64,000 nucleotides of DNA, taken from the NCBI RefSeq assembly GCF_036023875.1, contig NZ_CP107931.1:992001-1056000 (forward strand), given 5' to 3'. The first letter of the stretch is position 1. Each line of letters begins with the position of its first letter. A model generated the notes under the pieces. The model had not been told where the DNA came from. It searched no databases and was given only the letters and a program-made list of their open reading frames with translations. Below, piece by piece: positions 1 through 64,000 of the stretch. This stretch comes from Mycobacterium sp. NBC_00419 (GTDB lineage: Bacteria > Actinomycetota > Actinomycetes > Mycobacteriales > Mycobacteriaceae). The translations under genes and the position numbers were made by a program.

Positions 1-2296
1 CACCTACGCGGGTCCGCCACACCAGGGGCGCGTCCCAGGCCGTCAGAAGACGCGCGGTGCGCTGAGGGGATGGCGCCGCCACCGGCAATGCCTGCTTGAG
101 CGCGTCGCGGGCGGCCACGACGTCGCCGATGCGCGCGGAGGCGGACACCACTCCGCAGTAGGCCTCAACGGTGCGCTCGGCTTCGTCCTCGCCGGACTCG
201 GCCCAGTTGGCCAGCTGCAGCATGCGCACCGCGGCCCGCCACTGTCGTGCTGCTTCAACCGGTGCGCCCACCCGATCGGCGTCGCGGGCGGCCGCCATGG
301 CGAAATCTGCGGCCGCGACTGCACTGGCCGGGGTCGCAGCCGCCACCGCGTGATAGGCCAACGCTGCCGGGTCGGCGGTGTCGCGCTGCTGCAGAAGCTG
401 ACCGAGCGCGTTGGCGTGCAGGCGCGAGCGCCGCAGCAGCGAAGTGTCCTCATAGAGGGTGTCGCGGACCAGCGAGTGGGCGAACCGGACCCGACCCGGG
501 GCGGGCTCTTCGAGCAGGCCGACCAGGACAGCAGGCTCCAATGCGTCGAGCAGATCATCGGGCTCGCGATGCGCCAACCCGGCCAGCAGATCGACGTCGA
601 CCTCACGGCCCAGCACGGCGGCCTGGCGCAGGGCGGTCACGGTGGCACCGGGCAGTCGGCCGAGACGGCGGCGCAGCACGTCGCCCACGCCCGCAGGCAC
701 GGCCACCGTGGACGCATCAAGTCCCTCGGCCGTCGTCAGGCGCGCCAGTTCGCGAACGAACAATGGATTGCCCCCTGTTCGGTCACGCAGCGACCGCAGG
801 GCTTCCCCGGTCAGATGAGGCAGACCACAGTCTGCGGCGAGGGCCGCCGTCGCGGCGTCGTCGAGGCCCCCGACGGCAACATGAGCTGCAGTCTGGGCCG
901 CCAATGCAGCTCGGGCGGAGGCCAATTCGCTGCCCGACTCCGACGGTCGATAGGTGGCGACAACCAGCAGTGGACTGTCCCGCAGTTCGTGTGTCACGAG
1001 GCGAAGAAGCTCGAGGGTCAAACCGTCGGTGCGGTGCAGGTCGTCGAGCAGAACGGCGACCGGACCGTCGTTGGCTGCCCGTCCCACCAGCGCGGCCACG
1101 GCATGGGCGGTCCAGAACGTGCTGTGCCCGTCCGCCTCCGGGGGGCCGTGGTCATGAAGCAGCGGTGCGAGAGCGTGGCGATCACGCGATTCGGTGGGCA
1201 CGTACGCGTCGCCGAAATGGCGCAGCACCTCGGTCCAGGCCCACCCGGGTGGCGCGCCGTCAACTTCCGGACAGCGCCCCTCTGCGACTGTCCAGCCGGC
1301 GGCCCGCAATCGTGCCGCCGCCGCTGCGGCGATCGTCGTCTTTCCCCAACCGGCTTCGCCGCCTAACCAGACCAGCCGGCTACCGAGGCGGCGCGCCTCC
1401 TCGGCGGCCCGGTCAATGGCGGCGAGCTCTCGCGAACGGCCGTGTAGCGATTGAGGTTCCGTGGCGATCACCTGTGACGCCTGCTGGGGGGCGGCAGGCG
1501 GGATCGTTGGCCGGCCGGAGTCGAGATGAGGGGCTTGGCCGAGGATGGCATCTTCGAGGTCGCGAATGGCACGGCCCGGCTCGAGTCCCAGCTCATCGGC
1601 GAGGTGGCTACGGGTGCGGCGCAAGACATCCAGCGCGTCAGCCTGTCGGTTGGCGCGGTACAGGGCTGTAGCCAGGATCACCGCGGCGCCCTCCCTGGTG
1701 GGATGCTCGCGGACGTGCCCCTCCAACTCGCCAACGACCAGTGCGTCGTGATCGAGGGACAAATGGGCTTGCGCACGCAACTCGATTGCGGTGAAGCGCA
1801 ATTCGGTCAACCGTGCCGCCTCGGCGACTGCCCACCGGGCGTCTGACACCTCGGCGTAGGGATCACCGGCCCAGTGCTCGAGCGCTGATGTCAGCGCAGA
1901 GACGCGCCGTGGTGCGTCGTCGTCAGCCTGTGCCCTCCGGACCTGTTCGTCGAAGTGCCAGGCGTCGACGGCGGCGGCGGGCAGTCGCAGGCGGTACCCG
2001 GGCGCCTCGCTGAGGATCACTGTTGCCGGAGCCCGCCGTTGCCGGTCCGGCTCGAGCACCCTTCGCAGATGTGAGATATATGCCTGCAGCGCCGAGAGCG
2101 CTTTCGGTGGGGGCTCACCTTGCCAGAGGTCCTCGATGAGCCGGTCCACCGAGACGACATGCCCTTGGGCCAGCACCAGGCGGGCCAGCAATGATCGCTG
2201 CCGAGGGCCGCCGAGTTCGACTGGGACCGAACCAATCCAGGCCCGAACCGGACCCAGCACCGCGATGCGAACCGAGTGTCCGTGCGGTGCCGTCAT
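1..2296 (-). CDS. BTAD-domain AAA/NB-ARC-type transcriptional regulator (3' end beyond window)
   Basis: This minus-strand frame stays open from an ATG at 2294-2296 to the window edge, giving about 765 residues with no stop. The first ~90 residues (beginning MTAPHGHSVRIAVLGPV) read as an OmpR/SARP-type winged helix with PRQRSLLARLVL and LWQGEPPPKALSALQAYI. They are followed by an alpha-helical BTAD-like region. An AAA ATPase module follows, with a Walker A motif GEAGWGKTT (about 1340-1370) and a Walker B-like VAVLLDDLH. The rest is TPR-like helical sequence. The family consists of large cytoplasmic signal-responsive activators; no ligand can be named. It is divergent from echA14 with only 46 bp between. 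The upstream sequence contains TAGGGT 9 nt before the ATG, so it may be leaderless. A C-terminal LuxR HTH cannot be checked because the gene is truncated. Confidence 0.88.
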   Translation of the reverse strand, partial: MTAPHGHSVRIAVLGPVRAWIGSVPVELGGPRQRSLLARLVLAQGHVVSVDRLIEDLWQGEPPPKALSALQAYISHLRRVLEPDRQRRAPATVILSEAPGYRLRLPAAAVDAWHFDEQVRRAQADDDAPRRVSALTSALEHWAGDPYAEVSDARWAVAEAARLTELRFTAIELRAQAHLSLDHDALVVGELEGHVREHPTREGAAVILATALYRANRQADALDVLRRTRSHLADELGLEPGRAIRDLEDAILGQAPHLDSGRPTIPPAAPQQASQVIATEPQSLHGRSRELAAIDRAAEEARRLGSRLVWLGGEAGWGKTTIAAAAAARLRAAGWTVAEGRCPEVDGAPPGWAWTEVLRHFGDAYVPTESRDRHALAPLLHDHGPPEADGHSTFWTAHAVAALVGRAANDGPVAVLLDDLHRTDGLTLELLRLVTHELRDSPLLVVATYRPSESGSELASARAALAAQTAAHVAVGGLDDAATAALAADCGLPHLTGEALRSLRDRTGGNPLFVRELARLTTAEGLDASTVAVPAGVGDVLRRRLGRLPGATVTALRQAAVLGREVDVDLLAGLAHREPDDLLDALEPAVLVGLLEEPAPGRVRFAHSLVRDTLYEDTSLLRRSRLHANALGQLLQQRDTADPAALAYHAVAAATPASAVAAADFAMAAARDADRVGAPVEAARQWRAAVRMLQLANWAESGEDEAERTVEAYCGVVSASARIGDVVAARDALKQALPVAAPSPQRTARLLTAWDAPLVWRTRVG

Positions 2297-2342
2297 AGTG
2301 AATCGACCCTAACTGCTAGCCTGCCCTTCGTGGAGGTTCGCA

Positions 2343-3089
2343 ATGTCTGACCTGGTGCTTTACGAGGTGCGCGACCGCGTCGCGCTGATCACCGTCAACG
2401 ATCCGGATCGCCGCAACGCGGTCACCGATGCGATGTCCGAGCAGCTGCGGGCCGCGGTCGAGGCCGCCGAAGCCGAGGCCCACGCCGTCGTGGTCACCGG
2501 CGCCGGCAAGGCGTTCTGCGCCGGAGCGGACCTGTCGGCTCTCGGGGCGGCCGCCCGCGAGGGCCTGGAGCGGATCTACGCCGGCTTCATGGCGGTCGGA
2601 CGGTGCACGCTGCCGACCATCGCCGCGGTGAACGGCGCCGCCGTGGGGGCAGGCCTGAACCTCGCCCTGGCCGCCGACATCCGCATCGCCGGACCGCATG
2701 CCTTGTTCGATCCGCGGTTCCAGAAACTGGGCATCCATCCCGGCGGCGGGGCGACCTGGATGCTGCAGCGCGCTGTCGGCCCTCAGGTGGCACGCGCCGC
2801 GCTGCTGTTCGGGATGCGATTCGACGCCGAAGCCGCCGTGCGACACGGGCTGGCCCTGGAGGTCGCCGACGATCCTGTTGCGGCCGCACTCGAACTGGCC
2901 GCCGGCCCGGCGTCGGCGCCGCGCGATGTGGTGCTGTCCACCAAGGCGTCGATGCGTGCCACGGCGATTCCCGGATTCCTCGACACCGAGCACCACGAGG
3001 CCGCCAAGAACATCGAACTCGGACCGCAGGCAACCTCGATCGAGGCCCCCGAGTTCAAGGCCCGGCTGGCCGCCGCTCAGCGGCGTTGA
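2343..3089 (+). CDS. echA14: Enoyl-CoA hydratase/isomerase (crotonase) family protein, EchA14-like
   Basis: The product is 248 residues, a normal crotonase length. Family signatures are visible: [19 protein letters not shown] (oxyanion-hole region, about residues 50-68), [24 protein letters not shown] (about 95-120) and [18 protein letters not shown] (about 130-148). The ATG follows a clear GGAGG at 2331-2335. The sequence closely resembles what I recall of M. tuberculosis EchA14 (Rv2486). The Glu of the PE..IG motif used by true hydratases is Gln here (RFQKLG), and the second catalytic Glu position ([10 protein letters not shown]) is also not Glu. The expected syn-hydration activity is therefore doubtful and another CoA-ester reaction is possible. 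It is cytoplasmic. Confidence 0.9.
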
Positions 3090-3092
3090 CCG

Positions 3093-4376
3093 TCAAGCGG
3101 CGATGACTTTGAGGAGCTCGCCGTTGAGGTAGATCTCGGCGGAGCTGCGCGGGATCTTCGGTGTGCCGGGTACCGGTGGTGCCACGCAGTGGTAGTGCGT
3201 GCCGGTCGGGGTGATGATCTCCACTGTGTGTCTGCCGTTCTCATCGGGTCCGGCAATGACTCGCCAGCCTTGGGCTTCTTTGGTGTAGTTGCAGGCCTCG
3301 CACAACCCAGCCCCATTGCCGCCACTGGTGACACCACCAGCCCGATGAGGCTGCACGTGATCGGTGTGGCGGATCGGGGCATCGCAATACGGGGTGCGAC
3401 ACCGTTGATCACGCAGCGCGATGAAGGTGGCCAGGGCTTTAGGGAAGCGCCGGGCCCGCGACTCCATCGCCACCAACGCCCCACTGCCGGGGCGGGCATA
3501 CAGCCGGCGCAGCGTCGCCCGCGACTTCGGATCACCGACCGCATCCAGGACCATCTTCTGCGCCACCGCCGAGGGCACCGGCCCGTAGCCGGCGATCACC
3601 GCCGCCCCCTGCGCCACTCCGAGCAGGGCCTGATCGGAGATCACCACACTGACCGCCACCGGAACCGGTTGATCAGCAGGCCGACCGGTCACCCTCTCCA
3701 CCAACGCATCAGCCATCACCTGACCCCGCGAACGCCCATCACAACAGACATCGGCCTGGCGTTTGAGGGCCGCGAACACCGAGACGCCCTGGGCCACCGG
3801 CAACAACGCCGTCAGATACGTCATGGTGTCCGGTGCCGGCCGGATCGTCACGGTGCGTTCGCCGGGGGCCTTGGCCGCCCGATCGACCACCGCGTGGGGA
3901 TCCAGTCGATAGGCAATCGCCTTGGCCGCGGCCACCAACGCTGCATCTCCGAGCCCCTCGAGCGTGGCCGGATCGGAACACAACTCGACATCCAGGCGGC
4001 GACGATCCTCGAGGTCCAGGCAGGCGGACTCGCGCACCACCAGCGTGGCCCGCCACTCCGAGAGCACCCCGGTCTCCAACGCCGCCAACGTGTGCGGCAT
4101 CTCCAACACCAGGGCCTTGGCCAACCCCAGATGCCGCCCACCCCGCGCCGGGGAATCCCGCCGCGCCAACGCCACCTCGCTCGCCACACCCCGACCGCGC
4201 TTCGCCGCCGGCACCCCCGCCGCCGCCTCCGCCGCACGACGCGAGACATCCAACGCGACCGCCAACCGCGCCTGACCCGCCGCCGCGGCCGCCTTCAACC
4301 GCTCCAACTCAGCAATACGCTCCACGAGCGCCGACTCCCCGGCACCGGTGTCGATCTCCAACAATGATTCGCACAT
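3093..4376 (-). CDS. 13E12-repeat/DUF222 family HNH endonuclease-like protein
   Basis: The 427-residue product starts MCESLLEID. It has an N-terminal helical DUF222 domain (about residues 20-300) and a C-terminal HNH domain with RCRTPYCDAPIRHTDH, then GLCEACNYTK: paired cysteines, a His-x-Asp-His core and a final Asn/Cys pair. These multicopy mycobacterial proteins (the 13E12 family of M. tuberculosis) are considered mobile or selfish-like; their in vivo activity is poorly defined. A longer frame upstream to 4439 exists. I chose 4376 because a TACTAT -10 hexamer (minus strand, 4384-4389) lies 7 nt ahead, the usual leaderless geometry, and because the family often begins M-x-E-S-L. It converges on echA14 with a 3-bp gap. 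Confidence 0.9.
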   Translation of the reverse strand: MCESLLEIDTGAGESALVERIAELERLKAAAAAGQARLAVALDVSRRAAEAAAGVPAAKRGRGVASEVALARRDSPARGGRHLGLAKALVLEMPHTLAALETGVLSEWRATLVVRESACLDLEDRRRLDVELCSDPATLEGLGDAALVAAAKAIAYRLDPHAVVDRAAKAPGERTVTIRPAPDTMTYLTALLPVAQGVSVFAALKRQADVCCDGRSRGQVMADALVERVTGRPADQPVPVAVSVVISDQALLGVAQGAAVIAGYGPVPSAVAQKMVLDAVGDPKSRATLRRLYARPGSGALVAMESRARRFPKALATFIALRDQRCRTPYCDAPIRHTDHVQPHRAGGVTSGGNGAGLCEACNYTKEAQGWRVIAGPDENGRHTVEIITPTGTHYHCVAPPVPGTPKIPRSSAEIYLNGELLKVIAA

Positions 4377-4383
4377 GTGTTCG

Positions 4384-4389
4384 ATAGTA
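4384..4389 (-). promoter_or_regulatory. Candidate -10 box for a leaderless 13E12-family transcript
   Basis: TACTAT on the minus strand fits the mycobacterial TANNNT -10 consensus and ends 7 nt before the ATG at 4376. No Shine-Dalgarno is present between them. This geometry is typical of leaderless mycobacterial mRNAs; the assignment is inferred. Confidence 0.5.
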
Positions 4390-4408
4390 AATGACCCGGG
4401 TGACAACT

Positions 4409-4414
4409 TAGAGT
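4409..4414 (+). promoter_or_regulatory. Candidate -10 box for a leaderless GTG-start transcript
   Basis: TAGAGT lies 6 nt before the GTG at 4421, and there is no good Shine-Dalgarno sequence. It would form a divergent pair with the promoter at 4384-4389, only about 20 bp apart. Confidence 0.35.
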
Positions 4415-4420
4415 CCGCTT

Positions 4421-6496
4421 GTGACGCAGACCACACCAACCCGTTCTAGCCGCTATATCGGACGGGTCGGGGCGCTCGCCTTCGCACTCGGAGTCGGAGT
4501 GGCGATCGCCACCAACACCGGAATCGCGGCCGCCGACACCGGGAGTTCGACGGGACACTCCGCGCGGCAATCCACCAAGGCGTCCGACAACCAGACCTCA
4601 TCCAAGCGCACGCGCGTCATGCAGGTGACCGCCCGCCCGAGCGCCGCCGTCGCCAGCCCACGCCGCCCCGTCGTCCCAAAGAGTGCGACATCGCTGACCG
4701 ATCTCGTTGGCTATGCGAGGAGAGAAGTCGAACAGGCCCAGACCACGACCCAACCCAGCCCAAGTATCGGCAACACCTTCTTCGCCCAGACCCCTGTGCT
4801 CGCCTACAACGCCGCGCAGAACGTCCAGGCCGCCGACGGGACGATCACCGGAACACTCAACGCCTCTCAGGCCAACGGCTACGCACTCACCTACACCGTG
4901 TCCGGCGCCCAGAAGGGCGCCGTCGATATCCATCCCGACGGGACGTTCACCTACTCCCCCGACCCGGACTTCACGACACTCGGTGGAACCGACACGTTCA
5001 CCGTCGTCGCCGACGACAGACCCGGCAACGCACTGCATTGGCATGGGCTGGCAACGCTTTTCGCGCCCAACGGCGGGGCCACCGCCACCCAGCAGGTGAC
5101 CGTTCTGCAGAACCCGGGAAGCACACTTCCGACCACTGTGCTCGCCACCACCGATCAGCTGCAGGCTGAGCAGCTCGTCGCCCAGATCGCGAACTCGCCG
5201 ATCATGCAGTTGGCCAAGGTCATCCTCAAAGCGGGGTGGTGGCTGGCCGCCCAGAAGAACTTCGCCGCTGTGGGCGGCCCGGATCAAGCCAACTTGGACC
5301 AGCTGGACCAGGCCGTCAACGAGTACGCCAATCAGGCGGCCATCGAAGTGCTCCTGCTGAACTCGAACAGTCCGAAGGTCCTGCAGCAGGTCAATCCGCC
5401 GCACGATTGGTATCTGCAGAGTTTCTCGGGTGCGCGGATCTGGTACGACAACCCCGACACGATCTACCGCTTCGTCGGGGTGAACACCGCCTCGAAGTAC
5501 GTCATCACCGGGCGCTTCGACGGATCGCTACCGGCCGACACCAACTTCAGCGTGCTCACCGGATTGAGCGGGGCGACCGCGGACAACCTCAACGGCAGAG
5601 ATCTTGTCCTCGAGCCGGATGGTTCGTTCAGCATCACCGTCGATTCCACGCCCACCGCACCGGGCCAGACCAACCATCTGTACCTGCCGCCCGGCACCAC
5701 ACTCATCACTACCCGAAACACGTTGGCGGACTGGAACACCGAGGAACCGATGAGTCTGTCGATCCTGCGTGTCAGCGGACCACCGGACAGTCTGTTCAGC
5801 CAGATCGGCGGCTTCGCCATCCCGGGCATCGGACCATTGGTCTCGTCTAACCCGCTTCTGACACAGTTGGTCTCGCTGATTCCCCCACTTCCTGCACCGC
5901 GTCTCCTGCAGTCGGTGGAGGCGGCCACGATCATGCTCCTGCTCGGTATCAGCGGCGAGAACACCTACATGTCGCTGGCGACGACCGATGCGGTCACTGG
6001 TCAGCCCAAGCAGCCGAACGTCTTCACCGACCCCTCCCGCCAAGCCTCCTTCCTCGCAACGCAATTGCAGAGCACCGGGTACTTCCAACTCACCGACGAC
6101 GAGACCCTCGTCCTGACGATTGATCCGGGTCGGGCGCGCTACTTCAGCGTTCCCATCACCAATGACTGGACCATCACCAACAACTATTGGGACGATCAGA
6201 CCAGCATGAACGTGAGCCAGGCCGTCGCCAACGGCGACGGGACCTACACGATCGTGGTCTCGCCGACCGATCCCGGCTTCGCCAACTGGGTGTCCACCGG
6301 CGGGCTGAATCAGGGGACGATCGCGATCCGTTTCCAGGACTTCGATCCCAACAACACCACCGACCCGACGGTGAGCTCAACCGTGGTGCCGATCAGCCAG
6401 CTCAACCTGCCGGCGATCCCGTACGACCGGCAGGCTCAGATCGCGGCGCGCCAGCTCGGCTACAGCAAGCGCTATTGGCCGTATCCGCAGGCCTAA
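4421..6496 (+). CDS. Secreted VCBS/cadherin-like repeat protein with DUF1214-like C-terminal half
   Basis: The product has 691 residues and a GTG start. A Sec signal peptide is evident: basic RSSRYIGR, hydrophobic [16 protein letters not shown], then an Ala-rich cleavage zone near residue 38. A Ser/Thr/Pro-rich linker follows. At about residues 125-205 a bacterial Ig/VCBS-type domain is recognisable ([44 protein letters not shown]). The C-terminal ~450 residues contain [35 protein letters not shown] and [15 protein letters not shown]. This pattern resembles DUF1254/DUF1214-type proteins, but the match is from memory. The role is unknown; a cell-envelope or extracellular location is likely. 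It converges with bkdC, the two stop codons overlapping. Confidence 0.8.
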
Positions 6497-7593
6497 CAAT
6501 CCAATAGCGCCGTCTCCGGCGCTTCGATCAGAGCACGCAGGTCGGTCAGGAACGCCGCGACCTGCGCGCCGTCGGCAACCCGATGGTCGAAGGCGCACGT
6601 CAACGTCATCGTGGGGCGGGCCACTACCTCGTCGTCGACCACCACCGCACGTGGCCGCAATGAGCCGACACCCACTATCGCGGCCTCGGGATAGTTGATG
6701 ACCGGCACTCCTTCGTCGAGGCCCAGGGCGCCGAAATTCGACACCGTGAACGTCGAATTGCCCAACTCCGCCGGTGTGAGACGGCCCGTTCGCGCCTTGT
6801 CGATGAGCTGTTCGACAGCGCTCGCGAGCTGGCGTGTGGTCAGGGTGTGCGCATCCGCGATCACCGGGACCACCAAGCCACGCTCGGAGGCCACTGCGAT
6901 CCCCAGCCGGACATCGGGGTGCAGTCGAATCTGCGCGCCACCATCACTGTCCACCCAGGTCGCGTTGAGCAACCGATGTCTACCCAACGCGATGAGCAGC
7001 ATCCGCAAGGTCAGCACGAACGGCGTCACCTCCAGCCGGTCGCGCAACCGCAGCAGCGCCGCGCAGTCCACCTGCACGCTGGCGTGTGCATCGGGAATCC
7101 GGCTGCGCGACAACGACATCTGCGTCGCCATCCGCGCCCGAACACCCTGCACTGCAATATCTTCAGCGCCACTGGCGGCTTCGACGTCGGCACGGGTGAC
7201 GATCCCGTCGGCACCCGATCCCGGCGCCAGGCTCGTCAGGTCGACGGCCAGATCCGCCGCCAGCTTGCGCACCTTGGGCGCTGCCCGCACCCGCCTGCTG
7301 CGATCCATGCCGTTGTCGGTGCCGTAGCCAACGAGGACCGGCGTGCGCGGCTCGGGTGCGCCGGTGTCGATGCGGACCAACAGCGTTCCCACGGCCAGGG
7401 TTTCGCCTTCAGCGCCGCCGAGGGCGAGGATGCGGCCCGAGTAGGGGCTGGGTATCTCCACCTCAGCCTTGTTGGTCTCGACGGTGCACAGGGTCTGGTT
7501 GAGTTCGACCACATCCCCGACCGACACGGCCCACCCGGTGATCGTGGCGTCCTGCAAGCCTTCGCCGAGGTCGGGTACCAGGAAATCGCTCAT
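6493..7593 (-). CDS. bkdC: Branched-chain alpha-keto acid dehydrogenase E2 (dihydrolipoyl acyltransferase)
   Basis: The 366-residue product starts [12 protein letters not shown]. Residues 1-80 form a lipoyl domain with the modified lysine at K42 ([10 protein letters not shown]). An E1/E3-binding domain lies around residues 103-140 ([15 protein letters not shown], then [10 protein letters not shown]). The rest is the acyltransferase catalytic domain, with the family His-x3-Asp-Gly motif as [10 protein letters not shown] near residue 335. It accepts the acyl group from the E1 pair encoded just upstream and passes it to CoA; E3 (Lpd) is not in this window. The ATG at 7593 overlaps the bkdB stop by 4 nt (ATGA), implying coupled translation. 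It corresponds to M. tuberculosis Rv2495c (BkdC, also called PdhC). Confidence 0.93.
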
Positions 7594-8606
7594 GGCCGTC
7601 GCATCACTTTCTCGACGCAGTCCAGCAGCCGGTCGACGCCGGGCAGCCACACTTTCTCCATCCGGGCCGGCGGGTACGGGGTGTCGAATCCGGTGGCCCG
7701 CAGCACCGGAGCTTCCAGGTCGTAGAACAGTTCCTCGGAGATGCGGGCGGCCAGCTCGGCCCCGAAGCCCAACGTCCGCGGGCCCTCGTGCATGATCACG
7801 GCGCGACCCGTCTTGGTCACCGAGGCCGCCACGGTGTCAAAGTCCAACGGGTTCAACGAACGCAGGTCGATCACTTCGAGATCGGGCTCGGCGATCTCCG
7901 CGGCACCGAGTGCGGTGGCGACGAGTCCGCCGTAGGTCAGCACCGTGACATCGGCGCCCACCCGGCGGACCGCGGCGCGCCCGATCGGGGGTGCCGGCTC
8001 GAGGAGGTCGACGGCTTCGCGGCCCCAGTAGCGGCGTTTGGGTTCCAGGTAGATGACCGGGTCACGCGCCGCGATCGCATGGCGCAGCAGCCAGTAGGCG
8101 TCCGATGGCGTGGAGGGCACCACCACTTTCAGCCCCGCCGTGTGCGTCCAATACGTCTCGGTGGACTCCGAGTGGTGTTCCACCGCGCCGATACCGCCGA
8201 ACGACGGGATGCGCACCGTGACCGGCATGTCCACCGCGCCCCTGGTGCGGGTGCGGTACTTGGCGAGGTGGCTGACCATCTGGTCGAACGCCGGGTAGGA
8301 GAAGCCGTCGAACTGGATCTCGGGTACCGGGACGAACCCGCGGATGGCCAGGCCGATTGCCATTCCGATGATCGCCGATTCGGCGAGCGGGGTGTCGAAA
8401 CACCTTTGTGTTCCGAAGGTTTCGGTCAGGCCCTCGGTGATGCGGAAGACCCCGCCGAGCTGGGCCACGTCCTCGCCGAAGACCAAGACGCGATCGTCGG
8501 CGGCCATCGCATCGTGCAGTGCACGGTTGATCGCCTGCGCCATGGTCAGGGTGGTGACCTCGGGCAAGGTGCTGAAGAATGCCGGGGGTTCGATGATCTG
8601 GGTCAT
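7590..8606 (-). CDS. bkdB: Branched-chain alpha-keto acid dehydrogenase E1 beta subunit
   Basis: The product has 338 residues, the standard E1-beta length. It shows the transketolase-like pyrimidine-binding fold: [14 protein letters not shown], then [21 protein letters not shown] (activating Glu of thiamine diphosphate), [20 protein letters not shown] and [12 protein letters not shown]. The C-terminal transketolase domain has [10 protein letters not shown] and [12 protein letters not shown]. With bkdA it decarboxylates branched-chain 2-oxo acids and acylates the lipoyl arm of BkdC. It sits one base after the bkdA stop and overlaps bkdC by 4 nt, so all three subunits are tightly coupled. Confidence 0.93.
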
Positions 8607-8607
8607 C

Positions 8608-9660
8608 TCAGTTCTCCTTCGCCATCTCGGCCAGCAGTTGCGCGCGCTGGGCGGCCATCAGCGGCGTGGGTTCGGCGTAGACGACGTCGAAGAGCTCCCC
8701 GACGTCCGGGTCGGGCGCGTCGACCACCGCGGTGCGCAGCTCGGCCCGCAGCCGCGCCGAGCGGGCGGCCACCCGATGTTCCAGCCGCTCATCGAGCAGG
8801 CCGAGACGCTCGAGGTAGATGCGGTAGCGGGTGATCGGATCACGGGTCGCCCACAGGGCGAGTTCTTCTTCCGGGCGGTAGCGCGCGGCGTCATCGGAGG
8901 TGGTGTGCGGACTCATCCGATAGGTGATGGCCTCGATCAGGGTCGGCCCGCCGCCGGTGCGGGCACGGGCGGCCGCCTCGCTCATCACCTGGTAGCAGGC
9001 TAGGACGTCGTTGCCGTCGACGATGACGCCCGGCATCCCGTATCCGGCGGCGCGGTCGGCGATCGACGGGCCGGCATACTGCCTGCTGGCCGGAACCGAG
9101 ATCGCCCATTGGTTGTTCTGGACGAAGAACACGCACGGCGCGTTCTCGACGGCGGCCAGGTTCATGGCCTCGTGGGTATCGCCTTCGCTGGTGGCGCCGT
9201 CACCGAGGAACGCCACCGTGACGGTCGTCTCGCCGAGTCGCTGCGCGGCCATCGCGGCACCGACGGCATGGGGGGCGTGGGTGGCGATGGGGATCGTAAT
9301 CGGCGCACAGCATTTCGCCGTGAAGTCGAGGCCACCGTGCCAGGATCCTCGCCACACCGCCGCGACCTGCCCCGGTGCGATACCGCGCACCAGGAAGACG
9401 CCGAGTTCACGAAATTGCGGGAACAGCCAGTCGGTCTTGCGCAGGCACGCTGCGGCACCGACCTGGGCGGCCTCCTGACCGCGACACGAGGCGTAGAGGG
9501 CCAGCTCGCCCTGACGCTGCAGGTTGACGAACTCGCCGTCGAGGTCGCGGGTCAGGACGAGGTGTTCGTAAAGCCAGGCCAAGGTTTCTGGCGGCAGCCG
9601 GTAGTCGGAGTCCGCCGTAGCGGTTCCGTCGGGTGCGATGAACTGCACCAACTGACCCAT
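8608..9660 (-). CDS. bkdA: Branched-chain alpha-keto acid dehydrogenase E1 alpha subunit
   Basis: The 350-residue product starts MGQLVQFIAPDG. The thiamine diphosphate/Mg motif is intact: FLGDGATSEGDTHEAMN, about 30 residues later ending in FVQNNQWAISV. The phosphorylation-loop-like TYRMSPHTTSDD is also present. An in-frame upstream start (9690) is possible, but ATG 9660 follows an AGGAGG ribosome site 5-10 nt upstream and is preferred. It is the first of the three bkd genes, 104 nt downstream of citE in the same direction, so it may share the operon transcript or have its own promoter. Confidence 0.93.
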   Translation of the reverse strand: MGQLVQFIAPDGTATADSDYRLPPETLAWLYEHLVLTRDLDGEFVNLQRQGELALYASCRGQEAAQVGAAACLRKTDWLFPQFRELGVFLVRGIAPGQVAAVWRGSWHGGLDFTAKCCAPITIPIATHAPHAVGAAMAAQRLGETTVTVAFLGDGATSEGDTHEAMNLAAVENAPCVFFVQNNQWAISVPASRQYAGPSIADRAAGYGMPGVIVDGNDVLACYQVMSEAAARARTGGGPTLIEAITYRMSPHTTSDDAARYRPEEELALWATRDPITRYRIYLERLGLLDERLEHRVAARSARLRAELRTAVVDAPDPDVGELFDVVYAEPTPLMAAQRAQLLAEMAKEN

Positions 9661-9764
9661 GCCGCCTCCTTGTGGCCACGCGGACGGCATGTTCGGCCGT
9701 CACGACCTCAGGTCTGCTCAGTGCGGAGGCGGTCAGAGCAAAATCCGTTGTGGCGGAGTGCCAG

Positions 9765-10583
9765 CTAACGGCCGGGATCGGGCGAGAGCTGGACGATACG
9801 CTCTGCTCGCCGCAGCACCGGGGCATCTACCATTATGCCCTCGTACTGGAACACACCGCGCTCATCGCGCGCCGCCTCCAATACGTGTCGCGCCCAACGT
9901 ACTTGCTCGGCGGTGGGATGGTAGGCCTTCCGTATCTCGGCAATCTGGCTAGGGTGGATCGCCACCTTCGCATCGAATCCGACGGCGACGGCGTCATCGG
10001 CCTCGCCGCGCAGCCCGTCGAGGTTCTTGATGTCGAGGAACACCGAGTCCAGCGCGAGCTTTCCGTAGGCCTTGGCGGCCAGCAGGCTCTGCGAGCGCAC
10101 GTGGCGGGCCACCTCGCGATAGCTGCCGTCCGGGTAGCGGTTGTCGGTGCCGCCGAGGACCGCGAACAAGTCCTCGGCGCCCCACATCACCGCGTAAGCG
10201 TTGTCGACCCGGGCGGTCTCGGTGACTACGAGTGCACCGAGTGGCGTCTCGACGAGGATCACCACGTCAAGCGGGGCCAGCGCGGCGACCTGCTCGGCCG
10301 ATTCGGTTTTGGCCAGCATCACGGTGGTGTACGGGGTTCGGGCTAGGGCCTCGAGGTCTCGCGCATGATCGGCTGTCGTCGACGGGTTGATGCGCACGAC
10401 GGTGCGACCCGGGTCCAGCAGGGTGGTCACCAGCGCCTCACGCGCGGCCTCACGGTCCTTGGCCGCGACCCCGTCCTCAAGATCAAGAATGACGACATCG
10501 GCTGCAGCCAAGGCTTTTTCGAACCGTTCGGGGCGATCGGCGGGACAGAACAGCCAGGCCGGCCCGGGTTCGGTGAGCGCCAT
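9765..10583 (-). CDS. citE: CitE-like beta-hydroxyacyl-CoA lyase
   Basis: The 272-residue product belongs to the HpcH/HpaI-CitE TIM-barrel family. Key motifs are LFCPADRPERFEKA (N-terminus), VILDLEDGVA (metal/CoA region), VVRINP, VILVETPLGAL (metal-binding Glu), WGAEDL and KVAIHPSQIAEI. It lacks citrate-lyase alpha and gamma partners, as expected for the stand-alone mycobacterial protein. The M. tuberculosis counterpart Rv2498c is reported as a beta-hydroxyacyl-CoA lyase acting in leucine catabolism and itaconate breakdown, which fits the neighbours. Its start codon overlaps the MaoC stop by one base (TGATG). Confidence 0.9.
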   Translation of the reverse strand: MALTEPGPAWLFCPADRPERFEKALAAADVVILDLEDGVAAKDREAAREALVTTLLDPGRTVVRINPSTTADHARDLEALARTPYTTVMLAKTESAEQVAALAPLDVVILVETPLGALVVTETARVDNAYAVMWGAEDLFAVLGGTDNRYPDGSYREVARHVRSQSLLAAKAYGKLALDSVFLDIKNLDGLRGEADDAVAVGFDAKVAIHPSQIAEIRKAYHPTAEQVRWARHVLEAARDERGVFQYEGIMVDAPVLRRAERIVQLSPDPGR

Positions 10584-11062
10584 CAGGCGGGCCTCTTACG
10601 GACCATCGTCTTGCGGGCAGCCGTCGCGACAACGTCGCCGTGCTGGTTGCGCCCGGTGTGCGCGAAGGTCACGATGCCTTCGCCGGGGCGGCTTTTGGAC
10701 TCTCGCTTGTCGGTGATGATGGTCTCCGCGTAGAGGGTGTCGCCGTGGAACAGCGGCTTGGGAAAGGCGATCTCGCTGAACCCGAGGTTGCCGACGATGG
10801 TGCCCTGCGTCAGCTGCGCCACCGACAGGCCGACGAGGGTCGAGAGCGTGAACATCGAATTGACCAGTCGCTGATGGAACGGCGGCAGCGCATCGGAGAA
10901 TGCGGCGTCCAGATGCAACGCCTGGGTGTTCATCGTCAGCGTGGTGAACAGCACGTTGTCGGCCTCGGTGATGGTGCGACCGGGGCGATGCAGGTAGCGC
11001 ACGCCGAGTTCGAATTCCTCGAACCACAGCCCGCGCTGTTCGACGATCCTCTCCTCGGTCAT
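10583..11062 (-). CDS. MaoC-family (R)-specific enoyl-CoA hydratase, Rv2499c-like
   Basis: This 159-residue single-hotdog protein reads WFEEFELGVRYLHRPGRTITEADN, then TLTMNTQALHLD and FTLSTLVGLSVAQLT. It is a MaoC dehydratase-like fold in which the usual catalytic Asp/His pair is represented around NTQALHLD. The product of the neighbouring carboxylase, an alpha,beta-unsaturated CoA ester, is its plausible substrate, yielding the hydroxyacyl-CoA cleaved by CitE. It overlaps fadE19 by 4 nt (ATGA) and citE by 1 nt. Confidence 0.85.
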   Translation of the reverse strand: MTEERIVEQRGLWFEEFELGVRYLHRPGRTITEADNVLFTTLTMNTQALHLDAAFSDALPPFHQRLVNSMFTLSTLVGLSVAQLTQGTIVGNLGFSEIAFPKPLFHGDTLYAETIITDKRESKSRPGEGIVTFAHTGRNQHGDVVATAARKTMVRKRPA

Positions 11063-12222
11063 GACACACCCAGTTCCCGGGCGATCAGCATGAGCTGGAC
11101 TTCGGTTGTGCCTTCGCCGATTTCGAGGATCTTGCTGTCGCGGTAGTGGCGGGCGACGGGATACTCGTTCATGAAGCCGTAGCCGCCATGGATCTGGGTG
11201 GCGTCGCGCGCGTTGTCCATCGCGGCCTCACTGGCGACGAGTTTGGCGATGGCGGCTTCCTTCTTGAACGGCTTGCCCGCGAGCATCAGCGCGGCGGCGT
11301 CGTAGTAGGCGGTGCGGGCGACGTGGGCGCGCGCCTCCATCCGGGCGATCTTGAATTCGATGGCCTGGTAGCGCCCAATCGGCTGGCCGAAGGCCGAGCG
11401 TTCCTTGGCGTACTTGACGCTTTCGTCGACGCATCCCTGCGCCGCACCCGTCGATAGCGCGGCGATCGCGATCCGGCCCTCGTCGAGGATGCGCAGGAAG
11501 TTGGCATAGCCGCGGCCGCGTTCACCGAGCAGGTTCTCTTCGGGCACCCGGACGTCCTGGAAGGTCAGCGGATGGGTGTCCGAGGCATTCCAGCCGACCT
11601 TGTCGTAGGCCGGTTCGGCGGTGAATCCCGCAGTGGGAACCGGAACCAGGATCGAGGAGATCTCGCGGCGATCACCGACGGTTCCGGTGACCGCGGTGAC
11701 GGTGACCAGCTTGGTGATGTCGGTGCCCGAGTTGGTGATGAACTGCTTGGAGCCATTAATAACCCAGGTTGACCCATCCAACCGGGCGGTGGTCTTGGTG
11801 GCACCGGCATCGGTGCCGCCACCGGCCTCGGTGAGCCCGAATGCACCCAGCGACTGCCCGCTGGTCAACTGCGGCAACCATTCCCGCTTCTGCGCCTCGG
11901 TGCCGAACCGGTAGACCGGCATCGCGCCGAGCGACACCCCGGCCTCCAGGGTGATGGCCACGCTCTGATCGACCTTGCCGAGTTCCTCCAGGGCGAGGCA
12001 CAGGGCGAAGTAGTCGCCGCCCATGCCGCCGTACTCTTCGGGGAACGGCAGGCCGAACAGGCCCATGTCGGCCATCCCGGCGACGACCTCGTAGGGGAAG
12101 GAATGTTCGGCGTCGTGTTTGGCCGCCACCGGGGCGACGACATTGCGCGCGAAGTCACGCACCGTCTTGGCCAGTTGCTGATACTCGTCGGGAAGCGTTC
12201 CCGTGGACAGGAAGTCACTCAT
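11059..12222 (-). CDS. fadE19: Acyl-CoA dehydrogenase, FadE19-like (isovaleryl/branched acyl-CoA)
   Basis: The product is 387 residues, typical of short/branched-chain acyl-CoA dehydrogenases. It has [20 protein letters not shown] (FAD/substrate loop), [14 protein letters not shown], the C-terminal [20 protein letters not shown] and [21 protein letters not shown] (FAD-binding signature). The catalytic base is probably the Glu in [11 protein letters not shown] or GEGTTEV, depending on subfamily. In this operon it would oxidise isovaleryl-CoA to 3-methylcrotonyl-CoA, the substrate of AccA1-AccD1. Its start overlaps the accA1 end by 8 nt. Confidence 0.9.
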
Positions 12223-14203
12223 CGGACGTGGCTTTCTCTTGTGTGGTGGCTGTGATCGTGGCGAGCAGCTGACCCACCTTCACCTGGTCGCCGACGGCGA
12301 CCAGAAGTCCTACGACGCCGTCGACCGGGGCCGTCAGCGAATGCTCCATCTTCATCGCTTCGACGGCGACCACGACCGTCCCCGCGGTCACGGTGTCTCC
12401 ATCGGAGACGTTCACGGCGACAACGGAACCGGGCATGGGGCTGAGCAGCTCGGCATCCCCGCTGTGGGCATCGTCGGCACGAACCGGCGCTTCGCGAATC
12501 TCCTCGAGCATGACGGTCCGGCCCGCACCGGCAAGCCAGATCTGCTGGCCGTCGACGGCGACGGTGTAGGTGGCACGCAGACCGTCGATGGTCACCGTGA
12601 GCCCATCGCCGTGCAGTTCGGCTGCCAGTGTGACGCTTTCGCCGCTCTCGACGCGGGCGGTGGCGGCCGTGGGGCTGCCGGTGATGTGCACGTGTTCGGT
12701 GCGCGCGCCGCAGCGCAACCGGATGCTGGTGGGTGCCGGCTCCCCCAGGCGCCAGCCGGTCGGCACGTCCCAGAGGTCAGCCCCGGCATCGGACCACAGC
12801 CGCAACCACCGATACGCGGCCGCCGCGATGAGGATTTCGTCGCCAGCCGGTTGCACGGTGAACGTCAGCCGATCGATCAGCCCGGTGTCGAGCCGGCCCG
12901 CGGCCACGTCGTCGTCGGCCAGCAGGAATCGCAGAAACTCGACGTTGGTGCCCACGCCCAGCACCGCGGTTTCCGATAGGGCCTGATCCAGGGTGTGCAG
13001 CGCGGTCGAGCGGTCAGCGCCGTACGCGATCACTTTGGACAGCATCGGGTCGTAGTCGCTGCCGATCGTCATGCCCGGCGCCAGGCCCGAATCCACCCGC
13101 ACGTGTACGCCGGAAGCTTCCCGCAACCCCAGCACCGGCCCGCCGGTCGGCAGGAAGCCGGCAGCGGGATCCTCGGCGTACACCCGGGCCTCGATGGCGT
13201 GGCCGGTCATGGTGATGTCGGCCTGGCGGGCGGGCAGCTTCTGCCCCGCTGCGATGCGGACCTGCCACTCGACCAGATCCCAACCGGTGACGAGTTCAGT
13301 CACCGGATGCTCGACCTGCAGCCGGGTGTTCATCTCCAGGAAGAAGAACTCGTCGGGCCGGTCAGCGGAGACAATGAACTCGACAGTGCCGGCGCCGCGG
13401 TAGTCGACGCTTCGGGCGGTGTCGCAGGCCGCGGCGCCGATGCGTGCACGGGTGGCCTCGTCCAGCAGTGGCGAGGGGGCTTCCTCGATGACCTTCTGGT
13501 GGCGGCGCTGCAGGCTGCACTCCCGTTCACCGAAGTGCAGCACGGTGCCGAAGTTGTCGGCGAGCACCTGAACCTCGATGTGCCTGGGCCGCAACACGAA
13601 TCGTTCGAGGAACAGGGTGTCGTCGCCGAATGCCGCGGCCGACTCGCGGCGGGAGCCAACCAGCGCGGCGGGCAGGTCGGCGGGATCGTCGACGCGGCGC
13701 ATCCCCTTGCCGCCGCCGCCCGCGGACGGTTTGACCAGGATCGGAAACCCGATGTCCTGCGCAGCGGCGATGAGGTCGGCATCGGTGAGTCCGGGCCGGG
13801 CGATCCCGGGCACCACCGGCACCCCGAACGCCGACACCGCCGCCTTGGACGCGATCTTGTCGCCCATGGTGCCGATGGCGCCGCTGGGCGGCCCGATGAA
13901 CGTGAGGCCCGCGCGTTCCAGCGCGGCAGCGAAATCGGAATTCTCCGAGAGGAAGCCGTAGCCGGGGTGGACGGCCTGGGCGCCGGTTCGCAGCGCGGCA
14001 CCGATCACCGCGTCGATGTCCAGATAGCTCTGCCGGGCCGGCGGCGGACCGATGCGGACGGCGATGTCAGCCTCGGCGACATGGCGCGCGCCCGCGTCGG
14101 CGTCGCTGTAGACCGCAACCGATTCGATGCCGATGGCCCGCAGGGTGCGCATGACCCGCACGGCGATCTCGCCCCTATTGGCGACAAGGACTCTGGTAAA
14201 CAT
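12215..14203 (-). CDS. accA1: Acyl-CoA carboxylase alpha subunit (biotin carboxylase + BCCP), AccA1
   Basis: The 662-residue product starts [14 protein letters not shown]. The order is biotin carboxylase N-domain, ATP-grasp ([50 protein letters not shown]), C-domain ([17 protein letters not shown]), linker and C-terminal biotinyl domain with the acceptor lysine in [10 protein letters not shown]. It pairs with AccD1. The M. tuberculosis AccA1-AccD1 complex is known as 3-methylcrotonyl-CoA carboxylase in leucine breakdown. A GTG two codons upstream (14209) overlaps the accD1 stop by 4 nt and could be the true coupled start; I favour ATG 14203, which matches the family N-terminus. Confidence 0.93.
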
Positions 14204-14205
14204 CG

Positions 14206-15756
14206 TCACATCCTGAAGACGCCGTAGGACACCGGTTCGACGGGAGCGTTGGCGGTGACCGAAAGCGCCAGCCCCAGAACAGTTCTGGTGTCAGCCGGAT
14301 CGATCACACCGTCGTCCCACAATCGGGCGGTCGAATAGTACGGATTGCCCTGGTGCTCGTACTGGTCGCGGATCGGAGCCTTGAAGGCCTCTTCCTCCTC
14401 AGGCGTCATCTCACCGCGGACGGTGGCCAGCACCGAGGCTGCCTGCTCGCCGCCCATCACCGAGATGCGGGCGTTCGGCCACATCCACAGGAACCGTGGC
14501 GAATACGCGCGCCCGCACATCGAGTAGTTGCCGGCGCCATAGGAGCCGCCGATGACTACGGTGAGCTTGGGTACCCGCGCGCACGCGACCGCGGTGACCA
14601 TTTTGGCGCCGTGCTTGGCGATGCCGCCGGCCTCGTAGTCGCGGCCGACCATGAAGCCGGTGATGTTCTGCAGGAATACCAGCGGGACCATCCGTTTGTC
14701 GCACAGTTCGATGAAATGTGCTCCCTTGACGGCGGATTCACCGAACAGCACGCCGTTGTTGGCGACGATACCCACCGGGTGGCCGTGGATGCGGGCGAAA
14801 CCGGTCACCAGCGTGGTGCCGTACTCGGCCTTGAACTCGCTGAACTCGCCGCCGTCGACAATGCGAGTGATGACCTCACGCACGTCGTAGGGCACCCGGG
14901 CATCGACCGGCACGACGTCGTAGAGCTCGTGTTGGTCGGTGATGGGCTCAACGGTCGGACGGACCTCCCACGGTCGCTGCTCGCGTGGGCCCAATGTGTC
15001 GACGATGCGACGCACGATGCGCAGTGCGTCGCGGTCATCGTTGGCGAGATGGTCGGTGACGCCGGAGGTCTTGGAGTGCAGGTCGCCGCCGCCGAGCTCT
15101 TCGGCCGTCACCACCTCGCCGGTCGCGGCCTTCACCAGCGGTGGGCCGCCGAGGAAGATCGTGCCTTGGTTGCGCACGATGACGGCCTCGTCGCTCATCG
15201 CCGGAACGTAGGCGCCGCCGGCCGTGCACGATCCCAGCACCGCGGCGATCTGGGCGATGCCCGCGGCGCTCATGGTGGCCTGGTTGAAGAAGATGCGCCC
15301 GAAGTGGTCGCGGTCGGGGAACACCTCGTCCTGCCGCGGCAGGAACGCTCCGCCGGAGTCCACCAGGTAGATGCAGGGAAGCCGGTTCTGCCATGCGATT
15401 TCCTGGGCGCGCAGGTGCTTCTTGACCGTCACCGGGTAGTAGGTGCCGCCTTTGACCGTCGCGTCGTTGGCGACGATCATGCATTCGCGCCCGGCGACCC
15501 GGCCGATGCCGGTGATGATCCCGGCGCCCGGACATTCGTCGTCGTACATGCCGTCGGCGGCCAGCGGCGCAATCTCCAGCAGCGAGCTACCTGCGTCGAG
15601 CAGGCCGTCGACCCGGTCGCGCGGGAGCAGCTTTCCGCGGGACACATGGCGTTCGCGAGCCCGCTCAGATCCACCGAGCGCGGCAGCGGCCAGCTTGGCG
15701 CGCAGCTGCCCGACGAGTTGCGTGTGCGCCTCGCGGTTGGCGGCCGGTGAAGTCAT
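14206..15756 (-). CDS. accD1: Acyl-CoA carboxylase beta subunit (carboxyltransferase), AccD1
   Basis: The product is 516 residues with paired carboxyltransferase domains. The N-domain contains [18 protein letters not shown] and [20 protein letters not shown]. The C-domain contains [20 protein letters not shown] and [16 protein letters not shown]. This pattern belongs to methylcrotonyl-CoA carboxylase-type beta subunits. It is the first gene of an eight-gene minus-strand operon. The 94-bp gap to the divergent TetR gene contains a palindromic operator pair (15780-15820), so the operon is probably repressed by that TetR protein. The scoA, scoB and fadD35 genes that I recall lying between accD1 and tetR in M. 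tuberculosis are absent. Confidence 0.93.
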
Positions 15757-15779
15757 CGTCGAAGTCCCGTCGCAATTGA

Positions 15780-15820
15780 GTTAATGACGACTAACTCGTG
15801 TTAGGTTAGTGAAGATTAAC
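15780..15820. promoter_or_regulatory. Two-site palindromic operator between accD1 and tetR
   Basis: Two 16-bp sites at 15780-15795 and 15805-15820 agree at 13 of 16 positions (consensus GTTAnTGAnGAnTAAC). Each is itself roughly palindromic, and the pair is symmetric about 15800. Centre spacing is 25 bp. The position in the divergent promoter region, and the presence of a TetR gene on one side, suggest autoregulation and control of the leucine operon. Confidence 0.7.
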
Positions 15821-15850
15821 CGAAACGTCCAGACGTGTCCCGGAGGGTCC

Positions 15851-16489
15851 ATGCCCGAGGCGCCAACCCGCCGCAGCAGGCAGAAGTCGGATCGACGCTC
15901 GGCCCTGCTGGCGGCCGCGGAACGGCTGATGGCCGAGAAGGGCTTCCTGGCCGTGCGGCTCGAGGACATCGGCTCGGCCGCCGGGGTCAGTGGCCCCGCG
16001 ATCTACCGGCACTTCCCCAACAAGGAGGCGCTTCTGGTCGAGTTGCTGGTGGGCATCAGCACCCGGCTGCTGGCCGGTGCGCAAGCCGTGGTGGCCGCCG
16101 CCGATACCGCGGCGGGGGCGTTGGAGGGTCTGATCGAATTCCATCTCGACTTCGCGTTGGGCGAGTCGGATCTGATCCGAATCCAGGACCGCGATATGGC
16201 CAACCTGCCTGCGGCGGCGCAGCGACAGGTGCGCCGGGCCCAGCGCAGCTACGTCGAAGTCTGGGTGTCGGTGCTGCACGAACTCGACCCGGCGCTCGAC
16301 GAATCCGAGGCGCGCCTGATGGCGCATGCGGTGTTCGGCCTGCTCAACTCGACCCCACACAGCATGAAGCCCCTGGCGGCCAAGGCGGCCGACCCGGGGC
16401 GTTCACGCGATGTCCTGCGGGCGATGACGGTCGCCGCGTTGTCGACGACCGGCGACCGTCAGCGCCGCGCAGTAGGTCAATACCAGTAG
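15851..16489 (+). CDS. TetR-family regulator of the acc/bkd operon (Rv2506-like)
   Basis: The 212-residue product starts MPEAPTRRSRQKSDRR at an ATG preceded by GGAGG (15842-15846). An in-frame start 42 nt upstream lies inside the operator and is less likely. The N-terminal HTH is clear: LLAAAERLMAEKGFLAVRLE then GSAAGVSGPAIYRHFPNKEA. The C-terminal ~150 residues form the variable ligand/dimer domain. It is divergent from accD1 and probably binds the double palindrome at 15780-15820. The ligand may be a branched acyl-CoA or CoA intermediate of the pathway (inference). Confidence 0.9.
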   Translation: MPEAPTRRSRQKSDRRSALLAAAERLMAEKGFLAVRLEDIGSAAGVSGPAIYRHFPNKEALLVELLVGISTRLLAGAQAVVAAADTAAGALEGLIEFHLDFALGESDLIRIQDRDMANLPAAAQRQVRRAQRSYVEVWVSVLHELDPALDESEARLMAHAVFGLLNSTPHSMKPLAAKAADPGRSRDVLRAMTVAALSTTGDRQRRAVGQYQ

Positions 16490-16632
16490 CGGCGACCCGC
16501 AACCGGCCGGCCGACGGCACCCAACACCCACAGCACCGCTCCGACGACGAGCAGGATGATGCCGATGGTCCACAGAATCTGGATCTTCAGCACGAAGCCC
16601 AGGATGAGCAGAATCGCTCCGAACACAATCAT
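16477..16632 (-). CDS. Small two-helix membrane protein, DUF6131-like
   Basis: This 51-residue protein starts MIVFGAILLILGFVLK after a GGAGG-like ribosome site. Two hydrophobic segments (about 3-18 and 22-41) are followed by a short tail GRPVAGRRYWY. It matches the small DUF6131-type proteins common in actinobacteria, whose function is unknown. Its 3' end overlaps the convergent tetR end by 13 nt. Confidence 0.8.
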   Translation of the reverse strand: MIVFGAILLILGFVLKIQILWTIGIILLVVGAVLWVLGAVGRPVAGRRYWY

Positions 16633-16674
16633 TGTTTCCTCCAAAACGTTGCTTGCTGAACTTCTTTCGCCCTA

Positions 16675-16884
16675 CTACTGGCTGGGTTGCGGCAGGTTGC
16701 AGTCCGACACTTTGGGATTGACGCCGCCGTAGTTCAACGGTCCGGCGACGACAGTCAAAGCGATGGACCCTGCCGTAGCGCAGTTGGCTTCGCTGTTCGA
16801 AAAGTAGCCGCGCTGCCAGGTAGCGAATACTCCGATCAACAGCCACACGATCACGATCACTCCCAGGATTCCGCGGCCTGGCAT
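16675..16884 (-). CDS. Small single-pass membrane/exported protein of unknown function
   Basis: The 69-residue product has an N-terminal hydrophobic helix (ILGVIVIVWLLIGVFATW, about residues 6-23). A polar external part follows with two cysteines (NCATAG and VSDCNLPQ) that could form a disulfide. The upstream sequence contains GGGAGGCTC 5-10 nt before the ATG. The function is not recognised. It lies 42 bp before the DUF6131-like gene in the same direction, so the two may be co-transcribed. Confidence 0.7.
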   Translation of the reverse strand: MPGRGILGVIVIVWLLIGVFATWQRGYFSNSEANCATAGSIALTVVAGPLNYGGVNPKVSDCNLPQPSQ

Positions 16885-16947
16885 GGTGAGCCTCCCTCGA
16901 TAGTCCGCACCACTTGGCGGACAGGGGTTTACCCGTCCGACAGTTCC

Positions 16948-18774
16948 CTAAACATTTGAGTGAAAAGCGCTCTTGAGCCAGTCGGCCACCGCACCTGCCA
17001 GGACGGTGTGGTTTTCCCGCCGGGTGATCTCGTGTCCGTCGTCGGCGAACAGCAGATACCGCACCTTTCGGCCGAGTCCGCGCAGCGCCTCGACGATCTG
17101 CTCGGACTCGGTGACCGGAACGTTGGTGTCATTGGCCCCGTGTACGACCAGCAACGGTGCCGTCAATGACTGCACTCTGCGCAGCGGGGACAGGGCTTCC
17201 AGAAGCGCGCGATCGGCGACCGGGTGCCCGTATTCCGCGTAGGACGCCGCCGCGATCCACGGTTCGGTATTGCGATAGAACGTGCTGAGGTCACTCATGC
17301 CGCAGATGCTGACTCCCGCAACGAACAGCGCGGGATGAAACGCCAATGCCGCCATCGTCAGATAGCCGCCGTAGGACCAACCGGCACAGGCGACGGCTTC
17401 GGCATGTTGTTGCGAGACAAGGTACTGGGCGCAGTCGGCGACATCGTCGATCGCGGCGAAGCGCTTCTCCCGGTCGTCGGCGTGGCAGAACTCCCGGCCG
17501 AAGCCACCGGAGCCCCGCACGTTCACAGCGAACACCGTCACGCCCTCGTCGAGCAGATGCGGGAAGATCTCGCTGTAGCCCGGCCGCGCCTGCCCCTCCG
17601 GTCCACCGTGCAGGTAGACGAGCGCCCCGATCCGGTTGACTTGCGGCGCCGGACAATACAGCCAGCCGGACAGCCGCCGGCCGTCGCGAGCAGTCAGTGT
17701 GTGCAGTGTCGGTGTGGCCGAGACCGGACCGCTGCTGGGTTTGCGGTCGATGCGCTCCCACTGGCGCGACCGGGGGTCGACGACTTCCACGGTGCGCGGC
17801 AGATCGGGCCCTTGGACCGTCATCGCGACCAGCGACCCGCCCGCGCTGATCGACAGTTCGCCGGCCACCATATTGGGTAACGGGATCGGTTCGGTCAGCG
17901 TGTTGTCGGCGTACTCGAGGACCTGTAACTCGCTGCAGCCGTTGATGTTCCACAACAGCGCCACCGTGGACAGGTCGTCGCTGACGACGAACTCGTCGAG
18001 ATCGTGCCCGGCCCGTTCGGCCACCACGTGGTAGGCGACGCCGTCTGGGGTGACGGTGACCTCGAGGAGGCGGGCGTGCCGGGCTCCGTTGTCGCTGCGG
18101 ATCAGCGCACGCACGTACTCGCCCGGCTGGTACAGGGTGGTCAGTTCCCCGTCGGGACCCGAGCGGAGGCGACGCGGCACATGGTCGTCGAGAATGACAC
18201 CCGACTCGGTGCTGGATCCGGGATCTGAAGGGAGTAAGGCAATTTCGGTCGTCCCGCGCAGCATGATGAACTCACGGTAGCCGCGTGGACCGACTCTGAT
18301 CAGCGCCGAGCCGGCCCATGCGTCGATCAACCTGCCACCCGAGCGGCGATCCAGGACGGTCACCGCACCGTCCGCCGGGTCGATCAGCGTGGACTGGCCC
18401 ACGCCGTCCTCCCCGGTGAGGATCGCGCAGACCCGGGTACCGTCCCAGGCGATCAACTCGGCGGTACCGGTATCCATCCGATCGATGCGGCGGGCCATCC
18501 GGTCGTCGGGGTCGGTGGTGACCACCCAGATCTGAGTACGGGTGCCCCCGTCGGGGGCCACCTGGCAGGCCAGCCAATGGCCGTCGGCGGAATGGATCAC
18601 CTTGGTCACCGGCCCGTCGACGGGCAGATCGACGTCCCGCGAGGCACTGGCATGCCTGCCGCGCAGGAACCGCTGGACCGCGCGCGGGTAGCCGCCGTCG
18701 TCGACCAGATGCGCGAAGGCGGTGGCATCGGGTGACACGGACGCGCCGTATGTCGCCCGAACGTCTCGCTCCAC
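16948..18774 (-). CDS. S9 family prolyl oligopeptidase-like serine hydrolase
   Basis: The 608-residue product begins at GTG 18774 after a GAGG site. The N-terminal ~370 residues have beta-propeller-type repeats (VIHSADGHWLACQVAPDGG; LIAWDGTRVCAILTGEDG). The C-terminal ~230 residues are the alpha/beta-hydrolase with the oxyanion stretch YLHGGPEGQ, the nucleophile elbow GWSYGGYLTM (Ser near 467), the acid in HGANDTNVPV and the His in ADDGHEITRREN near 580. All three catalytic residues are present. There is no signal peptide, so cytoplasmic peptidase or amidase activity is expected; the substrate is unknown. Confidence 0.9.
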   Translation of the reverse strand: MERDVRATYGASVSPDATAFAHLVDDGGYPRAVQRFLRGRHASASRDVDLPVDGPVTKVIHSADGHWLACQVAPDGGTRTQIWVVTTDPDDRMARRIDRMDTGTAELIAWDGTRVCAILTGEDGVGQSTLIDPADGAVTVLDRRSGGRLIDAWAGSALIRVGPRGYREFIMLRGTTEIALLPSDPGSSTESGVILDDHVPRRLRSGPDGELTTLYQPGEYVRALIRSDNGARHARLLEVTVTPDGVAYHVVAERAGHDLDEFVVSDDLSTVALLWNINGCSELQVLEYADNTLTEPIPLPNMVAGELSISAGGSLVAMTVQGPDLPRTVEVVDPRSRQWERIDRKPSSGPVSATPTLHTLTARDGRRLSGWLYCPAPQVNRIGALVYLHGGPEGQARPGYSEIFPHLLDEGVTVFAVNVRGSGGFGREFCHADDREKRFAAIDDVADCAQYLVSQQHAEAVACAGWSYGGYLTMAALAFHPALFVAGVSICGMSDLSTFYRNTEPWIAAASYAEYGHPVADRALLEALSPLRRVQSLTAPLLVVHGANDTNVPVTESEQIVEALRGLGRKVRYLLFADDGHEITRRENHTVLAGAVADWLKSAFHSNV

Positions 18775-18911
18775 GCCACCTCACTCGTCGCTGACCACGC
18801 AGTTACCCGGTACCACGTTCCACGCAGCCCACCAGTGGTAAACACGGTGCTGGACTTTCGGGGGAAACGAGGGGCTGCCGAGACTCGGTAGCCTGCAATC
18901 ATGAGGTGGCA

Positions 18912-19655
18912 ATGAACGATCCGCGCCGAACAGAGTGGTCCGACCCGACGCAGCAAGCGGGTAACGGATATCCGCCGAGCGGCGACCCCGCCTACGCGGG
19001 TCAGTACTACGGCTACGGGTCGGGATATGTCCCGCCGGCCACGCAACCCACCGAGCAGCTGCCAACCTATTGGCAGCCGGGTACCGGCTACCCGCCGGCG
19101 GACCCGCCGCCTCCCCCGCCACCGCCCAATTCGCCACGCTGGTTGTGGATCCTTGCCGGGGTGGCCGTGCTGCTGGTGGTCGGATTGGTCATCGCGCTGG
19201 TGATCGTCACCAGTTCGTCGAGGGAGTCCACGGTTGCGGTGCCGGTGCCCCCGGTGACCGGGACGAGCACCGCGCCGAACGCGACCAGCACGCCCCGCAT
19301 ACCGCTGCCCACCACGTCGCAGTCGACGCTGCCGACACCGAGTGTCGCGCCGACGGCACCGCTGCCCGGCGAGACCACCAGCCCGACCGGCACCGACACC
19401 GTCGTCTACAACGTCGACGGTGACGGCCGGGCGATCAACATCACCTACGTCGACACCGGCGGCGTCATGCAGACCGAGTTCAACGTGATGCTGCCGTGGA
19501 GCAAAGAGGTCAGCTTGTCCTCACCCGCGCGCGGGTCGGCCAGCGTCGCGGTGGTCAACGTCGGTCGTGACGTGACGTGCAGCGTGTCGGTCAACGGGGT
19601 TCAGGTGCGCCAGCGCTCCGGGCGGGGGCTGACCATCTGCACCGGTGCGGCCTAA
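18912..19655 (+). CDS. Proline-rich single-pass protein with MmpS-like C-terminal domain (Rv2507-like)
   Basis: The 247-residue product starts MNDPRRTEWSDP; GAGG at 18903-18906 supports ATG 18912 over GTG 18906. Residues 1-75 are cytoplasmic, rich in Pro/Tyr/Gly (YYGYGSGYVPP and a run of prolines). A transmembrane helix follows (WLWILAGVAVLLVVGLVIAL, about 78-100), then a Thr/Pro linker and a C-terminal beta domain (VVYNVDGDGRAINITYVDT, MLPWSKEVSL, DVTCSVSVNGV) of the MmpS type with two cysteines. No MmpL partner is adjacent. It converges with the MFS gene, overlapping by 4 nt. Confidence 0.85.
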   Translation: MNDPRRTEWSDPTQQAGNGYPPSGDPAYAGQYYGYGSGYVPPATQPTEQLPTYWQPGTGYPPADPPPPPPPPNSPRWLWILAGVAVLLVVGLVIALVIVTSSSRESTVAVPVPPVTGTSTAPNATSTPRIPLPTTSQSTLPTPSVAPTAPLPGETTSPTGTDTVVYNVDGDGRAINITYVDTGGVMQTEFNVMLPWSKEVSLSSPARGSASVAVVNVGRDVTCSVSVNGVQVRQRSGRGLTICTGAA

Positions 19656-20956
19656 CGGGGAACCTTCACCGCCAGCATCCCGATCAGGCCGGCGGCCAGC
19701 ACCACGCAGATACCGCCCAGCCCGGCGCGGTCGGCGTTGAAGGCGTCGACGAAGACGAAGAACAGCCACGGGGCCAGGAAGGCCGCCGCCCGCCCGGCCA
19801 TGGTGAACAGGCCGAAGGCGACCGCCTCCTTGCCGTGACTGGCCATCCGCAGCAGCAGGGTGCGCGACGCCGACTGGATGGGCCCGATGAACAGGCACAG
19901 CAGTAGCCCGCACGCCCAGAAGGCCACCGGACCGGACAGGCTCAGCAGAGTCAGCCCGACGACGATCATGGCCGCCAGCGAGCCCACGATCACCCGCTTG
20001 CCGCCGATCCGGTCGTCGAGCAGGCCGCCGATCACCGCGCCGGTGGCCGCGACCGTCGAGGCCACCACGCCGAAGATCAGGACGTCGGACTGCGAGACTC
20101 CGTAGACGCCGACACCGAGCACCGCGCCGAAGGCGAAGACGCCGGCCAGCCCGTCCCGAAAGATCGCGCTGACGCCGAGGTAGTAGACCAGGTTGCGATC
20201 CCGGCGCCACTCCGAATTGAGGTCGCGCCAGAGCTGGCGGTAGCCGCCCAGCAGGCTCACGGGGGCGGTCTCGGGCTCGCCGACCGGGTTGAGTGTGTGC
20301 GCGGTCCGCAGTAGCGGCAGAGCCATGATCGCGTAGCAGCCGGCCGTCACGAGCATGGCCGCGCGGATGTTCTGGCCGTCGGCGACCGGGATGCCGAACA
20401 GTCCACGGGTGGGCCCGGTGCCGCCGACGAAACCGATGTAGACGATCACCAGCAGCGCCACGCTGCCCAGATAGGCGGCCCCGGCGCCGAAGCCGGAGAT
20501 GCGCCCGGCGTTCTGCGGGGTGGTCAGCTGCTTGAGCATGGAGTTGTAGGGGACGCTGGCGATGTCCCCGCAGGCGCTGGTGAACGCCAGCAGCAGCAGG
20601 CCGGCGGCGAAGTACGCGGGCTGCGCCCGGATCAGACTCAACGCAGCGGTCGACAGCACGACCAGCGTGGTCAGCAGGGTCAGGGCGGCGCGTCGTCGAT
20701 GTGGGGCCTGAACCAGTACCCCGGTCAGCGGTGCCAGCAGCGCCACGGTGATGCCGGCGATGGTCAGTGAGCGGCCCAGCCAGCTGGCCGCCGAGGTGTC
20801 CCCCGGCAGGTCCGCGCCGACCGTGCTGGTCAGGTAAACCGGGAAGACGAACGTGGCCACGATGGCGATCAAGCCGACGGCGCCGAAGTCCCACAGCGCC
20901 CACGCCACGATCTTGGACCGCCCGGCGATCGGTGTACCCAGCGCGGGGCTGCTCAT
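19652..20956 (-). CDS. MFS transporter, UMF1/Atg22-like (Rv2508c-like)
   Basis: The 434-residue product starts MSSPALGTPIAGRSK and has about twelve hydrophobic helices. The N-terminal KIVAWALWDFGAVGLIAI is characteristic of the UMF1/Atg22 branch of MFS transporters. The loop motif DDRIGGKRVIVG between helices 8 and 9 also fits. The start at 20956 is preferred over the longer frame because a TACTCT -10 lies exactly 7 nt upstream (leaderless). The substrate is unknown. It is divergent from cmrA with a 35-bp intergenic region. Confidence 0.85.
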   Translation of the reverse strand: MSSPALGTPIAGRSKIVAWALWDFGAVGLIAIVATFVFPVYLTSTVGADLPGDTSAASWLGRSLTIAGITVALLAPLTGVLVQAPHRRRAALTLLTTLVVLSTAALSLIRAQPAYFAAGLLLLAFTSACGDIASVPYNSMLKQLTTPQNAGRISGFGAGAAYLGSVALLVIVYIGFVGGTGPTRGLFGIPVADGQNIRAAMLVTAGCYAIMALPLLRTAHTLNPVGEPETAPVSLLGGYRQLWRDLNSEWRRDRNLVYYLGVSAIFRDGLAGVFAFGAVLGVGVYGVSQSDVLIFGVVASTVAATGAVIGGLLDDRIGGKRVIVGSLAAMIVVGLTLLSLSGPVAFWACGLLLCLFIGPIQSASRTLLLRMASHGKEAVAFGLFTMAGRAAAFLAPWLFFVFVDAFNADRAGLGGICVVLAAGLIGMLAVKVPR

Positions 20957-20963
20957 GCGGGCC

Positions 20964-20985
20964 AGAGTAGCCAGCCCCCTACGAT
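20964..20985. promoter_or_regulatory. Back-to-back leaderless -10 boxes of MFS gene and cmrA
   Basis: TACTCT (minus strand, 20964-20969) lies 7 nt before the MFS ATG, and TACGAT (plus strand, 20980-20985) lies 6 nt before the cmrA ATG. No Shine-Dalgarno is visible for either gene. The two core promoters share a 35-bp gap, so their polymerase footprints must overlap. Confidence 0.5.
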
Positions 20986-20991
20986 GGCCGC

Positions 20992-21798
20992 ATGCCAGTC
21001 CCCGCACCCTCACCGGACAGTCGCGCCGTCGTCACCGGAGCCTCCCAGGGCATCGGTGAGGCGCTGGCCACCGAACTCGCCGCCCGCGGCCACAGCCTGA
21101 TCGTCACGGCCCGCCGCGGCGAGGTGCTCACCGAGCTGGCCGCGCGGCTGACGGATCGCTACGGCGTCACGGTCGAGGTTCGCGCCGTGGACCTCGCCGA
21201 CCCGGCGGCACGGGGCGCGCTGGCCGACGAGCTGGCCGGCCGCGACATCTCGATCCTGTGCGCCAATGCGGGTACGGCGACGTTCGGTCCGGTCGCCAAC
21301 CTCGACCCCGAGGGCGAGAAGGCCCAGGTTCAGCTCAACGTGCTGGGTGTGCACGACCTGGTGCTGGCGGTGCTGCCGCGGATGGTCGCCCGCAAGTCCG
21401 GCGGCATCCTGATCTCCGGGTCGGCGGCGGGTAACTCCCCCATCCCGAACAACGCGACCTACGCGGCGACCAAGGCGTTCGCCAACACGTTCAGCGAGTC
21501 GTTGCGCGGGGAGGTCAAGAGCGCCGGGGTGCACGTCACGGTGCTGGCGCCGGGCCCGGTGCGCACCGAGCTGCCCGACCCGGCCGAACAGTCCTTGGTG
21601 GAGCGGTTGATCCCCGACTTCCTGTGGATCGACACCGAGTACACGGCGCGGATCTCACTGGATGGCTTGGAGCGCAACAAGATGCGCGTGGTACCGGGAG
21701 TGACGTCGAAGGCGATGTCGGTGGCGTCGGGCTATGCGCCGCGGTCGATCGTTACGCCGATCGTCGGCGCGGTCTACAGGAAGCTGGGCGGCGACTAA
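20992..21798 (+). CDS. cmrA: Short-chain dehydrogenase, mycolate-reductase CmrA-like (Rv2509)
   Basis: The 268-residue classical SDR has the NADP-binding motif VVTGASQGIGEALATELA (about 13-30), a basic residue pattern ITARRGE-like after beta-2 favouring NADPH, NAG as LCANAGTATFG, and the active-site LISGSAAGNSPIPNNATYAATK with Ser, Tyr and Lys. By position and similarity it is the counterpart of Rv2509/CmrA, which reduces the beta-keto mycolate intermediate at the end of mycolic acid synthesis. It acts in the cytoplasm or at the membrane surface. The start is probably leaderless. Confidence 0.88.
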   Translation: MPVPAPSPDSRAVVTGASQGIGEALATELAARGHSLIVTARRGEVLTELAARLTDRYGVTVEVRAVDLADPAARGALADELAGRDISILCANAGTATFGPVANLDPEGEKAQVQLNVLGVHDLVLAVLPRMVARKSGGILISGSAAGNSPIPNNATYAATKAFANTFSESLRGEVKSAGVHVTVLAPGPVRTELPDPAEQSLVERLIPDFLWIDTEYTARISLDGLERNKMRVVPGVTSKAMSVASGYAPRSIVTPIVGAVYRKLGGD

Positions 21799-21810
21799 GG
21801 GTCGTTGGCG

Positions 21811-21867
21811 CGAGTGGCCACTTACGCCACGGTTCCGCCGCGATTGCGTGACACATCTGGCCACTCG
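21811..21867. repeat. Inverted repeat with 10-bp arms between convergent genes
   Basis: Arms CGAGTGGCCA (21811-21820) and TGGCCACTCG (21858-21867) are perfect complements separated by 37 nt. The site lies between the cmrA and HerA-like stop codons. There is no T-run, so this is not a classical terminator; it could be a REP-like repeat or a bidirectional transcript-end hairpin. Confidence 0.55.
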
Positions 21868-21875
21868 GCGGGCGA

Positions 21876-23456
21876 CTAGCGCCTCCGGCGGCCCGTTCCG
21901 AAGATGCTTCGGGTGATCTCGCGGCCGATGACGGTGCCCGCCGAACGCATCGCGCTCTTGAACGCCGGGCTGTTCATCACCTGGTCGAGCACACCGGGCT
22001 CGGCCTTCTGGACCGGCGTGGGCATCGGCGGCAGGTCGATGCCGGTCGGCAGGATCGGCGGCAGGTCGGTGCCCACGGTCTCCTCGGGCGGCGGCGCCAT
22101 CTTGGCCGCCAGCATCTCGTAGGCCGACTCGCGGTCGATGGTCTGGCCGTACTTGAGGAACAGCGGGCTGGCCTGGGCGACAGCCTTGATGTAGTCCGGG
22201 CCGATGGTGTCCATCAGCGACTGGGGCGGGCGCAACCGGGTCCACGCCACCGGCGTCGGTGCACCCCGCTCGGAGAGCACGGTGACGATCGCCTCGCCGA
22301 TGCCCAGCGCGGTCAGGTCGGTCGCCAGATCGTAGAACTGGGTCTTGGGGTAGGTGCGCACGGTCTTGGTCAGCGCGGCCTGGTCGTCGGGGGTGAAGGC
22401 CCGCAGCGCGTGCTGGATGCGGGCACCCAGCTGGGAGAGGACGTTGTTGGGGACGTCGGTCGGCAGCTGCGTGCAGAAGAAGACGCCGACGCCCTTGGAG
22501 CGGATCAGCTTGACGGTCTGTTCGATCTGCTGCAAGAAGGCCTTGGAGGCGTCGTTGAACAGCAGGTGGGCCTCGTCGAAGAAGAACACCAGCTTGGGCT
22601 TGTCGACGTCGCCGACCTCGGGCAGGTAGGTGAACAGGTCGGCCAGCACCCACATCAGGAAGGTGGAGAACATCACCGGCCGGGCCGCCTGGTCGCCCAG
22701 TTCGAAGAGCGTGATCACGCCGCGGCCCTGCCCGTCGACCCGCAACAGGTCGGCGGGATCGATGGCGGGCTCACCGAAGAAGGTGTCGCCGCCGTCGGCT
22801 TGCAGGTTCACCAGTGCCCGCAGGATGACACCCGCGGTCTGCGCGGACACCCCGCCGATGGTCTTGAGCTGTTCTTTGCCCTCGTCGCTGGTGAGATAGG
22901 TGATCACCGAACGCAGGTCCTTCAGGTCCAGCAGGGGCAGGCCCTGCTGGTCGGCCCAATGGAAGATCAGCCCGAGCGTCGACTCCTGGGTTGCGTTGAG
23001 CCCCAACACCTTTGAGAGCAAGATCGGACCGAACGCGGAGATCGTCGCACGCACCGGAACTCCGATGCCTTCGGTGCCCAGCGACAGGAACTCCACCGGG
23101 AACGGTGTGCCGGCCCAGGTGTCGTCGCCGGTGTCCTTGGCGCGCTGCAGGGTGCGCTCGCTGGCTTCGCCAGGCCGGGACAACCCGGAGAGGTCACCCT
23201 TGATGTCGGCCATCACCACCGGCACCCCGGCGGCGGAAAGCTGCTCGGCGATCACTTGCAGCGTCTTGGTCTTGCCGGTGCCGGTGGCCCCGGCGACCAG
23301 GCCGTGACGGTTCATCATCGACAGCGGGATGCGGACCTGGGCGGCGGGATCGACGACGCCGTCGACGACGATGGATCCCAGGTCGAGCGTCTGCCCGGTG
23401 CTGGCGTAGCCGGCGGCGATCTGCTCGGCAGGTGTCGCTGTCGATTCGCTCGTCAT
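21876..23456 (-). CDS. HerA-like/DUF853 ATPase (Rv2510c-like)
   Basis: The 526-residue product starts MTSESTATPAEQIA. It has a Walker A motif GATGTGKTKTLQ (about residues 57-66), followed by VVMADIKGDLSGLSRPG. A Walker B-like strand and acid are seen in KLVFFFDEAHLLFND, and FCTQLPTDVPNNVLSQLGARI lies downstream. This pattern defines DUF853 HerA-like NTPases. The role in mycobacteria is unclear; DNA or protein translocation is possible. ATG 23456 is chosen because GGAGG lies 8 nt upstream. The C-terminus ends in a basic tail GRRRR. Confidence 0.85.
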   Translation of the reverse strand: MTSESTATPAEQIAAGYASTGQTLDLGSIVVDGVVDPAAQVRIPLSMMNRHGLVAGATGTGKTKTLQVIAEQLSAAGVPVVMADIKGDLSGLSRPGEASERTLQRAKDTGDDTWAGTPFPVEFLSLGTEGIGVPVRATISAFGPILLSKVLGLNATQESTLGLIFHWADQQGLPLLDLKDLRSVITYLTSDEGKEQLKTIGGVSAQTAGVILRALVNLQADGGDTFFGEPAIDPADLLRVDGQGRGVITLFELGDQAARPVMFSTFLMWVLADLFTYLPEVGDVDKPKLVFFFDEAHLLFNDASKAFLQQIEQTVKLIRSKGVGVFFCTQLPTDVPNNVLSQLGARIQHALRAFTPDDQAALTKTVRTYPKTQFYDLATDLTALGIGEAIVTVLSERGAPTPVAWTRLRPPQSLMDTIGPDYIKAVAQASPLFLKYGQTIDRESAYEMLAAKMAPPPEETVGTDLPPILPTGIDLPPMPTPVQKAEPGVLDQVMNSPAFKSAMRSAGTVIGREITRSIFGTGRRRR

Positions 23457-23556
23457 GGCCCGAACCTCCGTCATTTCTTGCGTGTTGGCCGGTAAGACAC
23501 TACTTGCCGACAGCGCTCCGAGACGGGTGGAACCGCGCCGGGATGCCCCATGGGCT

Positions 23557-23562
23557 TACTGT
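23557..23562 (+). promoter_or_regulatory. Candidate -10 box for leaderless orn
   Basis: TACTGT lies 8 nt before GTG 23571. No ribosome site precedes that GTG, which supports both leaderless initiation and the short N-terminus. Confidence 0.4.
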
Positions 23563-23570
23563 GGATCGCT

Positions 23571-24206
23571 GTGCGTGAAGAATTGGTGTGGATCGACTGT
23601 GAGATGACGGGCCTGGACCTGCGAACGGACCGTCTCATCGAGATCGCTGCTCTGGTGACCGACGCCGAGCTCAACGTCTTAGGCGAGGGCGTCGACGTCG
23701 TCATCCATGCGGGCGACGAGGCGCTCAACGGGATGGTGGAAGTCGTCGCCAAGATGCACCACCGCTCCGGGCTCACCGAAGAGGTGCGCGCCTCGACCAT
23801 CGACGTGCCCGCCGCCGAACAGCTGGTGCTCGACTACATCCGCACGCACGTGAAGACGGCCAAAACCGCGCCGCTGGCAGGGAATTCGATCGCCACCGAC
23901 CGCGGCTTCATCGCCCGGGACATGCCCGCGCTGGACGAGTACCTGCACTACCGGATGATCGACGTCAGCTCCATCAAAGAGCTGTGCCGGCGCTGGTATC
24001 CGCGGATCTACTACGGCCAGCCGGAGAAGGGGCTCGCGCATCGCGCGCTGGCCGATATCCGCGAGTCGATCCGTGAGCTCAAGTACTACCGCCGGACCGC
24101 CTTCGTGCCGTTGCCGGGGCCGACTACCAGCGAGATCGCCGCAGCGGCGGCCGAGATCGACAAGTCCGGCAATACCGATTCGGCTGTCGGGCCCGAAAGC
24201 GGCTAG
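23571..24206 (+). CDS. orn: Oligoribonuclease (DEDD exonuclease)
   Basis: The 211-residue product starts at GTG: V(M)[16 protein letters not shown], matching the usual Orn N-terminus (an upstream ATG at 23550 would add 7 atypical residues). The DEDD residues are visible: Asp and Glu in WIDCEMTG, Asp in [11 protein letters not shown], and the final His/Asp in [14 protein letters not shown]. It degrades 2-5 nt RNAs and pGpG to mononucleotides in the cytoplasm. It lies just upstream of tRNA-His. Its C-terminal ~20 residues are a low-complexity tail. Confidence 0.93.
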
Positions 24207-24233
24207 TATCGACGACGCCGGTTTTCCGGCAAT

Positions 24234-24307
24234 GGTGGCTGTAGTTCAGTTGGTAGAGCACCAGGTTGTGATCCTGGCTGTCGCGGGTTCGAGTCCCGTC
24301 AGCCACC
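24234..24307 (+). tRNA. tRNA-His (GTG anticodon)
   Basis: A full cloverleaf is readable: acceptor GTGGCTG (24235-24241) pairing with CAGCCAC (24300-24306), D-arm AGTTCAGTTGGTAGAGCA, anticodon loop TTGTGAT and T-arm CGGGTTCGAGTCCCG. G24234 and C24307 fit the extra G-1:C73 pair of tRNA-His. The 3' part from 24262 onward is duplicated at 37122-37168, so this gene is the integration target of the downstream element. Confidence 0.97.
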
Positions 24308-24308
24308 C
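24262..24308 (+). other. Attachment site attL (within tRNA-His)
   Basis: These 47 bp run from the anticodon stem to one base past the discriminator and are identical to 37122-37168. Using the tRNA 3' half as the crossover target is typical of tyrosine-integrase elements. Confidence 0.9.
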
Positions 24309-24313
24309 TGCAG

Positions 24314-24347
24314 GTCAGGCCCCCTTTCGAGGGGGCCTGACTTTTTT
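24314..24347 (+). terminator. Rho-independent terminator of tRNA-His
   Basis: An 11-bp perfect stem GTCAGGCCCCC / GGGGGCCTGAC with loop TTTCGA is followed by six T. It is paralogous to the hairpin after attR (37174-37208) but with a different stem sequence, so this copy probably arrived with the element. Confidence 0.9.
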
Positions 24348-24363
24348 CTTGCCACAGCTCGCG

Positions 24364-24381
24364 TGACCCTAGCGTGACTCT
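24364..24381 (+). promoter_or_regulatory. Candidate integrase arm-type sites, left end
   Basis: Direct repeats TGACCCT (24364-24370) and TGACTCT (24375-24381) are spaced 11 bp apart. The same pair with the same spacing occurs at the other end (36997-37014). This is the arrangement expected for integrase arm-binding sites. Confidence 0.5.
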
Positions 24382-24506
24382 CACGCCCCGGCGAGGCCAA
24401 CCTCGACACCGAGCTGGGGCGGATGAAGGCTCAGGCAGCCAAGCGTGCTCAAACTCGCGGCGCTGCCGAGCCGATTCAGCCTCCAGCCGGGGAAACATAC
24501 GAAGAA

Positions 24507-24528
24507 GGCCCCCGCCGGAGCGGGGGCC
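24507..24528 (-). terminator. Terminator downstream of the ParB-like gene
   Basis: A 9-bp stem GGCCCCCGC / GCGGGGGCC with a 4-nt loop is followed on the minus strand by TTCTTCGT. It sits just after the stop of the minus-strand gene ending at 24550. Between it and the arm sites is about 120 bp with an open frame on the plus strand (about 24383-24541) but no start signal. Confidence 0.7.
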
Positions 24529-24549
24529 CTCTTCATTGAGCGGGGCGTT

Positions 24550-25365
24550 TTAGAGCACGATCTTGGTGGCCTCAGACCGGCGACCCTTATTCCACTGCTG
24601 TACGAGCAGGTTGTAGCACGTCATAACACGGCCACCGGTACCTGAGTGCTGGGTGCCGCCAGCCGAGCTGAGAGCGTGGACCTTCCCGCGCCACCCAGCG
24701 GCGTGCCCCGCCTTGGCGATCTTCTTGGCCAGTTCGTCGTCGCTCTCAACCAGGCCACCGTGGCGACCCAGGAACTCGCCGATGCCGCCGAGCAACATTC
24801 CGTCCCACGTTTCCGCCGTGCGACCCCAAGCCTTTTCAGCGACCTTCAGCGTGCGGCCGAGGGTGTCGGCCCCATACTTGTCGGTGATACGAAGCACTCC
24901 GTTTACCGCGCCGATGGAATTGGCGCTGGTGGTGCCCATCTTGAGGTCGTGCGCCTTCAGCGTCTTCTCGGTGTCGACGAAGAGCGGGATACCTCCGGTG
25001 AGCCCAATGACATACTCATCAATCGCAGCGGGCCGTGAGCTCTCACGGTTCTTGATGAGGAACAGAATCGCTTCCTCGGTCTGAGTCAATCCGCGGTGAA
25101 TCTCGCACATGACCAATTCCCGGCCCAGAAGCTGGCTCGCGCGCCAGCGATGCTGCCCGTCCACGATGTACATCTCGCCGTTGGCGCGCTCGGAAACGAT
25201 GATCGTCCCGATAGCTTCGGCGATGAACTCGTCGGCCAGTTTCTGCGCCCGCTTCTCGTTAAGCGTGCGCTGGGCCTGAGGATCGATCTTGAGGTCCGCG
25301 ACCTTCACTTCTTCGCCGTAGTCAACTTTGTGCTCCGGCAGCTTGTACTCGTACTTCGTCGCCAT
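24550..25365 (-). CDS. ParB-like nuclease-domain protein (DUF6551-like)
   Basis: The 271-residue product has a ParB/sulfiredoxin-like N-domain: PQAQRTLNEKRAQKLADEF, IIVSERANGEMYIVDGQHRWRAS (GxHR motif) and CEIHRGLTQTEEAILFL. The C-terminal half is helical and unlike chromosomal ParB; no ParA is present. Similar proteins are common in mycobacteriophages and plasmid-like elements, where their role (segregation, nicking or regulation) is mostly untested. The start has AGGAG 5 nt upstream. The promoter region to its right contains repeated motifs (25434-25495). It is the last minus-strand gene before attL. Confidence 0.8.
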   Translation of the reverse strand: MATKYEYKLPEHKVDYGEEVKVADLKIDPQAQRTLNEKRAQKLADEFIAEAIGTIIVSERANGEMYIVDGQHRWRASQLLGRELVMCEIHRGLTQTEEAILFLIKNRESSRPAAIDEYVIGLTGGIPLFVDTEKTLKAHDLKMGTTSANSIGAVNGVLRITDKYGADTLGRTLKVAEKAWGRTAETWDGMLLGGIGEFLGRHGGLVESDDELAKKIAKAGHAAGWRGKVHALSSAGGTQHSGTGGRVMTCYNLLVQQWNKGRRSEATKIVL

Positions 25366-25433
25366 GACGACTCCTATTTTTTCAGTGCGCCTGGGGGAAT
25401 GCCTATCGGCGGGGGAAGCGGCGCATTTTCAGT

Positions 25434-25495
25434 GTAGCTGATGCGCAGAGTTGACTGCAACTTTAATGCGTTACCTGATGTCGTAGTTGATGCGC
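25434..25495. promoter_or_regulatory. Repeat-rich control region upstream of the ParB-like gene
   Basis: GTAGCTGATGCGC (25434-25446) recurs as GTAGTTGATGCGC (25483-25495), 12 of 13 bases identical. Between them is a perfect short palindrome AGTTG-ACTG-CAACT (25449-25462). It lies in a 209-bp gap with no gene and is plausibly an operator set, or a binding site for the ParB-like protein itself. Confidence 0.45.
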
Positions 25496-25574
25496 GCCTT
25501 AGTGCTCAACTCATGCCGCAGTTGGAACTCGCCATGCCAATCGTGGACAGCAGCGGCGCTGAGGAGGTCGAACA

Positions 25575-26180
25575 CTAACCTTGACTCGACCTGGTGGCAG
25601 CCTCCGATCGGTCAGCCAGGTAGTCGATCCAGTGCCGTCGCCACTTGGCCACGTTCGCCCTCTGGTTGCACGGAACGAGGTTGTTCACAACGTGGCCGGG
25701 GGTGTTCGGTTGGCTCAGCGGCACGGCGTGGTCGATGTGCCAGCCGTCCTGCAGCGGCTCCCAGGTGTAGACACACCGAGCCGGATCGATGCCTCGGCGT
25801 TCCCAGTCTGCGATTAGCTCGTCAGCGGTGATGTGCTTGGCGACCACGCCGGCTCTCTCTGCGCGGAGCCGGCCTCGCCGCAGCCGCTCCTCTAACGGGT
25901 GTGTGTCGCGGTGGGTCTTGGCGATGGCGTGCCATCGATCGGGATTGGCGGCCCGCCAATGCTTCTGGCGGCACGCCTGGCGCTCCGGCGTGCGGCGTTG
26001 GTAGTCGCGGGTGCCGGCGTTGTCGCAGTCGCGGCACCGGCTGCGTATTCCCATCCAGCCACGCCGATTCGGCTTAAACCGGTCGATAGGCAGCACGCCT
26101 TCACATGCTGAGCAGTGCTTTAGGCCGTGCCCATACAGCGCCATGCGGCGTTGTTGTTCATCGCGGGTGATCATCCCCAT
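25575..26180 (-). CDS. HNH endonuclease, phage type
   Basis: The 201-residue product has an N-terminal zinc-binding CxxC pair twice (HCSACEG; SRCRDCDN) and a C-terminal HNH core: GWHIDHAVPLSQPN, then HVVNNLVPCNQRANVAKW. The histidine-Asp-His, Asn and distal Asn/Arg all appear intact. The ATG has AAGGAG 8 nt upstream. In phages such proteins sit near packaging genes or act as free-standing homing endonucleases; here there is no terminase. It may aid element spread or phage interference (inference). Confidence 0.82.
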   Translation of the reverse strand: MGMITRDEQQRRMALYGHGLKHCSACEGVLPIDRFKPNRRGWMGIRSRCRDCDNAGTRDYQRRTPERQACRQKHWRAANPDRWHAIAKTHRDTHPLEERLRRGRLRAERAGVVAKHITADELIADWERRGIDPARCVYTWEPLQDGWHIDHAVPLSQPNTPGHVVNNLVPCNQRANVAKWRRHWIDYLADRSEAATRSSQG

Positions 26181-26217
26181 TGGTCAGACTCCTTTTGATT
26201 AGTGGATTCGTGAAAGA

Positions 26218-26391
26218 TCAGCGCACACCGGGGTGGCGTGGCAGTGCGGGTCGATCGGCGAGGGGCTGCTGATCTACCAGCGCCCGCGCCATGCACGGCC
26301 GGCATACGACGTATTCACGTCCGGTGCCGGTGTCGATAGCGTTGACCGTCGCGGTGCCGGTGCAGCCGCGCTTCCTGAATTGGCATCTCAT
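26218..26391 (-). CDS. Small zinc-ribbon-like protein
   Basis: The 57-residue product starts MRCQFRKRGCTGTATV after AAGAGGA. Cysteines are arranged C-x6-C, then VVCRPCMARAL (C-x2-C), consistent with one zinc site. A longer in-frame start (26448) exists but lacks a ribosome site. Such mini-proteins are frequent in mycobacteriophage early regions; the function is unknown. Confidence 0.6.
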   Translation of the reverse strand: MRCQFRKRGCTGTATVNAIDTGTGREYVVCRPCMARALVDQQPLADRPALPRHPGVR

Positions 26392-26867
<476 letters not shown>

Positions 26868-27341
26868 GTGACGACACCTGCCGAACTCGGCACCCAGGCG
26901 ATAGGGGCAGCCGGTGAGCTGTTAGTTCAGTACCAGTTGCTTAAGCGCGGGATCGACAGCGCCCGCCTGACTACTGACTCCGGTATCGACCTCGTGATGT
27001 ACGTCCCGGGTAGCCAAGAAGCCGCAACGGTCCAAGTTAAAGCAAGATTCGGGCCAGCGCCGTCCGGTGGAAAGGGCAAGCTCAGCGTCGGGTTTCCCTT
27101 CCCACACAAGTGCCCTGCCCAATGGCTGGCATGCGTTGACCTGTCTCGCGACCTGGTTTGGCTTCTACGCATTGATGAAGCGCGCCAAAAGGCGCAACAG
27201 CACCGAACCGATGACAGCCGACTGCTGTACTGGTATGTCGACGAAACCGTGACGAGCGGTGCGCTGGTCGAGAGTCAGATGGCCGAGTACAGACTCGAAT
27301 CTGTCGCCAACCAACTGCTCGCGAAGGGCAACGCTGAGTAG
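26868..27341 (+). CDS. PD-(D/E)XK-fold nuclease-like protein
   Basis: The 157-residue product has a GTG start with AGGAGA about 8 nt upstream. The sequence GAAGELLVQYQLLKRG, then DSGIDLVMYVPG, then ATVQVKARFG gives the Glu...Asp...Gln-x-Lys pattern of the restriction-endonuclease-like fold (E16, D41, QVK near 56). Similar small proteins often carry the DUF4365-like or 'group I intron endonuclease-like' label. It is one of few plus-strand genes in the element and is followed 138 bp later by a membrane protein on the same strand. A DNase role in defence or recombination is plausible but unproven. Confidence 0.65.
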   Translation: MTTPAELGTQAIGAAGELLVQYQLLKRGIDSARLTTDSGIDLVMYVPGSQEAATVQVKARFGPAPSGGKGKLSVGFPFPHKCPAQWLACVDLSRDLVWLLRIDEARQKAQQHRTDDSRLLYWYVDETVTSGALVESQMAEYRLESVANQLLAKGNAE

Positions 27342-27478
27342 CCGGTTGACTGCCTCTGCTGGCTAGCTCTGCAAAACACGGCCTCTGTCGGCACAGTTGA
27401 CGATGCCCATTGTCACAAGAATTGTCGGAACGACCGCATATCGTGTTGATTTCAAGTTTCCGATCAACAGGGGGTTCG

Positions 27479-27976
27479 ATGAACGCCGACGGTGCCGACG
27501 ACGGGCAGCTGCCCAAGCTTTCCAAAGCACCAACTGGCCGCTATCGCACAGTGTTATTGACGATCCTCGCTGTGTCGGCCGTCGGTGCCGTTGGCTTGCT
27601 CGGCGTACTTACCTACTACACAGTGACCGATCACATCAAGGCCGATCAGGCGGCAGCCGAGGCGAAACGGACCGAGGTAGACAAGGCTCAATTGGTCGCC
27701 CAAGTAACGAATGGCCTACAGGGCATTGTGGATAAGGACGAATCAACCAAGGACTTCCACATCACAATTCAGGGTGACCTTGCGCTCTTCCAGTTGGTCA
27801 AGGGCGGTAGCGAGTACAAGGGTCTGGTTACAGCGAAGACGCAGAAGGGGACAGACGTACCCGTCGAGGTAACCGCCTATGCGGACGGCAGCGGAGCGAT
27901 CTTCTACCAGATTGAACCGGGGTCAGACATTCGTCTGACTCAAACAGCAAGTGAAGAGAAGCGGGGTTGGAACTAA
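27479..27976 (+). CDS. Single-pass membrane protein of unknown function
   Basis: The 165-residue product starts MNADGADDGQLPKL; AGGGGG just upstream supports ATG 27479 over the 27410 start. A transmembrane helix (TVLLTILAVSAVGAVGLLGVLTYY, about 24-47) is followed by a short coiled stretch (ADQAAAEAKRTEVDK). An external beta-rich domain follows, with VTAYADGSGAIFYQIEPGSD, vaguely like DUF4333-type domains. Lysogen-expressed membrane proteins in mycobacterial prophages often have this layout and can act in superinfection exclusion; that is inference. Confidence 0.65.
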   Translation: MNADGADDGQLPKLSKAPTGRYRTVLLTILAVSAVGAVGLLGVLTYYTVTDHIKADQAAAEAKRTEVDKAQLVAQVTNGLQGIVDKDESTKDFHITIQGDLALFQLVKGGSEYKGLVTAKTQKGTDVPVEVTAYADGSGAIFYQIEPGSDIRLTQTASEEKRGWN

Positions 27977-28117
27977 GGACAGTTGGTAGCCGGGGCCGCC
28001 GAGTCCCGTGGGCACTCGCCAGGAAAGGGCCTACCGCACAGATCATTAGGTCCCTACCTCTGGGCCAGGCGTATGAGTCCTGACTTCACCTGTCACGACA
28101 CCATTCCACTGCTCCCG

Positions 28118-28543
28118 CTACATCCCACCGTCCGCGTTGATCGTTCCGTTGTCGCCAAGGCCGCTGAGTGCGGCGCGAAGCACTGCCGCACCGTTGAGCG
28201 GGATCGGGGTATTGGGATCTCGTTGCCCTGCGATGGCGGCGCTTGCGACGCCGGCAGCGGTCTGCGGTGCATTTCGAGCCTCCTCGTCGGCCTGCCGGTG
28301 GGCTTCGCGTTCAGCTTCGACCGCGTGATTCCGGCGGAGGTGCTCGATGGCGAGGTCGTACCACTCGGACTGTCGTTCTTCTGGAAGTCCTGGGACTCGT
28401 GTGATGCGCCGGCTTTCGAGGCGGCGTCCCACGGCCTGGCTGAAGCTGTCCGCGATCGCTTGGGGCTTCTCGCCCACCGTCGCTGCGAGGCGACGGCTCA
28501 GCAGCTCGGCTGCGCTCGACTTGCGGTTGATGTTGTTCGTCAT
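28118..28543 (-). CDS. Hypothetical phage-type protein, helical N-terminus
   Basis: The 141-residue product starts MTNNINRKSSAAELL with AAGGA 6 nt upstream. The N-terminal ~100 residues are helical and charged (AIADSFSQAVGRRLESRR; HAVEAEREAHRQADEEAR). The tail is Ala/Gly-rich. No family is recognised. It lies 73 bp after the 254-aa gene, with a hairpin between them. Confidence 0.55.
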   Translation of the reverse strand: MTNNINRKSSAAELLSRRLAATVGEKPQAIADSFSQAVGRRLESRRITRVPGLPEERQSEWYDLAIEHLRRNHAVEAEREAHRQADEEARNAPQTAAGVASAAIAGQRDPNTPIPLNGAAVLRAALSGLGDNGTINADGGM

Positions 28544-28570
28544 TGGTATTCCTTAGGTAGTGCACGAGAA

Positions 28571-28597
28571 CGGCCCCCAGCGCGATGCTGAGGGCCG
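28571..28597 (-). terminator. Hairpin between two phage-type genes
   Basis: CGGCCCCCAGC / GCTGAGGGCCG pairs with one mismatch around a 5-nt loop. On the minus strand it is followed by TTCTCGT. It may attenuate transcription from the 254-aa gene into the 141-aa gene. Confidence 0.45.
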
Positions 28598-28615
28598 CTC
28601 TACGGGGTTGGTGGG

Positions 28616-29380
28616 TCAGCGAAAGACTGCGGTGTCCTGGCGCGCGAGGTGAACTTCCAAGCGCGCCTTGGTTTCGGCGCATTCGGCCAGGGTGTTGATG
28701 CCGAACTCGATACCGCGTCGGGCAGCGGTGAATAGGACGGGATCAATCGCTGCCAGTGTCGGGTTCGCCGGTTTCTGTTGGGCCTCTTCGAGTTTGATGA
28801 GGTCGAGCAGAGTCTGGGGCCGAAGAATCCGGATCGCCGGATACCTCTCAGCGGCGGAGGAACCTGACAGCGGTCCGGTGCCGGCGACCCACACGCTGAT
28901 GCCGTTGAGGTACTGGGCCTCACGCTGGGCCACCTGGTAGCTGCCCACGGCCTCTGGGCCAGCGGACAGGAGGGTGTCTGAGCTGATGTCCTCAGGCAGG
29001 GCGGCGACGGCTTCGGCGTAGGCCTCGGCGTGGCGGTTGAACTCGGGGGTCAGCTGGTCGATGACATCGGCGACCGCTTGGCGACCGAGGCTGATGACGC
29101 TGCGGGCTGCGGTATCGACGGCGTAGGTCTTGGCTCTTTCGAGCACAGACAAGCCGCCGGCTGGCGCCTGGGCGAGTGCCAGCTCCTCGGCGAGCTGGCG
29201 GATCTTGTCCTCGGCGTTGGCTGGTGTGACTGCGGTGATGTCGAACACCGGCTGGTAGCCAACTTCGGTGTAGCGCAACGCCTCGTACACATCGATTGCC
29301 TTCGCTAGGTCGTTGGGCAGCGTGACGCCCAGGCTGGTCCAGCGGGTGACGGTGTCGGCGATAGAACTCAGATCGAACAT
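28616..29380 (-). CDS. Hypothetical helical protein, phage-element type
   Basis: The 254-residue product starts MFDLSSIADTVTRWTSLG. Predicted helices dominate; ANAEDKIRQLAEELALAQA and EFNRHAEAYAEAVAALPE look coiled-coil-like. There is no signal peptide or membrane segment, and no known catalytic motif. The ribosome site is AAGGA, rather distant (~11 nt). It resembles hypothetical proteins of mycobacteriophage non-structural regions in style, but I cannot name a family. Confidence 0.55.
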   Translation of the reverse strand: MFDLSSIADTVTRWTSLGVTLPNDLAKAIDVYEALRYTEVGYQPVFDITAVTPANAEDKIRQLAEELALAQAPAGGLSVLERAKTYAVDTAARSVISLGRQAVADVIDQLTPEFNRHAEAYAEAVAALPEDISSDTLLSAGPEAVGSYQVAQREAQYLNGISVWVAGTGPLSGSSAAERYPAIRILRPQTLLDLIKLEEAQQKPANPTLAAIDPVLFTAARRGIEFGINTLAECAETKARLEVHLARQDTAVFR

Positions 29381-29487
29381 TTGGTGGTGGTTTCCTTCGT
29401 GGTTGATTGCGCCTTGCCAATCAGGGCATGGTGACGCGGCCTGTACGGGCCGCTGACGGAACTTCGTTGCACTCGTGGGTAGTTGGG

Positions 29488-29736
29488 CTACCCCGGTGAG
29501 TAACTACTGGCGAGATCGGCAGCGAGCTGCTGCAGATCCACCGGTGGTTCGGAGCGGGTCACGACGACGCCGTGTGCTTCGAGCGCCAACGCAAGTTCCA
29601 GCGCGGCACGCTGGCGACTGCGGTAGCCGAGGTTCTTGGCCTGGCGGCATCGCTTGCACCAACCATCGGCGTCGCGATCATGCGCCGTGCGGATTTCGTG
29701 GCCGGCTGGGCAGAGTGCGGGGTTCGTGTTGTTCAC
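29488..29736 (-). CDS. Small Cys-rich (zinc finger-like) protein
   Basis: The 82-residue product starts at GTG (MNNTNPALCPAGHEIR). A four-ligand zinc motif is likely: LCPAGHE, then WCKRCRQAKN (C-x3-H ... C-x2-C), the pattern seen in phage HNH-adjacent DNA-binding proteins. The helical remainder is Ala/Leu-rich. GAGAGGAG directly abuts the GTG, an unusually tight ribosome site. It is a free-standing gene between a terminator and the 254-aa gene. Confidence 0.55.
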   Translation of the reverse strand: MNNTNPALCPAGHEIRTAHDRDADGWCKRCRQAKNLGYRSRQRAALELALALEAHGVVVTRSEPPVDLQQLAADLASSYSPG

Positions 29737-29779
29737 CTCCTCTCAGGTCTGTTCGAACAGGGAATCGGGCAAAATGAAA

Positions 29780-29807
29780 CCGCCCCAGCACATTGAGGCT
29801 GGGGCGG
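29780..29807 (-). terminator. Terminator closing the 33.1-29.9 kb coupled gene chain
   Basis: A perfect 10-bp stem CCGCCCCAGC / GCTGGGGCGG with an 8-nt loop is followed on the minus strand by TTTCATTTT. It lies 140 bp downstream of the last gene of the chain (stop at 29949). Confidence 0.75.
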
Positions 29808-29948
29808 GCGACTGGTCGACGTGCACAAGACAGACCCCGACCTGCCAGGAGGCGCAAGGGTCGGGGCCTGACTCGGAGTGCAGCAATCAACCGGATGAAG
29901 GCGGTCTTGCGCCCTCTACTGATTACGGAATACTTCGGCGGCAGGCTC

Positions 29949-30902
29949 CTAGGCCGCGTTGGACAACACCTTCTTGCCGTCGTGGGTCGATTCCGGTAGC
30001 GGCCCGCCGTCGGCGTTCACGCTGGCGATGCTGCCCACCGGATCGGGGTAACTGGTGGTCGATCCTGCACCTATCGGTACCGCACCCGCACGGAAGAACT
30101 TCAGCCAGGGATCAGCTGCCCAGAACGGCACCGTCCACGGCACCACCGCGCTCTTGGCTTCCCGCATGTCATGCCGCGCAGGGAAACGCTCTTGAGTGCT
30201 GGCAAGCCTGTGGGGGCGTTTGGCAGCAGTGACCGAAGCCCCTCGGTCGGCTGGTTCCGGTGGCGGCTGGTGACCGCTTCTGATCGCACGGGCGACCGCA
30301 CGCTGCCAACGGCCACGCTCGTTGTCGCGCAACCGAGTGCATTCAGCAGTGCAACACATTCTCGGCTGACCCTTGTTGCGCTCGTATCCGCTCACCACCA
30401 GGTGGCGCAGCGTGCACCCTGAACATTGGCAATCGACAAACTCGACATCGAACTCGCACCGGTACTTCGTTGCGGTGACCTTCGGCGTCGGCAGCTCGTC
30501 GCCGCAATACGCGCAATGCGTCCGCCGCGCCGTCTTCCACGGCCGGCTGCGCGGATCGCTGACGATGAATCCGTGCCCACCGTCGACAATCTCGCCCGCC
30601 GGATTCGTCTTCGGCTTCACCCTGACCGTGTCAACGATGTCCCCCTGCTCGAAGATCTCGAACGTCGCGGTCTTGCCGTTCGTGAGCTTCACCCTGGCGG
30701 TTCTGCCGCTGGTACCGACGCGCGTATCCTTCGGCCGCGCGTATACCGGATCGTCATCGCCGTCCGTGCCCATCGCAGGGCCGTGCTCAGATTCGAACGG
30801 ATTGCGGTCAGCATCCTGGAAATCCCGCCGTTCGTCCTCGCTCTCATCGCTGAGTTCGTCCACCAGGACTTCGCGCCACGGTTCGTGACTCTCCTTATCC
30901 AT
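29949..30902 (-). CDS. Hypothetical zinc-binding protein of the element's replication module
   Basis: The 317-residue product starts MDKESHEPWREVL, inside the last codons of the Rep-like gene (8-bp overlap). The N-terminal 60 residues are strongly acidic. A central Cys cluster is evident: HCAYCGDE, then VDCQCSGCTLRHL, then RMCCTAECTRLRDNERGRW, enough for two zinc sites. The C-terminal ~100 residues are low complexity. Function is unknown; the position right after a Rep-like protein suggests a DNA-replication or regulatory partner. Confidence 0.6.
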   Translation of the reverse strand: MDKESHEPWREVLVDELSDESEDERRDFQDADRNPFESEHGPAMGTDGDDDPVYARPKDTRVGTSGRTARVKLTNGKTATFEIFEQGDIVDTVRVKPKTNPAGEIVDGGHGFIVSDPRSRPWKTARRTHCAYCGDELPTPKVTATKYRCEFDVEFVDCQCSGCTLRHLVVSGYERNKGQPRMCCTAECTRLRDNERGRWQRAVARAIRSGHQPPPEPADRGASVTAAKRPHRLASTQERFPARHDMREAKSAVVPWTVPFWAADPWLKFFRAGAVPIGAGSTTSYPDPVGSIASVNADGGPLPESTHDGKKVLSNAA

Positions 30903-32031
30903 GTCCTGTGATGCCTTCCTGTGATTGGTGATTGGTATAGCTCGACGGGTAGGCGACTCGGTTCGCCTGCTGTCGTTGTTCGATGCGGTCGATCTGGTCG
31001 GCCAATGCGCCGGCACAACCCAACTCCTGCGCCAACGGTTCGACAGGCGGCTGGGCTGCTCGAAACCATCGCCGTGGCCGGCCTGCGATGGCCACGGCCA
31101 TGCAGTTGTCGAACAGCTTCGTCAGGGCGTTATCGACTGTGCGGCGTGACCATCCGGTTTCCGCTGCCAGCTCGTCGGCATACTTGCCGATGCGGTCGAC
31201 GGCGTCGTCCTCGAACACCGAGGCCGGATCGTCCACCGCGAACACGGCGCAGCCGGGATACTCTGGAAGCGCCGACCAGACCTGTCGTGCGCTCTGGCCC
31301 AGCCCGTTTCGCGACCAGAGATCGTGGACAGACAGGTCGATCACGCTGACGTTGTCTGCCAATTGGCAGAAAGACGTCAATGAGTATTTGCTGGTACTCC
31401 TTGACTTGTTTATGCCATTTGGTTGTCCCAGGTGGGAGTCCCCAGGACTCCCGGCATGCCAGTACAGGTTGATCCGGTACCTGCTCGTGGACCGGCTCGA
31501 AGGACGCCGGTCCGTTCGGTCTTCTTTGTCGAGAAGCCCGAGCTGGACGAGGGCGGTCAGCCCCTTGCCGACCACGTCGGGCGAAAGGCCCGGCGTGTGC
31601 TTCGCCAGTTCGTACCGCGACAGCGTCCGGGTGAAGCAGTTGCGATCCCGGCAGTAGCCGACGAACGCCAGCGCCACCGTCTGGTTACGCCGCCCCGCCC
31701 TGCCCGGCCAGGCGGCCGAACTGATCCGATCCTCAAGATCAGCCAGGGCATCGTCCAACTCGAACGGCTTGGACTGTGCTGACTTATCCCACGCACTCTC
31801 CAAGTGCTTGCCTTGCTCGGTCGCCGAATCGCTCGTGGAGCAGATGTACGAGGTCCACAGCGTGGACGCCTGCACCCAACGGTAGTAGTCGTCTTCGTCG
31901 CCGCCCTGGTTGCGAATCCGGTTGGCGATCGGCAACAACTCCCTGCCCACCCATGTGCCGTTCTGGTGTTCAGACCCCAGCAGCCGCAGCGTGGCCGCGT
32001 CGGGTTCGAATTCAAGTGCCAGTGCTGTCAC
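30895..32031 (-). CDS. Double winged-helix protein, Rep/initiator-like
   Basis: In this 378-residue product two winged-helix segments stand out: TLSRYELAKHTPGLSPDVVG with ALVQLGLLDKED (about 130-170), and YADELAAETGWSRRTVDNA with ALTKLFDNCMAV (about 285-320). The spacing of two wHTH domains in one chain is typical of plasmid and satellite replication initiators. No nickase or primase motif is visible, so a purely regulatory role remains possible. Its start overlaps the preceding gene by 4 nt (ATGA) and its end overlaps the next by 8 nt, so it is translated as part of a chain. Confidence 0.6.
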   Translation of the reverse strand: MTALALEFEPDAATLRLLGSEHQNGTWVGRELLPIANRIRNQGGDEDDYYRWVQASTLWTSYICSTSDSATEQGKHLESAWDKSAQSKPFELDDALADLEDRISSAAWPGRAGRRNQTVALAFVGYCRDRNCFTRTLSRYELAKHTPGLSPDVVGKGLTALVQLGLLDKEDRTDRRPSSRSTSRYRINLYWHAGSPGDSHLGQPNGINKSRSTSKYSLTSFCQLADNVSVIDLSVHDLWSRNGLGQSARQVWSALPEYPGCAVFAVDDPASVFEDDAVDRIGKYADELAAETGWSRRTVDNALTKLFDNCMAVAIAGRPRRWFRAAQPPVEPLAQELGCAGALADQIDRIEQRQQANRVAYPSSYTNHQSQEGITGHG

Positions 32032-32282
32032 TGGGCCGCTGCCAACCGGGCACCGTGCCAGGGCGATGAGATCGCCGTGCCGGCCAGCACGCCGTTTCGA
32101 ACCGCAGGCGGGACGTACACCGACATCTCGACCCGCCCGAACATCCAGTCGTCCCCATCGCGCACCAGCGGGCTCCGCAGCACCTCGACTCGCTCAGAAC
32201 CACCGATGGCAATCAGGAAGCACGGCTGCACGACCTCCAAGGGCAAGCAGGCGGTGTTACCCGCCTCCCCGATCCCCGTCAC
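32028..32282 (-). CDS. Small hypothetical protein in coupled chain
   Basis: The 84-residue product starts MTGIGEAGNTACLPLE. Beta-rich (FLIAIGGSERVEVLRSPLV; MFGRVEMSVYVP), with no known domain. It is joined to both neighbours by 4-nt ATGA overlaps, which is the main evidence that it is a gene. Confidence 0.55.
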   Translation of the reverse strand: MTGIGEAGNTACLPLEVVQPCFLIAIGGSERVEVLRSPLVRDGDDWMFGRVEMSVYVPPAVRNGVLAGTAISSPWHGARLAAAQ

Positions 32283-32557
32283 TGGTACGCCACTTCGAGG
32301 TCGGCTCCGTGGTCCATCCGCGCCCAGTACCGGAGGCCATCGAGCATTGCGGCGGAACCTGTGTGGGCAGCTGCTTCGCGGGCGCGCCTGCGCCCCTGGC
32401 GAACCCAGGCTTCTGGAAGCGCAGCAACGCCGGTTCCACGCCCTTGCGCGTGGTAGCTGATCCTCTCCGGTGCTACACCAAGCAGCAGCGACAAGGCTGC
32501 GGTGTCCAGCATTAGCTCACCATCGACATGCCGAACACTGATGACCGTCCTGCTCAT
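32279..32557 (-). CDS. Small HTH-like protein, candidate excisionase/regulator
   Basis: The 92-residue product starts MSRTVISVRHVDGELML with AAGGAAGG upstream. LDTAALSLLLGVAPERISYH has the spacing of a helix-turn-helix that opens many MerR/excisionase-type proteins, and the size fits. The remainder is basic (WVRQGRRRAREAAAH). It heads the run 32557 to 29949 of overlapping genes. An Xis or replication-control role is inference. Confidence 0.5.
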   Translation of the reverse strand: MSRTVISVRHVDGELMLDTAALSLLLGVAPERISYHAQGRGTGVAALPEAWVRQGRRRAREAAAHTGSAAMLDGLRYWARMDHGADLEVAYQ

Positions 32558-32618
32558 ATGTTGTTGCCTTCCTTGGCAGTTGAACTCTTGGGTGGCGCTG
32601 CCCCTAGTCGCCGCGCCG

Positions 32619-32942
32619 TCACAACGTCGCCAGCGCGTTCTCGTAGGCGTCCCGCAGCCCTGCCCGTAGATCGATCCCTTGCCGCTCTGCGACATCGAGC
32701 ACTGGGGCCAGGACGTGGCGCGTCATCATGGACAAGGCGCTGGCCGCGACGTACCCGAAGCTGTCGGGGCCGATCAGGTCCAACCACTGCGCTGCCACTG
32801 CGTCGGTCCGGTTGTCGTCACCCGCCGACTGCGCGAACGCGTACATCAGCAATGTGGCATTCGACTCGAGGTCATCGAGATTGATCTCACCCATCAGCTG
32901 ACCGCCGTCGCCGACGACCTGAACTGTCCTATGTCCACTCAT
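32619..32942 (-). CDS. Hypothetical small protein, early gene of the coupled chain
   Basis: The 107-residue product starts MSGHRTVQVVGDGGQLM; AGGAGG lies 7 nt upstream of the ATG, so the longer upstream frame is rejected. It has a short beta start, then an acidic helical body (DDLESNATLLMYAFAQSAGD). No family is recognised. Its start overlaps the stop of the preceding 69-aa frame by 4 nt. Confidence 0.6.
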   Translation of the reverse strand: MSGHRTVQVVGDGGQLMGEINLDDLESNATLLMYAFAQSAGDDNRTDAVAAQWLDLIGPDSFGYVAASALSMMTRHVLAPVLDVAERQGIDLRAGLRDAYENALATL

Positions 32943-33148
32943 TGCATTGCCTCCTGCGTAACTCGTGGCAGCTCTCCCGCTGCCGTGGGGTGGCCTGTTG
33001 ACCGTTCGTCGCGCACTACGTAGATGCCGTTGCTCCTGCGGGCTATCGCCGTCGCACATCCGCCGTAGTTGCGTGTGGCCGCTGCTGTCCCTCGTGGTCC
33101 GGCCTGCTGAGACTTGTGGCCCCAGCGGTTCCTCGCCTCCGTCGTCAT
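32939..33148 (-). CDS. Short basic protein, first gene after the divergent operator
   Basis: The 69-residue product starts MTTEARNRWGHKSQQ, basic and without a known domain. Support comes from its ATGA overlap with the next gene and its position as first reading frame after the operator region. No strong ribosome site is visible, so it could instead be leader sequence. Confidence 0.4.
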   Translation of the reverse strand: MTTEARNRWGHKSQQAGPRGTAAATRNYGGCATAIARRSNGIYVVRDERSTGHPTAAGELPRVTQEAMQ

Positions 33149-33166
33149 CTGCCCGACTTGATGAAG

Positions 33167-33221
33167 TATGCATCATGTCATCATGTTCATCAAGATAAAC
33201 ATGATGATGCTATGCATCATG
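33167..33221. promoter_or_regulatory. Operator array in the divergent control region of the element
   Basis: TATGCATCATG occurs at 33167-33177 and again at 33211-33221, 44 bp apart. The second copy is half of a perfect inverted repeat ATGATGC-TAT-GCATCAT (33204-33220). Related CATCATG/TTGATGACATG words lie between and just beyond (to 33256). The array separates the leftward gene chain from the rightward regulator, as in lysis-lysogeny or SaPI-type switches. Confidence 0.6.
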
Positions 33222-33240
33222 ATTAGTCGCCTCGGCGGGC

Positions 33241-33246
33241 TAAACT
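33241..33246 (+). promoter_or_regulatory. -10 box for a leaderless regulator transcript
   Basis: TAAACT ends 7 nt before ATG 33254 and there is no ribosome site. A TTGATGACATG word resembling the operator half-site overlaps the transcription start, so the product could be autoregulated. Confidence 0.5.
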
Positions 33247-33253
33247 TGATGAC

Positions 33254-33757
33254 ATGGAGAGAGTTACCGACATCGTGAAGCCATTTCGTGTCCAGCTCGT
33301 GCACGATGCGGACGACCGGCTTATCGGCGTCAACATCAGGGCCGGCGACGGCGCGGAGCTGGATCACGACATGGTCAGGGAGGCGACTAGATCGCTTCTT
33401 GATCACCTCAAGCGGGATCAACTGAGCGCGGTGAAAGATGCCCGGCACGAGCGTTCGGCCATGCTGGATTCACTAGCCGAGGCGTACCAAGCTGGTGTTA
33501 CGGATGAATACTTGGCGCGGCTAGCTGTCGCCTACGAGGAGCTGTCGGCTAACGGATACAACCGTGCCACGACCATACTGGCCAGTGCAATTGGCGGGGC
33601 TAATACGCTTCCTCGGCCAACAGTCCGCACGCACGTCAAGCGCGCTAGAGACGCGGGATTCCTGACGCAGACGACGCAAGGCAAAGGCGGTGGCCAGGCC
33701 ACTGACCAGGCGCGAGCACTGCTGGAGAAGCTGGCCGCAGGCAACACCGAGACTTGA
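33254..33757 (+). CDS. Predicted DNA-binding regulator of the element
   Basis: The 167-residue product starts MERVTDIVKPFRVQLVH. The N-terminal half has a beta hairpin (ADDRLIGVNIRAGDGAEL) and charged helices. The C-terminal half carries an HTH-like stretch, YNRATTILASAIGGANTL then RPTVRTHVKRARDAGFLTQ (about 105-145). It is transcribed alone, away from the leftward chain, from a control region full of repeats. It is the best candidate for the element's repressor or master regulator. There is no similarity to integrases or Cro-type repressors that I can name. Confidence 0.6.
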   Translation: MERVTDIVKPFRVQLVHDADDRLIGVNIRAGDGAELDHDMVREATRSLLDHLKRDQLSAVKDARHERSAMLDSLAEAYQAGVTDEYLARLAVAYEELSANGYNRATTILASAIGGANTLPRPTVRTHVKRARDAGFLTQTTQGKGGGQATDQARALLEKLAAGNTET

Positions 33758-33773
33758 CACCCACCGAGTGGGG

Positions 33774-34952
33774 CTAGACCGACTCGCCCACTTCGTCCTC
33801 CTGCGGGGGGGCAGCTAAAGCACCTCCGCTTTCGTACTGGCGGATCACTTGCCTGATCTGCTCAGCGGCCACGGTGTAGATGTCCACTACAGAAGCGATG
33901 TCACGGCGCGTTCCGTCTTTTCCGCCCTCGAAGGTGGTCACGAACTTGACGCTCTTGCCGTTCAGGTGCAAACGGATGATTGGCTTGCGGTTGTTGTTGT
34001 CCAACAGAACGGCGAAGTACGTCTTCCCATCGCGGTGATGGATACGTTCCGGTCCTACCTCTGACACCGCTATCGCGCGAACGATGTTGAAGCCTTCCAG
34101 TTCCTCATCGGTGGTCACCACGTCGGGGTCTGTCACTTCGGCTACGCCAACGGGCTCCGCGATTGACGCTTGCCCCGTAGGTGGCTGGGCCGGCGCAGAG
34201 GGTACGAGCTCAGTCGAGCGATTGGGGTCTGGCGCATCGTCACCCAAAGCCGTCTTCAACCTGCTGTTGACCTGGTCCCCCACATACTGGTTGAGCGCCT
34301 TTGCAACCAGCGGTCGGAACTGGTCAAGGATGCGTTGTGTAGTGCGCCCCTCGTAGATGCGGTTCACAAAGAACCGCACCCACTCCTCGGAGGGTTCTTT
34401 AACCTCCGCGGCGATGATTCGGCGGATACCGCCGATGTACTTGAGTTCCTCCGCGGCGCTGACCACGGAGTCGATGTCGAAAGATTCTTTCGAGAACTTC
34501 TGAATCTCGGGGACGAGCGTCCTGTCGATGTCGAGTAGATCGAAGATCAGGAATGGCTTTTCATCCATACGATTCGGTAGGTCGCCATCCGTATAGACGT
34601 GGTACTGCTGTCCGTTGGTCAATATCGCGATCCGGGCTGAGGTGACCGCGAAGTAGCGGAATAGCTGCGATGCGTAGCGGAGATCGAGTGTGTCGCCGAT
34701 TCTCTTGCACTCAATCAGAATCTGGACCTTGCCGTCCTTAAAGATCGCGTAGTCGACCTTCTCGCCCCTCTTGACGCCGACATCCGCGATGAACTCGGGC
34801 ACAACCTCCGAGGGATCGAACACGTCGTAACCGAGCACGTTCGAGATAAACGGCATGATGAACGCATTCTTGGTCGCCTCTTCGGTCTGCACCGAATCCT
34901 TGGCGTCACGGATCTTCCTAGCTAGTGCCGCGAGCCCGTCTGAAAAAGCCAT
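33774..34952 (-). CDS. Orphan HsdR-N-type restriction-endonuclease-like protein
   Basis: The 392-residue product starts MAFSDGLAALARKIRD; GGAGG lies 8 nt upstream, so the longer frame to 35003 is rejected. The N-terminal domain matches the type I restriction R-subunit nuclease (HSDR_N_2 style): ATKNAFIMPFISNVLGYDVF, then VDYAIFKDGKVQILIECKRIG (Asp...Glu-x-Lys) and YFAVTSARIAILTNGQQYHVYTD. There is no helicase domain and no HsdM or HsdS nearby. The C-terminal ~100 residues form a separate domain (YFAVLLDNNNRKPIIRLHLNG). It is probably a lysogen-expressed nuclease used in phage defence. It converges with the regulator at 33254-33757 and is divergent from the DUF2510 gene. Confidence 0.75.
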   Translation of the reverse strand: MAFSDGLAALARKIRDAKDSVQTEEATKNAFIMPFISNVLGYDVFDPSEVVPEFIADVGVKRGEKVDYAIFKDGKVQILIECKRIGDTLDLRYASQLFRYFAVTSARIAILTNGQQYHVYTDGDLPNRMDEKPFLIFDLLDIDRTLVPEIQKFSKESFDIDSVVSAAEELKYIGGIRRIIAAEVKEPSEEWVRFFVNRIYEGRTTQRILDQFRPLVAKALNQYVGDQVNSRLKTALGDDAPDPNRSTELVPSAPAQPPTGQASIAEPVGVAEVTDPDVVTTDEELEGFNIVRAIAVSEVGPERIHHRDGKTYFAVLLDNNNRKPIIRLHLNGKSVKFVTTFEGGKDGTRRDIASVVDIYTVAAEQIRQVIRQYESGGALAAPPQEDEVGESV

Positions 34953-35120
34953 CCCCGAAGCCTCCAACGCGATGTCGTACGAACCAGCTAATCCATGTTG
35001 CAAAGAACCCTAGATGAACGGGGTGACATTCCACTTGATGATGGAGCGGAAAAATGTCGACCGAAGCGAGAACGCCCCGGTAACCCCTCGCCATCATCGC
35101 GCCTTTCGAGACCCTGTAGT

Positions 35121-35152
35121 TATGCTGTCGACGAGCTGTGAGCGGCACAGCT
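35121..35152 (+). promoter_or_regulatory. Promoter and inverted repeat upstream of the DUF2510 gene
   Basis: TATGCT (35121-35126) is a good -10. It is followed by AGCTGTG-AGCGG-CACAGCT (35134-35152), a perfect 7-bp inverted repeat that would fall in the 5' leader, either as operator or RNA hairpin. The 219-bp gap also must hold the promoter of the divergent nuclease gene. Confidence 0.5.
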
Positions 35153-35171
35153 AACAGAGATTGGGGGTTTC

Positions 35172-35855
35172 ATGACGCAGCCAGCACCGGGTTGGTTTCC
35201 CGATCCCGCTGATCCGAGCCGCCAGCGCTACTTCGACGGCACAGCTTGGACGCAGAATTACGCCCCGTTCGGGCCACCAGCACCACTCCCCGCCCCAGTG
35301 GCCAAGCCCAAATCCAACGCTGGAAAGACGGCCGTCGCTGTTGGCGGCGGACTGTTAGTACTGCTGGCGGTTGGCAGCGCCATCGGGGACAACGACAAGA
35401 AGTCCACCGCGACGGGCTCGAGCACGTCTTCCACCGCCAGGGCGTACAGCACCCAGGCTGCCGACTCATCCGGCCCCTCGGTAGCGCCGGCTGGCAGCTC
35501 AGTCCGTGACGGCAAGTTCGAGTTCAGGGTGATCGGCACATCGAGGGGCGGTACCTCGATGGAGGACACCTTCGGCACCGAACACGCCAAGGGCGAGTTC
35601 TTCGTAGTCCAACTCCAGGTGACCAACATCGGTGATGACGCCCGGAGCTTCTCGGCCACCAACCAGAAGCTGATCATCAACGGCAACGAGTACAAGGCCA
35701 CCAGTTTCCTGAACGACAGCTCCTGGAGCGATGACATCAACCCCGGTCTGGGAACGACTGGCAGGGTCGTATTCGACATCCCGAAGGGAGCGGTTCCTAC
35801 CGAGATCGAGGTCCATGACTCGATGTTCTCGGGCGGGGCGTTGCTCGCCCTCTAA
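35172..35855 (+). CDS. DUF2510-TM-DUF4352 protein (lysogeny-type membrane protein)
   Basis: The 227-residue product has an N-terminal DUF2510 motif, PGWFPDPADPSRQRYFDGTA (residues 6-25). Next come a Pro linker, one transmembrane helix (TAVAVGGGLLVLLAVGSAIG, about 52-71) and a Ser/Thr-rich spacer. The outer Ig-like DUF4352 domain follows (EFFVVQLQVTNIGDDARSF; QKLIINGNEYKA; GRVVFDIPKGAVP). The combination is common in actinobacterial chromosomes and in mycobacterial prophages near the integrase/immunity region. The ribosome site GGGGG supports ATG 35172. Its stop overlaps the convergent int stop by 4 bp. Confidence 0.85.
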   Translation: MTQPAPGWFPDPADPSRQRYFDGTAWTQNYAPFGPPAPLPAPVAKPKSNAGKTAVAVGGGLLVLLAVGSAIGDNDKKSTATGSSTSSTARAYSTQAADSSGPSVAPAGSSVRDGKFEFRVIGTSRGGTSMEDTFGTEHAKGEFFVVQLQVTNIGDDARSFSATNQKLIINGNEYKATSFLNDSSWSDDINPGLGTTGRVVFDIPKGAVPTEIEVHDSMFSGGALLAL

Positions 35856-36991
35856 CCTTTCCCCACCATCTGCGACATAGCGGCCGCGATCGCGGCGTCA
35901 CGATCGGCTGCGGCGATCTGATACCGCATCGCCATTCCTGGCGTCGTATGCCCTAGCCGGCTCATCAGCTCTTTGGTGGTCGCACCAGCCTGCGCCGCGA
36001 GAGTCGCCCCGACGTGCCTGAGGTCGTGAACTCGCATGTCGCCCTTGCCAACTGCGGCGAATCCTGCCTTAACCGACTTGGTGAAGGCTGTTGTGGACAG
36101 CCGCTGCCCGCGTGTCGTCGTGAAGACAAACGACTCAGGCCCATGGCCTGTGCGCTTCCGCATGTGCTCGCGGAGCTGCTCCGCGACGTGGGGCGGGACG
36201 GTGACATCACGAATGCCGGCATCCGTCTTCGGCGGTCCGACAACCAATTTGTTGTCGACTCTCGTTGCAGCCCTGCGGATTCTGAGCGTGATGCGCTCAC
36301 CATCGTCATGCACGTCCTTGCGGCGAAGCTCGATAAGCTCACCAAACCGCAGCCCGCACCAGGCCGCGACGGGCACCGCCACCCTGTATTGCTCCGGTGC
36401 CGACTCAGCCACCGTGACCAATTCCGCCGGTGTCAGCGGCTTCACGTCGCGGGGCTTGGGCGGCTTGCCGGCCGCTTTGATCTGACAAGGGTTCTCCGTC
36501 GCAGCCTTGTCCTCTAGTGCCGTGTTGTAGATGGCATTGAGCAACTGGTACGCCTGCGTGTTGCTCGTCGGAGTCTTGAGCTTCTTTCCCAACTCAACCC
36601 ACCATGAACGCACCCTTGCAGGTGTAACTGCTCGCAGGATTTCATTGCCCAGGTCGGGCAGTATCCGGCTGGCCAGGAGCCGCGTGTAAAGCGCGCGGGT
36701 CTTCGGGGTCAGGTCTCGCTGTTCCATCCATTGTTCGGCGTACTCCCGAATGGTCACGCCCGCGAGCGCCTGGAGCTTGGTGCGGCTCCCAGGCGTCGTC
36801 CACTCCCCCATCTCGATGAGCCGGCGCTCGCCGGCCAGCCAGGCTTCGGCGTCCATCCGGTTGTCATAGGTGTGCGGCGCGTTGTATCGCTGCCCATCCA
36901 ACGGGCACACATAGGAGGCATGAATTCGGCCTGAGCCGATGACACGCAGTTTTCCCCAACTGCGTCTACTGGCAGTCTTCTTTGGGGGCAT
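35852..36991 (-). CDS. int: Tyrosine recombinase / phage-type integrase
   Basis: The 379-residue product starts MPPKKTASRRSWGKLR. An AP2-like arm-binding region at the N-terminus (GSGRIHASYVCPLDGQRY) precedes a SAM-like core-binding domain (TIREYAEQWMEQRDLTPKTR). The catalytic domain keeps Arg in WCGLRFGELIEL, Lys before the beta hairpin, HDLRH (His322, Arg325), SRLGH (His348) and the nucleophile in MAMRYQ (Tyr357). The start is uncertain: an in-frame ATG at 37045 would add 18 residues. It lies 131 bp from attR and reads into the element. It is expected to recombine the tRNA-His 3' end. Confidence 0.92.
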   Translation of the reverse strand: MPPKKTASRRSWGKLRVIGSGRIHASYVCPLDGQRYNAPHTYDNRMDAEAWLAGERRLIEMGEWTTPGSRTKLQALAGVTIREYAEQWMEQRDLTPKTRALYTRLLASRILPDLGNEILRAVTPARVRSWWVELGKKLKTPTSNTQAYQLLNAIYNTALEDKAATENPCQIKAAGKPPKPRDVKPLTPAELVTVAESAPEQYRVAVPVAAWCGLRFGELIELRRKDVHDDGERITLRIRRAATRVDNKLVVGPPKTDAGIRDVTVPPHVAEQLREHMRKRTGHGPESFVFTTTRGQRLSTTAFTKSVKAGFAAVGKGDMRVHDLRHVGATLAAQAGATTKELMSRLGHTTPGMAMRYQIAAADRDAAIAAAMSQMVGKG

Positions 36992-36996
36992 GGCCG

Positions 36997-37065
36997 TGAC
37001 CCTATCATGACCCTCAGGAGTAATTTTGTGTCTACGAGCAGGCATTTCTGTCCACACAAGGGTCA
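36997..37065. promoter_or_regulatory. Candidate integrase arm-type sites and int promoter region, right end
   Basis: TGACCCT at 36997-37003 and 37008-37014 form an 11-bp-spaced direct repeat matching the left-end pair. An inverted copy (AGGGTCA) lies at 37059-37065. The region up to 37121 has no gene; it becomes AT-rich with AATATATGGCATATATA next to attR, a possible IHF-like bend or core-flanking site. Confidence 0.5.
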
Positions 37066-37121
37066 CGTTCACAGCATCAGTAAATGACACTCTAGCTGGC
37101 AATATATGGCATATATACCGT

Positions 37122-37168
37122 CAGGTTGTGATCCTGGCTGTCGCGGGTTCGAGTCCCGTCAGCCACCC
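37122..37168 (+). other. Attachment site attR (tRNA-His 3' remnant)
   Basis: The sequence is identical over 47 bp to 24262-24308. It lacks the acceptor 5' strand and D-arm, so it is not a functional tRNA. The flanking bases diverge immediately on the left and after one mismatch plus ten bases on the right. Confidence 0.9.
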
Positions 37169-37173
37169 AGCAG

Positions 37174-37208
37174 GTCAGGGGTCCTTTCGAGGGCCCCTGA
37201 CTTTTTTT
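37174..37208 (+). terminator. Displaced original tRNA-His terminator
   Basis: Stem GTCAGGGGTCC / GGGCCCCTGAC (one T-G wobble) with loop TTTCGA, then seven T. It has the same architecture as the hairpin at 24314-24347 but a different stem. It is probably the chromosomal terminator that followed tRNA-His before integration. Confidence 0.85.
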
Positions 37209-37360
37209 GTGACTCGCACGGCAAATTTTTGTGACGCGCCCGACAAATCAGCTCCCCATGGATGGCCGGCGGTAATGTGGTGTCAGCTTGCGTTCGGGGG
37301 GGTTTCGACGCCGACTGCAGCGAGAGTTGTCCGCTGAGTTCGTCTTTTGGGGGATTGTTT

Positions 37361-38017
37361 ATGACAAGCGCACCGTGTACACAGCTGTCCAGCGCGGACA
37401 TCACGAGAATGAGGCGCGAGATCCTGCGCCACCTGTGGTTGCGGGGACGTCCCCCGACCGAGGGCTCGACGTCCACCGAGGAACTGCTGTATCTGGCCAA
37501 CCTCGTGGAGCGCACCGGCGCGCGGCTCATCGGAGAAATCGGCTTCAACGCCGGCTTCTCGAGCTTCGCGTTCCTCAGCGCGCACCCGGACACCACAGTG
37601 GTGTCCTTCGATCTGGGTGAGCACGCCTACAGCCGCACCGCCAAGAAGCTGATCGACAAGAAGTTCCCGGGCCGCCACACGTTGATCAATGGCGATTCGA
37701 CGAAGACGGTCCCCGACTACCACCGCAAGCATCCCGGTCTGAAATTCGACCTGGTGTTCATCGACGGCGGCCACGACTACGAGGTCGCCAAGGCCGATGT
37801 CGCGAACATGCGACTGTTCTGCGGCGAGAAGACCGCAGTGGTCATAGACGACCTCACTCCGTGGCTCAGCTGGGGTGAGGGTCCCTACCGGGCGTGGAGC
37901 GAAGCCATTGCGGCGGGCATGATCCGCCAGGAGGAGATGTTCAAGGACGGCGTGCGCGTCGACGCAATGGAGCCGCCCGGCAAGCGAAGCTGGGCCCTGG
38001 GCAACTACCTGCCCTGA
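37361..38017 (+). CDS. Class I SAM-dependent methyltransferase (Methyltransf_24-like)
   Basis: The 218-residue product starts MTSAPCTQLSSADITRMRR; the longer frame to 37262 has no ribosome site. The SAM motif I is IGEIGFNAGFSSFAFL (about 55-70), the acidic loop TTVVSFDLGEHAYS, and motif II FDLVFIDGGHDYEVAKADV (about 128-146), as in small-molecule or glycan O-methyltransferases. There is no membrane segment. It lies in the accessory region between attR and the toxin-immunity locus and is convergent with the last immunity paralogue. Confidence 0.8.
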   Translation: MTSAPCTQLSSADITRMRREILRHLWLRGRPPTEGSTSTEELLYLANLVERTGARLIGEIGFNAGFSSFAFLSAHPDTTVVSFDLGEHAYSRTAKKLIDKKFPGRHTLINGDSTKTVPDYHRKHPGLKFDLVFIDGGHDYEVAKADVANMRLFCGEKTAVVIDDLTPWLSWGEGPYRAWSEAIAAGMIRQEEMFKDGVRVDAMEPPGKRSWALGNYLP

Positions 38018-38037
38018 GCGGCGGCGTGTGAGGGTGA

Positions 38038-38454
38038 TTAGCCCTCGCCGTACATCCGCACGATGCCCTGGTGCGCAGCGCCGTAGTACTTGATGATGCG
38101 GTCTGTCACCCATTCCAGAGGATTGGCGAAGGACGCGTACTCCGCTCGCGCCAGCCTAAACAAATCGTCGAATGGAAGGTCGGGTAGTTCGGTAAACCGG
38201 GTGAAGACGTGCCACGTCTTTGTCCGCAGGCCAAACCCGTTCGGCGCGCTAACCGGTGCGATCATGCAGTTCACCTCGCCCTCCCTCCGCGAGTCATAGA
38301 CCTGAATCTTGCAGTCATCCGACCGGAAGTACACGACGTGCTGAGGTCTTCCGCCTTCATCGAGACTGTCGTCGATCTCGTCGACGGCAAAGCCGAGGTC
38401 AGCCAACACCGGACCGACGATCGCCTGAACGTCTTCAGAGAAGTGAGACGTCAA
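38038..38454 (-). CDS. Candidate immunity protein, paralogue 4 (most diverged tail)
   Basis: The 138-residue product starts at TTG (reads (M)TSHFSEDVQAIVGPVL) with GAGAGG 8 nt upstream. It shares the family core DCKIQVYDSRREGEV and NCMIAPVSAPNGFGL and the ending EWVTDRIIKYYGAAHQG. Its C-terminus departs from its siblings (VRMYGEG instead of LAKYPE). It is the last of four tandem copies downstream of the toxin-like gene. No named family is recognised. Small acidic cytoplasmic proteins placed this way are usually immunity proteins. Confidence 0.7.
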   Translation of the reverse strand: MTSHFSEDVQAIVGPVLADLGFAVDEIDDSLDEGGRPQHVVYFRSDDCKIQVYDSRREGEVNCMIAPVSAPNGFGLRTKTWHVFTRFTELPDLPFDDLFRLARAEYASFANPLEWVTDRIIKYYGAAHQGIVRMYGEG

Positions 38455-38496
38455 TCGACAACCTCTCCATCCGATGTGCACGACGGGTCGCACCTC

Positions 38497-38922
38497 TCAC
38501 GACGAATGGTCCTCTGGATATTTGGCAAGAATGCCCCGATGGGCATCGTCGTAGTACTTGACGATGCGATCTCTCACCCATTCCAGACGATTCGGGTACG
38601 CGTCGAGCTCTGCCCGCGCGAGGTCGACCAACTGCTCCAGAGGAAGGTTGGGCCGTTCGGAAAACGTCCCCAAGAAATGCCACTTCTTTGCCCGCAGACC
38701 GAATCCGTTCGGAACGCTCGCCGGGGCGATCATGCAGTTCACCTCGCCCTCCCGCCATGAGTTGTAAATCTGAATCTTGCAGTCGCTTGACCGGTAGTAC
38801 GCAACGTGCTGAGGCCGTCCGCCTTCATCGGGACTGTCATCAATCTCATCCAAGGTGAAGCCGAGGTCAGCCAACAATGGACCGACGATCGTCTGAACGT
38901 CTTCAGAGAAGTGAGACGGCAA
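38497..38922 (-). CDS. Candidate immunity protein, paralogue 3
   Basis: The 141-residue product begins at TTG ((M)PSHFSEDVQTIVGPLL). Core features match the family: DEIDDSPDEGGRPQHVAYY, DCKIQIYNSWREGEV, KKWHFLGTFSERPNLP and EWVRDRIVKYYDDAHRG. No signal peptide or membrane helix. Its nearest relative in the array by spacer and N-terminus is paralogue 4 (SHFSEDVQ). The TTG start is supported by conservation of both reading frame and upstream GAGAGG. Confidence 0.7.
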   Translation of the reverse strand: MPSHFSEDVQTIVGPLLADLGFTLDEIDDSPDEGGRPQHVAYYRSSDCKIQIYNSWREGEVNCMIAPASVPNGFGLRAKKWHFLGTFSERPNLPLEQLVDLARAELDAYPNRLEWVRDRIVKYYDDAHRGILAKYPEDHSS

Positions 38923-38964
38923 TCGTCAACCTCTCCATCCGATGTGCACGACGGGTCAGACCTC

Positions 38965-39390
38965 TCACGACGGATGGCCCTCTGGATATTTGGCAAGAAT
39001 GCCCCGATGGGCATCGTCGTAGTACTTGAGGATGCGATCTCTCACCCACTCCACCGGATTGGCGTACGAACGGTACTCCGCGGTGGCTAATTTGACCGAT
39101 TCCGCCGTTGGGGGGCTTCGCCGTTCGGTGAATCTATCCAGGAAATGCCATTCTTTCGCGTTCAGACCGAACTCGTTTGCCGCGTCCAGTGGCGCGATCA
39201 TGCAGTTGACTTCGCCCTCACGCCTCGAGTTATAGACTTGGATTTTGCAGTCTCGCGAACGGTAGTAGACGATTTGTCGAGGCCGTCCACCTTTATCGGG
39301 GCCGTCGTCGATCTCGTCGAGGGTGAAGCCGAGATCAGTCAAAACCGGACCAACGATCGCCTCAACTCCCTCCGCAAATTCGGATGCCAC
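38965..39390 (-). CDS. Candidate immunity protein, paralogue 2
   Basis: The 141-residue product begins at GTG ((M)ASEFAEGVEAIVGPVL). It has the family core (DCKIQVYNSRREGEV; NCMIAPLDAANEFGL; KEWHFLDRFTERRS) and end (EWVRDRILKYYDDAHRG). The middle (SPPTAESVKLATAEYRSY) differs most from its siblings, which could reflect a changed toxin-binding face. The 3' end is almost identical to that of paralogue 3. Confidence 0.7.
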   Translation of the reverse strand: MASEFAEGVEAIVGPVLTDLGFTLDEIDDGPDKGGRPRQIVYYRSRDCKIQVYNSRREGEVNCMIAPLDAANEFGLNAKEWHFLDRFTERRSPPTAESVKLATAEYRSYANPVEWVRDRILKYYDDAHRGILAKYPEGHPS

Positions 39391-39444
39391 ACTTCACCTT
39401 TCGATCGCCGGTGTGTCAGGGCCGGGTGCGCCACCCGATGAGAT

Positions 39445-39864
39445 TCATTGACCCTCCGGATATTTGGCCAGAATGCCCTGATGGGCATCGTCGTAGTACT
39501 TGATGATGCGATCTCTGACCCACTCCAGGGGATTGGCGTACGACCGGTATTCCGCTCTCGCCATGGCGTAGAGTTCATCGAAAGGGAGATTTGGCCGCTC
39601 GGTAAATCGAGTGACGTCTTGCCACTTCTTGGCACGCAGACCGAACTCATTTGGAACGCTCGCTGGCGCAATCATGCAGTTCACTTCGCCCTCACGCTCC
39701 GACTTGTAGATCTGAATCTTGCAGTCAGGCGATCGGTAGTAAACGACATGTTGAGAGCGTCCACCTTCATCGGGGCTATCGTCCACACCTTCGACAACAA
39801 AACCGCGCTCTGCTAACGACGGGCCAACGATCCTCTGCACATCTGCGGAAAATTCAGACGCCAC
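39445..39864 (-). CDS. Candidate immunity protein, paralogue 1 (toxin-proximal)
   Basis: The 139-residue product begins at GTG ((M)ASEFSADVQRIVGPSL), two bases after the toxin stop, with its ribosome site inside the toxin's last codons (GAAGGGAAC). Family core: DCKIQIYKSEREGEV, NCMIAPASVPNEFGL, and EWVRDRIIKYYDDAHQG. Its tight coupling to the toxin gene makes it the most likely cognate immunity protein. The other three copies would then be duplicates guarding against variant toxins. Confidence 0.75.
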   Translation of the reverse strand: MASEFSADVQRIVGPSLAERGFVVEGVDDSPDEGGRSQHVVYYRSPDCKIQIYKSEREGEVNCMIAPASVPNEFGLRAKKWQDVTRFTERPNLPFDELYAMARAEYRSYANPLEWVRDRIIKYYDDAHQGILAKYPEGQ

Positions 39865-39866
39865 TA

Positions 39867-41567
39867 TCAGTTCCCTTCGTAGATCCAGCTATCGCCGACG
39901 CGCCGATAGCCATGTTCAGCAGCGACCCTGTTGAGAAGGTTGACTTCCATCGCAGAAAACCTCTCGGGGTGACCCAACGCCATTTCTTCCAGAGACGACC
40001 ACTGGTCATGGTCCAGGAGGTAGTCGATGCGACCGACTGCGCTCTCCATCTGGTTTCGAAGAAACTGCTCATTCACCTGCCACGCAAGTGCTTTCGAATC
40101 GGTCTCGCTTAACCCGTGAGTGATGGCATCCCACACCGGACTACCGGTGTCGAAGTAGACTCCGCCGGTCCCACGCGCCTCGCCGATGTAGCCAGCGTCC
40201 TGATCCACGTATCGGCCCAACACCACGCGGTCAGGCGCCTCCCCCACGTAGTGCGTCGACAAATCGGCCAGCTGGTTGGCCAGCCCAGTCGTCGGTCCGG
40301 CTTGGGTGAAGGCGTGATTGAGATCTGCCGCGGCTTCATCGGCCCACGACGTGTAGGACCCCGGCACGTCCAGACCGATGGCGGCGTGCGAGGACACCAC
40401 GGGCCCCTTCTCCAGGACGCCGGGCCCGATGTCACCGAGCGCACGCGAGATGGCGGCTCCTTCACCGCCGAACATCAACCCCGGCGCTGCGAACGCGGCG
40501 TCGGCAGACTTGCCGCCGAGATAGTAAGCGGCGCTGGGAGAGTCCATCGCATTCTTGACCTCGTCGGCAACAGCGCCGACCGGGTTGGCCACTTGGTCGA
40601 CGGTGCCCTTGAGTAAGCCCTCCCACGACTCCAGAACCCCGGGAGCTCCCGGACCTCCCTGTCCAACAAGGTTTTTGACGCCCTCTTCGGTGGCGAACCA
40701 GCGATCGGCAAACCCCTCCCCGAACCCGGGCGGCGGTGCCGCTTGCGGCTTGGGCGGTACGTAGGGCGGGAGCGGCTGCCGGGCCCGGGCGACCATGTCG
40801 TTGAGCCGCTGCTCGATCTGCCCTGCCGGCACCCCGTCGTACAGCAGTGCTTGGCGCGCCAAGCCCTTGAATTCGTCAATGTCCTGTTGCGTCAGGGTCG
40901 GCGGCGCTGCGCCTGGGACCGGCTTTTGCAGCCGGTCCAACATCCACGGCAAGCTGCCGGGAGCTTTGTCGGCACCGGCCGCTTCAGCGGGTCCCCCTCC
41001 GCCGGTCAGCATGTCTTGCAGCGTCGGCGGTGCACCGGACTCGCGGCGCGGCTCGCCTCGCCCGGCAGGTTCGCCGGCCATCGCTCCGTCGGCCATGTTG
41101 ATGGCTACCGCCAACTCAGCGTCCACACCGTTGGCCTCGGCGATGATGGCGTAAAGCCTTGCCTGGAGCGGTGCTACGTCGTTAGCCAGGTCTGCGGCCG
41201 TCCCCCGGTACCCGGGCCCGGCAACGACCCGATTCGCGGCCGGGTCGATCACCAACCGGAAAGTGTGCGCGTCGTCCTCGAGGCGCCGCAGCTCGGTCCT
41301 GACCTGTTCGATGTCTTGGGCCGCCCGTTCGGCCGCGCGAGCGACCGCGGTTGCTTCGTTAGCGTGGGCGTCCAGGTCGACCCGCGTTCGGCCGATCGCT
41401 TCGTGCGCCGAGTCGGCTGCGACGCCGCCCCAGGTGGCGAATACCGGAAGACCTTCCAGCGCCAGGGATGCTTCGCTGGCCGAAGCCGCTCGCGCTGTCG
41501 CGGCGTGGAAGACTTCCCGAACGGCTTCGGGATCCCACCGTTCGATATCGGCGACGCTAAGCGTCAT
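39867..41567 (-). CDS. ESX-type polymorphic toxin-like protein
   Basis: The 566-residue product has an N-terminal helical domain (residues 1-170, MTLSVADIERWDPEAVREVF) carrying a WXG-like turn (PVFATWGGVAADSA) and long helices. It resembles a recurrent N-domain of mycobacterial type VII substrates. A Pro/Gly-rich linker follows (about 170-300; YVPPKPQAAPPPGFGEGF), then a middle region and a compact C-terminal domain (about 430-566: DRVVLGRYVDQDAGYIGEA, ALAWQVNEQFLRNQME, NLLNRVAAEHGYRRVGD). The C-terminal layout (VLGxY, then WxxNxxFL, then GY near the end) recalls polymorphic-toxin tips; its activity cannot be stated. It overlaps the WXG gene by 11 bp and is followed 2 bp later by the immunity array. 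Confidence 0.75.
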   Translation of the reverse strand: MTLSVADIERWDPEAVREVFHAATARAASASEASLALEGLPVFATWGGVAADSAHEAIGRTRVDLDAHANEATAVARAAERAAQDIEQVRTELRRLEDDAHTFRLVIDPAANRVVAGPGYRGTAADLANDVAPLQARLYAIIAEANGVDAELAVAINMADGAMAGEPAGRGEPRRESGAPPTLQDMLTGGGGPAEAAGADKAPGSLPWMLDRLQKPVPGAAPPTLTQQDIDEFKGLARQALLYDGVPAGQIEQRLNDMVARARQPLPPYVPPKPQAAPPPGFGEGFADRWFATEEGVKNLVGQGGPGAPGVLESWEGLLKGTVDQVANPVGAVADEVKNAMDSPSAAYYLGGKSADAAFAAPGLMFGGEGAAISRALGDIGPGVLEKGPVVSSHAAIGLDVPGSYTSWADEAAADLNHAFTQAGPTTGLANQLADLSTHYVGEAPDRVVLGRYVDQDAGYIGEARGTGGVYFDTGSPVWDAITHGLSETDSKALAWQVNEQFLRNQMESAVGRIDYLLDHDQWSSLEEMALGHPERFSAMEVNLLNRVAAEHGYRRVGDSWIYEGN

Positions 41568-41880
41568 GTCCGGAACCGGGCCGATAAACGGACATCAACG
41601 TGTCCCTATCGTGAGAATCCATCTGCGCAAACGTCATACCGCCGACCCGTAGGGCTTCGCCGTGTTCGTAGAGGCGCACAGCGAGCGCATCGGTCACCGT
41701 GGCCCACTTGGCCGCCACGGCCGTCATCGCAGCCTGCGACTGCCCCGTCCAGCTGAACAGCGACGAACCGACCCGCTCATCTGCGGCACTGTGGGTGGCA
41801 AAGACGTTCTGCGAATGCTGGTCAACCTGAGCGCCAGATGCGACGAGGGCCTCCGGATCGACATGGAGAGACTCCGACAC
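41557..41880 (-). CDS. WXG100/EspC-like type VII secretion partner
   Basis: The 107-residue product reads MSESLHVDPEALVASGAQVDQHSQ, then SLFSWTGQSQAAMTAVAAKW (W-T-G turn between two helices). It ends in GGMTFAQMDSHDRDTLMSVYRPG. Size and helix-turn-helix hairpin fit the WXG100/EspC (DUF2580) group, small ESX substrates that pair with larger effectors. It is translationally coupled to the toxin-like gene by an 11-bp overlap, implying a co-secreted complex. No ESX core genes lie in the window, so secretion would use a chromosomal ESX elsewhere. Confidence 0.8.
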   Translation of the reverse strand: MSESLHVDPEALVASGAQVDQHSQNVFATHSAADERVGSSLFSWTGQSQAAMTAVAAKWATVTDALAVRLYEHGEALRVGGMTFAQMDSHDRDTLMSVYRPGSGHDA

Positions 41881-41958
41881 AGTAAGCCCCCTCGGGATCC
41901 TTCACCAGCGTTTATCTTCTCGCTAGCAAACGTAATCACTGAGGTATGGCCCCGCAAG

Positions 41959-43176
41959 TCACGCGTTGGCGTTGCCGGCCTTCCACTGTGACCATGGGAT
42001 GTTCCAGTCACCGAGGCCGTCGGTGCCGGGCAGCGTCGAGCCGACGGTGTTGATCACCTCGACGATGTCGCCGCGCTTGGTGTTGTTGAAGAACCACTGC
42101 GCGTTGCTCGGGCTGACGTTGAGGCAGCCATGGCTCACGTTCGAGTAGCCCTGGCTGCCCACCGACCACGGCGCGGAATGCACGTAGATGCCGCTGTAGG
42201 ACATCTGGGTCGCGAAGTCGACCTCGGTGCGATATCCGTTGGGCGAGTTGGACGGAACGCCGTAGGTCGACGAATCCATGATCATGTGGGAGAAGCGGTC
42301 ACCGACGATGTAGACACCGTTGTTGGTCGGCGTGCTGTTCTTCCCCATCGAGATCGGCATGGTCTTGATGACCTCGCCGTTCTGGCGGATCGTCAGGGTC
42401 TTGGTGTTGTCGTCCGCTGTCGCGATCAGCTCGTCGCCGATGGTGAAGTGCGACGTCAGGTTCTCCTGGCCGAACAGACCGTCACCGAGATCCACGCCGT
42501 AGGTGTTGACCGCGACGTCGATCTTGGTGCCCGGCTTCCAGTAATTCTCTGGGCGCCAGCGCACCTCACGGTTGTTGAGCCAGTAGAACGCGCCCTCGAC
42601 GGGCGGGTCGGTGGTCACCTTGATCGCGCGCTCGGCGGCGGCCCGGTTAGGAATGTTCTCGTCGAATCGCACCGCGATCGGCTGGCCCACGCCGACGACT
42701 TCGCCGTCACCGGGCAGCAGGTAGGGCATCGTCAGGTTTTCCGGCGACTGGGTCTCGAAGGTGAGTTTTTCGGTGGTGACGCCGCCAAGGCCCAGCGATC
42801 GTGCGCTCAGGGTGTAGCTCTTGTTGTAGCCCAATGGTTCCGTGGTCTTCCACGTCACGCCGTCCGGGCTGAGCTGGCCGGCCACCTCGCTGCCCGCCGC
42901 GTTGACCATCGTCACCGAGCCCAAGACGCCGCCGGTGGCCGTGATCGTGACCGGCTTGTCCACGGAGACGTCGACCGCCCCGTCCTTGACCGATGCGGCC
43001 AGCTGCGGAATGAGGAGGTCGCCGTACGGAGTGCCCTTGTCGGCGATCACCTTGACCGGCGCCGGGGCCGGGTCGCTACCGCACGCGCTGAGCACGAACA
43101 GCAGGGCGGGGATCAGAGCCAGCACCACCAGCCGGACTCGCGACCGTTCACGGGTTGCCGAGCCGACCTGCCACAT
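41959..43176 (-). CDS. ldtB: L,D-transpeptidase LdtB (LdtMt2/LppS-like lipoprotein)
   Basis: The 405-residue product starts [15 protein letters not shown]. The signal peptide ends in a lipobox FVLSAC (lipidated Cys32). Two Ig-like domains (about 50-250) precede the YkuD catalytic domain with the [19 protein letters not shown] motif (His349, Cys351). The C-terminal subdomain [14 protein letters not shown] closes it. It makes 3-3 meso-DAP crosslinks in periplasmic peptidoglycan and is the usual carbapenem-sensitive transpeptidase of mycobacteria (Rv2518c). It is near-full-length and well conserved. Confidence 0.95.
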
Positions 43177-43346
43177 ACCGGGGACTACCTCACTAGCTGT
43201 GTAAATGCTGGGAATCTTCAGTCTAAGGGCAGCTATGCCCTGGTGGCGACCGCACAGGTCAGCGGTGGTGCGGCCGCAATATGGCCCTCTTCGAGCGGAT
43301 TTCTCACTACGGCGGCTGGCCTGTTAAAGTCATCGACGCAGTTCAC

Positions 43347-43419
<73 letters not shown>

Positions 43420-43424
43420 CAGGT

Positions 43425-43455
43425 AGAGGGTGGCTTTTAGCCACCCTCTCTTTTT
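43425..43455 (+). terminator. Terminator of tRNA-Lys
   Basis: A perfect 10-bp stem AGAGGGTGGC / GCCACCCTCT with loop TTTTA is followed by CTTTTTT. Confidence 0.9.
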
Positions 43456-43649
43456 TGTACATCGGGCTTAGACATCGACGATGACCGCCGCGCGGTCCAG
43501 CAGCTCAGCAACCTCGGTATGCGGCCGCCGGGCCGGGCTTTGGACAGCGGCGACTTTTCTCGATACGTCCCCGCGGTCGACCGGACCTGCCTGCCACGGA
43601 GGGCAGCGATAGGTGTCGTCGACGATCTGTACAGGCGAATTGCGTTGGC

Positions 43650-43655
43650 TACGCT
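43650..43655 (+). promoter_or_regulatory. -10 box for a leaderless SGNH-hydrolase transcript
   Basis: TACGCT lies 7 nt before GTG 43663. No ribosome site precedes the GTG, consistent with leaderless translation. Confidence 0.5.
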
Positions 43656-43662
43656 GGCCGCC

Positions 43663-44589
43663 GTGAACCCCAGCCTGCGAATCACTGCCGTCCTCGTGCT
43701 GCTGTGCAACGCGCTAATGTGCTGCTCGGCACCGGCCAAGGGGGCGACGTGTAGCCAGGGTGAGGTTGTGGGCTGGGGCGACTCACTGACTTACTCGTTG
43801 ACGAAAACCGGGGACGGGTGGACGCAGGCCGACCCGACGTGGCTGCAGACCCTCGGCACGGATCTCGGCGTGGCGACGAAAAACTTCGGTGTGATGTCGC
43901 AGGGATCAGCGGAGATCGCGGTGCGCCAAGGCGGGTTGAAGCCAACTGTGACGTTGGCCGGCAACCAACTCCCGAAGGGCACCCGTGCCGCAACCCAAGT
44001 TACCGATATCAGCCCGAAGGATGGGTGGAGCCAATATCGGCAGGCTGGGGAGTTGACGATGCACGGCGCCCTCGGCGATGTCCCGGGAACCCTGATCCAC
44101 AACGTGGACGATGGTGTCGACAGTTTCTCATTCACCCCGGACACCGCCCCCGACTGGAACCGCCCGGTGCCCGCCGGAACCACCTTCAGTGGTGACCAGG
44201 GCGACGGCTACCGGGATTGCATCCAGATCATCTGGGCGGGCACCAACAACAGCGCCCAGCCGGCCGCGATTGTGCGGGACGTCGCGGAGATGGTGAAGTG
44301 GATCCCTGACCCGAAACGGTTCCTGATCGTCGGCGCCAACCCCGAGACCACCGCTGAGCTGAAAGCCAACTATGGCAAGAGGTTCGTGGACCTGCAGGGC
44401 TGGCTGAGATCCGACGGGCTAACCGCGGCGGGCATCACCCCCACGGCGGATGACGAGAGCTCGATCGCGGCCGGCGAAGTCCCATCCTCGCTCCGGGTGG
44501 ACGGCACTCACCTCACACAGGCGGCCTACACGGCTATCGGGCACCATCTCGCCTCGCTAGTTAAATCTGAATATTCAACTAACCCCTGA
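43663..44589 (+). CDS. Secreted SGNH-family hydrolase
   Basis: The 308-residue product starts at GTG ((M)NPSLRITAVLVLLCN). A signal peptide ends around ALMCCSAPAKGA. SGNH blocks are present: GWGDSLTYSL (block I nucleophile), GVMSQGSAEIA (block II Gly region), WAGTNNSAQ (block III Asn) and DGTHLTQAAY (block V Asp-x-x-His). It would act outside the membrane as an esterase, deacetylase or O-acetyltransferase-like enzyme on cell-envelope glycans. It lies 40 bp upstream of, and in line with, an AT3 acyltransferase, which suggests a shared pathway. The longer reading frame upstream to 43519 is rejected because it would fuse non-signal sequence ahead of a good signal peptide. Confidence 0.85.
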   Translation: MNPSLRITAVLVLLCNALMCCSAPAKGATCSQGEVVGWGDSLTYSLTKTGDGWTQADPTWLQTLGTDLGVATKNFGVMSQGSAEIAVRQGGLKPTVTLAGNQLPKGTRAATQVTDISPKDGWSQYRQAGELTMHGALGDVPGTLIHNVDDGVDSFSFTPDTAPDWNRPVPAGTTFSGDQGDGYRDCIQIIWAGTNNSAQPAAIVRDVAEMVKWIPDPKRFLIVGANPETTAELKANYGKRFVDLQGWLRSDGLTAAGITPTADDESSIAAGEVPSSLRVDGTHLTQAAYTAIGHHLASLVKSEYSTNP

Positions 44590-44629
44590 TAGCTTTGGCG
44601 GCGGGTTGCCAGGGTAGGGGGTATTTACG

Positions 44630-46786
44630 GTGTCCGTCCTAGACCGCTACGAGCGGGTTTCCGATCGCCATCGCCGACGCGCCCGCCACGCCCACAAACG
44701 CCTCGACATTCAGGGTCTGCGCATGGTGGCGGTGCTGACGGTCTTCGCCGACCATCTGTGGGGATGGCCGAGCGGCGGCTATGTCGGAGTCGATGTGTTC
44801 TTTGTGATCTCGGGCTTTTTGATCACCGGCAACCTGCTGCGGATGGCTGAGACCACCGGCAATGTGTCGTTCACCGCGTTCTACTGGAATCGGGTTCGGC
44901 GCATCGTGCCTGCCGCGACAGTCACCCTGGCCATGACATGTGTGGCCGCGGTGTTGATCTTCCAGCCGTTCCGGGCGAAACAAGTCGGGCTGGACGCGTT
45001 CTACGCGTTCATCTTTATGTCGAACTGGCGCTTCGCAATTCAGGGCACCGACTACTTCAGCCAGGGCATCGCCGTTTCACCGATCCGCCATTTCTGGTCA
45101 CTGTCAATCGAGGAACAGTTCTATTTCGTCTGGCCCGCCCTCATCTTTGCGATCGGGGTGTTGGTAGCGCGGAAGGCGTGGCCGCATTCCAGGCGCATGT
45201 TCATCGCCGGTGTGGTGATGGCCGCGGTCGTGGCGACATCTCTCGGCTGGTCGATCTTCCAAACCGCAACAGCCCCGGCGTGGGCGTATTTCGACACGTT
45301 CGCTCGGGTCTGGGAGCTGGGCGCCGGCGCACTACTCGCGACATCAACGGGCTTGTTGGCGACGATCCCGCAGGCTGTGAAGCCGATCCTGTCGTGGGTG
45401 GGGCTCGGTTTGATCGCCACCAGCCTGCTCCTGCTGCACGACGCCACCGTCGGCTTCCCCGCGCCGTGGGCATTGCTCCCGGTTGTGGGGTCGGGGTTGG
45501 TGATCGCCGCCGGTGTCGGCCGGGAACCCCGCTATCAAGACTTTCTGCGGAACCCGATCAGTACTTACATCGGCGATATCTCTTACTCGCTGTATCTAGT
45601 CCACTGGCCGATCATCGTGTTCGCCGGGTCGCTAATGGAGCCTGGCGTCTATTACTCAGTAGTGGTGGTGGCGCTGAGTTTCGCGCTGGCGATCACCTCG
45701 TACCATTGCGTGGAAGACCCTCTACGCCGGGTCAATTCAGCGAAAATCCGGCAGACCGTGCGGGACGTGAGGCGGGGCCGCTACAGCCCGGCACGATCCA
45801 GCCAGGCGATGATGACCGCCGCGGTAGGCCTGCTGACGGTGGCGACCCTCGCAATTCTGATGCAACCAGTGAGACCTTCGGCTGCACCACCGGATCTAGC
45901 AACCGCCGACAACCCACTCACCCAGTCGGGTGGCCATCAGCTTGGGCCGTTGGTGACCGCGCTGCAAAATGACATCGTCGCAGCGTTGAAGGCTGAACAG
46001 TGGCCCCAATTCGCCCCACCGGCCGACACAATCATCAACGGCGACATCGCCGAAGCCGACGTGAAAGCTTGCGGAGCACCAACATCCGACAAACCCTGCA
46101 CGTGGGGCGATCCCGCCGCCCACACCCATGCCGTGTTGATCGGGGACTCCATCGCCATGTCCTATCTCGGCCCGCTGCATGACATCGCAAACACAACCGG
46201 TAGTCAAATCCAGGTGCACAACGAGGCTGAATACTTCTGCTATTTCATCGACGCGGCGATCACCGGTCAGGACGAGAAACTGGCCGACGCCTGCCCAGCC
46301 CGCAAACAACGCGCCGTGAACTACATCAACGCCAACAAGCCCGACGTGGTGTTCATCTCCCACTCCTACGGCGCGAAACAGATCGCCGGTACCGACCGCA
46401 ACATCACCGCTCAGGAGTGGGCTCAATCGATGCGTAAGTTCATTGATTCGTTTCGGGGCAGCGTGAAAAAGATTGTGTTCTTAGCTCCACCACCTGCTGA
46501 CATTGTTATGAGCAAATGCTATGGGGTAGCCGCGAATAAGCCCCCCGACTGTGTAGGCAAAGTGTTGGAAGGCTGGCACCAGATGGCTGAAGCCGAACGG
46601 GATCTGGCCACCGCCATCAGCGGAACTTGGGTGGACCCGCGGCTGTGGTTCTGCTTCGAGGAACGCTGCCCCAGCTTCGTCGACACAATCATCACCAAAG
46701 CCGACTGGGCACACATGTCCCCGCCCTACGCCAAACACATCACACCGGTGATCGACGAATCACTACGGGCCGCGGGCATCTACTGA
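44630..46786 (+). CDS. AT3 (OafA/YrhL-type) membrane acyltransferase fused to SGNH domain
   Basis: The 718-residue product starts at GTG with AGGGTAGGGGG upstream. N-terminal half: about ten hydrophobic helices with the family signatures DIQGLRMVAVLTVFADH (catalytic His), GGYVGVDVFFVISGFLITG and HFWSLSIEEQFYFVWP. The C-terminal half (about 420-718) is an extracytoplasmic SGNH domain with VLIGDSIAMSYLGPL and the block V equivalent ADWAHMSPPYA. Two-domain enzymes of this type transfer acetyl groups across the membrane onto surface polysaccharide, peptidoglycan or lipid glycans. The target here is unknown. It probably forms an operon with the SGNH hydrolase just upstream. Confidence 0.9.
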   Translation: MSVLDRYERVSDRHRRRARHAHKRLDIQGLRMVAVLTVFADHLWGWPSGGYVGVDVFFVISGFLITGNLLRMAETTGNVSFTAFYWNRVRRIVPAATVTLAMTCVAAVLIFQPFRAKQVGLDAFYAFIFMSNWRFAIQGTDYFSQGIAVSPIRHFWSLSIEEQFYFVWPALIFAIGVLVARKAWPHSRRMFIAGVVMAAVVATSLGWSIFQTATAPAWAYFDTFARVWELGAGALLATSTGLLATIPQAVKPILSWVGLGLIATSLLLLHDATVGFPAPWALLPVVGSGLVIAAGVGREPRYQDFLRNPISTYIGDISYSLYLVHWPIIVFAGSLMEPGVYYSVVVVALSFALAITSYHCVEDPLRRVNSAKIRQTVRDVRRGRYSPARSSQAMMTAAVGLLTVATLAILMQPVRPSAAPPDLATADNPLTQSGGHQLGPLVTALQNDIVAALKAEQWPQFAPPADTIINGDIAEADVKACGAPTSDKPCTWGDPAAHTHAVLIGDSIAMSYLGPLHDIANTTGSQIQVHNEAEYFCYFIDAAITGQDEKLADACPARKQRAVNYINANKPDVVFISHSYGAKQIAGTDRNITAQEWAQSMRKFIDSFRGSVKKIVFLAPPPADIVMSKCYGVAANKPPDCVGKVLEGWHQMAEAERDLATAISGTWVDPRLWFCFEERCPSFVDTIITKADWAHMSPPYAKHITPVIDESLRAAGIY

Positions 46787-46955
46787 AGTAGAAGCTCGCC
46801 CCACCGGGCCCGAAGGCCAGCGGGGTGATTGCCCGCGAGGATGTCGGACTACGAGCGGCAAGGCAACGCGCCGCACCGCCCAGTGCGTATCTGGCGTCAA
46901 ATACGACGCAGTTGTCGATCCATCCCGTGATCACCGGCACCGGCCCGCACTGAGG

Positions 46956-47777
46956 TCAGCCTGCAACGTGTAGACGCGTTTGGTGTGGCGCGGGGCGTTT
47001 CGCGGTGTCAGGAGAGCGTCCATTCCTGGCCGATCGGGCCGCCGCCGCCTTGCGGCCATTGTCGGCCGCACCCGCGATGTTCGCCTGTGCGGCATCGGCA
47101 GCCTTAGGCAGGCTGGCAACACGACTTCCGGCCTTCCGGATTGCGGTTGGGTGACCTGGCCTGGTCAGCGTCCGCCGGCCGGTAGTGGCATGAGCCTTCG
47201 CGACGGCGGGAATGCTCGAAGCGGATCGGACCGTCCCCGTCGTGGTTGCAGAAGCACTAGGCGCCGCAGAGAGTGCGAAGGCCAGGGGAAGCGGCATGCT
47301 GATGAAATTGATCAGGCCGGCTTGGATACCTGCGATTAGCGCGCCTAATGGATTTCCGCGGAACATTGGATTTTTCAGGGTGACGGAAGTCCAAACGATG
47401 ATGTTGATCGGCAGCGTGATCGGAAAGGCCACGTACCACAGCGGGAGAAGGATCGGCAACAGCGCCAGGTTAAGGAGTGAGGAGGCTGCGGCCCGAGGTG
47501 AGCTGGACTGGCGACCCGACGCCGTGATTGGACCCGCCGACGATGGCTCAGCCGACGTGTTTGCGAAGATCGAACCCGAACGGTTCTGGGCGGCCGCCGC
47601 CCTTACCTCGGTCGTAGCGAAAACGGCTAACTGGACTGCGGCCCGTTCTCCACGAATTGCACCCTGGTGCTTCGGAACAGGCGGGACTGCGATCAAACCT
47701 GCCAACACGACTGCCGCACTCCCCGCCGCGACAAGTGGCGTCTGGCGGGAAAGCCACCAGTCGGAAGGATTCGTCAT
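46956..47777 (-). CDS. Hypothetical membrane/exported protein, Ala/Ser-rich
   Basis: The 273-residue product starts MTNPSDWWLSRQTPLV with AGAAAGG 6 nt upstream; an in-frame start 93 nt earlier is rejected. Hydrophobic segments: about 15-33 (signal or anchor), LNLALLPILLPLWYVAFPIT with INIIVWTSVTL (about 100-130), and GIQAGLINFISMPLPLAFAL (about 145-165). The C-terminal ~90 residues are low-complexity, basic and Ala-rich (ARNGRSPDTAKRPAPH). No family is recognised. It converges with the acyltransferase and is divergent from the CmcI-like gene. Confidence 0.6.
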   Translation of the reverse strand: MTNPSDWWLSRQTPLVAAGSAAVVLAGLIAVPPVPKHQGAIRGERAAVQLAVFATTEVRAAAAQNRSGSIFANTSAEPSSAGPITASGRQSSSPRAAASSLLNLALLPILLPLWYVAFPITLPINIIVWTSVTLKNPMFRGNPLGALIAGIQAGLINFISMPLPLAFALSAAPSASATTTGTVRSASSIPAVAKAHATTGRRTLTRPGHPTAIRKAGSRVASLPKAADAAQANIAGAADNGRKAAAARSARNGRSPDTAKRPAPHQTRLHVAG

Positions 47778-48000
47778 CTTCAACCTTTCTTTGCGTCTAC
47801 AAGCAATTTTTGACGTGCACCGGTCCCCCAGATGGAGAAACCCACCGATTCGTCCATACTTCACAGGCAAATCTCAGATGCCGGCTCTGGCGAACCCCAT
47901 GGCTGCCGTATAACGCACGCTGAAGTGAGTCCGGCGTTCGAACTCCTGAAGACTCCAAACCGACCCTAGATCCGAAATGCAGCCCAAGACAGGCTTGCCA

Positions 48001-48019
48001 TTTGTCCACTTTGGACAAA
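48001..48019. promoter_or_regulatory. Operator-like palindrome upstream of the CmcI-type methyltransferase
   Basis: TTTGTCCA-CTT-TGGACAAA has perfect 8-bp arms with a 3-nt centre. It sits in a 344-bp divergent gap (47778-48121) that contains no gene, about 103 bp before the methyltransferase GTG and 224 bp from the start of the divergent gene. The remaining gap sequence shows no other clear signal. Confidence 0.5.
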
Positions 48020-48121
48020 GCCGGCAAACAATGAAGGCCACAATACGGTCATATGGTAGGAATCTGGCTGAACAGGCCGACCAGTTGCCTGAATGCCAAC
48101 TTCCCGGGGAGGGAAACACAG

Positions 48122-48871
48122 GTGACAGCGGTACGTACCAGCAGCAGCCCGCGACCGAACGTCGTCAAGACGACGCTGAAATCGGTGCGCAGTGTCGCCC
48201 GATCGGCCTTGGCGATCTTCGTATATGAACCGACGGGCGCCGAGCCCGAGGAATACAACAAGTGGTACTACAACACCTTCGTTTGGCGGAAAACCTCGTG
48301 GATGGGCGTGACCACCTGGAAGTCCGTCAGCGACATGTGGAACTACCAAGAAATTCTCTGTGACGTAAAACCTTCCCTCGTTATCGAGTTCGGCAGCAAC
48401 CAAGGCGGCTCAGCGCTCTTCTTTGCCAGCGTGATGCGCCAAATCGGCAAGCCGTTCAAGGTGTTGTCTGTCGATATCGACCACAAACCGCTGGCTCCCG
48501 CCGCCCGCAAGGATCCCGACATCATCTTCGTGGAGTCGTCGTCCACCGACCCGAAGATCGCCGAGCAGATCGAACGCCTCAAGAGCGAATACCCCGGGCC
48601 GATCTTCGCCATCCTCGACAGCGACCACACCAAGGATCACGTGCTCGGCGAGATGAAACTCCTTCGTCCGCTGCTGTCCTCGGGTGACTACCTCTTGGTG
48701 GAGGATTCGATCGTCAACGGTCACCCGGTCCTCCCCGGCTGGGGCCCGGGACCGTATGAGGCCATCGAGGCCTACGAAGCCGAATTCCCCGACGACTACA
48801 CCCATGACGTCGAGCGCGAGAACAAGTTCGGCTTCACCTTCGCGCCGAACGGCTTCCTCATCCGCAAGTAA
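48122..48871 (+). CDS. CmcI-type (cephalosporin hydroxylase family) methyltransferase
   Basis: The 249-residue product starts at GTG ((M)TAVRTSSSPRPNVVKTTLK) with GGGGAGGG 8 nt upstream. The family features are visible: TTWKSVSDMWNYQEILCDVK, LVIEFGSNQGGSALFFA (SAM motif), KVLSVDIDHKP and IFAILDSDHTKDHVLGEMK, then DYLLVEDSIVNGHP. Relatives in mycobacteria are rhamnosyl O-methyltransferases of phenolic glycolipids and glycopeptidolipids. A surface-glycolipid role is therefore plausible but cannot be fixed from sequence. There is no membrane segment. Confidence 0.85.
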   Translation: MTAVRTSSSPRPNVVKTTLKSVRSVARSALAIFVYEPTGAEPEEYNKWYYNTFVWRKTSWMGVTTWKSVSDMWNYQEILCDVKPSLVIEFGSNQGGSALFFASVMRQIGKPFKVLSVDIDHKPLAPAARKDPDIIFVESSSTDPKIAEQIERLKSEYPGPIFAILDSDHTKDHVLGEMKLLRPLLSSGDYLLVEDSIVNGHPVLPGWGPGPYEAIEAYEAEFPDDYTHDVERENKFGFTFAPNGFLIRK

Positions 48872-48992
48872 CCCGCTCCCGCAGCGACGTCAGTGGCTAA
48901 TTGACACCCCCGTCAGGCTTGACCGCACCGCCGGGCACTGAAAGCATTGTGACGTTCGTCACTTGACGACGCCGCAGCTCGAGGGGGCAGCC

Positions 48993-50093
48993 ATGACCAC
49001 AAAAGACCAGTACACCGAGGTCCCCGACCCCTACTTCTGGAAGGTGCCCAGCGCCGGCGACGCTCGCTTCACCTGGGAGTACGACGAGGGACGCGAGCGG
49101 CTTCTCTCGCTCTACCAAAAGGGCAAGGACAAGCAGTGGGACGCCCAGTCGCGCATCGACTGGAGCCAGGACGTCGACCCGATGAATCCGGTCGGACTGC
49201 CCGACGAGTTCCATCCACTGTTCGGCAGTCCCATGTGGGAATCCGCAAACGACGCGCGTCGCGCCGAGATGCGCCAGCACTCGCAAGCCTGGCAGTTCTC
49301 CCAGTTCCTGCACGGCGAGCAGGGCGCGATGGTGTGCGCGGCCAAGATCGTCGAGGTGGTCCCGGACCTGGACGCGAAGTTCTACGCGGCCACCCAGACC
49401 ATGGATGAGGCCCGGCACGTCGAGGCGTTCTCGCGGTTCCTGCAGGAGAAGGTCGAGTTGGTCTACCCGGTCAACAAGAACCTGACCGCGCTGCTGGAGG
49501 ACACGTTGCGCGACTCCCGCTGGGACATGCCCTACCTCGGGATGCAGGTGCTCATCGAGGGACTGGCACTGGCCGCCTTCGGCACGCTGCGCGACCTGGC
49601 GGCGCCGGACTCGCTGGCCAAGCAGTTGCTGGCCTACGTCATGCAGGACGAGGCACGCCACGTCGCCTTCGGGCGAATTTCCTTGAAGGACTACTACTCC
49701 GAGCTCACCGATGCCGAACGCGACGAGCGCGAAGAGTTCGTCGTCGACGCCTGCTACCTGATGCGCGACAGGTTCCGCGGCGAGGAGGTCTTCGACACGC
49801 TGGGGCTCGATGTGAAGGCGTGCACCGAGTGGGTGGACACCTCGCCGTTGATGGTCCAGTTCCGCTCACACCTGTTCAGTCGCATCGTGCCGATCGTCAA
49901 AGACATCGGCTTGTGGGGCGACAAGGTGCAAAAAGCCTTCCGGGACATGGGTGTTCACGAACTGGGTGGCCTGGACATCGAGGTGTTGATGAAGGCCGAC
50001 GAGGACCAGGCCGAGGAACTGGACAAGGCACATGCCGAGATGGCGAGCCGCGTACTCGAGGTGGACCAGGTGATCGCCGCGGGCGCCGGCTAG
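48993..50093 (+). CDS. Ferritin-like diiron oxidase-type protein
   Basis: The 366-residue product starts MTTKDQYTEVPDPYFW; GAGGGGG 7 nt upstream supports ATG 48993. A four-helix diiron site is evident: FLHGEQGAMVCAAKIV (first Glu), TMDEARHVEAFSRF (Glu-x-x-His), LIEGLALAAFGTL (Glu), and MQDEARHVAFGRI (Glu-x-x-His). Two DEARH repeats are typical of ribonucleotide-reductase-R2-like and N-oxygenase-like oxidases. The length exceeds R2lox proteins (about 310), and no tyrosine-radical partner gene is nearby. It is cytoplasmic; the substrate is unknown. Confidence 0.82.
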   Translation: MTTKDQYTEVPDPYFWKVPSAGDARFTWEYDEGRERLLSLYQKGKDKQWDAQSRIDWSQDVDPMNPVGLPDEFHPLFGSPMWESANDARRAEMRQHSQAWQFSQFLHGEQGAMVCAAKIVEVVPDLDAKFYAATQTMDEARHVEAFSRFLQEKVELVYPVNKNLTALLEDTLRDSRWDMPYLGMQVLIEGLALAAFGTLRDLAAPDSLAKQLLAYVMQDEARHVAFGRISLKDYYSELTDAERDEREEFVVDACYLMRDRFRGEEVFDTLGLDVKACTEWVDTSPLMVQFRSHLFSRIVPIVKDIGLWGDKVQKAFRDMGVHELGGLDIEVLMKADEDQAEELDKAHAEMASRVLEVDQVIAAGAG

Positions 50094-50173
50094 GCCCGAT
50101 GTCACCATAGCGCGACGGCGCGGCGTCGCGGTCGCTACATTCAGAGACTAATTGCGACTATGGCGGGACCCCC

Positions 50174-51640
50174 ATGACGGAAGTTTCGCCGGACGCGCAC
50201 GATGCCGACGAGTTGTGCGAAGACTGCGGCTACGAACCCGAACTAGCGCGGACACTCGGATCATTTCAGGTGTTCGCGGTGTCCTTCGCGTTCATCTCGG
50301 TGGCGGTGGGAATCTTCGGAACCTACGACAACGTCTTGACCAACTCGGGCCCGGTCGGGATCTGGCTGTGGCCCGTCGTCGCCGTGGGTCAGACGTTGAT
50401 CGCACTCGTGATCGCCCAATTCGCCGCCCGCATCCCGCTCAGCGGCTCGTCCTACCAATGGGCCTCGCGGCTCGCCAACCCGAAGATCGGCTGGTTCTTC
50501 GGCTGGTTGAGCTTCTGCTACTTGGTAATCGGAGTCGTGGCCGTCGACAACGCGTTGGCCAACACCGCACTCATGCCCCTGCTCGGAATGGCCGAAGACC
50601 AGACGACCGCCCGCGTGATCACGGTCGCGATGCTGCTTGCTCAGGCCGTCCTGGTCATCGCCTCCACGCGCATCGTCGGGTTGATCACCTCGGCTGCGGT
50701 GGGCCTCGAGTTGATCATCGTGGTGGTGCTGACGATCGCCCTGTTCATCGCCGTCGCCGTCACGGGTGGCGGCTCAGCAGGCAACCTCACCTCACGCGGT
50801 GTCGCCGAGGGCGCCAGTGACTACTTCGCCATCGGTGGCGGCCTGATGGCCGCGATGATCATGGGCATCGCCACGCTGGTCGGCTTCGACGCCGCGGCCA
50901 ATATGGCAGAGGAGGCCAAGGACCCCTTCCGCAGCGTCCCGCGTGCGATCGTGGGATCAGTTGTGGCGGCAGGGGTTTTGGGGCTGGTGTTCGCGATAGC
51001 GCTCACCATCGCGATCAAGGACATTCCTCGCATCACCGCCACCGAATCGCCTGTCGCAATGATCCTGCGCGATCAACTCGGCGTCGTGATGGAGCGCTCG
51101 CTACTCGTCGCGATCGTGATCGCCTTCTTCGGCGCCGGACTGGTGACGCTGGCCACCTGTGCCCGAATGGTCTTCGCGATGGCGCGCGACGACCGCTTCC
51201 CCGCACCGCGGCTGATGCAGCGAGTCAACCCGCGAACGCACACCCCGATTCCAGCGACCATCCTGATCGTCGTGCTGGGAGTCGCGTTGATGGCCGCGGT
51301 CCCCGGCGACGCCCTCCTCGAACTGCTAACCGTTGGTGGGCTCATCGGGGCGGTTCTCTACGGCGCAATCGTCGTCTTGTACCTGACGGTGCGAAAGCGG
51401 TTGGGCCGCCAGGAGGACGCCTTCGACATCGGCCGATTCGAGATGCCGGTCGCCATCGGCGCGCTGGTCTGGTCGGCAATCGTCGTGTTCATCCTGGTCT
51501 CGCCGCGGGAGGCCCGCACGGCAGTGTTCCTGGCGATCGGCATCGTTCTCGCCGGCGGTGTGTACTTCGCGTACCTGTTCGTCACCAATCGAGAGGTACT
51601 CGACACCGAGCCCGGAGACGTTGATGTCTTCAAGCACTGA
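50174..51640 (+). CDS. APC-superfamily amino acid permease
   Basis: The 488-residue product has about 12 transmembrane helices. It begins with an acidic tail MTEVSPDAHDADELCEDCG and enters the fold at GSFQVFAVSFAFISVAVG. ARIPLSGSSYQWASRLANPK and GFDAAANMAEEAKDPFRSVP match the amino-acid/polyamine/choline transporter family (GABA- or ethanolamine-type branch). The 17-nt overlap with the flavoprotein gene indicates one transcript: import of an amine or amino acid followed by oxidation is a reasonable inference. Confidence 0.88.
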   Translation: MTEVSPDAHDADELCEDCGYEPELARTLGSFQVFAVSFAFISVAVGIFGTYDNVLTNSGPVGIWLWPVVAVGQTLIALVIAQFAARIPLSGSSYQWASRLANPKIGWFFGWLSFCYLVIGVVAVDNALANTALMPLLGMAEDQTTARVITVAMLLAQAVLVIASTRIVGLITSAAVGLELIIVVVLTIALFIAVAVTGGGSAGNLTSRGVAEGASDYFAIGGGLMAAMIMGIATLVGFDAAANMAEEAKDPFRSVPRAIVGSVVAAGVLGLVFAIALTIAIKDIPRITATESPVAMILRDQLGVVMERSLLVAIVIAFFGAGLVTLATCARMVFAMARDDRFPAPRLMQRVNPRTHTPIPATILIVVLGVALMAAVPGDALLELLTVGGLIGAVLYGAIVVLYLTVRKRLGRQEDAFDIGRFEMPVAIGALVWSAIVVFILVSPREARTAVFLAIGIVLAGGVYFAYLFVTNREVLDTEPGDVDVFKH

Positions 51641-52991
51641 TGCTCTGACGGGTCGGGTTGTCCGACAGGGTGATTCGGGCTATGACATCGCGCGCACCGG
51701 CTGGAACCACCTGTACTCGAGCCACCCCGAGGCGGTCGTGTTCTGCGCCGACACCGCCGACGTGGTCAACGCCCTTGCGTGGGGCCGGCGGCACAACAGG
51801 CCGATCCGGGTGCGTAGCGGCCGGCACAGCCTGGAGGGTTGGTCCAACGTCGACGGCGGGCTTGTCATCGACGTGAGCGGTATCAAATCGGCCGAGATCG
51901 ACGCCACCGCAGGAACGGCCACGGTGGGCGCGGGACTCAATCAGTTGGAGGCGGTGACCGCCCTGGGCCGGGCCGGTCTGGCCGCACCCACCGGCACCGA
52001 GGGTGGCGTGGGACTGGTGGGCGCCACGCTGGGCGGCGGTTTCGGGCTTCTGACTCGCAAGCTCGGGATGGCGTCGGACAATCTTCTGGCCGCCGAAGTG
52101 GTCGTCGCCCCCGCCGGCGGCGGCGCGGCGGTGGTCGTCGCCGACGCGTCGCACAACACCGACCTGCTATGGGCACTGCGCGGCGCAGGCAACGGCAATT
52201 TCGGGATCGTCACGTCACTGACCTACGCGGTGCACCCGTTGTCACAGGCCACCTACATCACCGCAACCTGGCCCGGCCTACACGATCTGCCCGCCGTGTT
52301 CGAGGCCTGGCAACGCAGCGCCCCGTACGCCGACCACCGGCTCACCAGCCAGCTGGAAATCCGCCCACACGAGATCATGCTTGTCGGCGCACTCGCTCCC
52401 GGGTCGCAGACCGAGGCGATCCAGCTGCTGGACTCGATTCTGTGCGTCGGCGCACCGGTCATCACAGCCCGCGAAGGCGGTTGGGCGGACATCTATGCGG
52501 GATTCCAGATCCCCACCGAGAACGAACCGGCGAACTGGAAGTTCCTGTCGCAGTTCATGACCGAACCGTTTCCCGCTGAGGCGATCCGGGTGGTGGGCGA
52601 CTTCATGTCACGAGCCCCGACCCCGGAGTGCAACTATTTCACCAACGCCTTCGGTGGCGCGGTCACCAGCAGCGAGCCCGCCGGCGGCTCGGTGTTCGCC
52701 CACCGCGACGCGCTGTTCTACGCCGAGCCCGGCGCGGCGTGGGGCCAGCGGGGTGGCACCCCGGCATCCTCCGACCCGCTGACGGCACCGTGCCAGGCGT
52801 GGATCGCCGAGTTCGGGGAAGCGTTGAGCCCCTTTGCCAATGGCGCTTACGTCAACGTTCCCAATGCCGGTATGCCGCAGTTCGAGGCTGCCTACTGGGG
52901 AACGAACGTCGAGCGTCTACGCACGGTCAAGGCGGCCTACGACCCCGACGGCGTCTTCAGCTTCGAGCAAGGATTGACCCTGCCGGCCTGA
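51624..52991 (+). CDS. FAD-linked oxidase of the BBE/VAO type
   Basis: The 455-residue product starts MSSSTDALTGRVVRQGD within the permease 3' end, with GGAG 7 nt upstream. The FAD domain shows PIRVRSGRHSLEGWSN (His for 8-alpha FAD attachment, near residue 69) and GLVGATLGGGFGLLTRKLG. The second covalent Cys of bicovalent BBE enzymes is not apparent in that loop. The C-terminal BBE motif YVNVPNAGMPQFEAAYWG with RLRTVKAAYDPDGVFSF is intact. It would oxidise an amine or alcohol using oxygen. There is no Sec signal, so it is cytoplasmic. Confidence 0.87.
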   Translation: MSSSTDALTGRVVRQGDSGYDIARTGWNHLYSSHPEAVVFCADTADVVNALAWGRRHNRPIRVRSGRHSLEGWSNVDGGLVIDVSGIKSAEIDATAGTATVGAGLNQLEAVTALGRAGLAAPTGTEGGVGLVGATLGGGFGLLTRKLGMASDNLLAAEVVVAPAGGGAAVVVADASHNTDLLWALRGAGNGNFGIVTSLTYAVHPLSQATYITATWPGLHDLPAVFEAWQRSAPYADHRLTSQLEIRPHEIMLVGALAPGSQTEAIQLLDSILCVGAPVITAREGGWADIYAGFQIPTENEPANWKFLSQFMTEPFPAEAIRVVGDFMSRAPTPECNYFTNAFGGAVTSSEPAGGSVFAHRDALFYAEPGAAWGQRGGTPASSDPLTAPCQAWIAEFGEALSPFANGAYVNVPNAGMPQFEAAYWGTNVERLRTVKAAYDPDGVFSFEQGLTLPA

Positions 52992-53000
52992 GGAGCGGAC

Positions 53001-53006
53001 TACGCT
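53001..53006 (+). promoter_or_regulatory. -10 box for leaderless FAD-oxidase transcript
   Basis: TACGCT lies 8 nt before ATG 53015. The AGGAG at 52990-52995 is too far (about 20 nt) to serve that ATG, so this gene may have its own leaderless promoter within an otherwise co-directional run. Confidence 0.45.
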
Positions 53007-53014
53007 GGGCGCAC

Positions 53015-54391
53015 ATGGGTGATCTCGCGGCGCAGCTGTCGCACACCGTCGGCCGGTCGCACCTGCTCACCGGGGACGCGATCGCCGAGGACTACTGCCA
53101 CGACGAAGCGCTCAACCTCGCTCCGCAACGACCGGCCTTCGTTGCCAGACCCGCCACCGCCGAGGAGGTCGCCGACCTGCTGGCGGTGGCCACCGAGCAC
53201 CGGCTGCCGGTGACCGCCCGGGGGTCGGGCTGCGGACTGTCGGCGGCGGCCAGACCTGTCGCAGGCGGACTGGTGATCTCCTTCGAGCGGATGAACGCCG
53301 TCCTGGAGGTCGACGTCGACAACCACGTCGCGGTGGTCCAGCCCGGGGTGACGTTGACCGAGTTGGACGCCCGCACTGCCGACGTGGGCCTGAGCTACAC
53401 GGTCTATCCCGGCGAGCTGTCCTCCAGTGTGGGCGGCAACGTCGGCACCAACGCCGGCGGCATGCGCGCGGTCAAGTACGGCGTCACCCGTCACAACGTG
53501 CTGGGACTACAGGCCGTGCTGGCGACCGGGGAGATCATCCGCACCGGCGGCAAGATGTCGAAGATCTCCAGCGGATACGACCTGACGCAACTGATCATCG
53601 GCTCGGAAGGCACTCTGGCGCTGGTAACCGAGGTGACGGTGAAGCTGGTCCCCCGCCTGAAGCACGGCGCCACCGTACTGGCCCCGTTCGGCGATTTCGA
53701 CCAGGTGATGGCGGCGGTGCCGAAGATCATCTCCAGCGGCCTGGGCCCGAGCATCGTCGAATACATCGACCGCGCGGTGATGGCGGCGATCTCCGCCGCC
53801 GAGAACCTGGAACTGGGTATCCCCGAACACATCCGGCAGTCCTGCGAGGCATACCTGGTGGTCGCGCTGGAGAACAATCACAGCGACCGCCTCGACGAGG
53901 ACGCCGAGCAGCTGTGTCAGGCGCTGAGCGACTGGGGCGCATTAGACGCCTATGTGTTGCAAGGTAATTCGGCCAGACGATTGATCGAGGCACGGGAGAA
54001 CGTGTTCTGGACGGCTAAAGCGCTGGGCGCCGACGACATCGTCGACGTCGTGGTGCCACGCGGCTTGATGCCGGAGTTCCTGCGGAAGGCACGTGATCTC
54101 GCAGTTGCCTCAGGTGCGGCCATGAGCGGTTGCGGGCACGCCGGCGACGGCAATGTCCACGGCGTGCTGTTCTGCAAAGACCCCGAGGTGCGCCGCCGCG
54201 TGCTCACCGAAATCTTCGCGATGGGAATGGATCTTGGCGGTGCGATCTCCGGCGAGCACGGGATCGGCCGGGCCAAAGCGAGCTACTTCACCGAGCTGGA
54301 GGACCCGGCGAAGCTGGCGCTCCTGCGCCGTATCAAGGACAGTTTCGACCCGGCAGGCATCCTCAACCCGGGTGTGATGCTGCCGGCCTAG
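53015..54391 (+). CDS. FAD-binding oxidase, glycolate/D-lactate dehydrogenase type (GlcD-like)
   Basis: The 458-residue product starts MGDLAAQLSHTVGRSH. The PCMH-type FAD domain has PVTARGSGCGLSAAARPVAG, then YPGELSSSVGGNVGTNAGGM and GSEGTLALVTEVTVKLVPR. The C-terminal FAD-oxidase_C domain has GCGHAGDGNVHGVLF (metal/substrate His pair) and AISGEHGIGRAKASYF, with the ending DSFDPAGILNPGVMLP. The family oxidises 2-hydroxy acids such as glycolate or D-lactate. No iron-sulfur partner (GlcF) is present, as in single-subunit forms. It is probably functionally linked with the permease and BBE enzyme upstream. Confidence 0.88.
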   Translation: MGDLAAQLSHTVGRSHLLTGDAIAEDYCHDEALNLAPQRPAFVARPATAEEVADLLAVATEHRLPVTARGSGCGLSAAARPVAGGLVISFERMNAVLEVDVDNHVAVVQPGVTLTELDARTADVGLSYTVYPGELSSSVGGNVGTNAGGMRAVKYGVTRHNVLGLQAVLATGEIIRTGGKMSKISSGYDLTQLIIGSEGTLALVTEVTVKLVPRLKHGATVLAPFGDFDQVMAAVPKIISSGLGPSIVEYIDRAVMAAISAAENLELGIPEHIRQSCEAYLVVALENNHSDRLDEDAEQLCQALSDWGALDAYVLQGNSARRLIEARENVFWTAKALGADDIVDVVVPRGLMPEFLRKARDLAVASGAAMSGCGHAGDGNVHGVLFCKDPEVRRRVLTEIFAMGMDLGGAISGEHGIGRAKASYFTELEDPAKLALLRRIKDSFDPAGILNPGVMLPA

Positions 54392-54510
54392 CTCCAGCAG
54401 GTGGGGTCCAGCGCGGCGCACAATGCCTGCAGCGCCTCGGGGCGGATCCCGATGGACGACGTTCATGCCGCGCCGTTCGGAGCACCAGGCCCGCCTTGCG
54501 CAGCTGGCCC
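54388..54510 (-). pseudogene. ArsR-family regulator remnant (C-terminal, frameshifted)
   Basis: On the minus strand, three short pieces in different frames read QLRKAGLVL, ERRGMNVVHR and IRPEALQALCAALDP, ending TCWS and a stop. Together they reproduce the end of an ArsR/SmtB wHTH regulator, needing about a 2-nt loss and a 1-nt gain. The N-terminal two-thirds is missing. It abuts an arsC remnant of opposite orientation. Confidence 0.65.
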
Positions 54511-54725
54511 GCCGACCAGATCAATCCGGCCGCCGTCGCGGCGATGGCGGAGTTCGGTATCGGCATCACGGCCGCGGCGACACGTATCCCTACTTCCCCG
54601 GAGTTTCCTACCGGGACTGGAAGCTCGACGACTCGGCCGGGCACCCGGTCGAGGTGGTCCGGCGTATCCGCGACGACATCGCCGAGCGGATCAAGGCGCT
54701 CGTCGATGAACTGACGGGCCCCTGA
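54508..54725 (+). pseudogene. Arsenate reductase (ArsC, LMW-phosphatase type) remnant
   Basis: One frame from 54508 reads PADQINPAAVAAMAEFGIGI (the helix after the SAGS motif in thioredoxin-type ArsC). A second frame from 54576 reads DTYPYFPGVSYRDWKLDD, then HPVEVVRRIRDDIAERIKAL to a TGA at 54723-54725. The catalytic N-terminus (the Cys-x5-Arg loop) and the segment between the two pieces are deleted. It is clearly broken. Confidence 0.7.
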
Positions 54726-54948
54726 GGTCTCTCTGCGAGGTCGCTGGACGCTTCGGCGGCAGCCCTCCTGGGCGGCTGGTCGACCAGGATTTATTCGGAT
54801 TATTCGATAACCGACCGACTGCCGGAAAGTGACTATCCCCGCACTGGGCTGCACTGATACCCGCCGAGGTGTTATAGTCCGAGTTAGCTGTGTAACGCCG
54901 GGCAATGGTTCCGGGCCAGCAACCAGGGACGTAGTGAGGAATTTGCCA

Positions 54949-55101
54949 ATGGTCGCGGACGGTTCAGCCCGCCATCCTGAGCGCGATGTCGCCTCGCCGT
55001 CTCCTGCGCCCGTGCAGGTGCACAGCTGCAGCAGGCTGGGCCTGCAGGCCAACCCCCCGGGTTTTCGCCGTCCGTTCAGTAGCTGGCTGCGCCGCCGCTA
55101 A
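54949..55101 (+). CDS. Possible small Arg-rich protein
   Basis: The 50-residue frame starts MVADGSARHPERDVAS. AGTGAGGA lies 8 nt before the ATG, and a strong -10 (TATAGT, 54873-54878) lies about 70 nt upstream. The C-terminus is basic (PGFRRPFSSWLRRR) with a single Cys in VHSCSRLG. Its stop overlaps the convergent DUF3618 stop. It could be a real small protein or a regulatory leader; no family is recognised. Confidence 0.4.
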   Translation: MVADGSARHPERDVASPSPAPVQVHSCSRLGLQANPPGFRRPFSSWLRRR

Positions 55102-55325
55102 CCGTTCCGGATCCGGCGGACCACCAGGACGACGGTCACCACGCTGACGCCGGCCAGCGTCGCGGTCACCGCAGGTTTCTTCACAAAGCGCAGCAGGGCA
55201 GCCTTGACGTCATCGGCCAGGCGCTGGGGATTCGCGCGTTCAGCCAACGAATCGACCGTCAATGCCAGCCGATCGCGCGCCGCGTCGATATCGGCCTTGA
55301 TGACCTCGGGATCCCGGTCCACCAC
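55098..55325 (-). CDS. DUF3618 small membrane protein (Rv2520c-like)
   Basis: The 75-residue product reads MVDRDPEVIKADIDAARDRL, then ALTVDSLAERANPQRLADD, the DUF3618 signature, and ends in a single hydrophobic helix (PAVTATLAGVSVVTVVLVV) and basic RRIRNG. It has a cytoplasmic N-terminus and a C-terminal anchor. Function is unknown; it is conserved next to bcp in mycobacteria. Confidence 0.88.
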   Translation of the reverse strand: MVDRDPEVIKADIDAARDRLALTVDSLAERANPQRLADDVKAALLRFVKKPAVTATLAGVSVVTVVLVVRRIRNG

Positions 55326-55418
55326 TTCCGTCCTCCAAACTGCCGCTCTGCCGAACTACCCTAGAGCAGCCCCGGCTAACCGGGCGCATCGGCAACGGTT
55401 TTGGAGAAAGGACGCGAC

Positions 55419-55892
55419 GTGACCGACACAGCACGCCTGGAGGTTGGCGACACAGCACCGGCGTTCAGCCTGCTCGACGCCGACGGCAAGACCGTCAAGC
55501 TCTCCGACTTCAAAGGCCGCAAGGTGATCGTGTACTTCTACCCGGCCGCGATGACACCGGGCTGCACCAAGCAGGCCTGTGACTTCCGCGACAGCCTTGC
55601 CGAGCTGAACGGGGCCGGCATCGACGTCATCGGTATCTCCCCCGACAAGCCCGAGAAGTTGGCCAAGTTCCGCGACCGCGACGAGCTGTCCTTCCCGCTG
55701 CTGAGCGACCCGGACAAGACGGTGCTCGGCGCGTGGGGTGCCTTCGGCGAGAAGAAGTTGTACGGCAAGACCGTTCAGGGCGTCATTCGCTCGACGTTCG
55801 TCGTCGACGAGAAGGGCAAGATCGAGGTGGCCCAGTACAACGTGAAGGCCACCGGACACGTGGCCAAGCTGCGTCGCGACATCGAGGTCTAG
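55419..55892 (+). CDS. bcp: Thioredoxin-dependent peroxiredoxin Bcp/PrxQ
   Basis: The 157-residue product starts at GTG ((M)[18 protein letters not shown]) with AAAGGA 6 nt upstream. The peroxidatic and resolving cysteines appear in [16 protein letters not shown], five residues apart, as in atypical 2-Cys PrxQ. The conserved Arg is in [13 protein letters not shown]. It reduces hydrogen peroxide and organic hydroperoxides in the cytoplasm. It is the counterpart of Rv2521 and its stop overlaps that of the convergent peptidase. Confidence 0.93.
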
Positions 55893-57217
55893 TTCCCCAG
55901 CTTGTCCAGGAGCAATGCCTCGGTGGTGGCCGCACGCTCGAGAACGCCCAGGTGCAGGCTCTCGTTGACGCTGTGCGCCTGCGTGCCGGGATCTTCGACG
56001 CCGGTCACCAGGATGGTCGCGTTCGGGAAGGCAGCGGCGAACTCGGCGATGAACGGGATCGACCCACCCATCCCCATGTCGACGACGTCGGTGCCCCAGG
56101 CCTGCGCGAAGGCGGCGCGGGCGGCGTCGTACACCGGGCCGGTGGCGTCGATGACGTAGGGCTGACCGACGTCACCCGGGGTGACGGTGACCCGGGCGCC
56201 CCAGGGTGCGTGCTGTTCGAGGTGACGGCGCAGCGCGTCGAGGTGAGCGGCAGCGTCACCGCCCGGGGCCACGCGCATGCTGACTTTGGCGGCAGCACGT
56301 GGGATCAACGTGTTGGACGCCTTGGCGATCGGCGTGGTGTCGATGCCGATCACCGTGATCGCCGGCTTGGCCCACATCCGCTGTGCGACTGTGCCGGAGC
56401 CGATTTCGGTGACACCGTCGAGCAGGCCGGACTCGGTGCGCACCCACTGCGGGCCGCGGTCGACGTCGGCGGCGCTGCCCTCGTGTAGGCCGGCGACCGC
56501 GACATTGCCGTCGGCGTCGTGCAGGCTGGCCAGCAGGCGCACCAGAACGCTGAGGGCATCGGGCACCACACCGCCCCACAGCCCGGAGTGCAGGCCGTGA
56601 TCGAGGGTGGCCACTTCCACCACGCAGTCGGCCAGACCGCGCAGGGACACCGTCAGCGCCGGGATGTCCGGTGTCCAGTTGTCGGAATCGGCGATCACGA
56701 TGACGTCGGCGGCCAGCTTGTCCTTGTGTGCGGCCAGCAGCGCGCCCAGCGACGGGGACCCAGACTCCTCTTCACCTTCGACGAACACGGTGACGCCGAC
56801 CGGCGGCTTGCCGCCGTGCGCGCGGAAGGCCGCCAGGTGGGTGGCGATACCCGCTTTGTCGTCGGCGCTGCCGCGGCCGTAGAGCCGCCCGTCGCGCTCG
56901 ACCGGCTCGAAGGGGGCCGAATGCCATTGGGCGGCATCACCTTCGGGCTGCACGTCGTGGTGGGCGTACAGCAGCACGGTGGGGGCACCTTGGGGCGCCG
57001 GATGGTGGGCGATCACCGCGGGGGCACCGCCCTCGCTGACGATCTCGACCTTGTCGAAGCCGGCCGCGCTCAGCAGGTCGGCCACCGCCCGCGCGCTGCG
57101 GTGCACCTCGTCGCGGCGGGCTGGATCGGCCCACACCGACTGGATGCGGACCAGATCTTCGAGGTCGGCCCGCACCGAGGGCAGCACGGCCTGTACGCGT
57201 TCGACGAGATCACTCAT
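55889..57217 (-). CDS. M20/M25/M40 family metallo-dipeptidase (Rv2522c-like)
   Basis: The 442-residue product carries the zinc and catalytic residues of the family: [14 protein letters not shown] (His and Asp), [14 protein letters not shown] (bridging Asp), [13 protein letters not shown] (catalytic Glu pair), VIADSDN (Asp) and the C-terminal [13 protein letters not shown] (His). The dimerisation lid lies at about residues 205-330. Probably a cytoplasmic dipeptidase or deacylase. It starts right before an inverted repeat that separates it from acpS. Confidence 0.9.
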
Positions 57218-57266
57218 GGGCCAACCCTATCGAGGAGAGCAGCTGCTGCTCTGGCTCGGCGTGCAT

Positions 57267-57323
57267 CGATTCTGCGGTGAGAGCGCTAAGTCCTCACGGG
57301 AGGACACTCTCACCGCAGAATCG
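57267..57323. repeat. Long imperfect hairpin (17-bp + 6-bp stem) between M20 peptidase and acpS
   Basis: Outer arms 57267-57283 and 57307-57323 are perfect complements (CGATTCTGCGGTGAGAG). An inner GTCCTC / GAGGAC stem at 57290-57295/57300-57305 closes on an ACGG loop. There is no T-run on either strand. It looks like a REP-like or processing hairpin and lies in the only gap of the fas-acpS-peptidase run. Confidence 0.65.
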
Positions 57324-57335
57324 TCGCGCAGAAAA

Positions 57336-57728
57336 TTACAGCGTCTCCAGGATGGCCACCGCGGCGGCGGTGTCACCCTCATGGGTCAGCGAGACGTGGA
57401 TGGTGACCTCGGCCAGGTGCTCGGCGATCGCACCCGTCAACCGCACCTTGGGCCGGCCCCACATGTCGGTGATGACCTCGATGTCGCGGTGGATGCCCTC
57501 CGGCAGCACCGGACGCTGCGCGAACCGGGACCCCGACCACGCCTTGATCACCGCCTCTTTGGCGGCCCACCGAGCGGCGAGATGCCGCGCCGCGACCGAA
57601 CTCTTGTCGGCCGCGTCGCGGCGCTCACCAGGGGTGAACGTCTCGGCGAACACCGTGCCGGGCTGGTCGACCTGCTCGGCGAATTGCGGGATGGACACCA
57701 CATCGATACCCACGCCGACTATCGCCAC
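57336..57728 (-). CDS. acpS: Holo-[acyl-carrier-protein] synthase
   Basis: The 130-residue product begins MAIVGVGIDVVSIPQF (Asp9 for magnesium) and has the second signature RWAAKEAVIKAWSG (Glu, Lys). It transfers 4'-phosphopantetheine from CoA to ACP domains. It lies 11 bp after fas in the same direction, consistent with actinobacterial Fas I lacking its own transferase domain and being activated by AcpS. M. tuberculosis counterpart: Rv2523c. Confidence 0.95.
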   Translation of the reverse strand: MAIVGVGIDVVSIPQFAEQVDQPGTVFAETFTPGERRDAADKSSVAARHLAARWAAKEAVIKAWSGSRFAQRPVLPEGIHRDIEVITDMWGRPKVRLTGAIAEHLAEVTIHVSLTHEGDTAAAVAILETL

Positions 57729-57739
57729 GCCGACAGACC

Positions 57740-60700
57740 CTACCGCACGTAAATATCGTTATCGCCGAGGCGCGAGGCCGGGTCGAGCAGCATCGCGGCC
57801 TCTTGGCGCTTCTCCGGCAGATCGTGATCGAACCGGCGATCCGCGGGCTTCTCGTACATCGGGCGGCCACCGGCGATGGCCGATGCCAGCCGCCGTTGTC
57901 CGGCCAGCACACGCTGCTGGGCCCGCTCGAGGTAGTCCGCCCGATCCTGCGCACTGAGCGAGGCCAGGAACGCCTGCGGGTGCACGAGCGCGATCAGACC
58001 CGACACGTGGCCGAAGCCCAGGCTGGTGACCAGGCCCGCCTTCAGCGGGAACTTGTCGCCCAGCCGTAGGGCTTCGCGGGCCCACACGAAGTGACCCGAG
58101 GTGGCCAGCTCGTCGTCGACACAGTCCAGGCTGCGGTTGGGCGGGATGACGCCCTCACGCAACACCTGGATCAGGCCCATCATCTGGAAGACCGCGGCAC
58201 CGCCCTTGGCGTGGCCGGTCAGCGTCTTCTGCGACACGATGAACAGCGGCGCACCCGGCGAGCGGCCCATCGAGTCGGCCAGCCGCTCGTGCAGCTCGGT
58301 CTCGTTGGGATCGTTGGCCAGCGTCGAGGTGTCGTGCTTGGAGATCACCCCGATGTCGTCGGCTCCGACGCCCAGCTTGGCGAGCGAGCGGGCCAGCACC
58401 GAATCCTTGCCGCCGCGGCCGGCACCCAGCGCGCCGAGCCCCGGAGCCGGGATCGAGGTGTGCACGCCGTCGCCGAAGCTCTGCGCGTAACCGACCACGG
58501 CCAGCACCGGCAGGCCCATCTTCACCGCCAGGTCACCGCGAGCCAGCAGGATGGTGCCACCACCCTGAGCCTCCAGGAAGCCGAGCCGACGCCGGTCGTT
58601 GGCGCGCGAGATCTTGGCGTCGCTGATGCCCTTGGCGCGCATCATCTCGGTGTCAGCGGTGGCCGCCATGTCACCGAAGCCGGTGATGGCATCGGAGGTC
58701 ATGTCGTCGAAGCCGCCGGCCACCACCAGTTCGGCCTTGCCGAGCCGGATCTTGTCGACGCCTTCCTCGACCGACACCGCCGCGGTGGCGCACGCACCGA
58801 CCGGGTGGACCATCGCGCCGTAGCCGCCGACGTAGGACTGCATCACATGGGCGGCAACAACATTCGGCAGAACCTCCTGCAGGATGTCGTTCGGCTTGGC
58901 GGTGCCCAGCAGGTTGCCGTGGAACATGGTCTGCATGCTGGTCAGGCCGCCGATACCGGTGCCCTGGGTGCTGGCCACCAGGCTGGGGTGCACCCAGCGC
59001 ATCAGTTCGGTCGGGGTGAAGCCCGAGGACAGGAACGCATCGACCGTGGCCACCATGTTCCACAGCGCCACCCGGTCAGCCGAGCTGACCATGTCGGCGC
59101 CGATGCCCCAGACCGTCGGGTCGAACCCGGTGGGAATCTGACCACCGACAGTGCGGGACAGCTTCGCCTTGCGGGGAACCCGAATCTCGGTGCCCGCCTT
59201 GCGGATCACCTGCCAGTCACCGGAATCCGGGACCGGACGCACCACCGTGCGCTCGGGGTCGGCCTGCTCGAAGGCTCGCGCCTCGGTCTCGTTGGCCACC
59301 ACGAAGCTGAAGTCCTTGTCCAGGAAGACACTGACCAGCAGCGGCGGGGAATGGTCGGCTCCGATTGCGCCGTCTTCGACGAATTCGCGGATACCGCAAC
59401 GCTCGACGACGGTGTCGTGGTAGCGCTCGACCAGTTCGGCCTCGTCGACCAGGTCACCGGAGGCGACGTCGTACCACCCCGGCTTGGGGTCGTCCTCCCA
59501 CTTGATCAGCCCGGTGGTCCAGGCCAGTTCGAGGACACCGGCGGCCGACAGTTCGTTGTCGACCTCCATCTCGAAGCGGGTACGCGACGAGCCGTACGGG
59601 CCGAGTTCGGCACCGCCGACGATGACCACGAGATCGGCCGGGTCGACGTCGATATCGGCCCACTGTGGCGGGGTGCTCGCCTTCAGGCCGCGCGGCGGCG
59701 ACGGCAGGGCGGCGATGGTGCCGGCCGCCGGTTCGTCATCGGAGTTGGCCGCCTCGGCGGTCATCTCCTCGCGGGCCTTGGCAGCCAGCTCGGCCATGTC
59801 CAGCTGAACATCGCCGAGGCCACCGGTCAGGTCGACCTTCAGCGGCGCGTTGGCCGCGGCGACCTTGGAGTCCACCGTGCACAGATCGAGCAGCATCGCG
59901 GCCATCTCGGCGGTGGTGTAGGTGGTCACCCCGGCTTCCTCGACCGCATCGACGATGGCGTCGTTGTGGCCCATCAGGCCGGTGCCCTTGGTCCAGCCGA
60001 TCAGCGCGTGAGCGAAGCTGACCCGCTGCGCCCACGACGATTCGGCGTTCCACCGGTTGACCACCGCGTCCAGCGCGGACTTGGACTCGCCGTAGGCGCC
60101 GTCCCCGCCGAACATGCCGCGGTTCGGCGAACCGGGCAGCACGACGTGCAGGCGCGAGGCGATGTCACGCTCGGCACCGATGGACGACAGCCCGCCGATG
60201 AGCCGCTCGACGGCCCACAGCAGAACCTTCATCTCCATCTCCGAGCGCGAGCCGGCCTCGGACATGTCCCCGGCCACCCGCGGTGCGGCGAACGGGAACA
60301 GCAGTGTCGGAGTCTGCGCGTCCTTGAGGTGAATCGACTGCGGCCCAAGGCTTTCGGTCTGCTCACTGCCGACCCACGACACCAAGGCATCGATGTCGGC
60401 GTAGGACGCCATGTTGGCGGGCACGATCCACAGCGCCGCGCCGTAGCGGGCGTGGTCGCGATAGAGATTCTTGTAGAAGTCCAGCCGGTCGTCGTCGAGC
60501 TTGGACGTGGTGGCCACCACCGTGGCCCCACCGTCGAGCAGCTGCGCGACCACCGACGCGGCGATCGATCCCTTGGAGGCACCGGTGACCACGGCGATCT
60601 CGTCGCTGTAGCGGCCCTTGTCAGGGCTCTCCGCGCCGGCGGCGATACGCCCGAACAGCGAGGCGTGGATGGTCCGCCCGGCAGCCAGGGACCTGCCCTG

Positions 60701-63700
60701 CCACCAGCTGGCCTGGGTCGCGACCACATGGCCGGCACCCTCGAACCGCTCGGAGAGCTGCGCCCAGTCGGCGTCGATATCACCCTCGTCGGCCAGCCAC
60801 AGCTTGACCAGATCCTCACGCGCACTGGCCCAGCGGTCGTCGAGCAGCACTGCCTTCTTGCCGTCGAACGCCGGGGCAACCAGGCGGGGCCAGTCCGAGC
60901 CGAGCTCGGTGGTCACCAGGTCGATCAGTTCGGCGTCGGTGCTCGCAGACGGCACCGTGACCGGGGTGTCCAGGCCGAGCTGACCGAGCACCATGCGGGC
61001 CGCCGAGGCCAGCACACCGTCTCTGCCGGTGACCTTTTCGGCGAACTCGCCGAGCGCGGCCGAGTCGACCACACCGCCGGCGGCACCGCCTGCCGAGGGC
61101 AGCGACACGGCAACACCCTTACGCGCGGCCACTGCGGTGACCGCGGCGTCGATGGCCTTGTCGACGGCACCGGCGTCGGCCAGTGCACCTTCGTGCAGGC
61201 CGCCGAGCGCGCCGCCGCGCACGCTGCTGCCCTCACGGGTGCCCAGGGCGAGTTCGACGGTGACGTGCTTGGCCCAGCCGTCGCCGAGTTCCCAGGTCTT
61301 CTTGACCCGTTCGGCGATGGCCGCCGGCCGCTTGCCGGACGGGCCGAGCACGGTGCGCAGCTGATCGTTGATGGCGTCGGAGAGCACCGGGCCGAACGGC
61401 TTGTAGGTGCGGGCCAGCTTGGTGACCTGACCCTTGAGCGACGACAGGTCCGCCTCGGCGGCACCGTCGATCGCGCCGAGGTTCAGCTCGGAGCCGAGGT
61501 CGACCAGCAGCTGGTTACGCCGCGAGGACGCACCGTCGGTGATCGACTCGATGGAGTCCAGCGGCTCGATCTGGTCGATGCGCATCTTGGCGCTCAAGGC
61601 GATCAGCGCCAGCGTGGCATCGCCGGCGTCGAAGCCGATGTCATCGGGACGGGGTCCACCCGACGGCGCGGCGGCGGGCGCCGCCGCGGCGGGTGCCGCC
61701 GCAGCGGGTGCGGCATCGGCGACCGGCGCCTCGGTGACGGGTTCGTCCTCCGGCTCCGGATCGGTGTCGGTGGCGAACAGCACCTGCGCGTCGCGCTCGG
61801 TGTTGAGCACCTCGACTGTGCTGTGGGCGAATTCGGGCAACTTCAGGGTGTTGCTCGCCAGGCCCGCGACGGTCGGGGCCGACTTCACGCCGACCTCGAC
61901 GAACCGTTCCACGCCCAGACCGCCCGCGGCCTCCTCGATGAAGAGCAGGTCCTGGGTCTCGATCCAGCGCACCGGGCTGGCGAACTGCCAGGCCAGCAAT
62001 TCGGTGACGATCTTGCGGCACAGTTCGCGCGGCTTCTCGTTGCGCCAGGTGTCGTAGTCGGCGAGCACCTCGTCGAGTGGTTCGGCGGGCACCAGGTCGC
62101 GAATCTCCTGGACGAAGTCGCGGTCCAGGGTGAACGGCCGCGGCACCAGGTTCGGGATGTAGCGCCCGATCAGCAGATTCGGATCGACGTCGCGCGGCAT
62201 GACCCGCTCCAGCGAGCGACGGAAGTCGTCGACGCCGACGCGCAGCACGCTGGAGTGGAACGGCACGTCGATACCGGGCACCAGGATGAACGAACGCTTG
62301 CCGCCGGTGATCTCGCGGCGCCGCTCGACCTCTTCCTCGAGCGCTTCCAGACCCCGGACCGTGCCGGCGATCGCGTACTGCGAGCCGCGCAGGTTGAAGT
62401 TGACGATCTGCAGGAATTCGCCTGTGCGCTCGGCGATCTCGGCAACGAAGTCGTTGACGAGTGCGTCGTCGAGGTCGATCTGCGACGGCCGGATGGCGGC
62501 AAGCCGGTAGTCCGAGCGGCCCATCTCGTCACGCGGCACGATGTCGTGCATCTTGCTGCCGCGGTGGAACACCACCTCCAGCAGCGCCTCGAGCGGGTAG
62601 ACCCCCGACACACACGCCAGTGCGGTGTACTCGCCGACGGAGTGACCGCAGGCGATCGCACCCTCGACGAAGGCACCCTGCTCACGCATCTCGGCGACCT
62701 GCGCGGCGGCGACGGTGGCCATCGCGACCTGGGTGAACTGCGTCAGGTAGAGCACACCCTCGGGATGCTGGTAGTGCACACCGGAGGCGATCAGGCTGGT
62801 CGGGTTGTCGCGCACCACGTGCAGCACCGAGAAGCCCAGCGTCTCGCGGGTGAACTTGTCGGCGCTGTCCCACACCTTGCGCGCGGCCTTGGACTTGGCA
62901 CGGACATCCATGCCCATGCCCTTGTACTGAATGCCCTGGCCGGGGAAGGCGTAGACCGTCTTCGGTGCGGCCAACCGAGCGGTGGCGCTCATGACGAGAT
63001 CAGTACCGACCTTGGCGGTGACCTCCAAAACCTCTGCACCCAAGTCGATTCCGACGCGATCGACACGGAAGTCGATGTCATCGCCCGGCTTGACCATGCC
63101 CAGGAAGCGGGCGGTCCAGCCGATCAGCTTGGCCGGCGGGACCGGCTTGCCGTCGGTGGCGGTGACGACGTGCTGAGCCGCAGCCGAGAGCCACATGCCG
63201 TGCACGATCGGAGATTCCAGTCCGGCCAGCAGGGCGGCAGCCTGGTCGGTGTGGATCGGGTTGTGATCGCCGGAGACGACCGCGAACGGACGCATGTCGA
63301 CCGGTGCCGGGATGGCGACGTCGCGGCGACGGCGTCGCGGGGTGTCGGTGGCGTTCTCCGACACCGCTCCCCCGGCCCGAACCGGGTCGGTCAGCTCGAC
63401 CGGACCGGTGCGCCCGCGGATCGCGAAGCGTTCCTCCAGGACGGCCAGGATGAGTCCGTTGGCGTCGGTGACGTTGACGGTGACCGGGACGACCCGGCCG
63501 ACCTCGGTGTCGGTGGCCACCGAAGCGGTTGCGGTGACCGTCAATTGGGTCTTGTCCTTGGGCAGCGGCTTGAGCAGCTGCGCGGCATGGTCGAGGTGCA
63601 CCAGGCTCAGCAGGCCCTCGACGACCGGGAAGCCGGTGTCGGTGGCCGCGCCGCCGATCGCGGCGAACACCGCGGGCCAGCAGCGCCCGACGAGTGCGTC

Positions 63701-64000
63701 GGGGACGATCGAGAGCGTGGGCGCCAGCGGCGACCCGAACGTGGCAGTGACACCGGTGTGGTCGGCGACCCGCTCGGGATCCCACTCGACCATGACCGTG
63801 GTGGACCCGTTGGTCACCGGGGGCAGGGCGTCAGGGCCGTCGACGCCGGCGGCGATGGCCAGCACGGCACGCATCGCGGCTGCGGCGTCCTCGGTGCGCA
63901 CCACCGGGGCTCCGCCGTCGACCACGGTGGCCGGCAGCGTGTAGGCGATGTCGATCCAGGTGCCCGACAGCGGCACGCTCAGCACCACCCGGTCCGAACC
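57740..64000 (-). CDS. fas: Type I fatty acid synthase, C-terminal two-thirds (5' end beyond window)
   Basis: 2086 residues are visible of a protein expected to be about 3,070. Domains in order: MaoC-like dehydratase (VVSGDHNPIHTD, about 63,270); malonyl/palmitoyl transferase (ACGHSVGEYTAL, about 62,640); Ala/Pro-rich linker; ACP region with ITDGASSRRNQLLVD (about 61,510-61,540, probable phosphopantetheine Ser); ketoreductase (VTGASKGSIAAS, about 60,580; GAYGESKSALDAVV, about 60,090); ketosynthase (VGACATAAVS Cys near 58,790; ISKHDTSTLAN and TLTGHAKGGAAVF histidines). The acetyltransferase and enoylreductase N-domains lie outside. No PPT domain follows KS; acpS is downstream. It makes C16-C26 acyl-CoA for phospholipid and mycolic acid synthesis. 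Confidence 0.97.
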   Translation of the reverse strand, partial: GSDRVVLSVPLSGTWIDIAYTLPATVVDGGAPVVRTEDAAAAMRAVLAIAAGVDGPDALPPVTNGSTTVMVEWDPERVADHTGVTATFGSPLAPTLSIVPDALVGRCWPAVFAAIGGAATDTGFPVVEGLLSLVHLDHAAQLLKPLPKDKTQLTVTATASVATDTEVGRVVPVTVNVTDANGLILAVLEERFAIRGRTGPVELTDPVRAGGAVSENATDTPRRRRRDVAIPAPVDMRPFAVVSGDHNPIHTDQAAALLAGLESPIVHGMWLSAAAQHVVTATDGKPVPPAKLIGWTARFLGMVKPGDDIDFRVDRVGIDLGAEVLEVTAKVGTDLVMSATARLAAPKTVYAFPGQGIQYKGMGMDVRAKSKAARKVWDSADKFTRETLGFSVLHVVRDNPTSLIASGVHYQHPEGVLYLTQFTQVAMATVAAAQVAEMREQGAFVEGAIACGHSVGEYTALACVSGVYPLEALLEVVFHRGSKMHDIVPRDEMGRSDYRLAAIRPSQIDLDDALVNDFVAEIAERTGEFLQIVNFNLRGSQYAIAGTVRGLEALEEEVERRREITGGKRSFILVPGIDVPFHSSVLRVGVDDFRRSLERVMPRDVDPNLLIGRYIPNLVPRPFTLDRDFVQEIRDLVPAEPLDEVLADYDTWRNEKPRELCRKIVTELLAWQFASPVRWIETQDLLFIEEAAGGLGVERFVEVGVKSAPTVAGLASNTLKLPEFAHSTVEVLNTERDAQVLFATDTDPEPEDEPVTEAPVADAAPAAAAPAAAAPAAAPSGGPRPDDIGFDAGDATLALIALSAKMRIDQIEPLDSIESITDGASSRRNQLLVDLGSELNLGAIDGAAEADLSSLKGQVTKLARTYKPFGPVLSDAINDQLRTVLGPSGKRPAAIAERVKKTWELGDGWAKHVTVELALGTREGSSVRGGALGGLHEGALADAGAVDKAIDAAVTAVAARKGVAVSLPSAGGAAGGVVDSAALGEFAEKVTGRDGVLASAARMVLGQLGLDTPVTVPSASTDAELIDLVTTELGSDWPRLVAPAFDGKKAVLLDDRWASAREDLVKLWLADEGDIDADWAQLSERFEGAGHVVATQASWWQGRSLAAGRTIHASLFGRIAAGAESPDKGRYSDEIAVVTGASKGSIAASVVAQLLDGGATVVATTSKLDDDRLDFYKNLYRDHARYGAALWIVPANMASYADIDALVSWVGSEQTESLGPQSIHLKDAQTPTLLFPFAAPRVAGDMSEAGSRSEMEMKVLLWAVERLIGGLSSIGAERDIASRLHVVLPGSPNRGMFGGDGAYGESKSALDAVVNRWNAESSWAQRVSFAHALIGWTKGTGLMGHNDAIVDAVEEAGVTTYTTAEMAAMLLDLCTVDSKVAAANAPLKVDLTGGLGDVQLDMAELAAKAREEMTAEAANSDDEPAAGTIAALPSPPRGLKASTPPQWADIDVDPADLVVIVGGAELGPYGSSRTRFEMEVDNELSAAGVLELAWTTGLIKWEDDPKPGWYDVASGDLVDEAELVERYHDTVVERCGIREFVEDGAIGADHSPPLLVSVFLDKDFSFVVANETEARAFEQADPERTVVRPVPDSGDWQVIRKAGTEIRVPRKAKLSRTVGGQIPTGFDPTVWGIGADMVSSADRVALWNMVATVDAFLSSGFTPTELMRWVHPSLVASTQGTGIGGLTSMQTMFHGNLLGTAKPNDILQEVLPNVVAAHVMQSYVGGYGAMVHPVGACATAAVSVEEGVDKIRLGKAELVVAGGFDDMTSDAITGFGDMAATADTEMMRAKGISDAKISRANDRRRLGFLEAQGGGTILLARGDLAVKMGLPVLAVVGYAQSFGDGVHTSIPAPGLGALGAGRGGKDSVLARSLAKLGVGADDIGVISKHDTSTLANDPNETELHERLADSMGRSPGAPLFIVSQKTLTGHAKGGAAVFQMMGLIQVLREGVIPPNRSLDCVDDELATSGHFVWAREALRLGDKFPLKAGLVTSLGFGHVSGLIALVHPQAFLASLSAQDRADYLERAQQRVLAGQRRLASAIAGGRPMYEKPADRRFDHDLPEKRQEAAMLLDPASRLGDNDIYVR

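Follow-up and report, generated by a model that had tools for sequence, protein, structure and literature searches.

A putative cos-type phage satellite in a mycobacterial tRNA-His gene carries a close copy of a Fromanvirus-type packaging site

A 12,860-bp insertion in the tRNA-His gene of Mycobacterium sp. NBC_00419 is very probably a cos-type phage satellite, which would replicate with its own Rep protein and be packaged by a helper's terminase. The element holds a close copy of a phage packaging signal and no recognizable capsid or terminase gene, so it probably travels in the particles of those phages. Its features, located within a window of 64,000 nucleotides (the whole stretch of DNA analyzed), are collected in Table 1.

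The insertion is bounded by 47-bp direct repeats that are identical at all 47 positions, as the initial annotation of this DNA had claimed, and the two copies remain similar (93%) over 86 bp, a length that takes in the terminator. ARAGORN places the left copy in tRNA-His and predicts a tRNA-His fold for the right copy as well (37093-37169); the 5' half of the latter fold is element sequence, so its earlier description as a fragment is fair. The locus is empty in a close relative, G098, where window positions 21876-24350 and 37122-38025 adjoin. The 86 bp on the attL side (tRNA end and terminator) align identically to this empty site, in which the 86-bp unit passes directly into the right flank. 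Because the flanks adjoin in G098, the 12.86 kb are an insertion and not core genes, the alternative that the initial annotation had posed. An integrase, att repeats, and a locus empty in a relative together mark an integrated element. The att region matches 753 phage records, and the 12 matches listed are all tRNA-His genes.

Pfam and PHROGs matches confirmed the integrase, divergent regulator, ParB-like, HNH, and nuclease genes read earlier from the sequence, while the proposed "Rep-like chain" was reduced to one Rep gene and a remainder of small unknown genes. Rep forms a set of 44 proteins counting itself, with relatives in related element regions and none in the collections of genome contigs and viral contigs searched; no iteron array was found among the repeats of 29000-33800. 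The model of o254 had no Foldseek match at an E value of ≤0.001 in PDB or BFVD, on which ground a known virion fold was dropped, and no relative of o254 was found in the viral contigs searched. The HNH nuclease matched 23 phage records at an E value of ≤0.001, 22 of them Mycobacterium phages.

Scans of 20 window proteins against Pfam and 20 against PHROGs (3 flanking genes in each) gave the element's proteins no match to capsid, portal, tail, lysis, or conjugation families, in agreement with the initial annotation. The capsid, terminase, or portal homologue that the initial annotation had named as counterevidence did not turn up in the element. Local profiles and tblastn with the Chargerpower TerL and portal likewise found no virion or large-terminase gene in the element. 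A full prophage was rejected, as terminase, portal, capsid, tail, and lysis matches were all absent. Actinobacterial integrative conjugative elements are defined by an FtsK/TraB-type translocase; the scanned proteins had no Pfam match to one, no transfer genes were recognized, and a conjugative element was rejected for lack of matching Pfam or PHROGs families. Satellite and helper TerS profiles found no TerS in the element, a profile-based absence that a very divergent TerS might escape. None of its genes was recognized as a known capsid-redirecting or interference gene, and PADLOC returned one weak match for ten proteins (E = 0.018). A search for a helper prophage in the host genome gave no match to TerL (PF03354) or HK97 capsid (PF05065), the two families tried.

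Table 1. Features of the integrated element, in window coordinates
Feature	Position	Strand	Evidence
attL core, 3' part of tRNA-His (24235-24308)	24262..24308	+	47-bp exact repeat; ARAGORN
ParB-like DUF6551 protein	24550..25365	-	PF20188 7e-12; phrog_1033 8e-19
HNH/endonuclease-VII-like nuclease, downstream of cos	25575..26180	-	phrog_1035 6e-22
cos-like packaging site, non-coding, upstream of HNH gene	26430..26514	-	matches phage genome ends
Cargo, putative PD-(D/E)XK-like protein, read from sequence	26868..27341	+	95.5% identical in G241; phrog_5018 1e-5 (function unknown)
Cargo, putative membrane protein (segment read from sequence), paired with 26868..27341	27410..27976	+	90% identical in G241
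Core ORF o141	28118..28543	-	homologues in relatives
Core ORF o254, predicted mainly helical	28616..29380	-	42 proteins counting itself; model pLDDT 91
Core ORF o82, CxxC-type small protein	29488..29736	-	homologues in relatives
Core ORF o355	29949..31016	-	homologues in relatives
Rep, replication-initiator-like	30895..32031	-	weak HTH matches, phrog_678/391 about 1e-5
Small core ORF o84	32028..32282	-	homologues in G241, G119, G200, and others
Early-operon ORF o138	32279..32695	-	ORF only; no relative among regions searched
Early-operon ORF o185	32619..33176	-	62% identical stretch in G185
Divergent HTH regulator, core gene	33254..33757	+	phrog_11473 1e-10; homologues in relatives
HSDR_N-type nuclease, accessory	33774..35003	-	phrog_4225 5e-118, PF04313; no blastp match in 12 relatives
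DUF2510-DUF4352 protein, accessory, adjoins integrase	35172..35855	+	PF11611 1e-23
Tyrosine integrase, true start probably further in	35852..37102	-	PF00589 3e-17, phrog_1 1e-61
attR core	37122..37168	+	47-bp exact repeat; continues into right flank in G098

The initial annotation had not seen the cos-like site, which can be aligned to cos, the joined genome ends, of Fromanvirus-type mycobacteriophages. The best match to phage DNA had an E value of 4e-13 (MS619) and lies about 400 bp from the record end. Among 60 records spread over the 547 phage matches, 59 matched within 300 bp of the record end, and 28 of the 60 matches begin at base 1, all at one query position. Seven of the 40 best phage matches were internal to the record; these are miche, terelak, and five prophage records, the latter presumably opened at att. 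When the ends of MA5, BobSwaget, and Trixie are joined, they align with the site on both sides of the cut, which we infer to lie between 26464 and 26463 (GACCGGTCGTTAA^TGCGG). PMC3585329 gives the genome ends of cluster A phages, including 20ES and CRB1, as 10-nt 3' CGGTCGGTTA, determined by PCR. Both of these phages are among the listed matches to the site. A cos profile built from seven phage cos sites scored 65.3 bits at the window site versus 10.8 bits for the best of ten shuffles, a score that is not independent because the seven were chosen from BLAST matches of the same site; the scores of other elements and the record-end positions are independent of that choice. In MA5, cos is followed by HNH and then TerS; prophiT46-3 has the same order, except that one small minus-strand ORF separates its cos from HNH. 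The only match to the cos-like site in the host genome is the element's own. By sequence, then, the element appears to carry a helper's cos.

Related elements, which the initial annotation had proposed searching for, were found as insertions in Mycobacterium and other Mycobacteriales with a colinear core of the divergent HTH regulator, o84, Rep, o355, o82, o254, and o141. Some core-bearing relatives have an orphan TerS (phrog_1496), and some have genes for tape-measure, minor tail, tail terminator, scaffold, or HK97 capsid proteins; no TerS, capsid, or tape-measure gene was found in the window element. The initial annotation had read a phage satellite or small autonomous integrative element; the empty site, the lack of recognized virion genes, the core held in common with TerS-, capsid-, and tape-measure-bearing elements, and the phage cos site support that reading and favor a satellite.

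The type of cos site in these relatives varied with the presence of TerS. With the phage-only profile, a full-length cos was found in 8 of 10 element regions without TerS versus 0 of 12 with TerS (Fisher P = 1.4e-4, among related elements that are not statistically independent). The same counts hold for the right half of the site, and in 10 of the 12 TerS-bearing regions the profile match reaches only just beyond the cut. The motif GTACGGGTT was present in all 21 full sites (19 loci in which no TerS was found and 2 prophage-like loci whose TerS is of the helper type), and none of the 14 sites next to a satellite TerS had it. The exceptions, all from one other genus, are G481 and G733, which have neither TerS nor a cos match, and G565 and G679, which have TerS and no adjacent cos match. 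Two candidate TerS substitutes were rejected. The ParB-like gene follows HNH as phage TerS does, but it occurs in 1 of 22 element regions, that of the window, and its relatives are located close to the immunity repressor in the two phages inspected. As for HNH, G418 has both HNH and TerS, which also rules out strict mutual exclusion of the two, and the full-cos regions G523, G585, and G731 have no match to the HNH profile.

These results suggest a life cycle in which the tyrosine integrase inserts the element at the 3' end of tRNA-His and the att core restores that end, as is evident from the sequence. The divergent HTH gene probably encodes the master repressor, relieved on helper infection, and after excision Rep would drive autonomous replication to concatemers, as its family implies. 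The TerS-TerL of a helper, most likely a Fromanvirus-type (cluster A) mycobacteriophage or close kin, would be offered the copied cut region and the downstream GTACGGGTT half; the element's HNH nuclease perhaps aids packaging. Four units of 12,860 bp make 51.4 kb, the length of such phages, and would fit the head of one, so that packaging most likely takes the form of tetramers in unmodified capsids, and by this arithmetic each head perhaps holds four copies in a DNA of about 51 kb. A variant compatible with the satellite reading, that monomers enter small capsids through an unrecognized capsid-redirecting gene, is rather unlikely. One candidate would be o254, which is conserved, has no known fold match, and lies beside tape-measure genes in G009, G193, G481, and G733, hinting at virion assembly; the match of four units to phage length and the lack of a capsid or scaffold homologue in the element argue otherwise.

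The element is highly unlikely to be a decayed prophage, stripped of structural genes but still holding cos, HNH, ParB-like gene, and integrase. The HNH and ParB-like genes do have phage relatives, the integrase gene is in part similar to mycobacteriophage integrase DNA, and cos followed by HNH also begins the phage left end. However, a search of 50,697 phage records (E value of ≤0.01) found no match to o254 or Rep, the core frames are open, the core recurs colinearly in many genomes, and the full-length cos occurs in members with differing cargo. An integrative plasmid-like element, self-replicating and self-integrating, could explain the Rep and ParB-like genes and the lack of a detected TerS, but is very improbable given that its cos-like site, supposedly idle or used otherwise, matches phage genome ends on two sides and has a right half distributed by TerS absence, and that no transfer genes were recognized with Pfam.

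The cos-satellite strategy is already known from cos-SaPIs and P4. No report of this family of mycobacterial satellites, or of its TerS/half-cos exchange, was found in the literature searched. We compared the element with its closest known systems. In SaPIbov4 and SaPIbov5, a region with a phage cos site replaces the usual packaging operon (PMC5052747), cos SaPIs rely directly on the terminase of the helper (PMC10690885), and a reduced SaPIbov5 seems to enter large capsids in concatemeric form (PMC5052747). These islands combine integrase, regulator, and replication genes with a phage cos site (PMC5052747), as does the window element, but the latter is in another host phylum, shows no sequence relation, has no recognized Ccm-like capsid gene, and carries HNH beside cos. 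P4 has a cos recognized by the helper terminase (PMC10690885); a helper-type cos is likewise indicated here by sequence, but no Sid-like gene was recognized and no shared genes were found. Candidate mycobacterial PICIs (phiRv1/phiRv2) are defined by an integrase plus a major capsid gene (PMC10654092), in a paper whose main text lacks the words cos, packaging, helper, and tape measure. Hosts, an integrase, and phage-like genes are held in common, but no capsid gene was found in the window element, which falls outside that definition; its relatives G054 and G225, with both integrase and capsid, fit it. The element also lacks the capsid and packaging genes of a cf-PICI. Vibrionaceae PICMI integrates next to fis and is packaged as concatemers of helper-genome length, with random ends that suggest pac-like packaging, and neither cos nor terS is identified in that report (PMC10803314). 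Both PICMI and the window element have no recognized capsid-remodeling genes, but the latter is inserted in tRNA-His. Escherichia coli PICIs carry a cos of their own that differs in cosB and is read by helper TerS together with Rpp (PMC6739421). This logic is similar to the half-cos difference in TerS-bearing relatives; however, Rpp redirects helper TerS, whereas these relatives carry their own, and the window element keeps the helper-like half.

We give an even chance to a broader reading, in which Mycobacteriales hold a large modular satellite superfamily targeting one phage group. Helper cut site and right arm would be common to all, with packaging through either the helper's left half-cos without TerS or a foreign half-cos and matching TerS swapped as one cassette. 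The window element would be the capsid-less, TerS-less form in exact tetramers, and the capsid or tape-measure genes of its cousins would set head or tail size.

The phages L5, D29, and Bxb1, standard mycobacterial tools, belong to Fromanvirus. With the cos copy, the likely helper group can be named from sequence alone, and the helper question opens to direct testing. By the TerS/half-cos pattern, the cut region can be told apart from the probable TerS recognition half with no need for mutagenesis. This satellite branch would escape surveys keyed to capsid genes.

The 12,860-bp stretch in tRNA-His is an insertion, because the locus is continuous in the related genome G098, where window positions 21876-24350 join 37122-38025 directly. 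G098 is second in locus identity to the window (87%); in the first, G156 (89%), tRNA-His is separated from the methyltransferase gene of the right flank by about 8.6 kb of different genes, a stretch that makes the site a possible insertion hotspot. The two repeats match exactly over 47 bp, with similarity extending to 86 bp at 93%. The host genome is a single 5.6-Mb contig, and a 183-bp query (orn end plus tRNA-His start) was matched in 196 of 198 sampled genomes of the genus, the window genome included. Four tandem, evidently paralogous genes (139 to 151 aa) stand right of the element; three copies were matched in G098.

An integrase, a DUF4352 protein, an HSDR_N nuclease, a divergent HTH protein, Rep, HNH, and a ParB-like protein were recognized in the element, and no function was recognized for its other genes. 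Its proteins matched no family of virion, lysis, or transfer genes. A cargo pair of nuclease-like and putative membrane protein genes, 95.5% and 90% identical in genome G241, may be a defence pair (PADLOC match no better than E 0.018).

A Rep search returned 44 proteins, the element's own counted; most rows were unnamed, and the five naming an organism were Mycobacterium or Mycolicibacterium. At E 0.001, the Rep profile picked out 36 of the 396 genus genomes; six were taken as convincing (the window genome, G348, G054, G225, G338, and G185), and the remainder were short or weak matches; five of the weak loci were subsequently seen to adjoin a cos site. Among the 396 genus genomes, a profile of the core ORF o254 matched 10; among 401 genomes of the family it matched 11, spread over 6 of 31 genera, and both counts include the window genome. 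G621 (o254, E 2.5e-4) was left out of the subsequent set. The 22 regions compared, 19 with o254 and 3 on Rep alone (G054, G185, and G225), each comprise 20 to 64 kb around the match, with element ends undefined. By local profiles, the core order HTH-o84-Rep or AAA-type RepA-o355-o82-o254-o141 is mostly kept across them, with varying completeness. The closest relative is G241 (cargo nuclease-like gene nuc157, 95.5% identical; o254, 90.6%; o141, 87.9%). A serine-integrase profile matched in 20 of the 22 regions, and G523 matches neither integrase type. Only the window element has a tyrosine integrase beside the core; G200 has a weak match ~13 kb away.

Upstream of the HNH gene is a noncoding block conserved in four of six elements compared (window genome, G241, G119, and G338), weak in G418, and absent in G481. 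Of 50,697 phage records, 562 matched this block at E ≤ 10, with Mycobacterium phages making up 532, and a trimmed query matched 547 at E ≤ 1. When 60 rows were sampled evenly along the ranking of the 547, 59 matches lay ≤300 bp from a record end (the exception, MS619, is about 400 bp off). In 28 rows, the match started at record base 1, always at query position 58; some of the others covered no more than a short palindromic segment close to the right end, and a few of these were on the minus strand. The 40 best rows of the E ≤ 10 search included seven matches inside the record, namely miche, terelak, and five prophage records. When the ends of BobSwaget and Trixie (Fromanvirus) and MA5 (Veracruzvirus) are joined, the site is recreated across the cut; MS619, MP1, miche, and prophiT46-3 hold it inside the record. 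Phage sites are 74-86% identical to the element's (pairwise alignments, gaps excluded). HNH and TerS (terminase small subunit) are genes 1 and 2 in MA5; one small minus-strand ORF separates cos from HNH-TerS in prophiT46-3; and Chargerpower, which matches at 97% over its first 33 bases, has HNH and TerS at 2.4-3.3 kb and TerL (large subunit) at 6.6 kb. L5, D29, and Bxb1 are placed in Fromanvirus by the taxonomy listing, a genus that we take to be cluster A. The available text of one study gives cluster A ends, as determined by others, as 10-nt 3' CGGTCGGTTA (PMC3585329). The corresponding letters in the element read CGGTCGTTAA, and MA5, miche, and prophiT46-3 also deviate there.

TerS was found by local profile in 12 of the 22 regions, and all four TerS sent to PHROGs matched phrog_1496 (G054, 2e-18; G348, 4e-9; G185, 8e-20; G418, 5e-19). 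A cos profile built from seven phage sites was scanned over the regions (803,919 bases). Full-length matches occurred in 8 of 10 TerS-less regions (G000, the window genome, 65.3 bits; G523, 65.2; G119, 59.1; G241, 58.7; G585, 44.7; G193, 44.6; G338, 39.8; G731, 30.7) versus 0 of 12 TerS-bearing ones (Fisher P = 1.4e-4, uncorrected for relatedness). Ten of the 12 matched only in part, at 9.0 to 29.0 bits and up to model positions 59-71 (cut at about 55), and these matches lie at TerS or ≤~120 bp upstream (in G418, relative to the HNH gene preceding TerS). The four weakest (G060, G225, G418, and G451; 13.3 to 9.0 bits) score near the best shuffle (10.8), so position rather than score supports them. 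TerS-bearing G565 has an 11.7-bit match elsewhere and G679 no profile match; TerS-less G481 and G733 gave no usable one. As independent queries, the TerS-type sites of G179 and G009 matched Mycobacterium phage right ends in 15 and 18 of 20 listed rows, halting at the last base, with individually weak matches (E 7e-4 to 4); the remaining rows were prophage records and Rhodococcus phage RGL3. The motif CCGATGC downstream of the cut is common to 6 of 14 TerS-type sites, and the 13-nt end of phage 32HC, printed as TCCGATGCGGTGA in the available text (PMC3585329), starts similarly.

Coordinates of features in the window and in compared loci (L numbers)
Feature	Stretch	Position
Cargo pair	window	26868-27976
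Tandem paralogous genes	window	38038-39864
Different genes at tRNA-His, G156	L078	about 2744-11371
Tape-measure gene near o254	L106	15721-17826
Tape-measure gene near o254	L108	15268-17373
Tape-measure gene near o254	L133	12313-14616
Tape-measure gene near o254	L135	15509-18073
CCGATGC-type site	L107	233-293
CCGATGC-type site	L112	1417-1479
CCGATGC-type site	L104	15688-15745
CCGATGC-type site	L009	14126-14183
CCGATGC-type site	L045	10354-10406

Used as a DNA query, the cos site was matched by 22 of the 386 genus genomes, with a single match in the window genome. Removal of five first-set genomes left a second set of 18 loci; these were retrieved by the site itself, so the TerS contrast alone is informative there. 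Thirteen have a full-length site, four a partial one (G055, G274, G321b, and G004, all with TerS), and G074 none. Among the 13, two loci (G321a and G289) resemble prophages and encode HNH and TerS of the helper type; G321a also encodes a TerL that shares 79% identity with that of Chargerpower. Seven of the 13 have both a small recombinase and a Rep-like gene close to cos, and six of these also have a complete serine integrase (the G351 contig stops short). Small units (L010, L011, L014, L173, L175, L179, and, at a contig end, L172) hold within a few kb a serine integrase, a distant Rep-like gene, a second small recombinase, and a full-length cos, and are apparently a second, minimal cos-satellite family. 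The rest are G019, G124, G353, and G129.

The half-site GTACGGGTT is present in 21 of 21 full sites from both sets versus 0 of 14 TerS-type sites, a co-occurrence suggesting that it is part of the TerS recognition half. The two helper TerS proteins, from MA5 and from Chargerpower, share 45% identity. Similarity to MA5 TerS was not significant for the one satellite TerS compared, and none of the 22 regions matched a helper TerS profile at E ≤ 0.001.

At the level of sequence, these comparisons establish the insertion, its att sites, the core family, the two-sided copy of cos, and an element without recognizable TerS, TerL, or capsid. The HTH gene would repress the element, a helper phage would induce it, Rep would drive replication, and the helper terminase would be used. 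Packaging would be as a tetramer, because 13 phage lengths are 3.7 to 4.2 times 12,860 bp and the available texts on PICMI (PMC10803314) and reduced SaPIbov5 (PMC5052747) offer precedents. The packaging strategy itself is already known. Among the literature matches listed, from a search outside which most subscription papers lie, none on mycobacterial satellites and their cos sites or helpers reported such an element, and none on satellites with tape-measure genes did so either; such absence is not proof.

Some relatives carry virion genes: a capsid gene (PF05065) in G054 (2e-26) and in G225, the latter detected with a local profile; a gene for a minor tail protein in G338; and a tape measure (phrog_305) in G009, G193, G481, and G733 (E 4e-206 to 2e-140). 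None of these, nor TerS, was found in the window element. Few or no further tail genes were recognized beside the tape-measure genes, and it would be unusual for a satellite to set the tail length of its helper. In the second set, G019 (L182) combines capsid and tape measure with a helper-type HNH and a full-length cos, no TerS being found there, and would be a capsid-bearing satellite that still uses the helper's cos.
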